Assembly: GCA_963575745.1 (NCBI GenBank)
Contig: CAUYUJ010017920.1
Coordinates: forward strand, 1 to 64,000
Direction: 5' to 3'
Origin: Prorocentrum cordatum
Taxonomy: Eukaryota > Sar > Dinophyceae > Prorocentrales > Prorocentraceae
DNA: 64,000 nucleotides
Positions 1-64,000 of this stretch are shown one piece after another. The position numbers and the translations under genes are program-made. Below the pieces are notes generated by a model. It was not told the DNA's origin and did not search any database. It saw nothing but the letters and a program-made list of their open reading frames with translations. The stretch's first letter is position 1, and every line of letters begins with the position of its first letter.

Positions 1-2300
1 CCGCCGGCCGCCCCCCAAGACCCGCAAAACGCACACGCCATCGCCCAATCCCAAGTCTTCCTCCAAGACGGCCCAACATGGCCTCCAGGATGGTCACGTT
101 GGCCCAAGATGGCCTCCAAGATGGTCCAAGATAGCCTCCAAGTCCACCCAAGATGGTCCAAGACGGCCTCCGAGACGGCCCAAGAGGGTCCAAGATACCT
201 CCAAGTTCGCCCAAGAAGCCTCCAAGACGTCCCAAGACGGCCCAAGAGGGCTCCAAGAGGTTCCCCAGGAGGGCCCGAAGGGGCCAAAATCGTCCACTTT
301 AAGATGGTGTTGGAAAGACTTTGGTTTTTTGTCTGTTCGGCTTCCCGACCCTCCAAGACAGCCCAGGAGGTCTCCGAGAGCGCCCCAAGACGGCCCAATA
401 GGTCTCCAGGAGCGCCCCGAGACGGCCCAAGACGACCGCAAGAGGGCCCAAACACTGCCCAAGAGGCCTCCAAGACGCCCACGATGGCCTCCAAGACGGC
501 CCCGAGGCGCCCCAAGAGGGCCCCAAGTCGGTTCAGAGAGGCCCCCAAGACGGGCCGCGCCGCCCGGCGCGCACCCAAAGCGCGGAAGTCTCCCCAATTC
601 TTCCTCCAAGACGGCTCAATATGACCTCCAAGATGGCCACGTTGGCCCAAAATGGCCTCGAAGATTGTCAAAGATGGCCTCCAATATGCCTCCAGGCATC
701 ATCCCTCATCTCCGTTTCCATCCTTCTCTGCCTCTTCCTCTTCCTCTCCACGTGTCACCCAAAATACTTCCAAACCGACTCGGGGAACACATGGTCCGAT
801 AGCTTGTAAGCAAACAGTGCCTCCAGGAAGGCCAGAAAAGGCCAAAAACATTGATTTCCTGTATGTTTTTGACGGATTTTGACATTTCCTTCTTTTCGGC
901 CTTCCGACGGCCCGAGACGGCCCAAGAGCCCCCAAAGATCGCCAAAAGATCGCCCAAGAGGCCTCCAAGACGGCCAAGATGACCTTCAAGATGCCCACGT
1001 GTTCCCCGAAGGCTTTCCAAACAGATTCGGGGAACACATGGTCCGATGGCTTGGCAGGTCTGGCCTCAACGTTCGGCCACATAGGCGCTTCCAAAAAGGC
1101 CGGGGGCGGCGGTGGTTCGCCGTAGGCGTCTTCGATCCGCCGCCCCCTGTCGATTCATCGCAGGGGTGCCTGGCGTGCTGGATGATTTCGGTTTTGGTTT
1201 TGGTTCTTTTTCCAAAATAACTCTTCCAATGTGTTTCGGCCCGTCCCGCCGGCCGCCCCCCAAGACCCGCAAAACGCACACGCCATCGCCCAATCCCAAG
1301 TCTTCCTCCAAGACGGCCCAACATGGCCTCCAAGATGGCCACGGCCTCCAAGATGGTCCAAGATGGCCTCCAAGTCCACCCAAGATGGTCCAAGACGGCC
1401 TCCGAGACGGCCCAAGAGGGTCCAAGATACCTCCAAGTTCGCCCAAGCGCGTGCCTCCCGGGACGGGCAGGCGGGGGACGCCAAGAATCGGGCGCGCCGC
1501 GGCGTGAGGTGCGCGGAGGGGGGCCAAGAGGTTCTCTCTGGAGGCTCGAGACCGAAGAGGCCAAACTCATTGATTCATTCTTAGGTCTTGAAGCTTTTGA
1601 GGTGAATATCTACCGTCTTTCTTCTCGGCATGTCCGCCTCGACGGTTCAAGAATGACGGGCAGCAAGAGGGGCCCCCGGGGGAAGATCGGGGGGGGGGGG
1701 GCGCCAGAGGGAGGGCCCCAAGGGAGGGCCGCCGATGGACGGGGGGATTCAAGGTTGGGGGCCGTCGGGGAAGGGGAGATGGCCCCAAGAGGGCCCCAAG
1801 ACGGCCCAAGAGGCCTCCAACACGCCCAAGATGGCCTCCAAAGACGCCCAAGATGGCCTCCAAGACGGCCCCGAAGCGCCCCAAGAGGGTCCCCCGTTGG
1901 CCCAGAAAGGCCCCCAAGACGGCTCCCGACGGCGTCAGACGTGCCAGGAACCCACCAAGATGGCCGAAGTTGGCTCGACGCTGGCCCAAGACGACCCAAG
2001 AGGCCCCCAAGAGGGCCTCCAGGAAGGCCAGAAGAGGCCAACAACAGTGATTTTCTATAGGTTTTTGACGGATTTTGCCGTTTCCTTCTTTTCGGCCTTC
2101 CGACGGCCCGAGACGGCCCCCAAGAGGCCTCCAAGACGGCCAAGATGACCTTCAAGATGCCCACGTGTTCCCCGAAGGCTTTCCAAACAGATTCGGGGAA
2201 CACATGGTCCGATGGCTTGGCAGGTCTGGCCTCAACGTTCGGCCACATAGGCGCTTCCAAAAAGGCCAGGGGCGGCGGTGGCTCGCCGGAGGCGTCTTCG
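1..2300. repeat. CCAAGATGGCC-type minisatellite with 1.2-kb tandem duplication
   Basis: Almost the whole block is built from short degenerate units such as CCAAGATGGCCTCCAAGA and CCAAGAGGCC. Two parts recur at larger scale: 1-213 matches 1246-1447, and about 820-1135 matches 2018-2300, so the block is a tandem duplication with a period near 1.17-1.25 kb. All six frames give long low-complexity ORFs (Trp/Gly/Leu-rich on minus, Lys/Pro/Arg-rich on plus), as expected from a stop-poor repeat. I do not call any of them a gene. Confidence 0.8.
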
Positions 2301-2554
2301 ATAAATGCAGAGTGAGAAGGGGAGGGAGGGAAAAAGAGAGGAGGGACGAGGGCGAAGGAGGATCACATCAGTCGGAGCGCCCCGGATCGGCGGCACTGGC
2401 CGGAGGCCACTACAATATGGAGCCACCCCAGGGTGCAGGCAAACTATAGAGAAAGCAGACCGCTGGGCCGTCCGTCAAGCTGAGCACGCGCACGCCAGGC
2501 ACCGCGGGCTGACTTCAGCTTTGCAGGCCGCGGTGAGGGAAAGCAATTCTTGGG

Positions 2555-2836
2555 ATCCTGGACAGGCGCTTGGCGCGGCCAGAGCATGCCGCAATCTGGA
2601 GGTCCATCTGCCACCTCAATGCCCCCGAGCCGCCGCAGTTCTTCTGGCGTCCAGCGCACTTGAGTTTGGACGACGCGTTGAAGCGGGATCTTTGCGTCAA
2701 AGCGTGGGTTGGGAACCTCTGGGCCGATTGTTTCGCCAAACTTGGCGCTGGGCCCCATTCGTTGTCCGAGGGTTTCGCGAAAGCTGTTCATGGCGAGCTT
2801 CGGTACCACAGCAGGACGATTAGAGTTCTTGGGTGA
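2555..2836 (+). pseudogene. RNase H C-terminal fragment of a non-LTR retrotransposon
   Basis: One frame reads a stretch with FFWRPAHLSLDDALKRDL followed by VGNLWADCFAKLGA. This matches the end of retrotransposon-type RNase H: W-x-PAH with the conserved His, then GN-x-WAD carrying the last catalytic Asp, then AKLGA. The N-terminal catalytic Asp and Glu are not found upstream in the same frame, and the frame closes with TGA near 2836. It is the tail of a decayed LINE-type polyprotein lying sense on the plus strand, upstream of the Zn-finger remnant at 3280. Confidence 0.7.
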
Positions 2837-3234
2837 GCGGCCCAGGAGGCTGCTTGCGCGCTCTAGGTGGACAGGAATAGACCCTGACTTCTCCATTCGG
2901 TTGATGACGGCCCCTGGTCCCCCTCGCCCCACCGTCACCACCCACGATTTGAGGCCCTCCTCACAGCGCGGAGAGTGGCATGTCGTCGTTGCGGCAGACT
3001 GGCCAAGAACGCCACCTCACTACGTTACGTGCGCTTCTACCGCACAAGGATAGCAAGAGTCGCGAGCCCACCCCGATCCGGCAACACGTGTGCGATGTTT
3101 GGTTCCGTGGGCCCGATGCGGTGTCTTTCGTGGTTGTGCGTTCCGAGAGGTGAAGGATGCCCCGGGCTCAGCTGATCAGGTGTTTGCCGTGCCTGCTGAC
3201 GACCAGAGTCCTCGCACGGCAGAGTGTAGATCAC

Positions 3235-3480
3235 GGCGCCGCCACTCTGAGCTCTAAGCCCTTTCAATTTTCCCAGCTGGGTCACGATGTTTTCTCGCAT
3301 GGCAATGTGTTCTGCTGCCGCCGATGTGGAGCGCACGGCTCGCTCGGCAGCATGCGCAAGCTAACTTCGGATTGTGCGGGCCCTTCAGTCGTGCCGTCTA
3401 CACTGGCCAACCAGCGAATGGCGATCACGCGATTTGAATTGGGGGTCCACCCGAGGACGGGCGTGAGGATCAAGCCCTCT
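3235..3480 (+). pseudogene. C-terminal zinc-finger remnant of the same non-LTR element
   Basis: The frame encodes GHDVFSHGNVFCCRRCGAHG, then a spaced Cys in TSDCAGPS, then FELGVHPRTGV. The larger LINE at 30.6-33.3 kb has a comparable region after its RNase H (GHSLLRFGRAWGCKICG). The remnant is in a different frame from the RNase H piece at 2555-2836, with about 400 degenerate bases between, so the element is broken. The link to the RNase H fragment is inferred from order and spacing. Confidence 0.6.
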
Positions 3481-4129
3481 GCCCCTGCTGCGCCAGAGCG
3501 CGAAGCCGCGCGTGTTGGCCCCGACCTTGGGGGCCAAATTGCTGGGCCTTCGGCAGGGCCACGGTCGGTCGTCGTCATCAGTCGCCTCCCCCCGCCGCCG
3601 CATACTTCCCCTTTCATCGGCCAGCGGTGGGATGAGTTCGACACGATGCGGCCTGTCGGCTGGGAGGGGCCAGATTCACGAGACGGCAAGCACTGACCTG
3701 TTGTCTCCCCTCTGTTTTGAACTGTGCCTCCCACTCCCGCGCAAGCTGTTGTGGGGGGCGGCCCCCTCGTCCTCCTCCTTTCCCTTTTCTTCCTCATCCC
3801 CCTCCTCCTTCTCATCTCCTATTCACATGTAGTGGTATCCCCCATTGCTCGCGTTCGGCAACCATGAGCGACGTGGTTGCTGTAGAGTGGGGCACTCCAA
3901 GCACCCCAGTGCCGACCATGCGGCACGGGAAGTGGAAAGAAACATCGAACACTGGAGAAAATCCCGATGGGGATAGATCATTACATATACAAGCTTCGGG
4001 AAGATAGTCCCACCACCACCCCACCCAGCTCCATGATCCGATCTCTCCCGCGACAAAGGACCCTCACACACGGCAGTCCGAATCATCAAGGAAGGCAGCT
4101 GGCAATCAACGTTCAACATGCGTCACCGC
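3481..4129. other. Unassigned intergenic sequence
   Basis: No convincing coding region, RNA gene or repeat. It holds a short pyrimidine-rich stretch (3760-3820). Short ORFs on both strands show no recognisable motif. Confidence 0.5.
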
Positions 4130-4167
4130 ATATACATATACATATATATACATATATATATACATAC
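4130..4167. repeat. (TATACA/TA)n microsatellite
   Basis: An alternating TA/CA tract that stands out as AT-rich against its surroundings. Confidence 0.9.
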
Positions 4168-4278
4168 CTTCCAAATACGATACGACACGCTGACCTCACC
4201 GTGCACCTGGCGGTCGGCTCGCTCGTTGCGATCGTCTCGCTCTGCTCCTCACATTACACGATGTGTCCTCCTAATCCT

Positions 4279-4334
4279 TCTCCTCCTCCTCCACTTCTTG
4301 CTCCTCCTCCTCCTCCTCCTCCTCCTCCTCCTCC
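4279..4334 (+). repeat. (CTC)n microsatellite
   Basis: CTC triplets run up to a copy of the CCTCACCGAAGGTCATCGC repeat at 4335. Confidence 0.9.
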
Positions 4335-4511
4335 ATGGATGCCCTCACCGAAGATCATCGCTTGAAACTGTGGCCTGAGTGGTGCGATGGCAGGTCAACG
4401 CTTGAAGGTGCCGCATGGGTGATGCATGTGGCGTGGATGCCCTCACCGAAGGTCATCGCTTGAAACTGCGGCTTTGACGAATCAGCACTGATCCATCCAC
4501 ATAATACATAC

Positions 4512-4513
<2 letters not shown>

Positions 4514-4562
<49 letters not shown>

Positions 4563-4566
4563 TACA
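4514..4566 (+). repeat. (GATA)n microsatellite
   Basis: About a dozen perfect tandem GATA units. Confidence 0.95.
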
Positions 4567-5052
4567 TATATTACTCCCCAACCAACTCCTCTTCCTCCTC
4601 CTTGGATGTCCCCACCTTAGGTCATCGTGTGAAACTGCGGCCTGGGTGATGAGAGCGCGGGTCATCGCGTGAAGCAGCCGCCTAGGTGATGCATGTTACA
4701 ACAGTATCCCCCCCTCCTGTCCAACATCCGCACCACCAAATCCTTGTACAAGCTTGAATACATCAGTGGCACGCGCCTTCCAGAAATCAAGGCGCACTCA
4801 CAAAGAAAAGCAACTATGATTACTACGACTGGCAACCCAACAATCACGACATGCTAATTATCCGTAGATCGTCGCACTGATGTGCCACGTGTGCGTGCAG
4901 CTTCTCATCCCAAAAACCGCACCAAACCCACCTTCTCGCGTCGAGGCTCGGGGTCGCGTTCACCAGGGGCCTAGCAGAAAATCCTGGAGCTGCGCGCGGC
5001 TAGCTCTGGGAAAGTGCCCTCTCCGATCCTCACACTTCCATCGCCCTCGTCT

Positions 5053-5195
5053 ACACCTCCTCCTTCGCCCTCCTCCCCCTCCTCCTCCTCCTCCTCCTCC
5101 TCCTCCTCCTCCTCCTCCTCCTTCTCCCCCGGACCCTTTTCATCCTCCTCCACCTCCTCCTCCTCTACCTCCTCCTCCCCCTCCTCCTCCTACTT
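5053..5195 (+). repeat. (CTC)n microsatellite
   Basis: A polypyrimidine CTC array with a few interruptions. It gives poly-Ser/Pro/Leu ORFs on plus and poly-Glu/Gly/Arg ORFs on minus, treated as non-genic. Confidence 0.9.
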
Positions 5196-5344
5196 GGATG
5201 CCCTCACTAAGCGTCATCGTGTGAAACTGCGGCCTCGGTGATGCCAGCGCGGGTCATAGAAAGTTATCCTTTGGAACTGCGGCTTCGGTGGCGCATGCGG
5301 CGTGGATGCCCTCACGGAGGCCCATCGCTTGAAACAGCGGTTTG

Positions 5345-5493
5345 CCTCCTCCTCCTCCTCCTCCTCCTCCTCCTCCCTCCTCCTCCCTTTTCTCCTCCCC
5401 CTGGGCCTCCTCCTCCTCCTCCTCCTCCTCCTCCTCCTCCTCCTCCTCCTCCCCTGTCTCATCCCCCTCCGCCTCCTCCTCCTCCTCCTCCGC
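5345..5493 (+). repeat. (CTC)n microsatellite
   Basis: A CTC array like the one at 5053-5195, starting right after the repeat copy at 5305. Confidence 0.9.
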
Positions 5494-5640
5494 TGCCGGC
5501 GTTCCGACTTGGCGGTAAACTGCCCGCGGGCGGGGCTGCTGTAGCGACGGGGGCGCAGCAGCCCGCGGGGTACAAGAAACAGTGCGATCACCAAAGGGCG
5601 CGAGGGCGACAGGTTGTCGGATCAGTGGCATACACGATGC

Positions 5641-5959
5641 ATCAGATCAATGATGAAGAGGATGAAAGAGGTGACGGGGTCGTGATAACAGGAAGGTGTT
5701 AGGGGAACGAAGACTGGCATAAACATAAAAACTCGGAAGTCCGCGCGGATTTCCCGGATCCGCGCTGGAGGCCCCTGGCGGCGCCTCCGGCGCCGCCCCT
5801 GGCGCGCTCCGCGCGCCAGGGAGGGGGTCCAGCGCCGACCCCAGAAATCCGCGTGGACCTCCGAATTGTTATATTTATGTCATGTTCCGCTCCCCTAGTA
5901 TCAGATCAATGATGAAGAGGGTGAAAGGGGCGATGGGGTCGTGGTAACAAGACGATGTG
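5641..5959 (+). repeat. 60-bp direct repeats flanking a TIR element
   Basis: 5641-5700 and 5900-5959 align over 60 bp with roughly ten differences; both begin ATCAGATCAATGATGAAGAG. The 196-bp TIR element at 5701-5896 sits between them. The repeats are too long and too diverged to be an ordinary target-site duplication of a young insertion. Confidence 0.85.
5701..5896 (-). mobile_element. Introner-like/MITE element, family 1, copy 1
   Basis: A 196-bp element with long imperfect TIRs: it starts AGGGGAACGAAGACTGGCAT and ends with the near-inverse GACCTCCGAATTG ... CATGTTCCGCTCCCCT. The core holds two adjacent GC-rich palindromes (GGCGGCGCCTCCGGCGCCGCC and GGCGCGCTCCGCGCGCC). Full or near-full relatives lie at 26479, 35035 and 39780, with truncated ones at 27863 and 30196. 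It has no ORF, so it is non-autonomous. Confidence 0.85.
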
Positions 5960-6636
5960 CAGCTGCACCTTCAACGATGCAGGTTGAACAGTGTACAGCG
6001 TTGAGCGCAATACTTCGGTGAAACGAAGAACGCCAGCAAAGAGATTGCGCCACGCGTTGTCGAAACTGGCGCAATGCCGACTTGCCATCTGACCCGATAG
6101 GATGGAATAGTGTTTCCACGTGGTTTTCAAAAGATGGTTTGGCACCGCCAAATCGCTGGATTCCAGACGGACGGCTAGGTCCTGATACAATGTTGCGCTT
6201 TCTTCTTCAATATCAAGATTCTGTTCGAACCAACTGTGTATAGAACGCGGTCAATTGTCACACACACACGTTACATAATGCGACCAAGTCAGGGTAAGCC
6301 AGGTGCGGGGATGAGAGCAATTGTACCAATGGGTCGATCTGTGGTATTTCAAGGTACGCATTTCTATGTCGAGTGTACTTCCTCGTCCTGTTTTTTTCGA
6401 AAGCGACAGATGTTTTTCACGGATGCGTTAGCTTTCACTGCAGGACCAACGATGTCGACGGTGTCGCTGTTCGAGGGTGCCGGAGACAGCGCCTCGGGGC
6501 CCCGAACGCATTTTGTCATGAAATCCTCTGGTCTTGGGGCTGACGCATTGATGTCCGAGGGGCTGGGGATCCAAGTGTGCAGGTCGTCGTGATCATCATT
6601 TGCTTTAAATCTTGGCAAGTAGTCTGGCGGCGGCAT
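5960..6636 (-). CDS. Possible exon fragments of an unrecognised gene
   Basis: This stretch is less GC-rich and lacks simple repeats. Minus-strand open frames at about 5906-6190 and 6364-6636 have balanced amino-acid composition, for example PDYLPRFKANDDHDDLHTW and RLESSDLAVPNHLLKTTWKH. I recognise no domain and can place no splice sites, so this may be ordinary intergenic sequence. A weak candidate only. Confidence 0.15.
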
Positions 6637-6639
6637 TGT

Positions 6640-7270
6640 TGTGACACTCGGAATGTTGTCTGCAATCTCTAACCTTTACGAGAGGAGACGCATGAGATCC
6701 AAATACCTGCGGCCGCCTTGGCACTGTGCCGTGCCAGTCGCAGGATGCCCCAAGACAAGTTCCAACACGTGCGTGGCAACTACAGACCGCAATATGTGGA
6801 CTCGCCAATCTCAGAGTCGCCTCTTTTGAAACGAACTAACAGCCCCAAGCGATTGAATCATGTGCTGACGTGTGTGTTCGTGATGCTGCTGACGAGTGCA
6901 CTGCCAACTTCTAAGGTGGTGGTTGCACTCCCATTTCGGAAAACATTGCTGTGCTTGATCTGCGGAAGACGGTGCTGCGGATGATCGTGCTGCCAACTTG
7001 GATCGTACTGCTGATGGTTGTACTGTTTACGATTGCACTGGCAACTTCATGTGTACTGTCTACTTTGATTGTTTTGTTGATCGGTGTACTGCCACGTGTC
7101 ACCCTTTCCTTGAAAGAACGTCCTATCATCGAGGCGTCGCATGGTCGGCGAAATCGCCCGTCGCAGGTCACCTGCATGGTATCGGGAGCACTCGCGGGCG
7201 GCCGCCTGGACGCTGCGGCTGCCACGCTGCCCGCAACCCAAAAGATTCGGGCCCGCGGCTCTCTTCTCCG
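6640..7270 (+). other. Intergenic sequence with weak internal repetition
   Basis: Between about 6885 and 7100 the motif GCACTGCCAACTT or close variants (GTGCTGCCAACTTGG, GCACTGGCAACTTC) recurs three or four times at 50-90 bp spacing. No gene was recognised. Confidence 0.4.
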
Positions 7271-7271
7271 C

Positions 7272-7410
7272 ATTCTCCTCCTCCTCCTCCTCCTCCTCCT
7301 CCGCCTCCTTCTGCCCACCCTCCGCTTGCCCCTCCTGCTCCTCCCCGCTCCTCCTGCACCTCCTGCCCCTCCTGCCCCTCCTCCCCCTCCTCCTCCTCCT
7401 CCTTCTCTGG
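7272..7410 (+). repeat. (CTC)n-rich microsatellite
   Basis: An interrupted CTC/CTG polypyrimidine array. The Leu/Ser/Pro ORFs crossing it are not treated as genes. Confidence 0.85.
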
Positions 7411-8169
7411 GGTGCGAGGGGGAGCGCCTGGTTCTGCAGCAGCTGCAGCACCACGGCGTTCAGCGACTGGTGGAGACTGACCGCACCAGGGTGCGCGGGG
7501 GGCGGGGCGGCTGACACGACCAGGAGGTGCAGGTGTCAAGCAGAGCTGCACGTCTCGGTGAGGTACACGCGCGGGACACGAGCGGCACGTGCAAGACTGC
7601 AACACATGCAAAGTCCACGCCCGCAAACCACAGTGAACATGTTACGTCCCACGTCAAGCATCTTACGTGCGAGAGGGGGGTACGCACGCATGCCTTCATG
7701 GAAGGGCCCCTGCGCGCATACATCTGTTCTTCAAATGGTACTGCAGGAGTACTTGGACGTATGCACACATGCCAAGCTGTGTATTACCATGCTACGCATT
7801 CCCACTCAATGCATTGCTTGTGAAGGTTGGTCACCATGCCCTCCGAGCCTTTCAAGGTCAGTAGCGCCACCAGCGCCGCCGCCCCCGCCAAAATCCATAC
7901 CTGGCAAGGTCGCGAGCTCAGCGTATGATGCATCACGGCAAGACATGCCAAGTAGACAAGTGCAAAAGAAGTCCGGGAGATAGCCATAAGGAAGTGGCAC
8001 ACTGCAGAGGCATCGTGCTGAATACCTCACGGGATCGATTGTGCAAGGAGAAAAGCTTTGCAGCCAAGGCTCTGCAAAAGAAGATTTGCGAGGCGTGCTC
8101 TGCCTCTGTGCTTCCAGGAGCATGAGTTTCGCTCTGTCAGGAAGTAGCGAGCCACACTACAGTGGGGGC
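7411..8169. other. Unassigned intergenic sequence
   Basis: Mixed-composition DNA with only short ORFs and no family motif. I see nothing definite here. Confidence 0.4.
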
Positions 8170-8322
8170 TCGACCACAAGAAACATTCCACAAGAAACCC
8201 AACCCTGAGACCCCAGGACGCCCAGCGTGGGAGCGTTGCGCTCTCCAAAGCAAAACCATCGAGACCCAAGAAACCCGGGGTACCCTGGAGGCAAGCAGGG
8301 TGTTCCTTCTCCACTGTATGAG
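8170..8322 (+). repeat. Dispersed repeat family 4, copy 1
   Basis: It shares ACAAGAAACCCAACCCTGAG, ACCCCAGGACG, CAAAACCATCGA and CACCCTGGAGGCAAGCAGG-like blocks in the same order with 14115-14300, and the last block again with 14459-14540. The same-strand copies lie about 6 kb apart. Confidence 0.75.
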
Positions 8323-8895
8323 CGATCGCGGGCCCCTCTTCGCCACTCTCGCGGCCAGACGCCAAGCATGGGCATGTACAGTGCCAGCCACCACGGGGGG
8401 AACACGTGCTGCAGATCTGGTCTTGCACCTGGCGGCCGTGGGCATCCCCAGACTGCCCCAAGCACCCCAACTGCGAGCAAGGATGTCGTTTGGGGGCTGC
8501 CGCCGAGAACAGGCCCCGAACGCCAGCCCCGCGCCAGCTTCCGCATTGCACAGCCACGTGCGAGCCCTGCCCCTGAAAGTCAGATTTCTGAGACGTCAGC
8601 AGCGGCTCAGATTTCGAAGTATGCCTGCAGCCAAATGACCGGTGCACGGCGCCGATTGGACCCGCAGGGTTGGGGCTCGCAATCGGTCGCAGACGCACCC
8701 CCTCGCGCAGATGGAAGCTCGGCGAGGAGCTGAGACGAGATCGCAGGAAAATCACGGCCAGAACCCTGCAATCCATCTTTGCGCGGCGTTTCTTAAGCTG
8801 GATCGATCTGTGATGCCTGCAGGGACCGAAACTAGGCGAAACCGCCTGGCGTGAAAAGAAAAGACACCCGGATCTCAGGTGACCGTTTTTTCCCT
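8323..8895. other. Intergenic sequence
   Basis: A minus-strand ORF crosses this region (8027-9214, 395 codons). It spans a known dispersed repeat and the CGTTACC tandem block and shows no domain, so I do not annotate it as a gene. Confidence 0.4.
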
Positions 8896-8899
8896 TTCC

Positions 8900-9470
8900 C
8901 AAGTAACGGTCGTTACCCGGGGGGAGTGGGGGTGTCGGGCGGGAGGGTAAGGGTAACGGCGGCCGCGGCGTGCACCCGCCAGGGGGCGTCCGCACCACTG
9001 GCGCATCCATCGCCTGTGCGCACCACAGCATGTAAGGGGGGTCCAGATCAGCCCCCCCCAATACGATCGTCAGGGTTACCCGGGGGAGAGTGGGGGGGGC
9101 CTGGTAAAGAGCGTTACCCTGGGGATAACAAAAAGCGTTACCAGGAGCTCGGCAGCGAGCCGCGAGAGAGATCGCCAGACAAGCCAGCATGTAGGGGGGG
9201 TCCAAGCCACACACCCCAATACGATCGTTAGCGCTACCCAGGGAAGGGTGGGAGTTTCGGCCCGGGTAGCGAGCGTTACCCTAGGGAGGAGAACAAAAAA
9301 ACGCTCACCAGGGATGCTGAGCGCGAATTCATGGAGGGCGAAACAAAGGGGAGAGGGGAAAGAGAGAAGGCCATTTCGGACCCTACAGGCCCCCTCCTGG
9401 TCCCTGGGACGAGCGTTACCCGGGTAACGAGCATTACCCCGGGGAGGACGGCAAAAACGATCACCAGGAG
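8900..9470 (+). repeat. 159-bp tandem repeat rich in GGTAACG/CGTTACC
   Basis: The unit beginning CAGCATGTA-AGGGGGGTCC at 9026 is repeated at 9185. Both continue into AATACGATCGT, then a GAGCGTTACCCT block and a CACCAGG block; a third degenerate partial copy follows near 9400. The heptamer CGTTACC or its complement GGTAACG occurs at least seven times (near 8911, 8953, 9112, 9136, 9274, 9414 and 9424). No ORF is supported. Confidence 0.7.
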
Positions 9471-9488
9471 CGCGGCGGGCGGCGAGCC

Positions 9489-9515
9489 GAGAGAGAGAGA
9501 GAGAGAGAGAGAGAG
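9489..9515 (+). repeat. (GA)n microsatellite
   Basis: A perfect GA dinucleotide run. Confidence 0.95.
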
Positions 9516-9713
9516 ATCGCCGGGCAGGCCACGCGCCGCTCAGCGGCGGAGGCCGGGGCGGCGAGAGCGGCAGCGGGAGCGACGGCGGCGGAGGCCGAGC
9601 AGGCCCCCCTGGCCCTGCGCCCGCTGCTGCGGGCGGTGGCGGGCGGAGGCGAGGGGGGAACGCTGCTCTGCGAGCGAGCGACGGGGGGAAGGGAGGAGGA
9701 TGATCAGGAGAGG

Positions 9714-9885
9714 AGAGGAGGAGGAGGAGGAGGAGGAGGAGGAGGAGGAGGAGGAGGAGGAGGAGGAGGAGGAGGAGGAGGGGGGAGGAGGAGGGAGAGA
9801 AAGAGGGGGAGAAAGAGGGGGAGGAGGAGGAGGAGGAGGAGGAGGAGGAGAAAAGGAGGAGGAGGAGGAGGAGGAGGAGAGGGGT
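9714..9885 (+). repeat. (GAG)n microsatellite
   Basis: A long polypurine GAG array with short GGGGAGAAAGA interruptions. The poly-Glu/Gly and poly-Leu/Ser ORFs over it are spurious. Confidence 0.95.
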
Positions 9886-9911
9886 GTACGTAATTATACC
9901 CTGGGCCATGC

Positions 9912-10108
9912 TCGGCGAGCGAGTGAGGGGGGACGTGAGAAGGAGAAGGCCTTCTCGAAGGCGGCGGGGCCTCGCCAAAACCCTCGCGCCTTCCAAGCGG
10001 CTTTCCTGCGCCTTCGGGGAAGGATTTGAAAATTTCTCGGAAGGTCGGGAAGGATCCGAACCTTCTGAGAAGGCCCGTCCCTTCTCATCTCCCCCTCTGG
10101 GCTCGCCG
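9912..10108. mobile_element. Purine-rich TIR element, family 2, copy 1
   Basis: About 197 bp. It starts CGGCGAGCGAGTGAGGGGGG and ends with the inverse pattern CTCCCCCTCTGGGCTCGCCG. The interior contains several GAGAAGG/CCTTCTC palindromes. Relatives lie at 10872, 29596, 33426 and 33596. With no ORF it is probably a non-autonomous DNA element. Confidence 0.8.
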
Positions 10109-10119
10109 AAGAGATTACG

Positions 10120-10560
10120 GCCAGCCCGTAGAAGAAGGACGTACGATAAGGATGCAAGGCCCTTGGAAGGCCATGTCGACACTTTTGGGCGGGGCGCGGC
10201 CAGAGAAAGCGCCCCAGGATGGTCCGAGGAGGCAAGGGTGCAAGTGTGATCCTGGAAAGTTGCTCATCCTTAATATGCGGGTCGACTGTATGGGGGCTGG
10301 CCCAGGGGGGGAGACATCGACCTGGAATCGGCGATGCATCGCCCACAAATCGGTGATTGGCCCCGACAGCGAATCCGCACGTTCCTTGTCAGGCCCCTGT
10401 CAACAATGAATGGGCGATTGGGGGTGGATGCGTCCCTCCTGCGCCTACAGTCGGAATCTACAATAAGAACGGGCGGTAAGGACGCAAGGACCTTGGACGC
10501 CGAAGCTGGCACCTTTTGGGGCGGCGGGCCGCCAACACCCTGATGACTAGCCAAAACAAC
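10120..10560 (+). repeat. Diverged short duplication
   Basis: A block of about 55 bp near 10146 (ATAAGGATGCAAGGCCCTTG, then ACACTTTTGGGCGGGG) recurs near 10475 (GTAAGGACGCAAGGACCTTG, then CACCTTTTGGGGCGG). Part of it recurs at 14284. No gene. Confidence 0.55.
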
Positions 10561-10871
10561 CCTAACCCTTTGGGAGAGGACCTAAATTAGGCGGTCCAGA
10601 AAGGGATCTGTTCTGCAGATGTGCCGAACCAAACCACCCAAATAGATGATCCCTAATGCGAAAGCGAGGACCGCGTCTTCGTAAGGCCGCGTCTTCATCG
10701 TGTTATTAAGGTTAGGGGTTCTTGTGTGCTCGACGACCTGAGGTGCTGGTCAGCGAAAGCCGCGAAGGACGGGCCGCAGAAGCACGGACGCAAGGGTACC
10801 CTGAGGACAACCGTGCGTCCTCACTACGAGTGTTGACTGCACGCCCCCCCCCCAACGCTGCCACTGAGGCT
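10561..10871. other. Unassigned intergenic spacer between two family-2 elements
   Basis: It contains AACCCTAACCC at about 10558 and GGTTAGGGG at about 10709, which are isolated rather than arrays. No coding sequence was recognised. Confidence 0.4.
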
Positions 10872-11066
10872 CGGCGGCGAGCGAGGGGGGGACGTGAGAA
10901 GGAGGAGGCCTTGTCAAAGGCGGCGGGGCCTCTCAGCAAGCCTCCGGCCTTCTGAAAAGTTTTCTGTGCCTTCGGGGAGGGCCTGGGAAACTTCTCAGAA
11001 GGCTGGGGGACTTCCGAGCCTCCTGAGAAGGCCAGCCCCTTCTCCCTTCCCCCCTCGCTCGCCGCT
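10872..11066. mobile_element. Purine-rich TIR element, family 2, copy 2
   Basis: 195 bp with TIRs CGGCGGCGAGCGAGGGGGGG and CCCCCCTCGCTCGCCGCTG. Inside are GAAGGAGGAGGCCTTGTC and repeated CTTCTGAGAAG-type palindromes. A further TIR-like end (CCCCCCTCGCTCGCCGCCG) occurs alone at about 11203-11221, perhaps a solo remnant. Confidence 0.8.
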
Positions 11067-11372
11067 GGCCTGGAGCACGCCGACGGCACCCCGAAGACCC
11101 CAAGAGGCACCAGGGGGGAGCCGAAGAGGCCGCCAAGACACGAAGAGAGGGCCAGGGAGGCCCTCCAGGAAGGCCAACATCAGCTCACGAGCTCACTTTC
11201 CCCCCTCGCTCGCCGCCGAAAGGAGGGAGGCAAGCCGCGGAAGAGCCGCGGCAGCAGCGGGGGAGGGGGGGGCCTCCCTGCGAGGCCCGCGGCAACGCCC
11301 CCGCGGTGCCCTCGCGTGTCCCCGCGGCTCCCCGAGCAGAGCGGCCGCGGAGGAGGGCGGAGGGGGATGAGG

Positions 11373-11415
11373 CGGAGAGAGAGGAGGGGGAGCGGGAGGG
11401 GGAGGGGGAGGGGGA

Positions 11416-11446
<31 letters not shown>

Positions 11447-11601
11447 AGGAGGAGGAGGAGGAGGAGGAGGAGGGGGAGAAAGAGGGGGAGAAAGAGGGGG
11501 GAGAAAGAGAGAGGAGGAGGAGGAGGAGGAGGAGGAGGAGGAGGAGGAGGAGCATGAGGAGGAGGAGGAGGAGGAGGAGGAGGAGGAGGAGGAGGAGGAG
11601 G
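11373..11601 (+). repeat. (GAG)n microsatellite
   Basis: A GAG/GGGGA polypurine tract with GGGGAGAAAGA interruptions of the same type as the array at 9714, suggesting shared origin. Confidence 0.95.
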
Positions 11602-11844
11602 ACCAGTGCAAGCACAAGAAGCATCAACGATATTGCAATGCAATCTCTTTTTGAAGTTCCTTCTTCGTAAGACCCTAGAAGTAGTTTCATTGCGCGAAAT
11701 GCCCCTTTGACCGACGATCGTCATAATCCTCAATCGTGCGGAAACACAATTCCTGGTGCTTCAACACCTTCGAATCAACGCGGCTGGTGCGTCCTGACAA
11801 TCACAATCCGTGGCGGAAAACAGCTCCTATGATTCCAACCCTAC
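11602..11844. other. Unassigned spacer
   Basis: Mixed-composition DNA between the GAG array and an 84-bp tandem repeat. No feature recognised. Confidence 0.4.
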
Positions 11845-12195
11845 GGATCCTTGGAACTGACACAACTGTTCACACAAGTGCGCGCGGCGCCAAGTCGAGA
11901 GCCACATTCTGAAAAAGGAAGCGTCTTCATCGTTGGAACTGCTGCGGAAGTGTAAGACGACTGTGCACACCGCCAAGGTGAGAGCAACATTTTGAAAAGT
12001 AACCGCCCTCCCTCCTTGAAACTCTTGCAAGTGTTTGCGACCAAATGTGTGCGGCGCTAAGGTGAGAGCCAAATGTTGATAAGGAACCGCCCTCCATCAT
12101 CGAAGCTGTTGCTAGTGTTTACAACGAATGTGCGCGGCGCTTAGGCGAAAGCTACATGTTCACAAACACCCGCCCTTCGTCCTTGAAGCTGTCCT
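11845..12195 (+). repeat. ~84-bp tandem repeat, about four copies
   Basis: The marker TGTGCGCGGCGC (variants TGCGCGCGGCGCC, TGTGCACACCGCC, TGTGTGCGGCGCT) occurs near 11879, 11962, 12046 and 12130. Each is followed by AAGGTGAGAGC-CACATT and CCGCCCT...TTGAA. Copies are diverged. The array ends exactly where dispersed family 3 begins. Confidence 0.75.
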
Positions 12196-12302
12196 CGTCG
12201 ACACCGTTGGATGTGCCTCAAAACTCTGATCAGAACGCACCCTAGGAAAGGTCCGAGGAACAGCTGTATCGGTATTGTACCTCTTGGTTCCCCCAAGGGG
12301 CT
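12187..12302 (-). repeat. Dispersed repeat family 3, copy 1 (inverted)
   Basis: The reverse complement aligns with 13968-14090 and 40978-41095. Shared blocks are AATACCGATAC, CCTCGGACCTTTCCTAGGGT, GCGTTCTGATCAGA and CATCCAACGGTGTCGACGAG. In one frame all three copies can encode a similar peptide (PRTFPRVRSDQSFEAHPTVS here, SPGVRSDENFEANPAVPTRA at 41 kb). Confidence 0.75.
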
Positions 12303-12357
12303 GCTGGGAATCCGTCGCGGCGCGCCCAGGGGAATGCAGATGGGGGCAGGTCCTCTG

Positions 12358-12460
12358 AGTCAAAGCCTTCTCCGAAGCCTCTCAGACGGCCAGAGGGGGC
12401 TGCTGAGAAGCACCGCCGCCTTCCGAGAAGGCCGGTCCCCTTTCTCACTCTGCGACCTTT
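12358..12460. mobile_element. Degenerate interior of a family-2 purine-rich element
   Basis: It shows the family-2 succession of CCTTCTCCGAAGCCTC, GCTGAGAAGC, CCTTCCGAGAAGGCC and CCTTTCTCACT, but lacks the G-rich TIRs. Probably a relic. Confidence 0.45.
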
Positions 12461-12539
12461 CCTGGCCAGCCCTGGCGCGCCGCCGAATCGGGCCGAGTCG
12501 GGGACACGACCGAACTGAGGGGGACGCTGCGAGCGGCGA

Positions 12540-12790
12540 GCGTCTCCGTATCCGCGCCCTCGCGGTCGGGATTCCAGGGCGCGATCCCGCGGATACGCGG
12601 TCGCACGGATGCGCTCCGCGGAGGGCGCCCGCCTAAAAAAAAATCTCCCCGTATCCGCAGGGTGGCGGCCCAGGGGCCCGGCCCACGGGGCCGCGGATGC
12701 GGATGGGTGCTTCGCCCAGAAGAGCAGAATCTGCGGGAGCGAGGAGCAGCACCTGGGATCCGGACGCCCGCACTGGGTACTAAAGAAAAG
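12540..12790. other. GC-rich spacer with inverted GTATCCGCG motifs
   Basis: GTATCCGCG near 12548 and CGCGGATAC near 12590 can pair across about 35 bp, and GTATCCGC recurs at about 12651. This may be a relic TIR structure. An A9 run precedes the last copy. No gene. Confidence 0.4.
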
Positions 12791-12797
12791 GGCACCC

Positions 12798-12985
12798 ATC
12801 GGTCGGAAGAAGCAGGTAGAAACATGAAGTAAGAAGGCGTCGAAAGTAGATTGGGCTCCGTCCGCCCCCTCAGGAGGACGGAAAAGGTGAAGCCACTCGA
12901 TCATTGAAGTAGGAAGGTGCTTAAAGTAGATTGGAATCTGGGAATCCAGAAATACCTGTTTTAATCAACAGACGGGCATGATGCC
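12798..12985 (+). repeat. Dispersed repeat family 5, copy 1 (uninterrupted)
   Basis: Blocks in order: GGTCGGAAGAAGCAGG, AACATGAAGTAAGAAGGCG, AAGTAGATTGGGCTCCG, then AAAGTAGATTGGAATCTGGG and AATCCAGAAATACCTG. The same order occurs at 26706-26893 and at 34917-35285. The last copy carries an inserted TIR element, so this copy serves as the empty site. Confidence 0.8.
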
Positions 12986-13135
12986 CAAGAACAAACGCTG
13001 TCCAAAACCGACAGCAGCCGCTGTTGGGCAGGCGGCCTCCCGTCTCAAACGGCCAGGGCCCGCGGCGGCATCGACATCGCACCCTGCCCAGAACGAACAA
13101 GAACTGCTGCCGGTCTCTGTGCCCACTCTCTCGCC

Positions 13136-13675
13136 GTCCTCGTCCTCCTCCTCCTCGTCCTCCTCCTCCTCCCTCCTCCTCCTCCTCCTCCTCCTCCTCC
13201 TCCTCCTCCTCCTCCCTTCCTCCCTCCCTCCCTCCCTCCCTCCCTCCGTCCCTCCCTCCCTCCCTCCTCCCTCCCTCCCTCCCTCCCTCCCTCCTCCCTC
13301 CTCCCTCCTCCCTCCCCCTCCTCCCTCTCCCTCCTCCCTCTCCTCCCTGCTCCCTCCTCCCTCCTCCTCTTCCTCCTCCTCCTCCTCCTCCCTCCTCTCC
13401 TCCCTCTCCCCTCCTCCTCCTCCTCCTCCTCCTCCTCCTCCCCCCCTCCTCCCTCCTCCCTCCCTCCCTCCCTCCCTCCTCCCTCCCTCCCTCCCTCCTC
13501 CCCCTCCTCCTCCCTCCTCCCTCCCTCCTCCCCTCCTCTCCTCCTCCTCCTCCTCCTCCTCCTCCTCCTCCTCTCCTCCTCCTCCTCCTCCTCCTCCCTC
13601 CTCCTCCTCCTCCTCCCCTCCTCCTCTCCTCCTCCTCCTCCTCCTCCTCCTCCTCCTGCTCCTCCTCCAACTCTT
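13136..13675 (+). repeat. (CTC)n / (CCCT)n microsatellite, ~540 bp
   Basis: A polypyrimidine tract of CTC and CCTCC units. It produces paired long ORFs on all frames (poly-Ser/Pro/Leu on plus, poly-Glu/Gly/Arg on minus) that are artefacts of the array. Confidence 0.95.
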
Positions 13676-13967
13676 CTTCCGTCGGGCCCCGTCACAGTCC
13701 CTGCACGTTGTGCCTGCCGCCCACCGCCGCCTGCTTCCGCCGCCCGGCCCTGTGCTCGATTCTCCGGATGGGAGTCGGGAGCGGCCAAGAGACGGGGGTG
13801 TCCAAGAGGGGGGGGGGGGGGGCACAAATCATGGGCGGCGGCACTTGCGCGACCGAGGTGGGGGGGCCGGAGACGTATTGAAATGAGAGGAGGCGCCATG
13901 AAATCTGGGGAACTATCGTGGCCCCCGCCATGGTAGTTCCCCCCCCCCTGGTCATCGCCCCCCTCTT
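13676..13967. other. Spacer with a perfect-looking hairpin near 13905
   Basis: GGGGAACTATCGTGG and CCATGGTAGTTCCCC face each other with a short C-rich loop (about 13910-13946). A G12 run lies near 13808. No gene. Confidence 0.5.
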
Positions 13968-14090
13968 CTGGGGGATACCAAAGGTACCGATACCGCTACT
14001 CCTCGGACCTCTCCCGGGGTGCGTTGTTATCAGGATTTCGAAGCGCATCCAACGGTGGCGACGAGGACCTCCGAGGAGGCCGGAAAATGG
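13968..14090 (+). repeat. Dispersed repeat family 3, copy 2
   Basis: CCAAAGGTACCGATACCGCT, CTCGGACCTCTCCCGGGGTG and GCATCCAACGGTGGCGACGA are shared with 40978-41095 and, reversed, with 12187-12302. Confidence 0.8.
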
Positions 14091-14114
14091 GAAGACGAGG
14101 GAAGGGTTCAGTAG

Positions 14115-14300
14115 GGGATCGACAACGAGAAACTTCAACAAGAAACCCAACTCTGTGACCCCAGGACGTCCATTGATTTGTGGTGTGGGAACGTCATTCT
14201 TTCCATAACAAAACCATCGAAACCCAAGAAATCTAGGGCACCCTGGAGGCAAGCAGGGTGTGTCTTGGCATGGGTCTGCGCTGTAAGGATGCAGGCCCCT
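14115..14300 (+). repeat. Dispersed repeat family 4, copy 2
   Basis: It follows family 3 directly. Shared with 8170-8322: CAACAAGAAACCCAACTCTG, GACCCCAGGACGTCC, ACAAAACCATCGAAACCCAA, and CACCCTGGAGGCAAGCAGGG. Confidence 0.8.
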
Positions 14301-14458
14301 TGGACGCGCATGTGGAGGCTCGTCGAATGGGGCTGGCAGTCAAAAGGGGTTACGGACGAGCCGAGGAAGCACAGATGCAGGGGTACCGTCGGGGCGCTAA
14401 CCCAAGTAACCCTAAACAAGGAACGAAACCCCTTTTCCAGGAGGTTAAACTTCGATTC

Positions 14459-14540
14459 CCCATGGGCACCCTGGAGGCAAACAGGGTGTTTCTTGGCATG
14501 GGTCTCCACTGTAGCGGCGTGGGTACCTTTCCTCATCCGA
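14459..14540 (+). repeat. Dispersed repeat family 4, partial copy 3
   Basis: CACCCTGGAGGCAAACAGGG, TGTTTCTTGGCATGGGTCT and CACTGTAGCGG match the end of copy 2 (TGTGTCTTGGCATGGGTCTG). Confidence 0.75.
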
Positions 14541-14654
14541 TATCTGCCGCCGTCCGACCCTATGTGTTCGATCCTCCCCAATGGGAGCCTCGGGGGGACG
14601 CTCGGGAGAGCATAAGGCCGAGCCGGAAAGAGGCCGAGCGGCAGCGGAACAGGG

Positions 14655-14790
14655 CGGAGGAGGAGGAGGAGGAGGAGGAAGAAGAAAGGGACGGGGGGGA
14701 GTGGCACGAGGAGGAGGAGGAGGACGACGACGAGGGGAGGGGGAGGAGGGGGAGGGGAAGGAAGAAGGGGAGGGGGACAGGGACCAAAAA
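14655..14790 (+). repeat. (GAG)n microsatellite
   Basis: An interrupted GAG array with a GACGACGACGAGG island. Confidence 0.85.
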
Positions 14791-15870
14791 CATTATATTT
14801 CGCTAGTCGGCCTGGGGATTTTGATTTGTTGGCCTTCATGCCCACATGATCACTGATCACGCGACGCGACGCCAAATGCGCGAATCGACCGAGCTTGCGA
14901 TTCGAAGGAGCGCCCAGCACGGCGTCGCACGACGTTGGGACGCCAAGGCCCGCCGCCTGAAGGCAACCCTCAACGCTCCAATGGCGCTCTCTGGGCGGCC
15001 ACGGACTGCGGGGGGGGTCCGCGTCAGCCTGAATGCGCCGAGAAACGACCCCTGGCGTTTGGTGAAACCCAGAGACCCCCAATGCGTTGCCGAGAGGTCT
15101 CCACGAGTTTCCACATTGATGAGAATGGGCCCAATAGCTCCACAGGGGCCTCGGGGGAGCCAGTAGGAGAACCCGAGGAAGAGCGCGACAAGCACCAACA
15201 GAGGCCCGATACGGCCTAGAGCGAGCCCCCCCTCAAAGAACCACTCGTACCCGCCCCAGACAAGGACGCAACCCAGACCCGCGACCGGTGAAATGAAACA
15301 GTTTGCGGTCTTGGCCCACCCGAAACGAACAAATCTTTCACTTCACCGATCGGGCCTGGCGGGGGCTCCAAGGGCGGACGCTGCGCGCGCCCTGAGGCGG
15401 CGGGCCGATCGACGCAGTTCCGCGCCCTCGCTTGAGCGCGCGCACCGATCTGCGGCGCGGCGCGCACAGCCCTGCGCCTGAGGCCGCGGAGGATAACGGT
15501 GCACATCTTCGTTTGGGCCTGAAGGTCCCCATCGGCATTGCAAGGTAGCCTGGAAATACGCGCTGACTGAAAGAGACCAAGCTGGGACTAATAGGCACAT
15601 GTGGCCTTGATATTTGTTCGGGGGCCGCTCGAACCAACCGAAGGGCCGATGCATCGCACATCACATCGCTTTCCACAAATAAATGGAAACACATCTACAG
15701 CGCGCGTCGTTATCGAGGAGACCGGCAGCATCTTGCGATGGCAACGCTCGCTTGGTTTACACGTTGAGGCAACAGGCAGCGAAACGGAGAGCGCGCCGGA
15801 AAATCATTCAACTCAACGCCTACGATCGAAAACCCAAACAACCAATGAAAGATACATACTTTTGGTTCCG
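14791..15870. other. Unassigned intergenic sequence (~1.1 kb)
   Basis: Mixed composition. Overlapping short ORFs on both strands lack a recognisable domain, and no repeat shared with the rest of the window was noticed. Confidence 0.4.
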
Positions 15871-16008
15871 AAAGGAGGAGAAGGGGGAGGGGGAGGGGGA
15901 GGGGGAGGGGGAGGAGGAGGAGGAGGAGGAGGAGGAGGAGGAGGAGGAGGAGGAGGAGGAAGAGGAGGACAAGGAGGAGAAGGAGGAGGAAAAGGAAGAG
16001 GAGAACAG
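15871..16008 (+). repeat. (GGGGGA)n/(GAG)n microsatellite
   Basis: GGGGGA repeats grade into a GAG array. Confidence 0.95.
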
Positions 16009-16164
16009 AGACAGAGAGAGAGAGAGAATGCAACACCGTGACGGCAGGGGAAGGCAGCACCACGGCCAGGCACAGCTGGGGGGTGGTCGGTGGCAAATGC
16101 TACTTGTGTGGCGTATTTGTGGGGGCCTCGTCTGTCCCCTCGGGCCAGCCGTGCGTGTCGCACC

Positions 16165-16260
16165 AATGTCGAAGCCATGTCGAACGCGTCGACTCCGTGT
16201 CGAATCCGTGCGGACTCCACGTCAAATCCGCGTCGAGTCCGCATCGAGCCCGCGTCGGGC
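16165..16260 (+). repeat. Short minisatellite (~12-18 bp units, CGTCGAATCCG-like)
   Basis: Variants such as CCATGTCGAACGCGTCGACT, CGTGTCGAATCCG, ACGTCAAATCCGCGTCG and CATCGAGCCCGCGTCG follow one another. Confidence 0.6.
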
Positions 16261-16692
16261 GCAAGAGAAAACACCAACGTTGGGGACGGACGGTGCCCTG
16301 CGAAGATGCAACGTAAGCAACGCAGGCACAGCTTAAGCAACATCATAAAGCGCCCATAGTTAAACCGTCTCTACAGATCGCATCGTCTTGCCACAGCTGC
16401 CCACCTGGGCGCCAGTCGCACGCTGTCGAATCCCACCAGCCCTTTAGGGTTACTTTTCTCTTCCCCCTCCTTCCCCTGCTCGGGGGAGGGGTTTATCACT
16501 GTTCCCTATTAGTAAACACCCCCTCCCCCAGGCGACTGGGGGCCAACCAGGGTCCATGACGACACCCCCCACCATCCCTTGTAAAAAACAATACAAAAAA
16601 CACTCTGCCTCCAACTTCGGAACATGCGCAACCAACCACATGCGCCCCCCCCCACCACCACCATCCCTGTCGAAAAAATACAGAATACACTT

Positions 16693-16952
16693 GGCGGCGG
16701 CGGCGGCGGCTGCGGCGGCTGCAGCGGCGGTGGCGGCTGCGGCGGCGGCTGCGGCGGCTCCTGCGGCGGCGGCGGCTGCGGCGGCGGCGGCTGCGGCGGC
16801 GGCGGCGGCGGCGGCGGGGGCGGCGGTGGCGGCGGCGGCGGCGGCGGCGGCGGAGGCTGCGGGCGGCGGCGGCGGCGGCGGCGACGGCGGCGGCGGCGGC
16901 GGCGGCGGGGCGGCGGCGGCGGCGGCGGCGGCGGGCAGCGGCGGCGGTGGCA

Positions 16953-16994
<42 letters not shown>
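16693..16994 (+). repeat. (CGG)n/(CTG CGG)n trinucleotide tract, ~300 bp
   Basis: A nearly uninterrupted GGC/GCG repeat, with GCTGC variants in the first half. Frames give poly-Gly, poly-Ala or poly-Arg on plus and poly-Pro, poly-Ala or poly-Arg on minus. CGG runs of this length can form quadruplex or hairpin structures (established for CGG repeats). No gene is supported. Confidence 0.95.
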
Positions 16995-16995
<1 letters not shown>

Positions 16996-17089
16996 ATTGG
17001 CCCCCAGTAGCTGCCCATCCAAACACGACTGCTGAATATGCTGAGGCTCGGGCCAAGCTCGGGTGCTACGTATGTGTTGGGGGGGGCGG

Positions 17090-17830
17090 GTGAGGCGCCG
17101 CAGCGTCCAAGATGGTCCAGGATGGCTACAAGAGGCGCTGCAAGTCGCAAGATGGCCTCCAAGATGGCACAAGGTACTCCAAGATGGGTCAAGATAGCCT
17201 CCGACATACCTCCAAGAGGCCCCAAAACAACCCCAAGACGGATCCAAGTGCCCTTCGAGCCCTCCAAGGCGCCCTCCAACATGCCAAAACCCTTCAAACG
17301 CCTAGGGAAAACCTATGTTTTTGGCATTTTCGCCCTTTCGCTTCCGATGGGCCTCTGGGACCTCAAGATGGCACCAAAATGGCCCAAGACAACCCCAAAA
17401 GGGGCCCAAGAAGGCCCAGGACGGCCCCAAGATCGCCCAAGAGGCGCCCAAGAGCGCCCCAAGAGAGCCCCATGACGCCATTTTTGAGTCTCCGAAGGGG
17501 CGGTACTAATTGAGGGACTTCCTCTTTTTGGAACCATGGGGCCCAAAATGGCCCCACGAGGCCTCCGAGCCTCTCCCAAAGACCCTCCACCCCACCCTTT
17601 TTGGCCCAAGATGTCTCCAAGAGAGCCCCAGATAGCCCAAGATGGCCTTCAAAATGGCCTAAGATAGCCAAGCATGGCTCAAGATAGCCTCCGACAGCCC
17701 TCCAAGAGGCCTCAAGGCAGCCTCAACATGGCCCAAGATAGCCGAGCATGGCTCAAGATAGCCTCCGACAGCCTCTAGCCGAGCATGGCTCAAGATAGCC
17801 TCCAAGAGGCCTCAAGAAAACGGGCAATCA
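17090..17830. repeat. CCAAGATGGCC-type minisatellite, block 2
   Basis: The same repeat language as 1-2300: CAAGATGGCCTCCAAGATGG, CCAAGATAGCC, CCAAGAGGCC. Several GGCTCAAGATAGCCTCC units repeat at 17670-17810. Confidence 0.8.
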
Positions 17831-18675
17831 ATTATGGATGGGCTGGTGGATATACTTTTCGGTCGCGGCCGCAAGCGAAGAGGCAGGCGGCGGGCAGGGA
17901 GTCCGGGCAAACGGGCAAGCCGAATTACACACAACAGGCACAGGCCGGCCGGCCCACTCACAAAGCAGCCGCGAAGCTGAAGGGGAGCTGACATCGGGGG
18001 GCATCCTGAGAGCTCGAACACGTGCTCAGGACAAAGTGTCATGGAATTGGGTGCCTGCCATGGCACGACCCAAACAGTATGAGACGTGAACCAGGATAAC
18101 CAAGTCCGTCCTTTTGTGGGGGGCAAGCGCGAGGCCTGTGGGGTGAATCGCCGGTGGGGCGCCAGGCTCCAAACGCCATTGACGACGTGAGCTAGCCAGG
18201 GGGGCTGAGCTGTCGCGAACCGTGATGCAACGCAACTGGTGAAAGCTGATGGTGAGGCTGGTGGAGATATTTTTTTTGGTCGGCGGCTCCCTGGCGAAGG
18301 CCAAGACGCGGGGCAACGTTCGGGGCGCGGAACGAAGATAATCGGCCGCAATGGCGTATGCACATGCCAGACGCCAGCGGCGTCGGCTGGTGACCGGCAC
18401 AGACATCCCAGCAGGTGGGGACGCCACGGCGCGGCGACCGGCGGCGGAACGGGAAGGAGAAGTCGCCCTTTCGGCGCCAAGCTCCAGCCGAACCACAAAC
18501 GGGGGCCAGGAGGCGGGGGGGAAGGGGGGAGGGGCAAAAGCAAACGACAGCCAAGGCTCACTGCAGCACCACGAATAAACGATGGCGCGGCCAAAAGGGG
18601 GGGCCTGACTCATCATGTTTCACTGAAGCAGAGGTGTAGGTGAAACCCGTCATAGCGCTAACCAGAAGAGGAAGA
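17831..18675. other. Intergenic sequence with weak duplication
   Basis: GGCTGGTGGATATACTTTTC-GGTCG near 17842 resembles GGCTGGTGGAGATATTTTTT-GGTCG near 18259, suggesting an old ~400-bp duplication. ORFs of about 200 codons on minus lack recognisable domains. Confidence 0.4.
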
Positions 18676-19315
18676 CCACTGGTGTGCGTTCGCGAGGTTG
18701 AGCCACCTCCAGCCTGCAGCCAGTGCGTGCACATCGTATCTGACTCTCGCGGCTCGGGGGCAAAACGACGCAATGTACTGACGGGGGCTGGTGGCAGACT
18801 GATCTGCTAGGGGAGCGACCACGAACTGCAGAAGGCTGAACCACTCGATGCAGAGCCACTCCCTGGCGAATCCAGACATCGGGTGACACCGATGCATGGC
18901 TGACGGCCGCACCCGATCCACACCTGTCACGCAGCCCGGGCGGAAGCTCCATGACCGGGCCAGCGACGAACCAGGGCGAAACTCAGACAGGATGGGGGCG
19001 CGGACAGCCGCTGAGCACCAGTGTCACTGTGGGACGGCGGGCCACCATCCATTAAAGTACCACTGGTGTGCGTGCACAAGGCTCGCAACCACCAGCCAGT
19101 AGCCAGCGCACTCACATCGTATCCGACTCACGCGGTCCGGGGGCACAACGATGTGATGTCCTGGCGGGGGCTGGGGCTGTGGCTGCGCCGAGAACGAACT
19201 GGACCGCAGAAGGCTGAACCACTCGATGCGGGCCGCTCACTCGACGAGGCCAGCCACCATGCGCATGGTGGCCAGACACCCCCACTCAACACCTGCCACG
19301 CTGCCCATGCGGAAG
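18676..19315 (+). repeat. Two-copy ~270-bp tandem duplication
   Basis: 18676-18949 and 19060-19315 share CCACTGGTGTGCGT, CATCGTATC-GACTC, GCAGAAGGCTGAACCACTCG and CACACCTGTCACGC-like blocks in order. Confidence 0.75.
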
Positions 19316-19489
19316 ACGGATGCGTCCGAAGCCGGGGCATACGGATGGCTGGCAGCTCCCAAGCTGATGGGCTGCACCATTCGCTGGCGGCGTGCTGACA
19401 TGCCAGGGCTGGGTCGGCACTGATGCCCCCTGGGCAGGTCTCAGGGCGGACGCTCTTCAACGGTCGATGCAATCTATGCTGTTGATAGG

Positions 19490-20965
19490 GGGGGGCGCAG
19501 CCAAAAGCCGCAGAGACTTGTGAATGAAAGGAGGGGGCGCAGCCAAAAGCCGCAGGACACAGATAATGATACCCAGGGCCTCCACGCACGGAACTTCTTG
19601 ACCACGGGCGTGCTGACGAGCCAAGGCGCCCTTGTAGAACAACTCTGAATCGACAACGAGGGGCCGAAACTCCCTGGGCCGGCCTCAGGGCGAGCGCACA
19701 TCTGCGGCCGCGGCAATCCTCGCACGGGGGGGGGGCGCAGCCAAAAGCCGCAGAGACATTGTGAGTGAATGAAGAGGCGGAGGAGGAGGAGCAGGAGGAG
19801 GAGGGGGGGGAGGAGGGGGCGCCGACAAAGCCCAGGATCCGGGGACAGGGCCACTCGATGCGGGGCGGCATAACGATAGGGGGGCGCAGCCAAAAGCCGC
19901 TGTCACTGATGCATTGAAGGAGGAGGAGGGATGGACGGCCCTCAGGAGCAGTGCAGACTGCTCGGAATCCGCTCGCCCATAGACGCCTGGCGGTCTCTGA
20001 GGTGGGGCACCCGTCGTTGCAATGGGGGGTCTGGTGGCCTGCCCCCTTGGAGGGTGGCCGGCGCCGTCCAATTCTATGGACACGTGTTGACTCTCTCCAG
20101 ATGCCTCGTCCACGGACGCCTCTCGGTGCCCTACGGGAGCCTCGTTCTCGGCCTCAGGGGGCCGGGTGGAACCTGCAGCTGGGCCTCCGTGCCTCCCACG
20201 GGGCACCCTTCGCAGTACCTCTTGTCCAACGGTCCACTGTTGTTCTTCATCGGATTCCTGCATGGGGGGGGCGCAGCCAAAAGCCGCAGAACACAGGTGC
20301 ACGGCGGGGGGTGGAAGCTGCAGGGACATCCCGGCAGTGCGCCGGCACATGTGGACCACGCTGGAAAAGGCGGTGCCGCCGCTATCGCTGACGACAGAAA
20401 CGGGATGCAGGAGTACCAGAGCCACAGAGGGCGGACCCTGGACCAGCAGCGGCCCCCCAGGGAGCCCGGCGCCAGGATGCAAGCCGCAGGAGAGCCCGCG
20501 GGACACGCACTCCGTTCCAACTGAATCCGCTGAGTCCACACTTCTGCACAGTACCTCATGTCAAACGGTCCATTGTTGTTCCCCTCAACCTCCTGCGGGG
20601 GGGGGGGGGGGGCGCAGCCAAAAGCCGCAGAACACAGTTACACGGTGGGGGGGAAGCAGCAGGGACATCCCGGTAGTGCGCCGGCCCAAGTGTGCCACGC
20701 AGGAGAGGGAGGTGCCACCGCCACCGCTGACCGACAGAAACGGGATGCAAGAGTACCACAGCCACAGAGGGTGGACCCGGGGCCCGCGGCGGCCCCCCAG
20801 GGAGCCCGGCGCCAGGATGCAACCAACAGGAAAACCCGCGGGACACGCCGATCATGCACACCGCAGTCGCTGAGTCCACACTTCTGCACCGCACCTTTTG
20901 TCCAACGGTCCAACGTTGCTCCTCCACGGCCACCTGCAGGGGGGGGCGCTGCCAAAAGCCGCTGG
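19490..20965 (+). repeat. 19-mer GCGCAGCCAAAAGCCGCAG repeated seven times
   Basis: Copies lie near 19495, 19537, 19735, 19884, 20271, 20612 and 20946, always on the plus strand and preceded by a run of 5-16 G. Most are followed by AGAC/GAACAC. The motif holds the small inverted repeat GGC-(N)-GCC around AAAA. Read on minus it gives AAFGCAP/LLAAPPP peptides in unrelated ORFs. Confidence 0.85.
20200..20960 (+). repeat. ~337-bp tandem repeat, two full copies plus a partial
   Basis: GTCCAACGGTCCACTGTTGTTC at about 20224 (TCAAACGGTCCATTGTTGTT, TCCAACGGTCCAACGTTGCT in the others) recurs near 20560 and 20898. Between copies run CAGGGACATCCCGG-AGTGCG, ACAGAAACGGGATGCA, GCCCCCCAGGGAGCCCGGCG and CGCTGAGTCCACACTTCTGC. 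Confidence 0.85.
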
Positions 20966-21394
20966 ACACAGGTACACGGGTGGAAAGCTGCAGGGATGGT
21001 ATATTCCATGCAAATGCACGGCACGTCCGACAACAGCTCGTCAGAACCAAGAGGGAGAATGTATGAGACCCCAAATCGCGCTGATGAGTACGGTGTACAC
21101 CTCGTAGTCAACAGAGAAGGTGGATCCCAGAGTGGAAGTCCAGACTGTCCACGGTATAGCCATACGCGCAGCACGCAGACAGAGGAGAAAAATACTGAGG
21201 TCGACGGTATAGCCACCCACGCAGCAGGTGGACAACAGCCGAGATGAAGAAGTAGAAGTTCTGAACGAAACCGACGTCGAACACATACCATGGTAGCAAC
21301 TCGCAAAGAGCATGCGATGACGGGGGTTGGCGTGTCACGAAATTGCGGTCCGAATACGCGCTGCCACGGGCGAAGGGGGCACCGGCTGGGCGCC

Positions 21395-21765
21395 CCACAT
21401 CCCGGCAGTGCGCCGGCACATGTGGACCACGATTGACTGCGCCCAGGGCCGTTGGGCCCGGAGGCGCCCCTCCCGCAGGCCGCGACGCAGGGCAGGAACG
21501 GGCCTGCTGCCAGAGACCATCCTCCTCGCACCTGATCCCCACGAGTGCGATGCCGCTTCAAAGCGTGAGCCAGCAGAGCGCGCCAACGAGAGCCCCATCT
21601 ATGATTGGACATCCAAGTGACATGGTAACAGCTGCACGCCGAGAACACCTGCGCGAAGGGGGTGCAGCTAACCGCCGCGAGACACACTCTCTGCAGGGCA
21701 GCGACGGGCCAGCTGCCAGGGACCGCCCTCCACGCACCTGATCCCCGCGTGTGCGATGCCACGAG
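21395..21765 (+). repeat. Two-copy ~75-bp duplication
   Basis: 21481-21556 and 21692-21762 share GCAGGGCA, GGGCC-GCTGCCAG, GACC-CC and GCACCTGATCCCC-CG-GTGCG. CCCGGCAGTGCGCCGGCACA at about 21402 also matches the 337-bp repeat upstream. Confidence 0.6.
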
Positions 21766-21778
21766 GGGGGTGGCAAGG

Positions 21779-22552
21779 CTACTGTGGGGAGACGGCCCAC
21801 CATTGTTTTTTGCGCTTCTTGGGGGCCTGGTTGTTCGGGTGGCCCTTTGCCGCGTGGCGATCACTGCTCACTCCGCCGCTCCGACCCAGGTGCCGCTGCC
21901 ACGGCCAAGTCCAATCGACGTCGAGGCCCAGCGCGTCGCTGAGGACCCGTACGTCGCACTTGTGGCTGCGGAAGGATCCCAAGAAGACGTGGCAGGTTTG
22001 CGGGTCGTGCCGAAGCGGGTCGAGTGCGCCCTTGCTGCCGGGCACGGACTGCCGCTTGGCGAAAGCGTGCCAGGTGCCAGTGAACATTGGCCCCAGTGTG
22101 ACTTGGAGTCGTCTTATCGTGTCGCCGGGTGTCTCCCCGGGGAGGTCCCACTGGATGTTGTCGATTCCTGTTTTGTACAGCTGTTGTCCCGTGCCGGGGT
22201 CCTTGGGCTCTGGCCATTGGCGCGGGTCGGGCCTTTGGTGCCGCCGTGCATCCTGTCTGGAGGGCTCGCGATCTGCACGCAACAGCTCTGGCTGCACGCC
22301 TGGCGGGGCTTTGCGGGGAAATCCCGGCCGCACGGTTGGCCGCCAGGCGGGGGTCGGATCGCGTCTGGCGGCCAGGGCAGACGCGGCCTTGTGGCACGTG
22401 GGGAAGGGCCCCTGTCGCTGGCGTTCGCCTTCGTGCCTGTGCCCGCCGTCGCTCCCAGGTGCGTCCTCTTTGGACAGCGCGGGACTCTCTCCGGTCTCTG
22501 GGGCACCGCTGGTTGTGCCAGGCGCGTGCACGCTCGGCGGCACGGTTTCCAT
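21779..22552 (-). CDS. Hypothetical ORF of unknown function
   Basis: A 257-codon minus-strand ORF without simple-sequence bias. Its middle and C-terminal parts have mixed composition (YKTGIDNIQWDLPGETP, FTGTWHAFAKRQSVPG, CHVFLGSFRSHKCDV) and a basic end (APKKRKKQWW). I recognise no family. The N-terminal third is Pro/Arg-rich and another frame is also open there, so it could be an exon of a longer gene or a decayed element. Confidence 0.2.
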   Translation of the reverse strand: METVPPSVHAPGTTSGAPETGESPALSKEDAPGSDGGHRHEGERQRQGPFPTCHKAASALAARRDPTPAWRPTVRPGFPRKAPPGVQPELLRADREPSRQDARRHQRPDPRQWPEPKDPGTGQQLYKTGIDNIQWDLPGETPGDTIRRLQVTLGPMFTGTWHAFAKRQSVPGSKGALDPLRHDPQTCHVFLGSFRSHKCDVRVLSDALGLDVDWTWPWQRHLGRSGGVSSDRHAAKGHPNNQAPKKRKKQWWAVSPQ

Positions 22553-22739
22553 AGCTGGGGCGCGAGCTGCTTTGCCAGTGGTGCCGTGGACGCCTGGCGA
22601 GGGCGCCTGGGTCTCGCCGTCCGCAAGGAGCTCACTGACAGGGGAAGGGGGGCGAATAGGCGCGAAGAGGTTTCTCCCGACGAGCCAGCGGAAGCGTCAA
22701 GATGTTGATTCGCGAAACGAAGAAGCGTCAAGAATTTGA

Positions 22740-23292
22740 TGTCGCTGGACCTCTGAGTTCCTTGATATGCACTGCACTTCGGTCGTGTTGTGAGCGTGTT
22801 CTTATTCGGCGATTCGGTTTTGGGCGGAAAAGGGGGGAGGGAGAGGGGTCTGGCTCCGGACCTCTACTTAGTGCGACTGTTTGTAACAACAGTGCGTCCT
22901 ATGGGGGAGGCTCCACCTGCCTGAAAATGGCGCCAAAAATAACCAAGATCTACTCCATGGGGGGGAAGGGAGGTTGCGAGGGTCCGCGCCGATCGGCCAA
23001 ACAATGAATAAGAAAATGATCACGTTCTCGGCGCTGTCTGGAAAGAAACGCCGACGGCTGTGCGCTCGCAGGAGCATCATAGGTGCCGCAGCAGTGCGCG
23101 TGCATGCGTGTCCCGCCCCGATGCTCTGCCACAAAAATGCGGCCGCATTCCCTTTGCCGCCGAAGAACCCTCCCGCCGGAGCAAGTCACACAACTGCAGC
23201 CTACAGCAATCGTGCTGTCAGGAGGAACGCTAAATAAGGACCGACGGGGTCTCCAGCTACAGCGATCCTCGGCCACGAGCAGGTTCGCCGAC
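22740..23292. other. Unassigned intergenic sequence
   Basis: No repeat or coding feature was recognised. A short G-rich stretch lies near 22835-22850. Confidence 0.4.
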
Positions 23293-23299
23293 CTATATA

Positions 23300-23331
<32 letters not shown>

Positions 23332-23367
23332 CATATCTATATATGTATATATATATATATATATATG
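23293..23367 (+). repeat. (TA)n microsatellite
   Basis: A TA repeat with occasional C, followed by GTGTGTG. Confidence 0.95.
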
Positions 23368-23639
23368 TGTGTGTGCAAGGAGCGGCCCGAGAGCCCCCTT
23401 CTGAGCTAAGAGTTGTCCTTATTTCAGCGTCTCGACTGGAAGCACTCACAGCACCCAAGTTCAAACATTTGTGGCGACGTTGGGCAACACGAGGTCCCGT
23501 TCCTCCACGTCGCCTCCCTCCTCCACTGACCTCGGCCAGGGGCCTCCGAGAAGGCCGCTGTCTGCGGGGTCTCTGCGCTTCACCTCGCCCGCGTCTGTGC
23601 TGACAAGCACGCGCCCCGTCGTGCAGCCCTCGTGCGACA

Positions 23640-23868
23640 GGAGAGGAGGAAGGGGGGAGGGAGATGAGGAAGAAGAGGAGGAGGAGGAGGAGGAGGAGGA
23701 GGGGGAGGAGGAGTAAGAGGAGGAGGGGGAGGAGGAGGAGGGGGAGGAGGGGGGAGGGGAGAGGAGAAGGAGGAGGAGGAGGAGGAGGAGGAGGGAGAGG
23801 AGGAGGAGGAGGAGGAGGAGGAGGAGGGAGAGGAGGAGGAGGACGAGGAGGAGGAGGAGGAGGAGGAG
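23640..23868 (+). repeat. (GAG)n microsatellite
   Basis: A polypurine GAG array with GGGGGAGG interruptions, flanked by mixed sequence. Confidence 0.95.
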
Positions 23869-24008
23869 CGAGCCTCGAGTCTGCAGGTGAACCGCTAGCA
23901 GACTGACATAACATGAGGAAATTCGGGTTCGATCAAACACCGAGCCCGAACGAATATGCAGGCGACGCCCTGGGCCTGAAGGGCATACAAAGCCAGGGCG
24001 CCGCGAGA

Positions 24009-25009
24009 TCAGTCAGAGCTGCCCGAGTCATCCCCAGCCCCAACGCCTCCCCCCGCCCCCCCAAAGACGCACGCCGCCTCCTCACTGCGCAGGGCGGCCG
24101 CGACGAGCACCCGCACCGTGGCGCACGGGCTGGGAGGCTGGACGGCGGGGGTGGGGGGGGGAAGCAGGTTAGCCCCAGGCTGGGGGTGTCTGCTTCGGGC
24201 AGCCATGGCCAGCCTTCTGAGGTGCACTCGGCGGGCCGACTTGACCTGCGACACTCCTCTGCACGCTTGCTTGCGTCCACGACAACGGCCATCAGGAAGG
24301 ATCAAACAATACGCGCGCAGCTGGCAAATGATTGCACGCCCATATCTCTCAGGGCGGTGCTGGAATTCGCGAAGCCGACCCCGATCCGAGAGAGGCAAGG
24401 TGAGAGGACCCCATTGAGCCCCCGATGAGGAGGGAGAGAGGTGGGCCCCAGGGTCAGCAGACTCGGCCTGAAACCCAACGCGCCCAAGACCTGGGTCAGG
24501 CAACGCGCTCCCATCAGCGTCCCCAGGCACCACGCACAGGTGAGGAGAGTGGGAGATCGGCCCCAGGGCCGCAGAGGCAGCGGCAAGGGCAACCCGAACC
24601 GAGGCGTCGCCTGGGCTAGATTCAACCTGCTGGCAGATCTCGCGGGCCTTCCCGGCCCGAATGGGATCAGGCTGGCACCTCCTGCTAGCACCAATGCGGA
24701 TCCCTTTAAGCGTGAGCTCTGAACAGGCTGAGACATTGCAATCTCGGCAGTTCCATTCCTTCTTGGCGGGGATGTAGGCCAGATCATGTTCAACCAAAGT
24801 GGCAGCTGGCTTCGCCACCACTGGCTTTGGCGGAGCAGGAGGGGCCTCAATAGCTTGGCCCGCAATCCCGAAAGCTTGGACGGCCCTGGAGAGAAAATCC
24901 CAGATCTTCTTCATCTCAGAGATGTTGGCACACCCAGACGCAACAGCAACATCTGGCACCTTATCATAGCCGAGCCGACGCGAGCGAAAAAATCAGCCCA
25001 GATATTGCC
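24009..25009 (-). pseudogene. Non-LTR retrotransposon C-terminal part (RNase H end and zinc finger), decayed
   Basis: Just downstream of the RNase H ORF, another frame reads GNIWADFFARVGSAMIRCQ (about 24940-25000), the terminal RNase H block with its last Asp. A third frame then opens as 24009-24959, with EHDLAYIPAKKEWNCRDCNV near its start. That is the CxxC-containing region which follows RNase H in these elements. The rest is Pro/Ala-rich without a recognised domain. Two frame changes within 60 bp show it is inactive. Confidence 0.55.
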
Positions 25010-25012
25010 ACG

Positions 25013-25560
25013 CTAGTCTAGGATTTCTCGCTGGGAGAGGTGGATCACATGTTCGAGATCGCGGCGGGCGGGCACCCACGTCAGCAGGGGCCCATGTTGG
25101 CCCTCCGCGCGCGCAAGTATCTCACGCCATATGTCCGCACGCAAGGAATGGGCACCCGCCAGAGGCGCATCCCAACAGGCTCCGTCCTTGACACAAGAGA
25201 GGTGATGACTGCACACCTCGACGCCTGGGGGTGCAATGTTGATCGCCCACAAACCAGCGTAGCGCTCGGCACGAGGCGCCGTCTGGCGCCCAGGGAGGGG
25301 CCCGAACAAGGCCCTGACGGGAACCCCACTGGGCCCGACCTCCACGACAGACCATCCACACCTTCTAAGTTCGGAACTGGCGCTGGCCAGTCCCGAGCCG
25401 TCGGTATAGACGCGCTGCCCCCACTCATAGTGCGTTGCACCCCACTGGAGCACAGGGCATTCTGGGACTGGGGGCAGACTGAGAGGGCAAAAGGGGAGCC
25501 CATAGGCCAGCTCCAAAGTGTCCTAGTCGGCCGAGAGATTCTGGTACCCTTCCTCTCTTA
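25013..25560 (-). pseudogene. RNase H domain of the decayed non-LTR retrotransposon
   Basis: The 167-codon frame contains VYTDGSGLAS (first catalytic Asp), TAPRAERYAGLWAI (Glu), HHLSCVKDGA (Asp) and LLTWVPARRDLEHV. Functional enzymes usually have His in W-x-PAH-x-D; here it is Arg (PARRD). The frame stays open upstream apart from a TAG at about 25523-25525, and it ends before the terminal GN-x-WAD block, which sits in another frame. Minus orientation, same domain order as the intact element at 30.6-33.3 kb. Confidence 0.7.
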
Positions 25561-25619
25561 AAGCCGCCCGATGCTCCAAGACATCGTCGGGGAAAGTCTC
25601 TATTTCGAGATCGTCTGAG

Positions 25620-25991
25620 GGGTTAATCAAGAGGGCAATCATACTGGTGACCGAGCGTGCCATTCACAGCTGAGCAGAAATCACATTCTGGCACGGCGCG
25701 CAGCTTGGCGAGGTGCTTCCTCGCGGGCGCCCAGCAGCCTGCACCCAGCCGCAGTCGAGCGTAGCCACGTCGAACTAGGTCACGGATACTCAGGATGCTG
25801 ATCCGCAGGGCCCTGCGCCAAATCTGCTCATGTCCACAGGCCTCTGGAATATGCTTCAGGATGCGCGCCATCTGCCACCTGCCCACACCATCGATGCTCT
25901 TCTCGCTACGGCGAGCTTCCGCCAGGCACGGGTCTTCCCCGACCTCGAGCCGAGGAGCGGCCCGAAAACCGCGGCCCCATCCCGAGCCCAA
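25620..25991 (-). pseudogene. CCHC-type knuckle region preceding RNase H
   Basis: The frame ends with CDFCSAVNGTLGHQYDCPLD. The C-x2-C-(x)-GT-x2-H-x4-C pattern is equivalent to CRLCSAEPGTQKHRLFGC in the intact LINE. Upstream residues (KHIPEACGHEQIWRRALR) have the mixed composition of the connection domain. TAA at 25620-25622 then interrupts it, and the RNase H frame is shifted by one base. No RT motif was found beyond 26.0 kb, so the element is 5' truncated or replaced by the TIR element at 26004. Confidence 0.6.
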
Positions 25992-26003
25992 GGCTCATGT
26001 TTG

Positions 26004-26256
26004 CGGGTGACCCAGAAGGGGGTCCAGCTGAAAGGGGATGGTGCAATAGATTTGGGGCAATTGGATTGCAAACGTACTGCGCCGGAGAATTGTATTGCAT
26101 TGAATTGCGACAAGTGTACGGCACGCGGCAATCCAGCAATACATTTGCGCCCCAGAACGTATTGCACGCCCCAAATGTATTGCAACCCCACAAACCTATT
26201 GCACCAAATCTATTGCACCACCCCCTTGTCGCTGGACCCCATTTTGGGTCAACCCG
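26004..26256. mobile_element. TIR element rich in ATTGCA motifs (MITE-like), family 3
   Basis: A 253-bp inverted-repeat structure. The left end reads CGGGTGACCCAGAAGGGGGT then CCAGCTGAAAGGGGATGG and TGCAATAGATTTGG. The right end, reverse complemented, reads CGGGTTGACCCAAAATGGGG then TCCAGCGACAAGGGGGTGG and TGCAATAGATTTGG. The arms are about 52 bp with few mismatches. The centre contains about ten ATTGCA/TGCAAT motifs. No ORF, and no other copy in this window. Confidence 0.75.
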
Positions 26257-26478
26257 AATGCTCCCATCGCACTTATGGATCACATTCCAGAAATAATTTC
26301 GAGCACCCGGAAAAGTGTCGAAACGGTGTCGAAACGGTGTCGAACGAGTGTCCCAGGGCCCGACACGTGAAAACCCTCTCAAGTTTCGGTACCTTCTTGG
26401 TGCTAGAAATTTCTGAAGATCGAGGCTAAACTATTTTGGAACATCATAGCCCAAGGCAATCTTTATTTCAGCGTATCC
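26257..26478. other. Spacer with short tandem GTGTCGAAACG
   Basis: GTGTCGAAACG is repeated twice, followed by GTGTCGAACGA (26316-26350). No gene. Confidence 0.5.
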
Positions 26479-26674
26479 AGGGGAACGAACAATGACATAA
26501 ACATACAATCTCGGAGGTCCGCGCGGAATTCTCGGATCCACGCTGGGGCCCCCTGGCGACGCCTCCGGCGCCGCCCCTGGCGCGCTCCGCGCGCCAGTGA
26601 GGGGGGTCCAGCGCGAATCCAAGAAATCCGTGCGGACCTGGGGATTTCTATGTTGGTGTCAGTTTTAGTTCCCC
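26479..26674 (-). mobile_element. Introner-like/MITE element, family 1, copy 2
   Basis: 196 bp. It begins AGGGGAACGAACAATGACAT and ends TGTCAGTTTTAGTTCCCC. TIR sequence TCGGAGGTCCGCGCGGA pairs with TCCGTGCGGACCTGGGGA. The double-palindrome core is in the same orientation as copy 1. GTAT occurs just outside both ends (26473-26476 and 26677-26680), a possible 4-bp target duplication if the ends are taken two bases further out. Confidence 0.85.
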
Positions 26675-26705
26675 GAGTATTGACTGTATATGAAGATGTG
26701 CACGT

Positions 26706-26893
26706 GAGTCCGAAGAAGTAGGCAAAAACATGAAGTAGGAGGGCGGACAAAGTAGATTGGGCCCAGGCCCTCCAAGAGGCAGAACAAGATATAGCAAAGG
26801 CATCTCGGCTCTTGAAATAGGAATGCGTCTGAAGTAGACTGGGATCGGGGAATCCCGAAAAACGACCTACCTTTAGGTCGGGCATGTCGCCCT
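26706..26893 (+). repeat. Dispersed repeat family 5, copy 2 (uninterrupted)
   Basis: GAGTCCGAAGAAGTAGGC, AACATGAAGTAGGAGGGCG, AAGTAGATTGGGCCCAGG, then CTGAAGTAGACTGGGATCGG and GGAATCCCGAAAAACGACC. Same order as 12798-12985. Confidence 0.8.
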
Positions 26894-27247
26894 ACAGGCG
26901 GATTTGGAGTGAAGAATGACACATATTCCAAAAAATGCACCAAAATAAATGAAGAATGTTAAAAAATTCGTCCCCACATTAATTTTAGCTATTTTTGAAT
27001 ACTCCTCCTGTAGAGGGACATGCCCGACTCAACCCGAACAATCATTTGAGAACCCCCCCGGGGTGATTTCAGCACCGCAATTTCGTTCAATATTCCACGG
27101 GGGCATTTACGCGGAGTGATATCTTTAGCACCGCGCGCGAACAACAAGACAAAATCCAAATCGGTGGCGGCCCATATGGGGCCAAGAAAGGCATTCGCAG
27201 GGAATGTCAAGGATGTTGCTAAGATCCCTGTGGTTTCCTAGGGAATG
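26894..27247. other. Locally AT-richer intergenic sequence
   Basis: Between about 26925 and 27005 the DNA turns AT-rich (AAAATTCG, TTAATTTTAGC). A minus ORF of 73 codons lies here with no recognised domain. Confidence 0.4.
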
Positions 27248-27328
27248 TCAGGAGTGTGGCTCAGCAGTGCTTAGTAGAGCTTAGTAGGGCCCAGAAGTGC
27301 TTAGCAAAGCTTTGCAAGGCCCCGAGTG
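27248..27328 (+). repeat. Short tandem repeat GTGCTTAGYARAGC
   Basis: CAGTGCTTAGTAGAGCTTAG, TAGGGCCCAGAAGTGCTTAG and CAAAGCTTTGCAAGGCCCC are successive variants of a ~25-bp unit. Confidence 0.6.
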
Positions 27329-27349
27329 CCCTCTGGAGGCAGTGCCGAA

Positions 27350-27379
27350 ATAACGCTTCCAGGGTGCCGGAAGCGTTAT
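27350..27379. other. Perfect 11-bp hairpin
   Basis: ATAACGCTTCC (27350-27360) and GGAAGCGTTAT (27369-27379) are exact inverse complements around an 8-base loop. Function unknown; it could be a fossil TIR footprint. Confidence 0.8.
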
Positions 27380-27862
27380 CGTTTCACCGGAAGGGGGGGT
27401 CTCAAATGCTTCTCGGGGGTAAACCTACCTTCAACGACTGGCGCATGTGTCTGAGCTCGCGCGCGGCAACGGGAGGCCTCTTCCTGTGCACAAGCACCCT
27501 CACAAACACTGCACGCGCCCTGCGCACTGCTGGCTTTTCTTCCCCGGCGGTACCCCACCTCGGCCTGCACGACTTTCCTCGCGCAGGGTTCCGGGACGTT
27601 GTGAAACTCGCGCGCGACTCCGCTGGCCTTCGCCGGGCGCTCGCCAGCCCTCGCCAATCTCCGTGGCCCGCTGGCACCACTGGTTCGCCACTCCGGCTCC
27701 ACGGAAACCGCTGCACCCAAGACCCCTCAAGCGGAGGCACCTGTGCAAGACGCGTGCCATCCTCAGCGACCGCCCTCCAGAACAGCCAGGCACGGCTCTC
27801 GCACACAAACCACGTTGGGAAGGCCACTGGGAGGAGGAGATGCGATGGACCAGGGCACAGAT

Positions 27863-28000
27863 AGAAGAAGAACAAGCGCCATAAACACAATCAACTTTTG
27901 GCGCTCCGCGCAGATTTCTTGGATCTGCGCTGGACCCCCCTCCCTGGCGCGCGGAGCGCGCCAGGGGCGGCGCCGGAGGCGCCGCCGGGGGGGCCATGTG
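27863..28000 (+). mobile_element. Introner-like/MITE element, family 1, copy 3 (3' truncated)
   Basis: Its left end, AGAAGAAGAACAAGCGCCAT then AACTTTTGGCGCTCCGCGCA, matches the ends of the copy inside the glycosyltransferase gene rather than copies 1 and 2, so this is a second subfamily. The core palindromes are complete (GGCGCGCGGAGCGCGCC, GGCGGCGCCGGAGGCGCCGC). Homology fades about 10-20 bp after the core. Confidence 0.75.
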
Positions 28001-28009
28001 CGGATTCGT

Positions 28010-28394
<385 letters not shown>

Positions 28395-28395
<1 letters not shown>

Positions 28396-28860
28396 CTCGT
28401 CTGTGAGTGAATTGCGAGGAAGTCTCAAGCGGGAGCCCCCTGCCTATGGGGCCCGCGGATCATGATACTAATCCGAGCGGGTCATCCAATTCCTGTAACT
28501 GTCGCAACTTTTGGGCTCTCGCGCTGCCGGAACGCCATTCCCAGGCCACAGTTGTGAGTGAATTGCGAGGAAGTCTCAAGCGGGAGCCCCCTCCCTATGG
28601 GGCCCGCGGATCATGTTACTAATCCGAGCGGGTCATCCAATTCCTGTAACTGTCCCCACTTTTGGGCTCTCGCGCTGCCAGAACGCCATTCCCAGGCCAC
28701 ATTTGTGAGTGAATTGCGAGGAAATCTCAAGCGGGAGCCCCCTCCCTGTGGGGCCCGCGGATCATGTTACTAATCCGAGCGGGTCATCAAAGTCCTGTAA
28801 CTGTCGCCACTTTTGGGCTCTCGCGCTTCCAGAACGCCATTCCCAGGCCACATTTTGAAT
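28395..28860 (-). repeat. ~151-bp satellite, three copies, reverse orientation
   Basis: GTGAGTGAATTGCGAGGAAG starts copies at about 28402, 28553 and 28704. Each runs through GCGGGAGCCCCCT, GGGCCCGCGGATCATG and CCGAGCGGGTCATCCAA. On minus this is the same satellite as at 45.3-47.5 and 55.2-57.5 kb. Here about 60 bp of each monomer (GGCCTGGGAATGGCG, CGCTGCCAGAACGCC) is a different sequence, related to the adjacent 72-bp repeat. Confidence 0.85.
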
Positions 28861-29000
28861 TTCTGGAGCCAACTGTAGGCCACTTCGTGTTCTTCGTGCT
28901 CCCAGAACACCACTCCCGGGCCACATTTTGAATGCCCAGAGCCAACTGTAGGCCACTTCGTGTTCTTCGTGTTTCCAGAACACCACTCCCGGGCCACTTT
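28846..29000 (-). repeat. 72-bp tandem repeat
   Basis: GGCCACATTTTGAAT recurs at about 28847, 28919 and 28991 (last variant GGCCACTTTCTGAAT). Between them are GGAGCCAACTGTAGGCCACT and TCGTGTTCTTCGTG. The last satellite monomer runs directly into it. Confidence 0.8.
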
Positions 29001-29021
29001 CTGAATGTCCGGAGCCAAAAC

Positions 29022-29198
29022 AGGAGGGCGAGGTCGGGGGCAATGTAGGGAGCGGGGGGAGGGCCCGCGCCAGGGCGAGAAGAAATATACGCAGAAGAGA
29101 CAGCCAGGACGCCTCACCAACCACGAGGACGACGGTGAGGGCTTTTTCCAGATTCGCCCAGAGGATTCTCATGCGGGGTCCTTCCGTCGGAGTAATTT
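29022..29198 (-). repeat. Satellite-associated unit (ACTCCGACGGAAGGACC), reverse copy
   Basis: The reverse complement aligns over ~180 bp with 44541-44730: ACTCCGACGGAAGGACC, AATCTGGAAA, GTCGTCCTCG, GTGAGGCG, TCTCGCCCTGG and CTCGCCCTCCTG. It lies on the same side of the satellite as at 44.5 kb. The frame is open in both copies but no protein family is recognised. Confidence 0.75.
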
Positions 29199-29349
29199 CT
29201 ATGTGTTTTTGAAAATCCGCGCGGAGCGCCCAAAGTTGCCGCACTCCTTTGGTCGCCCTGCCTCGCGCCGCGAAGCTCAGGCTCACTCGATGTCGCGGAA
29301 CGTTATGTTCTGCTCTGCGCGCCGCGGGCGGCAGAGGAACGGAGGGCGG

Positions 29350-29470
29350 GGGGGGGGGAAAGGAGGAGGAGGAGGACGAGGAGGAGGGGGGGGGGAGGAG
29401 GAGAGGAGGAGAGGAGGAGGAGGATGCGGAGGAACGGAGGGCGAGGAGGAGGAGGAAGAGGGGGAGGAAC
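29350..29470 (+). repeat. (GAG)n microsatellite
   Basis: An interrupted GAG tract with CGGAGGAACGGAGGGCG units on both sides. Confidence 0.9.
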
Positions 29471-29595
29471 GGAGGGCGGGGCGCACGGCATGCAGAGCGG
29501 TGCCAACACGTCGGCCGGCCGAAGAGCGATTGCGTATGCATAGCGCACGGCTGGCTCTGGCCGTGCGCACGGGAGCTCTGGCTCCTGATGCCACC

Positions 29596-29793
29596 CGGCG
29601 GCGAGCGAGGGGGGAAGTGAGAAGGAGAAGGCCTTCTCAGAAGGTTCGGAAGTCCCCTGGCCTTCTGAGAAGTTGCCTAAGCCTTCCCCGAAGACACACA
29701 TAACTTCTCAGAAGGCGCGAGGGCTTCTGAGAAGCCCCGCCACCTTCGCAGAAGGCCTTCTCCTTCTCGTTTGCCCCCCTCGCCCGACGCCGA
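29596..29793. mobile_element. Purine-rich TIR element, family 2, copy 3
   Basis: 198 bp: CGGCGGCGAGCGAGGGGGGA at the left, CCCCCCTCGCCCGACGCCG at the right. The interior shows GAGAAGGCCTTCTCAGAAGG, CCTTCTGAGAAG and CGAAGGTGGCGGGGCTTCTC-type inverse blocks. Confidence 0.8.
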
Positions 29794-30195
29794 ACCACGT
29801 GGACCGTTCAGTATCGAGCGATTGGCGCGTTCCGAAGGTGATCGTTCAGGGCAGACCTTGTTCGGGCCGCCAACGGCATTCAACCTTGAGCGCCCGCAGC
29901 GGCGTCGCCGCCACGTCGACGCGGTGCGACCCTGCCGTGTGCGCCATTGTGTCACCATCGAAGTTTACCTGCTCGAAGTTTGCGCTCCACACGCTCAACA
30001 ATATTGCGTGGCAGACCGTTGCCCAGACGCCAGTACTCGAATTTACATGTGTTGCCATGTGCTGATGTGCTGCATGTGGCATCGGGAGAACGGTGTACGG
30101 GCTTCGCGTGCAAGCGCCCCCCCCACACTGCAGGAACACAGTGATTGGCACCCCTGGCCTGGAGGAACCAAAAACGGTGCGAACATCAACTTGTC
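29794..30195. other. Unassigned intergenic sequence
   Basis: No gene recognised. Short ORFs only. Confidence 0.4.
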
Positions 30196-30300
30196 AAGGT
30201 CAGCAAGGGCTTCCCGGATCGGAGCTGGAACCCCCCATCCCCGGCGTGCGGAGCGACAGGGTCCCGGCGCAGATCCAAGAAATGCGCGCGGATCGCCGGC
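30196..30300 (+). mobile_element. Degenerate introner-like element, family 1 (core deleted)
   Basis: CTTCCCGGATCGGAGCTGGA, CGGCGTGCGGAGCG and GGCGCAGATCCAAGAAATGC align with the family-1 arms, but the GGCGGCGCC palindrome is missing and the termini are not recognisable. Confidence 0.5.
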
Positions 30301-30307
30301 AGCTGCT

Positions 30308-30405
30308 CCCCCTCCTCCTCCTCCTCCTCCTCCTCCTCCTCCTCCTCCTCCTCCTCCTCCTCCTCCTCCTCCTCCTCCTCCTCCTCCTCCTCCTCCTCCT
30401 CCTCA
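30308..30405 (+). repeat. (CTC)n microsatellite
   Basis: About 33 perfect triplets. On the minus strand this is a (GAG)n tract about 200 bp beyond the stop codon of the LINE ORF. Confidence 0.95.
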
Positions 30406-30603
30406 GTGTCCTCAGTGTCCTAACTAAACGTAGTCCAGCAAGACCAGCCGAACTAGCTTAACCTACTGCCGAGCAGGACCGACCTCGAAGTAGGAAGCCT
30501 ATGCCTCCTCGACCTCGGGTCCCGACGAATTCCCCCCCTCATCGGGCCCTTCGTTGGGCCCTCGGCCAAACGGGGCTCCGAAGAGGGGGAAAGGGAGCCC
30601 CCA

Positions 30604-33255
30604 GAATCAGTTGGACTGGGGCTCCCGTCCAGACCTCAGTCGTCCCAACGCCGTCCTAGCCAGACGGGCCGCCGACCGAGGACGGGAGGCGAAGGGACGG
30701 CAGGGACGACAGAGGTCGTGGACCTGTCTTCTGGCATAGGCCCCGCAGACTCTGCAGAAGACGATCAGCCCCCTCCCATTAGCCTCAACGCCAGACCCCC
30801 GACCCCGATCACCGCGCACAACCCAGAGCTTATGGGAGGGGTGGGCGATCGCTGCGGGCCGAGGCATCCCTGGGCAGGGAGTCGAAACAATCCTAGATCG
30901 GAGCCCCTTCCGAACCCCGCAGATTTTACACCCCCAGGCCCGTCCAAACCTCAAAAGCGAGTGCCCGCCCGCGCCCGAAACAAGGACGACCGAATCGCGG
31001 GACGGCCTGGGGCGGGGGAGGGGGCTCCGATCGGGCCAGCCTAGGCCCGCCAACATGTTCAAGACCGCTCCGTGATGGACGGCGATCGACTCCGCGGCAC
31101 ATGTGGCCGCTCTCACCGTGCTCGCCCTCGCCATCACGGCGTCGAAAAACGGGTGCAGCTTGGCACCCTCCTTGGCCTTGCTGTCCGCGCATTTGTTGCC
31201 GCGGTGCCAGGCCCAGGGCGTGTCTGCCAGCGCTGCCGCGGCCCAGCTGGTGTGGGCTCGGAACCACTGTAGGCTGAATGCCTCAGGCCCCAAGTCACTG
31301 ATGTGCCTCCAGGCCTCCCTCCACAGGTCGGCGTTGAGCGACTCTGGCCCCAGACACCAGTCCTCTCCTCTCTCGAAGTCCTCCACCAGCCGCAGGTAGT
31401 CCGTGACCACGTCCAGCTGGGGGCCCTTCTCCCTGAGCACCCGCGCCAGCGCGTAGAGCTCGGCGTAGCCGCTCTCCTGAACGGGCCCTGGGACACACCC
31501 GAACATCCCGCCCGTGATGGCGCCGTCGGCCTCCACCATGACGCAGGACCACCCGCTCCTGGTGAGCTCCCTGACCTCTGGGGCCATCGCCGAGCCGTCG
31601 ATGCAGACGGTGCCGCAGGCTAGCCCCCCGATGAGTGCTCCTCCTCGGCGGCAGACCTCCTGCTCTGCAGGCCTCGGGGCCCTCTCCAGGCCAAGGCTGA
31701 CCAGGCACCTGACTAGCCCGATGTCGCCGTCTGGGGCTGCAGCGCCCGCTCTCCTGACCTGCTCCATGTCCAAGGCCGCCGCGACGCCTCTGGTGCCGTC
31801 GCATCCGAACAGGCGGTGCTTCTGCGTCCCAGGCTCCGCGCTGCACAGCCTGCACACGGGGCTGAGAACCGCCCGTTCGCGATACAGATCAGCTTCTGTC
31901 ACCAGGCCGCCGCAAACCAGCGCCTCGAACAGCGCCACCTGCTCGCCGTCACCTCGCCTGCGCAGCGCCTCGACCGCCTGCTGGGTGACCTGGATGGTCG
32001 GCGGCCCGCCGAGCGCTCCTCCCAGGTGCTCGCTGTGCAGTTTCATCATCAGCGAGCGCTGGATCCCCGCCTCGATGAACTGCCTCATCCTCCTGGGGCT
32101 GTAGACCTTCAGGTCGAGCTGCTCCCCTGCGTCCGTGACCCAGCGTCGCCAGCCAGACGCAGCGGCTGGCTCCCACCCTATCCTGCGGAGGGTGAGTTTG
32201 ACTGCGTCGGCTGGCCCTCGCACCTGGCCCCAGGACTCTGGCTGCGCCGCGCTGAAGGCCTTCTCGAGGCCCCCGTCGCTGCGCAGGCCGAGGTAGACCG
32301 CCTTGGCCCACGCCTCCAGTGGCAGGCTGTTGGCCGCGAAGACGGGGTCCGCCTTCCAGCCCTGGTCTGGCAGCAGTGCGAACTGCAGCGTTCTGCTCTT
32401 GCTGCCCACGGCCCCCGCCAACACCTGGCCGTTGACCGCCCTGGCCCTCTCGAGCATCGCCGCCGGAACCCCGACGACCCGAGCTCCGTGGAGGACCGAG
32501 GCCAGCCCGCCACTCCTGAAGATCCTGCCCAGCTTGACGCCTGCCCGCCTGAGCGCCATGTATCGTGACGAGCGGACTGCCAGCCTAGCCATGCGGCTCC
32601 TCAGCACTGACCACGACGCCCTGGGCTTCATGCCGAAGTCGACGCCCAGGTTCTTGACCGCCCGCCGCAGCCTGAAATCCCAGCGCCGCAGGCGGTGGGC
32701 CGCGCGCCGTCCTGCACTCTCGTCGCTGCTCACGATGTTGCCCTTCGTCAAGGACACCTTGAGCCCCAGCGCCTCTAGCCTCTGGCAGAGGTCTCTAGTC
32801 GCGCCGAAGGCCGTGAACTCCACGTCCTTGAGCTTCCCGCAGACGGCCAGCGTGATGTCGTCGACGACCACGTAGGCCCGCAGCGACGTCCACTGGGCCA
32901 CGACCGCGTCCATCGCGGCGAGGAGCACGACCCTCAGTAGCGTTGTGGCGTACCCGCAGCCCGCCACGATCGAACTCCCGACCCTGATCGCGTCCGTCTT
33001 CCAGCGGCTGAGGCTGAGCCTCCTCGGGCCGCCGTAGCTGCGGAGGACCAGCTTCAGCCCGCGCAGCCTGAAGCCGTGGCGGCGAGCAGCGGCGACCAGC
33101 CCCTCGTGAGTGACCCGCTCGTAGGCCTTCGAGAGGTCCGTCATGGTCGACATGGAGTGCTGGTCCATCGCCGCCGCCACGCTGGCATCGTGGGCCTGGA
33201 GCCAGACCGCATGCCTCCTCCGCCTCCTTTGCTCTTCGAGCACAGAGGGGGGCAC
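30604..33255 (-). CDS. Non-LTR retrotransposon polyprotein (RT, CCHC, RNase H, Zn finger)
   Basis: 882 codons without interruption, TGA at 30604-30606. RT motif A is TDLSKAYERV (Asp40) and the catalytic box is AYVVVDDITL (Asp132-Asp133). A CCHC knuckle follows (C468-x2-C471-x8-H480-x4-C485). RNase H has CIDGS (Asp553), YAEL (Glu599), VVTDYL (Asp619), FRAHTS (His668) and NKCADSK (Asp691). A CxxC zinc finger (C776/C779) and a second Cys cluster lie near the C-terminus. The polyprotein would copy element RNA into DNA by target-primed reverse transcription (family knowledge). No endonuclease domain and no clear RT finger region precede motif A, so the element is probably 5' truncated, although the frame stays open some way upstream. 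The listed start is the first plausible codon, not a proven one. It is the best-preserved transposon ORF here. Confidence 0.85.
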
Positions 33256-33425
33256 GACCCCGAAAACTCCTGGGCGTGCCCGCTTCTCTTCGCGCTTTGC
33301 CGGGCCCGTCGCCGGACCTCACCCGAGGCCTCTCGACGGCGCGGTTCGGAAAAAGGTACGCTTCCCACCGCGTGTGCGAGGGTGGCCCACGTCGTCCTCG
33401 GGCTCTCTCGGGACCCTCGTGAGAT
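33256..33425. other. Junction between LINE and family-2 elements
   Basis: TCCTCGGGCTCTC-GGGACC and TGAGAT-GGCGGC occur before both family-2 copies that follow, so the flank was duplicated with the element. No separate gene. Confidence 0.5.
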
Positions 33426-33787
33426 CGGCGGCGAGCGAGGGGGGGGGGAAGTGAGAAGGGGCGGGCCTTTTCAGAAGGCTCGGAAGTCCCCTGGCCTTCT
33501 GAGAGGGCTCCTGAGCCTTCCCCGGAGACGGAAAAAACCTACACGTCCGAGGACGGCCCCGCGGTCCTCGGGCTCTCTTGGGACCTTCTTGAGATTGGCG
33601 GCAAGCGAGGGGGGGAAGTGAGAGGGAGAAGGCCTTCTCGGGAGGCGGCGGGACTTCTCAGAAGCCCTCGCGCCTTCTGACTTCTGTACTCGGGGAAAGC
33701 TCAAGAAACCTCTCAGGAGGCCAGGGAACTTCCGAGACTTCCGAGAAGGCCCGCCCCTTCTCACTTCCCCCCCTCGCTGGCCGCCGA
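33426..33787. mobile_element. Purine-rich TIR element, family 2, tandem pair (one truncated, one complete)
   Basis: The first copy (33426-33533) has the left TIR CGGCGGCGAGCGAGGGGGGG and GGAAGTCCCCTGGCCTTCTG but no right TIR. The second (33596-33787) is complete, ending CCCCCCCTCGCTGGCCGCCG. The ~60 bp in front of each is also duplicated, giving a period of about 170 bp. Confidence 0.75.
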
Positions 33788-33879
33788 TAAGAGCCTATGG
33801 CGCCGGGTTGGAGGCCCTCCGAGCTAGCCCGTATAAACTAAGTGGTTGCGTGCTGTTCGTATGCTCGTCTGGGGTCCAA

Positions 33880-34160
33880 ATTGCGTCCAACACAGCGCAT
33901 GGCGCCTCCGAGAACGCCCCAACACGACCACCCAAGCCCCGTCAGAGTGACCGAAGAGGTCCCCAGCAAAAAACCCTGCGAGAGCCCCAAGAGTGAAAAC
34001 TCGAAGGGATTTTTCAAGGCCCTCCACCCGAAGATGGCGCCCAAGACCGCTAGTAGGACCCTAACAGGTGCCCAAGAGGCCACAAGGGGCCTCCAAGAGG
34101 CATTCCAAGAGACGCCAAGAGGCCTCAAAGGGGCCTCTTGGTCCACGACCCAAGCATGAT
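33880..34160. repeat. CCAAGAGGCC-type minisatellite, block 3
   Basis: GGCGCCTCCGAGAACGCCCC, CCAAGAGGCCACAAGGGGCC, TCCAAGAGGCATTCCAAGAG and CCAAGAGGCCTCAAAGG continue the repeat language of 1-2300 and 17.1-17.8 kb. Confidence 0.65.
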
Positions 34161-34916
34161 GGCGGCATGGGCCACAGTCCACTAGGTACAACATGCGCGC
34201 TCACCTTACCATGATTTCCATATTTGAGCAAACGCAACCTGGAATTGCTCGTGCGGCGAATTGTACTCAAACTTTGCAGAGCTGACTTTCGATGCTGTGA
34301 CATCCGTTGATGTTCGACTATATACAGATGCCATGGAGCGGTGACCCTCCCGTCATTCTCCCGTGAGCCTCCTGTGGACTTCCCGTGCCTTGCCTGCTCC
34401 CTTACGGCACCCATCACGTGACCGGCATGGCACAAGACTGCAACGGTCACGCGGCAAGCGCGGTTGCCAGGAAGCTCATTCAAGCCGTGACCGCTCGCTT
34501 GCGATGCACACTGCGACGCCCTCGCGGCTGCGAAGAAGCAACCCAGGCTGTTCTCTCCGAGCGTGCCGCTCGCTCCAGGTGCACGCCGGGCCGCAAGTAC
34601 CTTGTGGCCACAGCGACGGATGCAACGAGCGGGCGCCACCTAAGGTTAGTCTGTATATTGTATTGCAACGCGCCTTGCTGCTTCGTTTTTGCACGGCGAG
34701 CGTGCAAATTACTGCACTGGCATGGTGCAGGTACTTGAACCAGCGATTGACTGGCGTGAGTTGCCTCCATGTCCTTCAACAGGCGCAGGTAGCGCCGCGT
34801 CTTCACTCGACACAGCATCGACCGATCCACAACGTGCAATCTGAATCATAGGAAAGAGACACGGCACTTCCAATGCTAGGACCGACTGGACGCACTCTCA
34901 CTGCAAGGGGTCACAC
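34161..34916. other. Unassigned intergenic sequence
   Basis: Mixed composition with short ORFs on both strands and no recognised motif or repeat. Confidence 0.4.
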
Positions 34917-35285
34917 GTCGGTCGGAAAAGTAAGTCAGAACATGAAGCAGGAAGGCGGATCAAGTAGATTGGGCTTAGACCCTCCAAAAGAATACCCAAA
35001 CACAGTAAACACATATCGATTCTGAAGTAGATTTCGGAAAACGAGCGATGACATGAACATAAAAAACTCGGAGGTCCGCGCGGATTTCTCAGATCGGCGC
35101 TGGACCGCCCTCCTGGGCGCGCGGAGCGCGCCAGGGGCGGCGCCGTCAGGAGGTTCCAGCGCGGATCCGAGAAATCCGCGCGGACCTCCGAGTTTTTACG
35201 TTTATGTCATCTTTCGTTCCCCTGAGATTAGGATCTCGGAATCCAGAAATACCTGCCTTCAACGACTGGGGTGCATGATGAAACA
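34917..35285 (+). repeat. Dispersed repeat family 5, copy 3, split by an insertion
   Basis: The left part (34917-35034) has GTCGGAAAAGTAAGTCAG, AACATGAAGCAGGAAGGCG, AAGTAGATTGGGCTTAG and CTGAAGTAGATT. The right part (35225-35285) resumes with AGATTAGGATCTCGGAATCC and AGAAATACCTGCC. Copies at 12798 and 26706 lack the intervening 190 bp. Confidence 0.85.
35035..35224 (+). mobile_element. Introner-like/MITE element, family 1, copy 5, with AGATT target duplication
   Basis: 190 bp. The arms CTCGGAGGTCCGCGCGGATT and ATCCGCGCGGACCTCCGAG are exact inverse complements, extended by GATGACAT-AAC / GTTTATGTCAT. The core has GGCGCGCGGAGCGCGCC but only a remnant of the second palindrome. AGATT lies immediately outside both ends (35030-35034, 35225-35229). 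Confidence 0.9.
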
Positions 35286-35861
35286 ATTTTTCATATCTCC
35301 CCGCGTCATGCGAGACACATCCTCTGGCCGTGGACCCTGTCGTGACCACCCCGTGCCGCGTGAGCTTCAATCCTCTCGAGGATCGGAGCACTCCAAACGC
35401 TGCCGGCACCTCCCGCGGAAGACTTGGCCCGAATTCCGACGCTGACAAGCCGGTTGGTCGCCACGGGCGTCCTCGCTGAGAGTTCACAGGGCTGTCTGGT
35501 AAGAGACCACGTGTTCGACTGGTCGACTGCCGACAGCAAACTCTCATCCCAAATCCGCTCATGTATCACCCATCTCTCTCCAAACCTCTCTCCACTCCAC
35601 CCCCCCTGCCCTCCCTGCCGCCCTCACTCCCTCCCGTCCTCGCTTCCGTCCTCAATCCAGCATCCTTACTCCACCTGCTACTTCCCATATGATACTCCCT
35701 CTTCCCTCCGCCTCGTCCTGGAATTCCACATCTGTCGATACTCCCTCCTCCCTCCGCCTCGTCATCCGATTCTACCTCTTCCTCCACCCTCTACTCCTCC
35801 TCCTCCTCGTCCTCCTACTCTTGCTCCTGCTTCTTCTCCTCCTCCTCGTCCTCCTCATCAT
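35286..35861. other. Intergenic sequence grading into pyrimidine-rich DNA
   Basis: 35570-35850 is C/T-rich with several CTCCCTC stretches. No gene. Confidence 0.5.
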
Positions 35862-37663
<1,802 letters not shown>

Positions 37664-38581
37664 GGGCTGCTCCACCTCCTCATCCTCTTCCTGCTCCGCT
37701 TCCCCTGCTCCTCCTCCTCCCTCCTCCTCCTCCTTCTCGTCCTCCTCCCCCTCATACTTCCTATCCCACACCTCGCCCATCCCCAAGCCTGAAGCCATCT
37801 GCTTGGGCGTCACTGTTGGCGCGGGCCTTGCGGCAGCGCCGGCACGGGCCGGACCGGAAAGGGCCAGACTGGGACGGGGAGGAAAGCTGCTGGGGCGCGC
37901 GCGGGCAATACAACCGCGGAAAAAGGACATCTGGATCTGAATTGTTCAATCCCTCTGAGCTCCTCCGACGATGGGGGAAGACGATGAATTGCCCATACCG
38001 GGAGCGAGAGCCTCGCAGAGAGGGTGCCGAAGGCGACACCGCGAGACGCCCCGACGGGCCTTCAGTGTGCCAAGTCCGGGTCCAGAAGCCGATGGGGCAA
38101 ACAGGCAACGGCCTGGTCGTCGCCCGTCCGTCCGACCGCCGTCCGTCCGTCACCCGTAACCCGTTGCCCGCCGATCCGTCGCCCGCCGTCCGTCTTCCGT
38201 CGTCCGCCGTCCGTCGCCGTCAACCGTCCTCGTTCGCCGTCGATCGGCGGCGGCGCCGCCGCCGTCGTCCGTGCCTCCGGCGGCCGCTCCTCGCCGTTAG
38301 ACTGTTTGAGACACAAGCGGCTCCGAGCAGGCCCAGGAGGGTGCGCAAGGCAGCCGAAGGGCGGGCGGACGGAGCGAGCCGAGCGCGGTGCGGCTGGCGA
38401 GTGGCCACACGCTGTTTGTCCGAGCTTGACGGCGTTGAGCAAGCTGGTTCTCCTGGACGGCATCCGACGAGCTCTTTGGGTGCCCATCAGCCTGGCCGCC
38501 CTCTCGCAGCGGAAGAAGAGCCGCGCGGCGGCGGGAAGTCGGCCGCACCGCATTCGAGCAGTCTCCACAAAGAAATATCTT
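37664..38581. other. Spacer with (CCGTC)n minisatellite at 38130-38240
   Basis: Pyrimidine-rich to 37790, then mixed sequence. 38130-38240 is made of CCGTCCGTC, CCGCCGTCC and CGTCACCCGTAACCCG variants. Long overlapping ORFs on both strands lack domains. This is the 3' flank of the glycosyltransferase gene. Confidence 0.5.
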
Positions 38582-40357
38582 CGACTAGACGCACGTGTTC
38601 ATCATCTTGACCCATGCCTCCTTCTTGCTAGTGTGGGACAAGTTGCACAGCCTGATAATTTCGGCACAATTGGTTGGGCGCCATCCAGGGGGTATCTTGT
38701 GCCTCTGAGGGCAACTCGCTTGACCTAGATGCCTGTGAGGAACCAAGCTCTCTATCTTCAGACTGTTTGGGGCAGCAAGACGAGGCGGAAACAACATTTC
38801 GATCACATCCTGCTCGGTGTTCGTGTAAGGAATGTACTCGCCAAGCTCTGCCCTCGCTTTCAATTCCTCAAACACTTTAGATGATGGAGTGATGAGCATC
38901 ATGTGAGTATTCAGTCCAGCATGGTTATATCGCTTCTCGTGCGTTGCCAAAAATTCAGCGTCCTGGGGAAGCTTGTCCACATAGCTGTCAGGATTATCCG
39001 AAAACACCACGTCGGTGTCGATAAACAAGATTCGCTCGTAATCCAATTTTGACCAGGCCAAAAATTTCAGATAGGTGGCCCAGCCATCTCTCCTGTCGAG
39101 GATGTCGCCGAGCCTGCCACCCTGCACGTGCAGGTGACCCCACCACCGCTGCTGATCCTCTGCCTGCTGTTTGGTAAACACCGGTTTGTAGATGCTCTTC
39201 ATCCTGGGTATCTCAGCAGTGTGGTTGTCGACGATCGGGTCGGACGAAAGGAGGGTAAAAGGGAGACTGGCGAACCAGCTCATGTGATTCGCTGATTGTA
39301 CAGGCGCCAATACATCGAGGAAGGCGCCGCCGGGCCGCGGAGCCGACACTAGCTGCATGCAGTAGAGTTCGCAACCCCCCTGTCTAAAAGAGCTCAGGGA
39401 CACACAAGTAAATAAACACACATCACAGGATTCACCATATGTCTTATATTTTCTGGATTTCCGTCCTCCCCCTCCACTTCCCATATTTCCCAAAAGTTTC
39501 TTGGGAATCGTCGTTAAATTGTGTTTCCCTCTTGACTCTCGGCCGACCCGAGATTATCCATCCGAATCTCTTCATGAGCTCCAGGACAGATTCGGTGTTC
39601 CCAGAGCCGAAGCTGCCGTCGTCCACGTAGTTTTCCAGCCCAGCAAAGATGAGGTGGTACTCCATCTTGGAGCCGTAGCACTCCGCCGAACATCTCGTCA
39701 ACAGCGCGTTGAGCATCAAATTTGCCTTCTTGTACGTGTCCTTCTGCGCGTCGGTGAGCACGGCGTACACGGCCTTCTTCAGAAGAAGAAGACACGGCAT
39801 ATACATTAACTGTTGGCCTCCGCACGGATTTCTTGTATCTGCGCTGGACCCCCCTCCACAGCGCGCGGAGCGCGCCAGGGGCGGCGCCAGAGGCGCCGCC
39901 AGGGAGCCCCAGCGCGGATGCAAGAAATCCGCACGGAGCGCCAAAAGTTAAGGCTTGTGGCGTTTTCTCTTCTTCGATTCTTCTTCCTCCGCGGCGGCTT
40001 GCCGGGGCCGGGAAGAGAGAACCTCCGGTTGCCAGGGTCACCAGTTCGCGCGTCGGCCACGTCAGCGCCCTCGTCGGGCCACTGCCCCACGCCCGGTCCG
40101 ACGCCCTCTGCCTGTGACGGCGTTGCTGGGGCCGCCGGGGGGCCGGGCGGCTGGTCGCATGGCTCCTCCCGAGAGGACAGCTCCGGGCTCCGCATGAGGA
40201 GGGACTGGAGGGTCCACTGCAGCGCCGCGCCCAGAAGCAGCATGCCGCATGACTGCAGCCTGCACGCCACCATAGCGCCCCTTGCGGCCAAGCCGTGGGC
40301 CAAGACGGCTACGCAAGGGAGAGGGCAGAAGGCACTTCGCCCCGTCATACGATGCAT
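38582..40357 (-). CDS. Family 8 (glycogenin-like) glycosyltransferase, type II membrane protein, three exons
   Basis: The model runs on the minus strand. Exon 1 is 40273-39980 (or from an in-frame ATG at 40357), exon 2 is 39773-39478, exon 3 is 39383-38582 with TAG at 38582-38584. They join in frame to 463 residues (491 from the upstream Met). Exon 1 has a hydrophobic segment CGMLLLGAALQWTLQSLLM after a short basic start, as in Golgi-type signal anchors, then a Pro-rich stem. Exon 2 opens the fold with AVYAVLTDAQKDTYKKANLM and MEYHLIFAG. Exon 3 has the DxD metal/nucleotide-sugar motif (RILFIDTDVVFSDNPD), NHAGLNTHMMLITPS and NTEQDVIEMLF, all standard for GT8. Known GT8 enzymes transfer sugars from UDP-sugar donors; donor and acceptor here are unknown. 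A 200-bp TIR element separates exons 1 and 2. This is the only gene with host-type features in the window. Confidence 0.75.
39384..39477 (-). other. Canonical GT-AG intron in the glycosyltransferase gene
   Basis: 94 nt, donor GGAA|GTGGAGG and acceptor CTCTTTTAG|ACAGG on minus, with a pyrimidine-rich end. Phase 2 on the left plus one base on the right restores the reading frame (TFGKYGK to QGGCELYCMQ). Reading through the region in exon 2's frame reaches a stop at about 39444. Confidence 0.65.
39780..39979 (-). mobile_element. Introner-like/MITE element inside the glycosyltransferase gene, family 1, copy 6
   Basis: 200 bp between two copies of AAGAAG (39774-39779 and 39980-39985). On minus it starts AATCGAAGAAGAGAAAACGC and ends GTGTCTTCTTCTTCTG. 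The arms include CTTTTGGCGCTCCGTGCGGA and TCCGTGCGGAGGCCAACAG, around the same two core palindromes as other copies. It is not a multiple of 3 long and brings a stop codon into the exon 1 frame, so the gene needs it spliced out or is broken. No clear GT donor sits at the edge; dinoflagellates also use GC and GA donors (established), so the exact junction is unresolved. Confidence 0.85.
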
Positions 40358-40977
40358 CCCCCCTCATCACCAGACCCCGAGCTCCAAAACGCCCCCGAGA
40401 TTTCCCCCAGGGGCACCCAGGCGCCCAGAAACGACGGAATCCCCCCGTTTGCGAGACCGTTTCAGCGACGGCCAGGGAAATATGCTGGTCAGCCGAACGT
40501 CGACCAAAACTTGGGCCTACGCTTAGCCAGATGGGCAGATCATCAATGGGCAATGGCCAGCGGTGACTCGCTGGCCCGAAGCGTTCGATGGTATGCTGGT
40601 CGACCAAGACGCGGTCATCGTCTACAGCTGCCGATCGGCTTCTGGACAAAAGCCCTGCCACAGCATGATCACACGCAAGTATTCAGAGTTGAGCATATGT
40701 CTACAATCTGTCTGCCTACAAGCTGGACCAAACGCTGCACTCGAGGGCGACGATCGAGGCGGGCAATACACATAGGCCGAAAACGCTCCTGCATGCGGCA
40801 TTTTCGTGTCGTGACGACCGCAGCGTTCGTTTCTGATACCGCGTGGATCGTTCAACCTGGAACGATCGGCGGCTTCTCGATCGCCAAATCGTTCCACGCT
40901 GGACGATTCTGCAACCCTGGCGGTGTTTAACCTTGACAGCCCGCGGCCGCTGGGTCGACTCGACGCGAAACTGGTGG
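40358..40977. other. Upstream region of the glycosyltransferase gene
   Basis: No TATA-like or other promoter motif can be supported. Dinoflagellate promoters are poorly defined. ATCGTTC/GAACGAT-type short inverted motifs occur at 40848-40910. Confidence 0.4.
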
Positions 40978-41095
40978 GAACCAAAGGTACCGATACCGCT
41001 AACTCCCCAGACCTCTCCCGGGGTGCGTTCTGACGAGAATTTCGAGGCGAATCCAGCGGTGCCGACGAGGGCCTCCCGGGAGGCCCCCAAAAAGG
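40978..41095 (+). repeat. Dispersed repeat family 3, copy 3
   Basis: GGAACCAAAGGTACCGATAC, CAGACCTCTCCCGGGGTGCG and CGAATCCAGCGGTGCCGACG. Good match to 13968-14090 and to the inverse of 12187-12302. Confidence 0.8.
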
Positions 41096-41124
41096 AAATC
41101 GATGCAATGCTAGCAGTACGGGTA

Positions 41125-41310
41125 CCACTCCCTCCTCCGAGTTCTTGTCCTCCTCGTCATCCTCCTCGTCCTCGTTCCCCTCGTGCTCCTCATCCTCTCG
41201 CCCTCATCCTCCTTATAACGTCCTCATCGTCCTCGTCCTCCTTGTAACGTCCTCCTCCTCCTCCTCCTCCTCCTCCTCCTCCTCCTCCTCCTCCTCCTCC
41301 TCATCCTTGT
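41125..41310 (+). repeat. (CTC)n and CTCGTCCTC simple repeats
   Basis: A mixed CTCGTCCTC region grading into perfect CTC triplets (41249-41302). Confidence 0.85.
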
Positions 41311-42065
41311 CCTTCTCGTCGTCCTCTTCGTCGTAGTTCTCCCCCGCTGGGCTGTTCGCCCCCACCAGGCGCCTCCGACGAGCGGAGAGGCGGGCTCGCC
41401 TCACGCCCGGAGGAAGCGTCGTCGTCGCGGCCTTCTTGGCGGCCTCGGCGTTCATCGCCTCGCACGGCCCGGCTACACCGCGCCCCTGGTAGGAGCCCTG
41501 GGTGCAAGTCTCGGAGGCAGGGATGGGAGGAGAAGGAGGAGGAGGAGGAGGAGGAGGAGGAGGACGCGGGGCGCTGTCTCTTCAAAGCGAAGACCAAACG
41601 CCACAGGATGGCTGGGAAAGAAACCTGCTGGCGCCCCCGGGTGCAAATCTCCGAGGCACACCAGCACATGCGCGCCCGCGTGCGTGCGCTTGCGACTCGG
41701 GAGGGGCGCGGGCCACCACGGCAGCCCACCACCGCGCCACCCTTGACACGACGCTGCGGCGTGGCATGGCGCCAACTGGTGCCCTGTGGGACTCCTGTCG
41801 GCTGCAAACAGCTCCACTCCTCATCGTCGTCGTTATCGCCCCCCCTCTCCCTAACTCTTTTGGTTGCGCAACTCCCTACAAAATTGGGGTAGACGTCAGA
41901 CTCGGGTTCGGGGGACTTGGGTTGGCCTGGCGGGGCCAACATAATAATGACGAGACCCAGTCTGCAATTTGACGCGAGCTCCCGTTGCAAACATCCCACG
42001 AAAACTGGACCGTCTAAATTCAGGACGCGCCAATCGAAAAGCGTCGGCAAACTCGAGTTGCGGCG
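41311..42065. other. Intergenic sequence
   Basis: It contains a short GAG array (41535-41565) and the duplicated phrase GGTGCAAGTCTCGGAGGCA / GGTGCAAATCTCCGAGGCA (41509, 41639). No gene recognised. Confidence 0.45.
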
Positions 42066-43040
42066 TACTCGAATCCTACGTTTCCCCGAAAAGTCTGGGC
42101 AGCCTTCATGTTTCGATCGTGTGCCCAAGGGCCGTGTCAAGGGCTGACGCATGGCTATGACCTACAAAAACACCCCAACCCAACCCGAAAACCTAACATT
42201 CGGGTTGGGGGGGGGGTACGGGTTCCACACGTGTTTTTGTCAATGTTCCCCGAAGTTCCCCCACTTGGAATGAAGGGCAATGTGGGGCCTCCGGGTCGGG
42301 TAGAGGTGATTTGGTGGGTGGTCTGTATCGAACTGTGCTCCCTCGAGCCTTACGTTTCCCCGAAAAGTCAGGGCAACCTTCATGCTTCAATCGTGTGCCC
42401 AAGCGCCGCGCCAAGGGCCGACGCATCGCTCCGCCCTACCAAACCACCCCAACCCAGGAGGAGAGGGGGGGAGGAGAAGGAGAGGGGGGGAGGAGGAGGA
42501 GGAGGAGGAGGAGGAGGAGGAGGAGGAGGAGGAGGAGGAGGGAGGAGGAGAGGAGGGAGGAGAGGAGGAGGAGGAGGAGGAGGGGGAGGAGGAGGAGGAG
42601 AAACAGGAGGAGGAGGAGGAGGAGGAGGAGGAGGAGAAGGAGGAGGAGGAGGAGGAGGAGGAGGGGGAGGAGGAGGAGGAGAAAACAGGAGGAGGAGGAT
42701 GAGAGGAGCAGGAGGAGGAGGAGGAGGAGTAGGAGGGAGGGACGGAGGAAGAGGACGAGGAGGAGGAGGAGTGTTGGGGTGGTTCGGTGGGTGGTCTGTA
42801 TCGTGATGTGCTCCCTCGAGCCTTACGTTTCCACACCAAGTTAAGGCAGCCTTCATGCTTCGATTGTGGGCCCAAGCGCCGCGCCAATCGCCGACGCATC
42901 GCCCACACCGACCAACATACCTTACCCGGGGGGAGAGGGGGGGAGCAAGAGGAGGAGCAGGAGGAGGAGCAGGAGCAGGAGGAGCAGGAAGAACAGGAGG
43001 AGGAGGAGGAGGAGGAGGGACGGTTAGAGTGGTTTGGTGG
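42066..43040 (+). repeat. ~470-bp composite tandem unit with (GAG)n tails
   Basis: TACGTTTCCCCGAAAAGTC and CAGCCTTCATG-TTCGATCGTG-GCCCAAG-GCCG, ending GACGCATGGCT or GACGCATCGC, occur at 42075, 42347 and 42825. GGTGGGTGGTCTGTATCG with TGTGCTCCCTCGAGCC occurs at 42313 and 42785, with a shorter match at 43035. GAG arrays (42461-42775, 42935-43020) follow the last two units. Confidence 0.8.
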
Positions 43041-43257
43041 GTTGTCTGTATCGTGCTCCCTCCTGGGCCCTTCAACCGGCAACCGAGGCCGCGGGCACGC
43101 AGGCGGCCCTGCGGCGCGCAGACCGCGGCCGCAGCTGCTGGGAAAGGAACACGGACGCAGGAAGGGAAAAGCAAGGCGAGACGACAGAAAACCCGAGCAC
43201 TTGCACTCCCCTCCTCCTCCTCTTCCTCCTCCTCCTCCTCATCCTCCTCCTCCTCTT

Positions 43258-43735
43258 CGTATTCGTAGTATTATTATTCGTGTTCTTCTTCTTCGTCTTC
43301 TTATTACTATTGTTGTTGATCCTCTTGTTGTTAGTATTATGTTTATTCTTGGTATTTCTAATATTAGTATCAATATTCTGCTTATTGTTATTATTAGTAG
43401 TAGTGGTATTATTATTAGTATTATCTTATTATTAAGACTAATAAAAAGATTAGTCGTGCTGTTATTGATCGTATTAGTATTCTAAGTGTTATTGATACTT
43501 TTTATTATTAGTATTATTATTAGTATCATCATTATTATTATTGTTGTTATTAGTATTATTATTACTATTAGTACTAATCATAGGTTAATTATTCTTCTTA
43601 ATGTTATTATGATTAATATTCGTAATATTATCAGTATTAGTATTAGTTTTCTTCTTCTTCGTAGTATTATTAATCTTAGTATTATTGCTCTTAGTATGAC
43701 TACTACTAGTACTGACCCTAGTGTTATTATTATGA
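43258..43735 (+). repeat. AT-rich low-complexity block (TATTAGTATTATTATTAG)n
   Basis: About 480 bp composed almost only of ATT/AGT triplets with occasional C. A sharp composition break against GC-rich flanks. No ORF beyond low-complexity Ile/Val/Ser. Confidence 0.85.
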
Positions 43736-44540
43736 ATCCTCCTCCCCTGGAGAACACAATCCACCCCCATATTAATCACCCCGAGAAACGAAGCCGTTAG
43801 TAAACACACCCAAATAAATAATCGAACAGGGCAAGGCTGTTCAGTAAACGCCCAGGGCCGTGTAATAAACGTGAACTGTCCAGTCTGGGTGGATTTTCCT
43901 CCCTTGATGGTCGGCCCTGGAAACGACCGGGCCATGTTCTTGTACTGGATTCGTTTTGCCGTTTTTGTTGCCGGTTCCGTCGCCGTTTTTATTGCCGGTT
44001 CAAACCTGTTTTTCTTTAGATCCCAGCAAGATTACTTGCATGGCGTTCGCCCCCCCCCACCCCACCCCCCCCACCCCATCCCACCCTCGCCCCTCTTCGC
44101 TGGAATACGAGCGTGCAAGTGCCTTTTCGACTTGCGTGATTTCCGCACGTCCAATTGTTTTCGGCTTGCTTCAGGCAGAGAACCCCAAAAGAACAAGTCG
44201 GCCCCGGAAGCGACTGGACCGTTTTTGGTACCAGTTACGTTTTGCCGTTGTTGTTGCCGGTTCCGTCGCCGCTTTCTTGCCGGCTCCGTCGCCGCTTTCT
44301 GCTCCGGTCCTGGTCCCGCCTCCTATCCCGGAGCCGTTTTTTGTCCCGTTTCTGGTCGCCGTCTCTTTGTACCGCTTTGCCAAGAGACTTTTTTTTTCTA
44401 AGGCGGCGAGAAAATACCCTGCCGCGTCCGGGGCCCACCGAGATCAAGACGCGCACCCAGTCGCATGCGCCACGGTGCCCCCCCCTCCCAGCCTAGGTCG
44501 GGCCTGTCCCTCTACGCGGGGAATTTGGGCGAAAAATGAA
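43736..44540 (+). repeat. Intergenic sequence with an 85-bp duplication
   Basis: 43918-44003 and 44207-44290 share GAAACGACCGGGCCATG / GAAGCGACTGGACCG, TTCGTTTTGCCGTTTTTGTT and GCCGGTTCCGTCGCCG. The GCCGGTTCCGTCGCCG unit is itself repeated in tandem. Confidence 0.7.
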
Positions 44541-44730
44541 ATACTCCGAAGGAAAGACCCTACGTGAAAATCCTTTCGGGTAATCTGGAAATAACATTCG
44601 CTGTCGTCCTCGCGATAAGTGAGGCGCCCTTACTGTCTTGTCTGCGTCATTGTCATTCTCGCCCTGGTCCAGGGCCCTCACCCGCTCCCCGCGTTGCCCT
44701 TGCCTCGCCCTCCTGCTGTTCGTTTCGTCA
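44541..44730 (+). repeat. Satellite-associated unit (ACTCCGAAGGAAAGACC), forward copy
   Basis: Aligns with the inverse of 29022-29198. The leading phrase CTCCGACGGTAGGACCCCGC also occurs at 45904 and 47788, beside satellite blocks. Confidence 0.75.
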
Positions 44731-44834
44731 CCCACCACCTCCTCTCCCGTCTATTGCAAAAGCGCGCGCGTCGATTTTCCTCGACGCCGTCGCCGCCTCG
44801 GCCAGCGCGGGCGCATTCTCGAATGGCCGCGTCG

Positions 44835-45235
44835 CGCGGCCGTTGGGACAACCCTGCGGGCCAGGCCGTTGGGGCAACCGCGCGAGCCGGTGGGGCGCGG
44901 GAGCAAGCCGTTGGGACAACCCCGCAGGCACCGAGCTAGTCACGGCCGCGCTCAGGCGGGAGGCAGCACGAAGCCAAGCTCTGCGGCGAGCCCGATTCGG
45001 CCGAGGATGGGTTACCACCCCCGGCCCAGACGCAAGGGTTCCCCCCTGCGCCCGATTCAGCTGACGATGGGTTACCACCGCCAACCCGGAGACAAGGGCT
45101 TCCCCCTGCCCCCGATTCGGCTGACGATGGGTTACCACCGCCAGCCCAAAGACAAGGGTTTCCCCCTGCCCCCGCTTCGGCCCGAGGGTGGGTTACCCCC
45201 CCCGGCCCGGACGCAAGGGCTTCCCCTTGCGCCCA
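44835..45235 (+). repeat. Two minisatellites (~33 bp and ~62 bp units)
   Basis: 44838-44930: GCCGTTGGGACAACCC-GCG repeated about three times. 44993-45235: GATGGGTTACCACC-CC-GCCC and GACAAGGG-TTCCCCCTG-CCC, four units of about 62 bp. Confidence 0.8.
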
Positions 45236-45309
45236 GCCGCCGTCGTCGTCCTCACATCCTGTTCCTCCTCTTCCTCTTCACCGCTGGGTCGGGCGAATCG
45301 CCCTCTGAA

Positions 45310-45900
45310 GAGCGCATAGGGAGGGGGGCTCCCGCCTGAGACTTCCTCACAATTCACTCACAGACGAGGCTCACGGCCTGATACTTCCTCGAGATTAAAG
45401 CGTCGGGAACACTAACGTGACGACAGTTACAAAGTTGAGGATGACCCGCTCGGATTAAAAACATGAAGTGCGGGCCCCATAGGGACGGGGCTCCCGCCTG
45501 AGACTTCCTCACAATTCACTCACACACGAGGTCCCAGCAAGATACTTCCCCCATGTTCAGGCCTCAAGAGCTCAAAAGTGACGACTGTTACAGGGTTGAG
45601 AATGACCCGCTTGGGTAAAAAAAACATGATATGCGGGCCCCATAGGGAGGGGGCTCCCGCCTGAGACTTCCTCACAATTCCCTCACAGACGAAACTCCCG
45701 CCTCATACTTCCCCCCTATTGAGGCCTTGGGAACCCAAAAGTGACGACAGTCCATAGGGAGGGGGCTCCCGCCTGAGACTTCCTAACAGTTCACTCACAG
45801 ACGGGGTTGCCCGCCTGATACTTCCCCCATATTCAAGCATCGGGAGCTCCAAAGTGACGACAGTTAAAGGGTTGAGGATGACCCGCTCGGATCAAAAACA
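45310..45900 (+). repeat. ~160-bp satellite, left array part 1
   Basis: About four monomers: GCGGGCCCCATAGGGA-GGGG, CTCCCGCCTGAGACTTCCTC, ACAATTCACTCACAGACGAG, AAAGTGACGACAGTTACAGG and GATGACCCGCTCGGAT. Same strand as the right-hand array at 55.2-57.5 kb. ORFs such as VTGSKMTRSDYQ are satellite artefacts. Confidence 0.9.
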
Positions 45901-46700
45901 TTACTCCGACGGTAGGACCCCGCATGATAATTTGTTTAGCTTGCCTGGAGTCCTCCTCCTGCCCCCTCGCTTCTCCCACCTACTCCTGTCTCCTCCTTTT
46001 CCTCCTGCCTCTTCCTCCTCCTACCTTATCCCCTGCCTCCTCCTCTTGCCTCCTCCTCCTCCTCCACCACCACCACCACCTCTTCCTCCTCCTCCTCCTC
46101 CTCCTCCTCCTCCTCCTCCTCCTCCTCCTCCTCCTCGGTATGCCTCCTCCCCCCATTCCCAATGCTCCTCCTGCCTCCTGCGTCCTTTTCCTCCTGCTGC
46201 TTTCCCTCTCCCTCCTCTCCTCCTCCTCCTCCTCCTCCTTCTCCTCCTCCTCCTCCTCTCCTCCTCCTCCTTCCTCCTCCTCCTCCTCCCTCCTCCTCCT
46301 CCTCCTCCTCCTCCCTCCCTCCCCTCTCCTCCTCCCCTCCTCCTCCGCCTCCCCTCTCCATCCTCCGCCTCCTCCTCGTTTCCATCTTCCCCCCCCCCCT
46401 CCTCCGCCTCCCCCTCCTCCTGCCTCCTGATTCGGCTTCCTGCCTCCTCCTGGGGACTCTTCGGGCCTCCTGGGGCCTCCTGGACCCTCCTGGCCTCCCT
46501 GGACATCCTGGGGCGTCCTAGGGCACTCCTTTTCCTCCATGTCCTCCTCGTCCTTTTCGCCCTCTGCTCCCTCCTCCTCCTCCTCCTCGTCCTCTCTCCT
46601 CCCTCTCCGCTCCTCCTCTCCTCCTCCTCCTCCTCCTCCTCCTCCTCCTCCTCCTCCTCCTCCTCCTCCTCCTCCTCCTCCTCCTCCGCCTCCTCTTTCT
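45901..46700 (+). repeat. (CTC)n microsatellite interrupting the satellite
   Basis: An ACTCCGACGGTAGGACCCCG copy is followed by ~700 bp of CTC/CTCCTG polypyrimidine. Poly-Pro/Leu/Ser and poly-Glu/Arg/Gly ORFs here are rejected as genes. Confidence 0.9.
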
Positions 46701-46814
46701 CCTCGTGCGGAACACGACCCAGAGGAAGAAGCGCACGACGTGCGTCCCGGCGGATACGCGCCAGAGGACGACCAAAAGGAAGCGCGCGCCGGAGGACGAC
46801 CTGGAGGAAACACG

Positions 46815-47535
46815 AGAGGCGCGGGCCCCATAGGGAGGGGGCTCCCGCATGGGCCGTCATCACAGCCCACTCACAGACGAGGTTCCCGCCTGACGCTTCC
46901 CCCATATTCTGACCCAGGAACCCATAAGTGACGACAGTTACAGGTTCGAAGATGACCCGCTCGGATTACCAACGTGAAGTGCGGGCCCAACAGGGACGGG
47001 GTTCCCGCCTGAGACTTCCTCACAGCTCACTCACAGACGAAGTTCCCGCCCGATACCTCCCCCATATTCAGGCCTCAGCGTCGACAGTTACAGATTCGAT
47101 GATGACCCGCTCGGGTTACCAACATGAAGTGCGGGCCCCAGAGGGAAGGGGCTCCCGCCCCAGACTTCCTCACAGTTCACTCACAGACGAGGCTCCCACC
47201 GAATGCTTCCTTCCCCCTATATTCAAGCCTCACGAGACCAAAAGTGACGACGGTTACAGGGTCGAGGATGACCTGCTCGGATTACCAACATGAAGTGCGG
47301 GCCCCATAGGGAGGGGGGTTCCCGCCTGAGATTCCTCACAGTTCACTCACAGACGAGGTTCACGGCCTGATACTTCCTCCATATTAAAGCCTCGGGACCC
47401 CAACGCGACGACAGTTACAGGGTTGAGGACGACCCGCTCGGATTAAAAACATGAAGTGCGGGCCCCATAGGGACGGGGCTCCCGCCTGAGACTTCCTCAC
47501 AATTCAGTCACAGACGAGGCTCCCGCTTGATGGTG
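46815..47535 (+). repeat. ~160-bp satellite, left array part 2
   Basis: GGGCCCCATAGGGA-type starts near 46821, 46984, 47133, 47288 and 47460. They are separated by about 150-170 bp and end at a TGATGA-rich unit. Confidence 0.9.
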
Positions 47536-47790
47536 CTGAGTGATGAGAGTGTGTGTGTGTGTGCGATGTGCGATTGAATACGATGATGATGGCGGTGGTG
47601 GTGATGTTGCTGATGATGACGATCGATGGCCGAGGGTGATCGTGATGAATGGTGAACGACTGAGTATGATGATGGTGGTGGTGATGATGACCAGTGGTGA
47701 TGATGACCGATGACGGGGTGAATACGTGAGCGAGGCGGAGAGTGGGAGGGGGGATCCTGCGCGGAGGGTGTCCAGAGAAAACTACTCCGA
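47536..47790 (+). repeat. 250-bp GAT-rich unit flanking the Helitron, left copy
   Basis: Shares with 56684-56935: GAGTGATGAGAGTGTGTG, GCTGATGATGACGATC, ATGGCCGA-GGTGAT, GATGACCGATGACGGGGTGA and GCGGAGAGTGGGA-GG. By eye it is close to 88% identical. Confidence 0.85.
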
Positions 47791-48013
47791 CGGTAGGACC
47801 CCGCATAATAATCTGTTCAGCTCCCCCTTAGCCCCCTCCTCCTCTCCCTGGCGGACACTCTCCTATCACCCTCTGCGCTGCCCTCTCCGCCTCCCTCTAT
47901 GTTTCCTCCTCCTATTCCTCATCCTCCTCCACCTCCTCACCCCCTCATCATCGCCCTCCCCCATGCTCCTTCCCTCCTCCTCATCCTCCGCCCGCGTCTT
48001 CTCCACGCGCGCC

Positions 48014-49510
48014 TCACCGCCCCCCTGGTCGGCGCAAGCAAATGGACGTTCCTCGGCGCCCTCGCCGCCCGGGCAACGCGAGGTCTCGCGCGGGCGGCCG
48101 CAGGATCAGCATGTTCCGCACGCGCGTGGCGGGGGGGAACATGACGTAGAGGTGCAGCCGACACTGCTCGTCCGACATGCCCGTGCGACCAGCGTCCTCA
48201 CCCCTGGCGCAGTCGATGGCGACGCCCTTGCGCAGCGTCTGACCCTGCGACAGCGCGGAGGTCAGATGGGACACGCGCGCCAGGGTGAACCCCGAGCGGC
48301 GCACGCCGTGCGGCCCCGAGCTCTGCCACGTGAGCTCCTGCTCGCTGGGCCCGAACATGAGCAAGCTCCTCGCCCGCGCCTCGGCCGCGCCGTCGTCGTC
48401 AGCGCCGTTGGCGCTCTGCAGCAGCACCTCGGCGACCTCCTTGTAGATCGGGGACTCCTTGAAGCCGTGGACCTGCATCCCGATCCCCTGCGGTAGGTAG
48501 CGGGGGCGAAAAAGCTGTCCCGGCGCGCACTCCTCGCAGTCTCGCTCGTCGCCTGCGTGAAACTCGAAGGACACGACGGTGGCCCGTTGCTCCTGCGCGA
48601 GCACACACACTTCTTCTTCAGCTCTTCCTGCACGGCCGTGAACCGAACCTCCATGCTGACGCGTGCTGGTAAGACGCCGTGGATGTCCCCCGTCTTGTGC
48701 ATGTTCGGGACGTTCCGGAGGCGGCGGCCTGCGTCTGGGTCACCTTGAACCGTGCCGCACTCGTCTGCGGCCTGCAGGAAAACGAGGGGCGCGCCCAGAC
48801 GCCGCGCGTCACGACGAGCACGCGCGTTGATCCACCTCGCGAGCGTCTCCCAGTAGATGCCCATGCCGAAGCCGAGCCGACTGTTCTCGCGCTGGTGCCG
48901 AGGATCCAGGACGCCGCGGTTGTCCGAGGCCAACGTGTTTTCCCAGGCAGACCAGACCTCCGGCAGGAAGCGCTCGCCCTCGCGCATGCAGCCCAAGAAC
49001 GCGATAAGAGGGCCCCCGGGCTCGACGCGCTTCGTGCCCTTCAGCTCGAAGACGCAGGGGATGCGAGAGAAGGCGCTGATGGCGCGCTGAATCTCCACCG
49101 TCGGCGGCTCCGCGTACTTGAAGGACCCGTCGCCCTGGCGCTCGTTCACGTGCGTCAGGAGTTCGATGCTACCAGTGAACTTCAGCTGTAGGAAGTCGCC
49201 GAGGTGCAACACGATGGGGACGCGCCCGAAGTTGCGATGCGGCCTCTTGTAGGTGGACTCCTGCACGACACGCGTGTCACTGCGCCCGTGGCAGGCGCGA
49301 AAATCCAGCGCGTTGTACAGAGCAGCCGCCACCATGCTCACCTCCTCGATGACCAGAACGCGAACGTGCTCCCACAACCACTTCAGCCTCTTCTACATGA
49401 CCCCCGGCCTCATCTTCGCGTCGATGTACTTCTGGACTCGCAGGGTACAGGCATTGTGCAGCGCTCTGGCCTTCACTGTCTCCGCGGAGATGTTCTTCGC
49501 CTGCGCGTTC
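48014..49510 (-). pseudogene. Helitron PIF1-like helicase, C-terminal part
   Basis: Two frames continue the helicase. The first has HVRVLVIEEVSMVAAALYNA (Walker B, Glu for the usual Asp in DE), LGDFLQLKFTG and TKRVEPGGPLIAFLGCMREG. The second (48610-48014) has VSHLTSALSQGQTLRKGVAI and CRLHLYVMFPPATRVRNMLI, the typical C-terminal PIF1 boxes. Breaks: a 1-base shift near 49510, an in-frame TAG at 49393-49395 before Walker B, and another shift near 48605. Confidence 0.8.
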
Positions 49511-52081
49511 GAAGGCCACGACCATCACGGCGCCCTTGTCCTGCGCCGACGAGGGCCACGCATACTCCGCCACTGGGAAAACGACCTTCTGCACCGCGTG
49601 CGTATTCCCCGAGCCGCCCTGGCCCAGCAGGAGCAAGTGCGTCGCGTTTCTTTCGCCCCAGGACTTCTTCTGCACGTCGTCCTCCCAGGCGTCGTCGCAG
49701 GCCTTCGCGAACTTGGCGACGAAGAGCGTCTGGCCCCGCGTGAGTCTCTCGTTCTCCGGCAACCCAGCGACCAGGGCGGCTATGTACGCGCTGGGCGTTG
49801 AGTACACGCCGCGGGCAAAACTGGCCGCAGCGGGGTCGTCAGCGCCCGCGTCATCCTCGTCGCGATTGCCCTGGAGGCGGTCGTCATGCAGGTTTGCCCA
49901 GGCGCGTCTCTCCTCGCGCGCTGCGGTCACCAGCGGTCGGTATCTGGCCGCGGCCGCAGGAGCGGTCGCGGCCTCCGTCGGCCCGGGAGCACCCGCGCCC
50001 TCGCGGGCCGCCTCGGACATGCACGGGAGCGCGAGGAGCTCCTTGGCAAACCTCGTGAGGCGCTTGCGGTGCGCGAAGTTCAACGCGTCCGCCACGTCCT
50101 GCCCCCCGTCGATGCCCCAGGTCGGAACCGGCTGGAAGTGCGCTCGGACCGCCGAGGGGGACGCGCCCGGGTGTTCCACGCCCTCGCCCGCCACGGCGCC
50201 CTCGTCCTGACCGGCGCCTCCACCGGTGGTCGCCTTGAGGCGCGCGCTCTGCGCGGCCGCGTCGCTCCGGCACTGCCAGGGCTTCATCCCCTCGCGTGCC
50301 AAGGCGATTCCCTCGAGGTTTGGCGCCACCTGCATGGCCACCATGGAGGCGCAGCGGCGCACCGTCGCCCTGGGTTTCTCTCTGTCGGGGCAAGGGGCGG
50401 GGCCCAGAGAGTCGCCCTCCCCGCCCTCGCCCTCCGCCCGCGCCTGGTGCAGCGCGAAGCATTCCTCCTGCACCTCCTGCGCCTCCCAGATCGAGGGCCA
50501 CTCGTGCCGCGCGAGGAAACGGGCCGCGGCGACGCGGGCCTCCTCGTCCGCCTGGGCCTCGAAGCGCGCCCAGGCTCGCGCGAAACAAGTTGAACCGCGC
50601 GCATTCATGTCAAGGGGCGCGCCAGGGGCCTCCATCATGGGCGCGAACGCCTGCAGCATGCGCTCGTCCTCCGGCGTCTTCGAGTTCCCCGCGTCCAACA
50701 GCCCCAGGAGCAACTGCTTGAAAAGACAGGCAGTCTCGCAGTCTTGGCTCAGCGTCGGCACGGTGAAGCCCTCGAAGAGGGGCGCGCGGAGCTCGGGGTC
50801 CAGGGGCTGTTTGCGGGTTGCGCACAGGGCGCAGCGCGGCGCAAAGTCGAAGTCCAGGTGCCGCGCGCGGGCCTTGTCTCTCCACAGGCCGTCGGGCTTC
50901 TCGCATCGGTAGACCCACATTGCATGCACCTGCGAACTCATGTGCTTGAGGACCGGGTCGCCGCCGCGGCGCAGCCAGTCGCCCAGAGTGCTCGTGGCCC
51001 TCACGACGCAGAAGCCGCCCCCCGTCTTCGGGGCCCCCTCGCTCTCGCAGCCCATGTCCTGCATGAACTTCGCCAGAAACGACGCCGCCTGGCGATGCTC
51101 GGGCGCGTCGCGCGCCGCCTTGGTCGCGACGTCGTGCTCGTCGGCCGCCAGGGTGTCGGGGAAGCGCCGGCCTTCCGGACTCACGCGCACCGCCTGCCCG
51201 CCGCTCTCCTTTTCCTCGCGCCGCCCCTCGAGCGTGCACGGGTCGACGCCGCGCCCGAGGCACTGCACCAGGGCGCGACCCCCGTCCTGCGCGGTCTTGC
51301 GTCGGAGAGAGCGCCCGCGCTCGCGTCGCCACGCCTCCGCCGCCGAGAAGACGCCTTTCTTGATGGAGACCGTCCAGCAGCAGTGGGACGCGTAGGCGAG
51401 GTGGCCATGAAAGATCGGGAACAGCATCTCTGGCCCGCTCTTCCAGTAGCATCGGCGGTACGACGCGGACAGATTCTTCGCGAGATCCAGCGTCTCCCCG
51501 AATTGCATTTGCCCCCGAGCGCTCTCCAGTCGGCGGCGGACATACTCTTCTCGGGGTCCTCTCCGCGCTGCGGCAGCTCCAGCTTCATATTGTCCTGCTG
51601 CGCCTGTCGCTGCGCCTGCAGCCGCTCCAGGCCGCGCCGCATCTCCACGAGGACGCCCTCCATGCTGGGGCGCTGGTTCGTCGTGTAGGAGTTGATGTAG
51701 AAGCCCGTGTTCAGGCCGTCGCTGAGCGCGGCCTGGGCGCCCAGTTCCAGCTGGTCTGCGGAGGCAATCGCGGCGCCCGCGTCCTCCGCGCCCTCGCTCT
51801 CCGCGTCCTCCGTCAGGCACTGCCGCAAAATGTCCCGCCACTCCTCCGGCGAACAGTCGTCCGTCCACGAGAGCGGCCACCCTGGGGCCTCCGGGCGGCT
51901 CACGCATGCGTCGGCACCGCCCAGCTCGCATACGCCCATGTGCCCCGGCTTGGGTTGCGAGCCGACGCGCGGGAACACCTCGCCCACGTCCAACCAAGCT
52001 TTGGGGTCGCTGACTCGTCGGAGGCCCTGCGCGCCCAGGTTGAAGCGCCCCGCCGCGGCGCCGGCGCAGTTGGTAATACAC
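49511..52081 (-). pseudogene. Helitron middle region and Walker A of the helicase
   Basis: An open frame of 934 codons. The first part, upstream of about 51560, is out of frame with real coding. From there it reads EEYVRRRLESARGQMQF, KGVFSAAEAWRRE and a long linker, then NERLTRGQTLFVAKFAKACD and ATHLLLLGQGGSGNTHAVQK. The last block is Walker A, but the invariant Lys of GKT is Asn (codon AAT at 49604-49606). That should abolish ATP hydrolysis in the family. It is shifted relative to the Rep part near 51540. Confidence 0.8.
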
Positions 52082-54321
52082 TCAGACGGGCGGGGTTGGA
52101 AGTGCAACAGACGACCCTGCATGCCGCGCGCCGAGGACCGCACCGCAAACATGGCGTTCCGCAGAGGCCCCCCTTGCCTGCGCCTGCGCCAATCCGCGAG
52201 CGCGACGATGCAGTGGAAGCCGCGGCGGCAGATCTTCGCGGTCTTGTCGCCCGAGTACCTGCAGCAGCTCTCCCCGCGCACGCGCGCCATCGTCTCTTCG
52301 GCGAGCTCCCGGACGTCCTTCGAGAAGAGGCGCTCCCAGACCTCAGGACTCTCTTCCGTTCCTGGCGGGGGCGGCGACGGCGGCGCCTCCTCGCCGGCGG
52401 CGAGCGTCGCCAGGCCGACTCCTGGCTGCCGCGACTGAGCCACGGGCGCGTCCGAGCAGACCGTCGGGACAACCCCGCGGGCCGCTGGCTCGCCCGCGCC
52501 GGCGTCTTGCCGCGCGAGGCCGCGCCGCCGGCACGCGGGGCATGCCCCCACGGCAAAAGCATCGATGGGCATGCCGTATGGAGACGCCCGCGGCGGCGCC
52601 TTCTCCCCCGGCGCCAGCTCGCGGCCTGTGGCGCCCCGCAACGGCAGATCGGGCCGGAGCCAGGAGCCCCGGTCCTCGGTCTCCAGGAAGGTCTCCTGGT
52701 CCTCAGCCAGCTCCGCGCCCGCCTGCTTCTCTTCGCGGAGCGCGCCCAGCTCGCTGCCCCCGTCGAAGCGCGACTGGTCTCGTTCGATGACAGAGAACGG
52801 CAGCGGGTCCAGGCGCTGGCCCGCGCGCCCGAAACGCCGCGGCAACACCTCCACGGAGCTCTGGCAAGTGCTCTCCACGGCCACGACGCACGCTTTCATC
52901 CACTTGCCCAGGCGCTCTCGGGAAGCAGCAGGATGGCGTCGGAGCACGCGCGCGAGCTGGCGCGTCGGGAGGGCGCACAACCACACCAGGATGCGTGGAT
53001 GGAGCGATCCCCACCCTTGCGCCTCGATCTCTCCGCGGAAAGCTCACGCGGGCCCAGAGATCCCTGGAGCGGTCGAGGACGCCGCCACGCCGTCGGTGCA
53101 CAAATCCCAGGAGCAGCGTTTCCTGGGAGGAACGCCGCGCCAGCGGCCGCCCACGCACTCGGGGCGGACGCCGAGGACGCGGGCGAAGAAGAGGCGCATG
53201 ATGAGCTCGAAACATACGGTCTGGCCGACCGGGTCCTGGGCGACGCGCCGCAGCATGTCTCGGTACTTTGGGGTGACGTCGCTGCGCAGGCCTGGAATGC
53301 CCCGGTCGTCGAGCGGGATCTCCTGGCCCTCCACCCTGACGGACAGCGGCTGCTTCTTGTCCGCTATGTTCGGGGTGGCGAAGATCAAGGGGCACCCACA
53401 GAACGCCATGTAGGCAACCCCCTCGTGGCGGCAGAGGCGCCGATGTCCGTCGGTGCCGACGACGTCCGCGACGGCCATCTGCATGATGTTCAGGGCGTCC
53501 CGTACCACGTTGGGTACGTCGGCGTTGCTTGCCAGAGCCGCCACGCCGCCGCCGCCCGCGTGAACGCGGGCGGCCGCAGCCAGGGCATCCGGGGTGAGGT
53601 GCCGCACTTTCTCGGCCCACTTCATGCCTCCGTTTTTCAGGAAAGCGAAGGCGGACTGGCGGCGCTCCGTCAAGAAGTGCAGCGTGGCGAACATGCGCAG
53701 CGACACCCAATCGGCCGCGAACCGGTTGACCTCGGGGTCGTCGTCGTTCTCCCGCACGCGGTGCGGCTTCTCTTCGTCGGTGTCCAGAATGCACTCCATC
53801 TCCTCGCGCATGCACAGGCACGTGATCCATTCGTGCGCGAGTAACTGCGGGTGGGTCCCCGTTCGTTTCGGGCCCAGGTGGCCGGCGTCGCCGCAGCGCC
53901 ACAGGCTCGGGCGCGCCTGCGCCCGCACCTCCCACTCGAACAGCGACAGCAGGGGCGCAGTGCCGCGCGGCAGCTCGAGGTTCGACATGGCGGCCTCGGC
54001 CCCCGCCCGTCGAGGACCGAACGGTTCGTCAAGCGCGGCGCGCGGGATGTCCTCTTGCAGCCGCAGCTCCCGTTTCGGAGGCGACATGCGGGGAGCGCGG
54101 TTTGTAACGGACTCGCAGAGCTGCAAGACGCGCCCCCTGCCCGCCTCGTCCAGCAGCGCGCAGTGGCGTGCTCTGTCTCCTTGGCCACGGAGCGGCGCGC
54201 GGTCGCGTCCAGTTCCTCCAGCGGCTTGATAAGTGCCGTCACCTCCAGAGCCCCAGCCGAGGCGGCCGGGGCCGGGGTGTCCTCCTCCCTGAACGCGCTC
54301 ACGTACCGGGACTCCTTGCAC
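51560..54321 (-). pseudogene. Helitron-like N domain and HUH Rep region
   Basis: One frame carries both ORFs here, separated by a single TGA at 53041-53043. Upstream part: LAHEWITCLCMREEMECILD, CGCPLIFATPNIADKK and VSLRMFATLHFLTERR, matching the Helitron-like N-terminal domain. Immediately after the stop comes GEIEAQGWGSLHPRILVW, the Rep catalytic region. The two-His HUH motif is HPR here (Arg codon CGC at 52993-52995, one base from CAC His). Downstream are Cys pairs (GACPACRRRG, CRRGFHCIVAL). Nicking activity is predicted lost. Confidence 0.8.
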
Positions 54322-55102
54322 GCCTGCACATCGTTGCCCTCCAGATCCTGCGCCCCGGCCGCCGCGGCATCGGCGGGGCCCGCGGCCGCCGCGACGTCGC
54401 CGGGCGACTCCTCCAACGGCACAGCCACGACGCTATCCAACTCCACGGGGGGCACCTGAGGAATCAGCGGGTTCGAGCGCCACTGGGCAACCGGCTCCCC
54501 GTCGTACGTCTTGTCCTTGTAGACGACGTTAGGGGCCCACAAAGGACGCACGCGCACAGCCATGCACATGAACACGGCCCCTCGACCCGCGAGACCGGCC
54601 GCGCGATACAAACATTCGCGCAAAGCGAACTCTCGAAACCAGCGTGGATTCATGCACGCGCACGTCCTTCTTTCGCTCCTGAGACGCTCGTGGACTGCAG
54701 CGCCTGCGCCTGCGAGTCGAACTCTGCGCCGTTGACCTTGAGGCGCGCGACGCCCCGGACGGCGCGCCGGGCGGCGTCCTGCTGCCTGGCGGCGTCGCCA
54801 GCCAGACCCTCGCGGCGCCGCTGTCCCGCTGCGTTCTCCGGGGCGTCTGGCGACTGCCCCTTCGCCGCGTCCTGCTTGGCTGCCAGGAAAATCACCGCGA
54901 GCGCGTCCTTGATGGAAGCCGGAAGGAAACGCCCCATGGCCTCCTTGCACGACGCGCTTCCGGAAAGGATTGCGGAGCCCACCATGCCCGTCAGGTGGGA
55001 GAGAAAGTCCCACGTGGGCCCGTCGCCGCTGCGCTGCTTGTCGTAGCTCCCGGGGCGCAGCACCACTGTGGTCGTCACGACGCGGGCGAGTGCGAGGAGC
55101 AT
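54160..55102 (-). pseudogene. N-terminal part of the Helitron RepHel protein
   Basis: Two successive frames. 54650-55102 (TWDFLSHLTGMVGSAILSG, LKVNGAEFDSQAQ) passes by a frameshift near 54655 into MNPRWFREFALRECLYRAAG and LWAPNVVYKDKTYDGEPVAQ. Another shift near 54165 leads into the Rep frame. Function of this part is unassigned. The element's 5' end is not defined, and satellite begins at about 55230. Confidence 0.6.
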
Positions 55103-55229
55103 CTGGTGCGACTAGTTGGCACTGCGGAAGAGCGGGTCGTTCCTGCCGAGCCACAGGTGGCTAGCGAAGGTGAACTTGCACATGCGCGGGTGGCGGAGAG
55201 AGAACGCGCCCAGGCAAGGCCCCCGCTCG

Positions 55230-56360
55230 ATCGCTCCTCAAAATTCAAGCCTGAAGACCCCCAAAAGTGACGACAGTCGACAATTACAGGTTGCCGATGA
55301 CCCGCTCGGATTACCAACATGAAATGTGGGCCCCATAGGGAGGAGGCCCCGCCTGAGACTTCCTCGCAATTCACTCACAGACGAGGCTCCAGCCTGAGAC
55401 CCCCTCTATACTCGAGCCTGAGGAGCCCAGAAGTGACGGTTGCAAGTTCTGGATGACCCGCTCGGATTACCAACATGAACTGCGGGCCCCATAGGATGGG
55501 GGCTCGCGCCTGGGACTTCCTCGCAATTCACTCACAGACGAAGCCCCCGCCTGAAACTTCCTCCATACTCAAGCCTGAGGAGCCCAAAAGTGACGACGAG
55601 TTCCCGATGACCCGCCCGGATTACCAACGTGAAATGCGGGCCCTATAGGGAAAAGGGCTCCCGCCGGAGACTTCCTCGCAATTTACTCACAGACGAGGCC
55701 CCCGCCTGAGACTTCCTCCATACTCAAGCCTGAGGAGCCCAAAAGTGACGACAGTTACAGATTTCCGATGACCCGCTCGGATTACCAACATGAAATGCGG
55801 GCCGTATAAAAATGAGGGCTTCCCCCTGAAATTTCCTTGCAATTCACGCACCGACGAGGCTCCCGCCTGAGACTTCCTCCATACTCAAGCCAGAGGAGCT
55901 CAAAAATGACGACGGTTACAAGTTTCCGATGACCCGCTCGAATTAACGAGATGAAGTGCGGGCCCCATAGGGATGGGGGCCCCCGCCTGAGATTTCCTCG
56001 CAATTCACTCACAATCGAGGCTCCCGCCGACGACTTCCTCCATACTCAAACCTGAGGAGCCCAAAAGTGACGACAATTACAAGTTTCCGATGACCCGCTC
56101 GGGTTACCAACATGAACTGCGGGCCCCATAGAGAGGGGGCTCCCGCCTGAGACTTCCTCGCAATTCACTCACAAACGAGGCTGCCGCTTGAGACTTCCTC
56201 TATACTCGAGCCAGGAGGTCAAAAGTGACGACAATTACAAATTCTGGATGACCCGCTCGGATTAGTAACATGATCTGCGGGGCCCATAGGGAGGGGGCCC
56301 CCGCCTGAGACTGCCTCACTATTTACTCACAGACGAGGCTCCCGCTTGAGACATCTTCCA
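55230..56360 (+). repeat. ~160-bp satellite, right array part 1 (seven monomers)
   Basis: GGGCCCCATAG-like starts near 55328, 55483, 55638, 55798, 55959, 56120 and 56278, spaced 155-161 bp. Shared blocks are CTCCCGCCTGAGACTTCCTC, GCAATTCACTCACAGACGAG, AAAAGTGACGAC and ATGACCCGCTCGGATTACCA. Confidence 0.95.
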
Positions 56361-56683
56361 TCGTCAAGATGGGGAGTGAGTGATGACGAAGTGATGGGTG
56401 AATGATGATGATGATGATGATGCTGATGATGATGAGTAAAGGAGTGATGATTATGAATAGAGATTCAGTGTGTGAATGTGACGATGCTGGTGATCATGAA
56501 AGCGTGTGAGTGTGTGATTGCTGGAGATGACGATGCTGATGAATGAAGGAGTGGGTGGGAGTGAGTGATGCGGAGGAGAGAGGGGTGTGGGTGAAGACTG
56601 CGCGGGGTGCCCAGCGAAAACAAGAAGCCCACTTAGGATGCGGGGAACAAGAACCCCACTTTGGATGTGGGGAAAGGTCATGT
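56361..56683 (+). repeat. GAT-rich spacer in the satellite array
   Basis: (GATGAT)n stretches plus AACAAGAACCCCACTTTGGA-TGTGGGGA, a unit also found at about 56928 and, inverted, at 28020-28060. Confidence 0.8.
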
Positions 56684-56935
56684 TGAGTGATGAGAGTGTG
56701 TGGGTTATGTGCGACAGAATATGATGATGACGGGGTGGTGGTGATGCTGCTGATGATGACGATCAATGGCCGATGGTGATGGTGATCGATGGTGAGTGAC
56801 TGCGTATGACGATGATGGGGATGGTGATGATGATGACCGATGGTTATGATGACCGATGACGGGGTGAATGCGTGAGTGAGGCGGAGAGTGGGAAGGAGGT
56901 TCCCGCGCGAAGGGTGTCCAAAGAAAACAAGAACC
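56684..56935 (+). repeat. 250-bp GAT-rich unit, right copy
   Basis: Matches 47536-47790 in sequence and orientation, so the same unit lies near both satellite arrays bracketing the Helitron. Confidence 0.85.
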
Positions 56936-56939
56936 CCAC

Positions 56940-57550
56940 TTGGGATGTGGGGAATGAAATGCGGGCCCCATAGGGAGGGGGTCCCCGCCTGAGACTTCAT
57001 CATAGTTTACCATAGTTTACTCACGTCTCCCCGCCGGATCCTTCCTCTATATTAAAGCCTCGGGAGCCCTAAAGTGACGACAATTTCACGGTTGAGGATG
57101 ACCCGCTCTGATTAAAAACATGAGGTGCGGGCCCCATAGGGAGGGGGCTCCCGCCTGAGACTTCCTCGCAGATCAGTCACAGACGAGGCTCCCCGCCTAA
57201 TACTTCCCCTATATTCAGGCTTCGGGAGCCCCAAAGTGACGACGGTTACACGGTTGGGGATGACCCGTTCGAATTACCAACATGAAGTGCGGGCCCCACA
57301 GGGAGGGGGCTCCCCCCTAAGACTTCCTCGCAGTTCACTTACACACGAGGCCCCCCGCCTGATACTTCCCCTATATTCACGCCTCGGGAGTCCCAAAGTG
57401 ACGACAGTTACAGGGTTGAGAATGACCCGCTCGGATTAAAAACATGAAGTGTGGGCCCGGGCCCCATAGGGAGGAGGGCCCCCGCCTGAGACGTCCTCGC
57501 AATTCACTCACAGACGAGGCTTCCGCCTGATACTTCCCCCATATTCAAGC
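56940..57550 (+). repeat. ~164-bp satellite, right array part 2 (four monomers)
   Basis: Starts near 56962, 57128, 57292 and 57458. These monomers carry TTGAGGATGACCCGCTC like the left array, and differ from part 1, which mostly has TTCCGATGACCCGCTC. Confidence 0.9.
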
Positions 57551-57702
57551 TAGCGAATGAGTGGGTGAGTGAGTGAACGACTGAATGAATGATGATGATG
57601 ATGATGATTATGATGATGATGATGATGACGATCGTGATGATGATGATGATGCTGCTGCTGATGATGATAGTGATGACACTCCTCCCAGGGTGGGAGGGTG
57701 GG
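57551..57702 (+). repeat. (GATGAT)n microsatellite
   Basis: GAGTGAGTGAACGACTGAAT then (GAT)n with GCTGCTGCT, ending just before the retroelement repeat at 57703. Confidence 0.9.
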
Positions 57703-57754
57703 AACCGAAGACAGGCTATGGAGGGGGGAGAGCGGGGACAGGTGAGAGAGGGCA
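57703..57754 (-). repeat. Terminal direct repeat of the DIRS-like element, 3' copy
   Basis: AACCGAAGACAGGCTATGGA then GGGGGGAGAGCGGGGACAGG and TGAGAGAGGGCA. Identical over all 52 bases to 63949-64000. The repeat may extend right of 57754, up to the stop codon at 57965 at most. Confidence 0.95.
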
Positions 57755-57964
57755 CTCCGATGTGTAAACTTCCATGGATCGTTTAGCAGGTATTGACATC
57801 ACCGAATTCAAAAAGCCCAAGCTCAAACCGTTCAAGAACATATAGAGCAACTCTTTTTTCACATTGCAGGGACATGAATCTGACGAAAGCCTCGAAATGT
57901 CCAGGCCAGAGGTTAAAGTCGCTGCACGCTCTCACTCCTCCCCAAGTTTCCCGAATACGGGAGT

Positions 57965-58770
57965 TCACTAGGGTTGGGAAGGGAGGGGTCTTGAGTTGTA
58001 TCCGAACGTGGCGACGCAAGCGGCAGCGAGCGCTCGAACTATACAGTGCGCGAGCTCAGGCGGGCAGGCGGCCGCTGGACGGGCGCGGGCGCTTCCTTCG
58101 AGCTGGAAATGAGGGAGGCCTGTCCGCGAGCACCGTCCTTTCTGACCACGGCATTTTCTGCGCAGATTCTGAAGGTCGTCAACTGCTACGCGACAGAACA
58201 TCAGGCGGGTTGGCTTCTTACATAGGGCTCTGAATTGGCACTGGTCTAATTCAACTAAACTGACATGCGGCAGGTGGGCTAAAGCTTGGATCTCTGCGGC
58301 GCGCCACAGACGAGAGGTGAGCGGGTGCTCGAGAACGGCAAGGATCTTGAGCCGATGGAAAAAAGCAAATAATCCTATGGCGGCGTGGGCAATCTGATTG
58401 CCTACTTTGACCTTTTCTCGGTCTGTGGCGCTGAGCAGCTGTCTGGGCAACCCCCAGGGCACATCCGGGGACCGGATCTCTGCTGTCCGATCCCGCGCGA
58501 TTGAAAAGGTTCGGCACGAAGGGGCCAAAGCTGCTGCCAAGATTAGGCCCCGACGGGCGTCGCGTCGGATTGCCCGAAGGACCTTCGGGTCAACAAGATT
58601 CTGCCAGACTGGATCATGGGCTACATCCCAACTGCGTGTCCTGAAGCCTAGTTTATCGCCTGCACGCGAGACGCACTGGCTCCCGGCAAAAGAGCCCGCT
58701 ACATACCGGCCTCTGAGGCCAAAACGCTGCGCGGCGAGGCGTCTCTCGCGACAGCCGCGGGAGGTCCGCC
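57965..58770 (-). pseudogene. Methyltransferase-like domain at the C-terminal end of the retroelement
   Basis: About 265 codons to TAG at 57965-57967. Motifs in order: VAGSFAGSQCVSRAGD (AdoMet-binding-like, 58668-58710), RSWDVAHDP, ALAPSCRTFSIARDR (58493-58530; resembles the PPC-x-FS catalytic loop of cytosine-5 methyltransferases with its Cys kept), KVGNQIAHAAI, VLEHPLTSRLW (ENP-like, 58304-58335) and DQCQFRALCKKPTRL. The last block resembles the Q-R region. The assignment rests on motif order and is uncertain. The domain is open but shifted relative to the recombinase frame at 58771. Confidence 0.5.
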
Positions 58771-60180
58771 TTAGCTTGGCACGAGCGACTGCCAGGTCCG
58801 CATCCGCATCTCCTCTAGGGCGCGCGAGAGTCTGCTGGCGTCGATGATCGCGCCTGAGCGGCGAAGGTGGCACAGCGTCAGCCTGTCGACCCCGTCCTCG
58901 GCCGCCGCCAGCTGCACCGCCTTTGAAAGCTCTAGGTACGCGAAAGGCCACAGCATCGGCCGGTCTCCGCTCCCTCCGGGCTCGGGGAATAGAGGACCTG
59001 GCCCCTGGAAGTAGCTCGAGTCCAGGAGGCGCCCCTCGTCGTAGCGATTTGTTTTGCTCGGTCTTCCCTCTTCCTCGGGGTGAGTCGGAAGGCTCCAGCT
59101 GCCCACTGTTGCACGCGACGGTGGGGCCAGGGCGCACCTTCGAGCTGCCACCAGGGAAGAGGACCTGGAACAAGCGGAGAGGCCCACCGCTAAGAACAGA
59201 GCCATGAGCGGGAGGCCCTTGTCCGCCAGCAGCCACACCCCCGGCGGCTGCACGGCGAACGGCAGTGCTCGGCGGGTCCGCGAGGGCGCCCGTCGTCTCC
59301 ACGCCTCCAATGCTTGCCACGTCCGCGGCGGGGCCCCCCCGCCCCGCTGGCCGAAAGCTGGGCGCCGGTCCACCCGGGCAGTTCCAGTCTGGTCGCCCAG
59401 GCTGATCTGCTCCCCAGACAGGTACATCGCGTTGAAGTAGTCGCACGCCCAGCAGTCCACGGCCTCGTTCGTGCTCCTCACGAGCTTGTCGTTGGTCGGG
59501 TCGGCATGCGAGTAAGAACGATCGAGATACTGGGCGTAGCGCTCCCTCGCCCGGCGGGTCACCGCCAGCAACGTGGGCCCCCCGACAACGGCCTGCATGA
59601 TCATGTCCGTGTGGAGGGCCGCTTGGCGTTGGCGCCGGGAGTCCTGGAGGCGGCGAGATCTCCTCGAAGCCGCCGTCGCATGGTTCACCACGATGTCGGA
59701 CCCGTTCGACTCGCCTTCTCCCTCGGCGCCCGCCTCGTCGTCGCCAGCGGAGGCCGCGGGAGCGAGGTCCTCGAGCGCCACAGGAGGCGACGCCGGCGGC
59801 TGGCAGGGGCGGCGCTCCAAGCGTGTCCTGGTTGGTCGGGCGCCGTGGACCCCCGTCGGCACGCCGAGGCGGGCTCTGGGGCCACGTGCCTCCGTCGCTC
59901 TCTGGGGCCCCGTCAGCACTCTCGCCCTCGCCCTCGCCGTCAGCGGAGCACTCGGGCAAGGCGGCGGGCGGGCGCCAGGTCTCGGCCGAACACGTAGCGG
60001 TCCTGGAGAGATCGCCCGCACTGGGGCCCACGTCGGCTGCAGCGCCCGAGCACACATCCGTCGGGACAGACTCCTCGGGCACGGAAGCGAGGGAGGCCTG
60101 AACATAGTTTGAGCCAATATGGCTACGGAGAGCAGAGAGAGAGGAAGGGGACGAGATCCCAACCTGCTGATCCAAGACAT
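58771..60180 (-). pseudogene. Tyrosine recombinase of the DIRS-like element
   Basis: After a low-complexity Ala/Arg/Pro stretch, real coding resumes at HTDMIMQAVVGGPTLLAVT and REAVDCWACDYFNAMYL-like sequence. KGLPLMALFLAVGLSACSRS holds the first-Arg box, RLTLCHLRRSGA the H-x2-R box, and MRMRTWQSLVP the end of the domain. The nucleophilic Tyr is not seen where expected; the frame stops at TAA (58768-58770). The shifted frame continues AKLRRTSRG, so Tyr may have been lost. Confidence 0.65.
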
Positions 60181-61240
60181 CGGTTAGCAATTTGGGCGAG
60201 ACTTCCGAGTGATCGCGGCTCCCGGCATCGCTCTGGTTAAACTCCGAAGGGATCCATCTAAAATATGGGGCGATGCCAAGGGCAAGAGCGTAAGCGTTGA
60301 AGCGCCGAATCTGGACCAAAAGCTTGAAGTCCTGACTCCTCGAGCGGACAAAAGCTAGGACCACGGCCATATTGTCACACAAGAAAAGCTGTCTGATGCA
60401 AGACCCGTGTCTGGCCCTGGCGAGCCTACGGATGGCCTTCACCAAGGCCCGGGCCTCCAGCACCAGAATACCCTCGCTAAGGCCCCAAACCCCCTTCCGG
60501 ACGGTTTTCCAGGCCGAGCCCCGGAGGAGCTGCCAAGGGACTTCGGGAACATCCGCAACGACCTCCCAGTCGTCTGAAAGAAGATCGTCTCCTAGAAGCT
60601 GGCTTCTCCACTCGCCTGACTCGTCACGGAAGAGGTGGGCGGAGGTGAGTGCGGATTCCCGAGCGGAGTGAGCACCGACACGCTTGAAACGGGAGCGCTC
60701 GCTGACACGACCGACGCCGGCGACCTGAGCTGGGTCCCAGAAGCTTTGGGCCATCGCCCAGCCCGCTAGGCTGGCGTCGGTTTCTAAAACGCAAGGGTTC
60801 CATGGCAGCCACCAGTCGCGGCCCAGAAGCAAAAGGACCCCTCTAAAAGCTACGAGCTCTTCGACCACTTTTGGCCACATCGGGCCCACGTCGAGATACT
60901 GAACCGAAATGAACATATAGACGGTGTGGAAGATAGACAGGGACCCACGAGCCGCCAGGCCGCAAAACGTGCAATGCCCGATTACTTTTTCAAGCGCCTG
61001 GCCGCTGCAACGCCCCCGAGCGAGAAGGCCAGTTAAGCCTCGCTCGAGCTTCCAAAACCGGCTCGAGGTGATCCCCGAGCGAAGGCGGACGCCGTCAAGC
61101 TCGGTGCCGAGAGCCTCACCAGCGCCCCCGTGGGACTCTGACTTGTGGAGCGCCAGCCCGACCGGCTCGAAAAGAGCGCTCCATTCTGACACCATCCTCT
61201 CGCTGAGATCGGCGTCGTCCGACACGGCGGATAGGTTGTC
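60150..61240 (-). pseudogene. RT end and RNase H of the DIRS-like element
   Basis: The frame opening at 61366 becomes coding at DNLSAVSDDADLSERMV, the second half of the RT catalytic loop. It continues through KVIGHCTFCGLAARGSLSIF and the RNase H set: CVLETDASLAGWAM (Asp), GILVLEARALVKAI (Glu), LFLCDNMAVVLAFV (Asp) and RWIPSEFNQSDAGSRD (Asp). All four acidic residues are present. Downstream it degenerates into Pro/Gly/Arg-rich sequence where the recombinase frame takes over. Confidence 0.75.
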
Positions 61241-62499
61241 ACGTGCACGTAGGCGCCCCCGACCCCGCGCGAGGCGGCGCGAAGCACGAAGGCTTCGGCC
61301 TGGTCCTGAATCAGGGGCTGCTGCCTGCCGGCCGGCATCGCCTTGCACAGGCTGGGGCTTCGGCACACCCTGTCCTCATTCGCGGCCTGGGCCAGGTACA
61401 ACGACCACGTGAACCCCATCGGCAGCACGGCCAAGTAGGGCCGCACGGGAGCGTCTGGCGGGGTCTCCGCTGGGACGCCGGCCACCTGCAGGCCGTCGAA
61501 CACGTACTTGGGGACGGCGGGCAGGCAGAAGTAGCGGCCGAGGCCCTCGCGCACGCGCATCCGGTAGAAGCAGTCCTTCACGTCGGTGGTGGCCACGTAG
61601 ACGGCGAAGGCACCCAGGAGCCGCTGCCCCTCAACTGACGAGGGCAGAACACCAGGCGGCAACTCGATCTCGATCCGGCCGAAACCCTCACTGCTGAGAA
61701 GCTGCACGCCTGGCGGAGCTCTGAAGTGGCCGTTGCTCCGCCTCGCATCAATTATCATACGCTGTGCCCCGTTCGTTTCAGCTACGAAAAACAGGCCCAC
61801 CGACTCGGCGGGCCTGGCTGTTACACCAAGAAGTCCGCGGCCAGCAAGATCTCGCAGAAAGGCACAGTAGGATTTGGGGTTCCTCTTCAGCGCCGGGTCC
61901 ATGTATAGCCGCGGCATGCTGTCGAAGTTGACTGACTCCGGCTCCAACCTCATACGCTTGTGGTTCTCCTCCAAGAACGAGCGGCACCGAGGGCTCACGA
62001 TATCCTCAATGAAGCGGCAGTCCAGCACGCTGTCGGGAAGTGAGACCATGCCGGGCAGGTAGGAGACGAGGTTCCTTGGGGCCAAGTCCGTCTCGTACAC
62101 GGACTGCCCCCGGAGCAGTTCCCTCAGGGCTGCCTCCGCCTTCGGCATCACCTGCGGAGCTGCGGCCTGTCGCCGAAGAGCTTCACGAAGCAAGTGTTGC
62201 TGAAGGGCTGCATGCTTGTCCAGGGTCGTTGCGCCCGGACTCGGTGAAGCGGCCGCGCCCTTGAAGCCGGCCAACCAGTTCAAGCTGCGGAGGGCGCGAC
62301 TCACCAATTCCACCTCGTGCTGCCGAGCGCGAGTCCTGTGCTGCGACCTGCGCCCACGGGCGGAGCCGCCCGGCGCAGCCATCATCGGCACGGGGAACAG
62401 GTCTCTCTCAAAATCGGACGGCGGCAGCGGCGAGGCGCGGGCCAGATTGTGGTACCAGCCGGGGGGGGCCCATTCCCCCGGCTGCGCCTTCTCGGTCAT
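61241..62499 (-). pseudogene. Reverse transcriptase of the DIRS-like element
   Basis: RT blocks: GLFFVAETNGAQRMIIDARR, VYVATTDVKDCFYRMRV (motif A Asp), LAVLPMGFTWSLYLAQAANE and GGAYVHV, where the catalytic YxDN/DD box begins. The next codons are out of frame: one missing base at about 61241-61247 separates YVHV from DNLSAV. The N-terminal part (PRNLVSYLPGMVSLPDSVLD, LKRNPKSYCAFLRDLAGRG) is well preserved. Confidence 0.8.
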
Positions 62500-63927
62500 G
62501 ACTGGACCGGCGGGGGGAGCCCCGGGGTGCGACCTCCGCGGGCACGACCGCCGCGACCTCGCCCCCTGTCCCCACCGCCGATCCTTGTGGTGGCACCCTC
62601 AGCGCCCGGCTGGGTTGCAGCAGATCCCGACGTCACACGAGCATCCGCAGCCTCGGCCTTCCTCACGGACTGCTCGACCTCACAGTCCTCCTTCATGTGG
62701 CGGGCCACGTGGCTCCTCGGCGGCGGCGCCGTCGACTCGTCCGACTCGCCCAGCGGAGCCAAGTACTTGGCGGTGGCGAACGAGGGGGCACCAGCGCACT
62801 TGTAGGCGTCCACGGTCACGTTGAGCCGGCGCTCGGCCACCACAAGGCGGGCGAGCCCCCCCAGGTTAGCCTGGTCGAAGGATCCGGCCTCCTCTCAAGA
62901 ACTTCTCGAGCCAACTCCGAGGCGTGCCCGTCGTGCGGTACATCATCTTGCAGGTGTGCAGGCGAGTCAGGCCGCCCTCCTGACGCTGGTGGCCCTCGAC
63001 ACAGTCCACCGACTCGTTCGCGGCCTCTCTGAACTCCTTGTACCGCTCCCCTTGGCCGTCCCACTCGATCCAGAACATGCGAGTGTCATCTCGAGCGGCG
63101 TCAGCCAAAGCAACAGTCGACGGAACGCCATCCCGGGCGGGAGCGCCCTCAGCGCCGCTGGCAGCGGCGCCATCCAGGACACCGCCCGGGGGAGAGGAGC
63201 CGAGCGTCGCCACGGGAACTGCCACCTCCAGGAGACGGCCCAGCTCGGCCACACGGCGTGACGCCCAGCCTGCCACGTCGTCCCGCGGCACCAGCTCCAG
63301 ACGAAACGCCCGTCCGCGACGAAGCCCGGGGGCACCCAATCCAGCGCCAATGAGCGTCTCGTTCGACGGGTCCGTGATCGCGCCGATGTCCAGGTCGACC
63401 ACTGGCTCGGTCAGCGCCCAGACGTGCCCCTGCTTCCCGTGGAGTCGGTGCGACGGGCACGGCGGCGCGGCCCACGGGAACACCTCCCCGCCATCCAGCA
63501 GCATGCCAAAGGCGAGCTCCACGTGGGCGGGCCCCCCGGCAGCCGCCTGCCCGCGAGCCTCCATCGCCAGTCGGCACCCGTCGGCCAGCTCCACGAGCCG
63601 AGTAGGGGTCGGCCGCTCGCCGAAGCTGCACAGCTTCCGGCCATCAGCAGGCGATGCACCCCCGTCGGCGATGCGCTCGTCGTCCGAAGGGCCGTCGGTC
63701 AGTGAGGCCCCCGAGAGCAGCTCCTTCCACCAGTAGCCGTCGGGCGAGAGGACCCAGTAGAAGTGCGGACCCACCCGCTCGACAACCTCCTCTCGCCGCG
63801 AGGGCCACACCAGAGCCTCACTCGGTGGCACGGGTCCAGGCCGAAGGGGGCTCGCTCGCCAGTCCAGACCAGCTATCAGCGCCACGCACAAGGCCGGCAG
63901 CGCAGTGGGCCCGCCGGAGGCGGGCAT
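62500..63927 (-). pseudogene. Gag-like region of the DIRS-like element
   Basis: The frame 63927-62866 (353 codons) carries DDTRMFWIEWDGQGERYKEF and MMYRTTGTPRSWLEKFLRGG. A shifted frame (62843-62496) carries ERRLNVTVDAYKCAGAPSFA, KYLAPLGES and HVARHMKEDCEVEQSV. From memory, a W-x-D-GQGxRYK-x-(W/F)R ... R-x-(G)-PRxWLE ... RRxNxxVDAY pattern is common in dinoflagellate retroelement proteins upstream of RT; the structural role is inferred. The shift near 62850 separates the two halves. Confidence 0.55.
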
Positions 63928-63948
63928 GCGGCGCGCCGCCCGTCCTTA

Positions 63949-64000
63949 AACCGAAGACAGGCTATGGAGGGGGGAGAGCGGGGACAGGTGAGAGAGGGCA
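63949..64000 (-). repeat. Terminal direct repeat of the DIRS-like element, 5' copy (cut by window end)
   Basis: Exact match to 57703-57754. It begins 22 bases upstream of the first ORF start and continues off the window. Confidence 0.95.

Follow-up and report, generated by a model that had tools for sequence, protein, structure and literature searches.

Inverted-repeat insertions as candidate introns with non-canonical borders in a glycosyltransferase-like gene of Prorocentrum cordatum

A glycosyltransferase-like gene of the dinoflagellate Prorocentrum cordatum is interrupted by two inverted-repeat insertions. In the best reading of the data, both are introner-type introns that would be removed exactly or nearly so, at least some at non-canonical borders. 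For the first insertion (element 1), we put at roughly 70% the probability that it is an introner-type, non-autonomous inverted-repeat transposon removed as an intron, with exact or near-exact non-canonical removal the likeliest route. This verdict rests on comparative sequence and makes a strong prediction for cDNA. Introners explain genomic intron gain, and those described mostly recruit ordinary splice sites. If our reading is true, target sequence does not limit intron gain in a dinoflagellate whose spliceosome is ordinary, and annotation that demands GT, GC or GA donors misses or breaks real genes.

The gene lies in a stretch of 64,000 nt (the window) with a GC content of 61.5%. The published assembly of this species comprises 4.15 Gb in 22,724 scaffolds with a mean GC of 59.7% (PMC10666404); the assembly searched here holds 4.13 Gb in 21,875 contigs.

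A GT8-like gene with two insertions

The gene model was derived by comparison with P0001, the protein of a relative (248 aa, from a 908-bp contig that is either cDNA or genomic). Its parts are as follows.

39980..40273, minus strand: exon 1, signal anchor and linker, 98 codons (MVACRLQ...PPRRKK); open frame, with a similar N-terminus and linker in P0001
39777..39979, minus strand: predicted intron 1 under exact excision, 203 nt, AA...AG; removal restores RRKKKAVY (GRKKKAVF in P0001)
39552..39776, minus strand: exon 2, 75 codons opening the GT8-like domain (KAVYAVLTDAQ...RFGWII); open frame, matched by P0001
39230..39551, minus strand: predicted intron 2, 322 nt, TC...TC; from the P0001 comparison and junction analysis
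38585..39229, minus strand: exon 3, remainder of the GT8-like domain with a DTD motif, 214 codons plus stop (DNHTAEIPRMK...MMNTCV); weak Glyco_transf_8 match

The joined product of this model (98 + 75 + 214 = 387 codons, two insertions) was used as a protein query, of which residues 99–380 were scored. P0001 showed 93% identity across 54% of that scored part and 85% across the whole alignment. It spans a similar signal anchor and linker (SPGRKKKAVFAVL) and continues through RFGWIIDNHTADIPRMK in one reading frame. Across the position of element 1 it reads ...GRKKKAVF, an empty site with KKK at the junction, and at the position of element 2, also empty, FGWII joins DN directly. Since P0001 is contiguous over both insertion sites, exons 1–3 form one gene. 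A paralogue on contig C11647 is open across the element 2 region and lacks that element. P0001 was the best match, and no transcript of the window gene itself was seen in the searched set, which perhaps excludes records from this genome. Within the assembly, exon 2 matched only its own place and one 45% paralogue at E <= 0.001, so no intact near-copy was seen.

The first-pass annotation of this locus had proposed that clean removal of a terminal-inverted-repeat element restores the frame of a split glycosyltransferase gene. The flanking open reading frames do join in frame; the unit removed is 203 nt, not 206, and the junction encodes KKK (...RRKKKAVY), as in P0001, and not KK. A downstream 94-nt GT-AG intron and a 463-residue product, proposed at the same time, have to be given up. 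The "exon" flanking that intron is repeat sequence missing from P0001 and C11647; element 2 had been misread as coding, and a protein of 387 aa is predicted in its place.

The joined protein missed the gathering score of Pfam family PF01501 (16.4 bits, where 24.3 is required), which was matched at E <= 0.01 by 4 of the 10 aligned proteins. Because PF01501 scores below the cut-off, the domain is named GT8-like only. The linker is variable.

Two element families and other repeats of the window

The insertions and their putative target duplications were placed as follows.

39978..39982, minus strand: left 5-bp target duplication of element 1, AAGAA; from the consensus family edge
39780..39977, minus strand: element 1, 198-bp inverted-repeat (MITE-like) element, TCGAAGAAG...CTTCTTCTG; from family matches, alignment and an end-to-end hairpin
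39775..39779, minus strand: right 5-bp target duplication of element 1, AAGAA; from the family alignment
39235..39551, minus strand: element 2, 317 bp with 16-bp inverted ends (TCGGGTCGGCCGAGAG/CTTTCGTCCGACCCGA); parts recur, absent from P0001 and C11647
39230..39234, minus strand: TCGTC, putative right target duplication of element 2 in decayed form (TAATC on the left); from the exact II|DN junction of P0001

Element 1 belongs to an abundant family. Of 4085 first-look candidates in the genome, 40 were scored: the window copy itself plus 39 further places with 84–88% identity. Two of the 39 (L025 and L026) do not differ in their flanks and represent a single locus entered twice. Edges were taken from an alignment of the 39 copies and the window with their flanks, 19 of them in a separate alignment. 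The consensus edges, TCGAAG.../...CTTCT(A/G), correspond to TCGAAGAAG and CTTCTTCTA and are bordered by a 5-bp target duplication; in the window copy the final A of CTTCTTCTA is replaced by G. Identical 5-mers abut the consensus edges in 10 of the 40 copies, against about 0.04 expected by chance (our own arithmetic). These include the window copy, whose match was taken by eye from printed flanks.

The AAGAAG copies described in the first-pass annotation are present on the minus strand at 39985–39980 and 39779–39774. Between them lies a long inverted repeat, with 140 of 197 columns self-complementary. Folded end to end, element 1 forms a hairpin of -127.6 kcal/mol (z -10.8) that none of 200 shuffles equalled. 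It thus has many similar copies in one genome, terminal inverted repeats and a target duplication, as introners of the DNA-transposon type do. The copy has diverged from the family consensus, with 21 of 197 sites differing and one gap. Nine of these substitutions and the gap are each common to at most 3 of the 39 copies, which are best matches and bias sharing upward; element 1 is therefore unlikely to be fresh.

Element 2 sits between FGWII and DNHTAE, and its 16-bp inverted ends match at 87.5%. The exact II|DN junction of P0001 places the five nucleotides 39230–39234 inside intron 2. These match the left-hand pentamer at three of five positions, which by itself is insignificant. The fold of element 2 is no better than that of shuffles (z -1.25; 9 of 100 equal), which weakens a pure hairpin model.

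An insertion in a CPSase gene (C20643 A) matches element 2 in its ends and over a 69-bp core (72%), and is the shorter of the two. As a DNA query, this insert had 39 other places scored (75–78%) of 1304 candidates. Eight of the 39 were examined: the 5-bp duplication is exact in six, carries one mismatch in L100 and is lacking in L104. The six exact duplications end in AT, in the orientation of the alignment, and contain no GG, so exact excision in this group would usually be non-canonical.

Partial copies of the element 1 family (78–87% identical) also occur in the window at 26518–26636, 27863–28005, 5740–5857 and 35075–35184, and a scan of 38500–41000 gave no Rfam match. An array of TCA-like triplets of about 1.8 kb (35855–37663; 72% matches) has a strong GC skew and an Asp-rich ORF of 631 aa on its minus strand. 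Dispersed short arrays with units of 151–163 bp lie at 45315–45751, 46821–47524, 55278–56368, 56960–57550 and 28402–28855; one has a 327-bp period, and by eye their consensus sequences are related, one in reverse orientation. Long minus-strand ORFs at 30607–33255, 49277–54321 and 57968–61366 resemble, by eye, proteins of mobile elements (reverse transcriptase-like, helicase-like with GQGGSGNTHAVQKVV, and recombinase-like).

Related elements in conserved genes and their borders

The first-pass annotation had suggested a search for other genes with this element at intron positions, and such genes were found. Relatives of element 1, scored by blastn, break up survey genes chosen for convenience (CPSase, aconitase B and GroEL), and copies of the family do the same in DUF1800 and Neuralized genes. 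At most of these places the G|GN...AG|G splice sites come from the duplicated target. The CPSase gene on C14530 carries an insertion that matches element 1 at 75% identity along 166 bp, with GA-AG ends and the duplication AGGAC (exact removal, CAG|GA...AAG|GAC). An intronless paralogue on C114, 94–97% identical, provides its empty site at the DNA level. Another CPSase gene (C15471) is interrupted by a relative with GC-AG ends. The second interruption of aconitase B on C19778 (GA-AG) is 85% identical to element 1, with the duplication AAGGA (AAG|GA...AAG|GAG), and a GroEL gene (C14525) has a GA-AG interruption with partial matches of 69–71%. Family copies in the DUF1800 and Neuralized genes have GT-AG ends from the duplications GGTTC and GAGGT, respectively. 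Pfam scanning of copy flanks (10 of 27 selected open flanks, drawn from 167 of at least 60 aa) matched 2 of the 10. Copies thus occur at intron positions and are absent from relatives, as in introners, with empty-site pairs in CPSase (C14530 and C114, DNA), aconitase B (C19778 and C18295) and the window gene with P0001.

Aconitase B on C19778 has only two interruptions within its matched 860 residues and looks like a retrocopy. The gene also exists in intron-rich copies with kilobase introns on C18295 and C13664, whereas the copy on C19778 (L035/L036) is nearly uninterrupted. An older GC-AG first intron of CPSase on C14530 (L088) contains a 49-bp piece of element 1 (80% identical), so elements land within introns also. 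The first interruption of GroEL on C14525 (L097) is a 158-nt GA-AG intron without a match to element 1; a 14-bp repeat, TTCCAGGAGGGCAC, spans both of its junctions, and it looks as if it was gained by local tandem duplication. The CPSase copy on C11336 (L090) has an in-frame TAA and a dN/dS of 0.32, above that of the other four copies compared, and is likely a decaying copy.

Fifteen of 21 tabulated junctions were canonical, of the form G|G[T/C/A]...AG|G, so that both splice sites can come from a target duplication. All 15 have G at -1. The 21 were self-chosen, not randomly sampled, and wherever the cut could be placed at several positions a few bases apart, the canonical one was taken. From 14 CPSase gaps, seven entered the table, and seven that did not resolve were left out (L089 B and C, L091 C, L092 A and D, L090 A, and L093 A); in L091 C, 22 extra bases at the left edge allow several readings. 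The six exceptions are given below.

Window element 1: AA-AG if exact
L019, a copy of the element 1 family at the same AAGAA target: AA-AG; frames open on both sides
GroEL, C19140, interruption 3: AT-AG, or GA-AG if one residue is added; 70% identical to element 1 across 178 columns
Window element 2: TC-TC if exact
CPSase, C20643 A: TC-CT if exact
Aconitase B, C19778, interruption 1: AG lacking at the 3' end of every exact reading; only piecewise matches to element 1

No recognised protein family was found for L019 by Pfam scan. Canonical in-frame alternatives were enumerated for the six exceptions, with introns of at least 40 nt, no more than 25 added residues and none lost. Element 1 has 14 such options, the least disruptive of which adds NRRR and has A at -1. 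The smallest for element 2 adds 15 residues, those for L019 at least 13, and those for aconitase B interruption 1 at least 14, inside FPIGISFPAG. CPSase C20643 A has none within the 25-residue limit. The first-pass observation that element 1 has no GT donor at its edge was right for GT, and the GA and GC donors normal in such genomes likewise yield no exact in-frame junction there. Neither element 1 (AA-AG) nor element 2 (TC-TC) has, at its exact junction, the GT, GC or GA donor plus AG acceptor of a canonical dinoflagellate intron.

The aconitase B motif FP[IMLV]G[IV]SFPAGSG is conserved in every one of 59 inspected relatives, out of a list of 120. Between C19778 and C18295 the dN/dS of aconitase B is 0.07 (0.013/0.185; 268 codons), and between C20643 and C114 that of CPSase is 0.153 (655 codons, ends trimmed). 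Both values span the time since the paralogues diverged, including that before the insertions, and both genes have other copies. No near-100% match was found for aconitase B, the best being 91%, in a searched set that perhaps excludes records from this genome. Its first interruption on C19778 folds end to end into a hairpin (z -6.7). An ancestral intron position was considered for this interruption and rejected: the nearest intron of C18295 lies three codons upstream, within the Arg codon before FPI.

A search of the genome for U1 snRNA gave 35 matches, 14 over the cut-off, while 0 of 14 control genomes matched. U1 is present, so its loss is not the cause of the non-canonical borders. The U1 snRNA-like genes occur several per contig, often about 5 kb apart (C20935, C17597, C9786 and C11806).

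Proposed removal, rival explanations and known systems

We propose that element 1 inserted into purine-rich linker codons of the GT8-like gene, duplicating the 5-bp target AAGAA, and that it would leave the transcript as an intron. Where a target contains GG[T/C/A], its two copies would give the donor G|GN and the acceptor AG|G, and ordinary dinoflagellate splicing would work. AAGAA contains no GG, and the exact junction would be AAG|AA...AAG|AA. A donor with A at +1 is poor for ordinary spliceosomes. The 200-nt hairpin may hold the ends of element 1 together, as proposed for Amoebophrya introners, and element 2 (TC...TC), which lies in this gene too, would have to be handled likewise. The introner side of the first-pass alternative, "introner or very recent disruptive insertion", is supported by the inverted-repeat family, 5-bp duplications, in-frame insertion, an empty-site relative and related elements at intron-like positions. 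Speaking against the proposal, element 1 lies, by eye, between a strong donor, AG|GAAGAAG, and acceptor, GAAGAAG|GCC, at a spacing of 213 nt. Their use would shift the frame and disable the gene.

Either the insertion-bearing genes are broken, or this organism removes insertions at borders without splice signals. More tentatively, we suggest that a dinoflagellate with U1 and ordinary introns also removes signal-less inverted-repeat insertions, with the hairpin and the 5-bp duplication as guides. Almost any exonic insertion would then be tolerated, and the window gene would hold two, from two element families.

Element 1 could also be an ordinary GA-AG introner whose splice sites lie slightly inward of its edge, by a few nucleotides, so that NRRR is added to a variable linker that is basic in any case. 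The donor would be AGA|GAAAAC (39967) and the acceptor CTGAAG|AAG or GAAGAAG|GCC, and codon-adding introners have been published, with +12 bp in Aureococcus (PMC9860276). We nevertheless consider this unlikely. The A at -1 departs from the G of every canonical junction tabulated, and element 2, with its 15 or more added residues, and aconitase B interruption 1 would be left unexplained.

We hold it equally unlikely that both elements are disruptive and the locus a pseudogene or null allele. Such a reading would account for the failure of canonical splicing to restore the exact frame at either element, for the stops met by the exon 1 frame in element 1 and by the exon 2 frame in element 2, and for the unseen transcript. 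However, exons 1–3 all have open frames that align with a relative which looks functional, and comparable insertions lie in aconitase B and CPSase, genes under purifying selection. A very recent disruptive insertion, the other half of the first-pass alternative, fits poorly with a copy that has diverged while 387 codons stay open.

Assembly artefacts or insertions in one haplotype are conceivable in a draft of so many contigs but very improbable. Misassembly would not place family-type edges on both elements and an exact 5-bp duplication on element 1, an argument that does not extend to a one-haplotype insertion. Least probable of all is an exon 1 that belongs to another gene, with transcription of the glycosyltransferase gene starting downstream of element 1, an outcome the first-pass annotation had named as fatal to its model: exon 1 has no Pfam match, but P0001 carries exon 1, linker and GT domain in one frame, and the first GT strand (KAVYAVL), which starts at element 1, would be lost.

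Introners are described from the dinoflagellates Polarella glacialis (PMC11453091) and Symbiodinium microadriaticum, in the latter as short inverted-repeat elements that insert in exons with 4-bp target duplications (PMC9860276). Splice sites taken wholly or partly from the target duplication have also been described (PMC9860276). The window elements resemble these, with 5-bp rather than 4-bp duplications. They differ in that exact excision gives no GT, GC or GA donor, nor an AG acceptor for element 2. For P. cordatum itself, GT, GC and GA donors are reported at 24.7, 51.4 and 23.8%, AGG at 79.7% of acceptors, and introns with inverted ends ("introner elements") as enriched; annotation tools were modified to accept GC and GA besides GT (PMC10666404). 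Other ends, such as those proposed here, go unmentioned in the parts of that report drawn on here. No report of Prorocentrum introns with signal-less borders was found in the literature searched, most subscription papers falling outside its scope, and novelty is unproven.

A further likeness is to the parasitic dinoflagellate Amoebophrya (A25/A120), whose introns have inverted and short direct repeats, hairpins and free terminal dinucleotides. More than 60% are non-canonical, U1 snRNA went undetected and an altered splicing mechanism was proposed (PMC7789003). Element 1 has all four features, as known here from DNA; element 2 shares the inverted ends and free borders, whereas its duplication is decayed and its fold weak. 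Unlike Amoebophrya, P. cordatum has U1, and most of its tabulated junctions are canonical. Euglenids and diplonemids, which belong to another eukaryotic lineage, likewise have nonconventional introns with variable borders, whose ends are brought together by RNA structure (PMC4770533, PMC6221363); the likeness is one of description.
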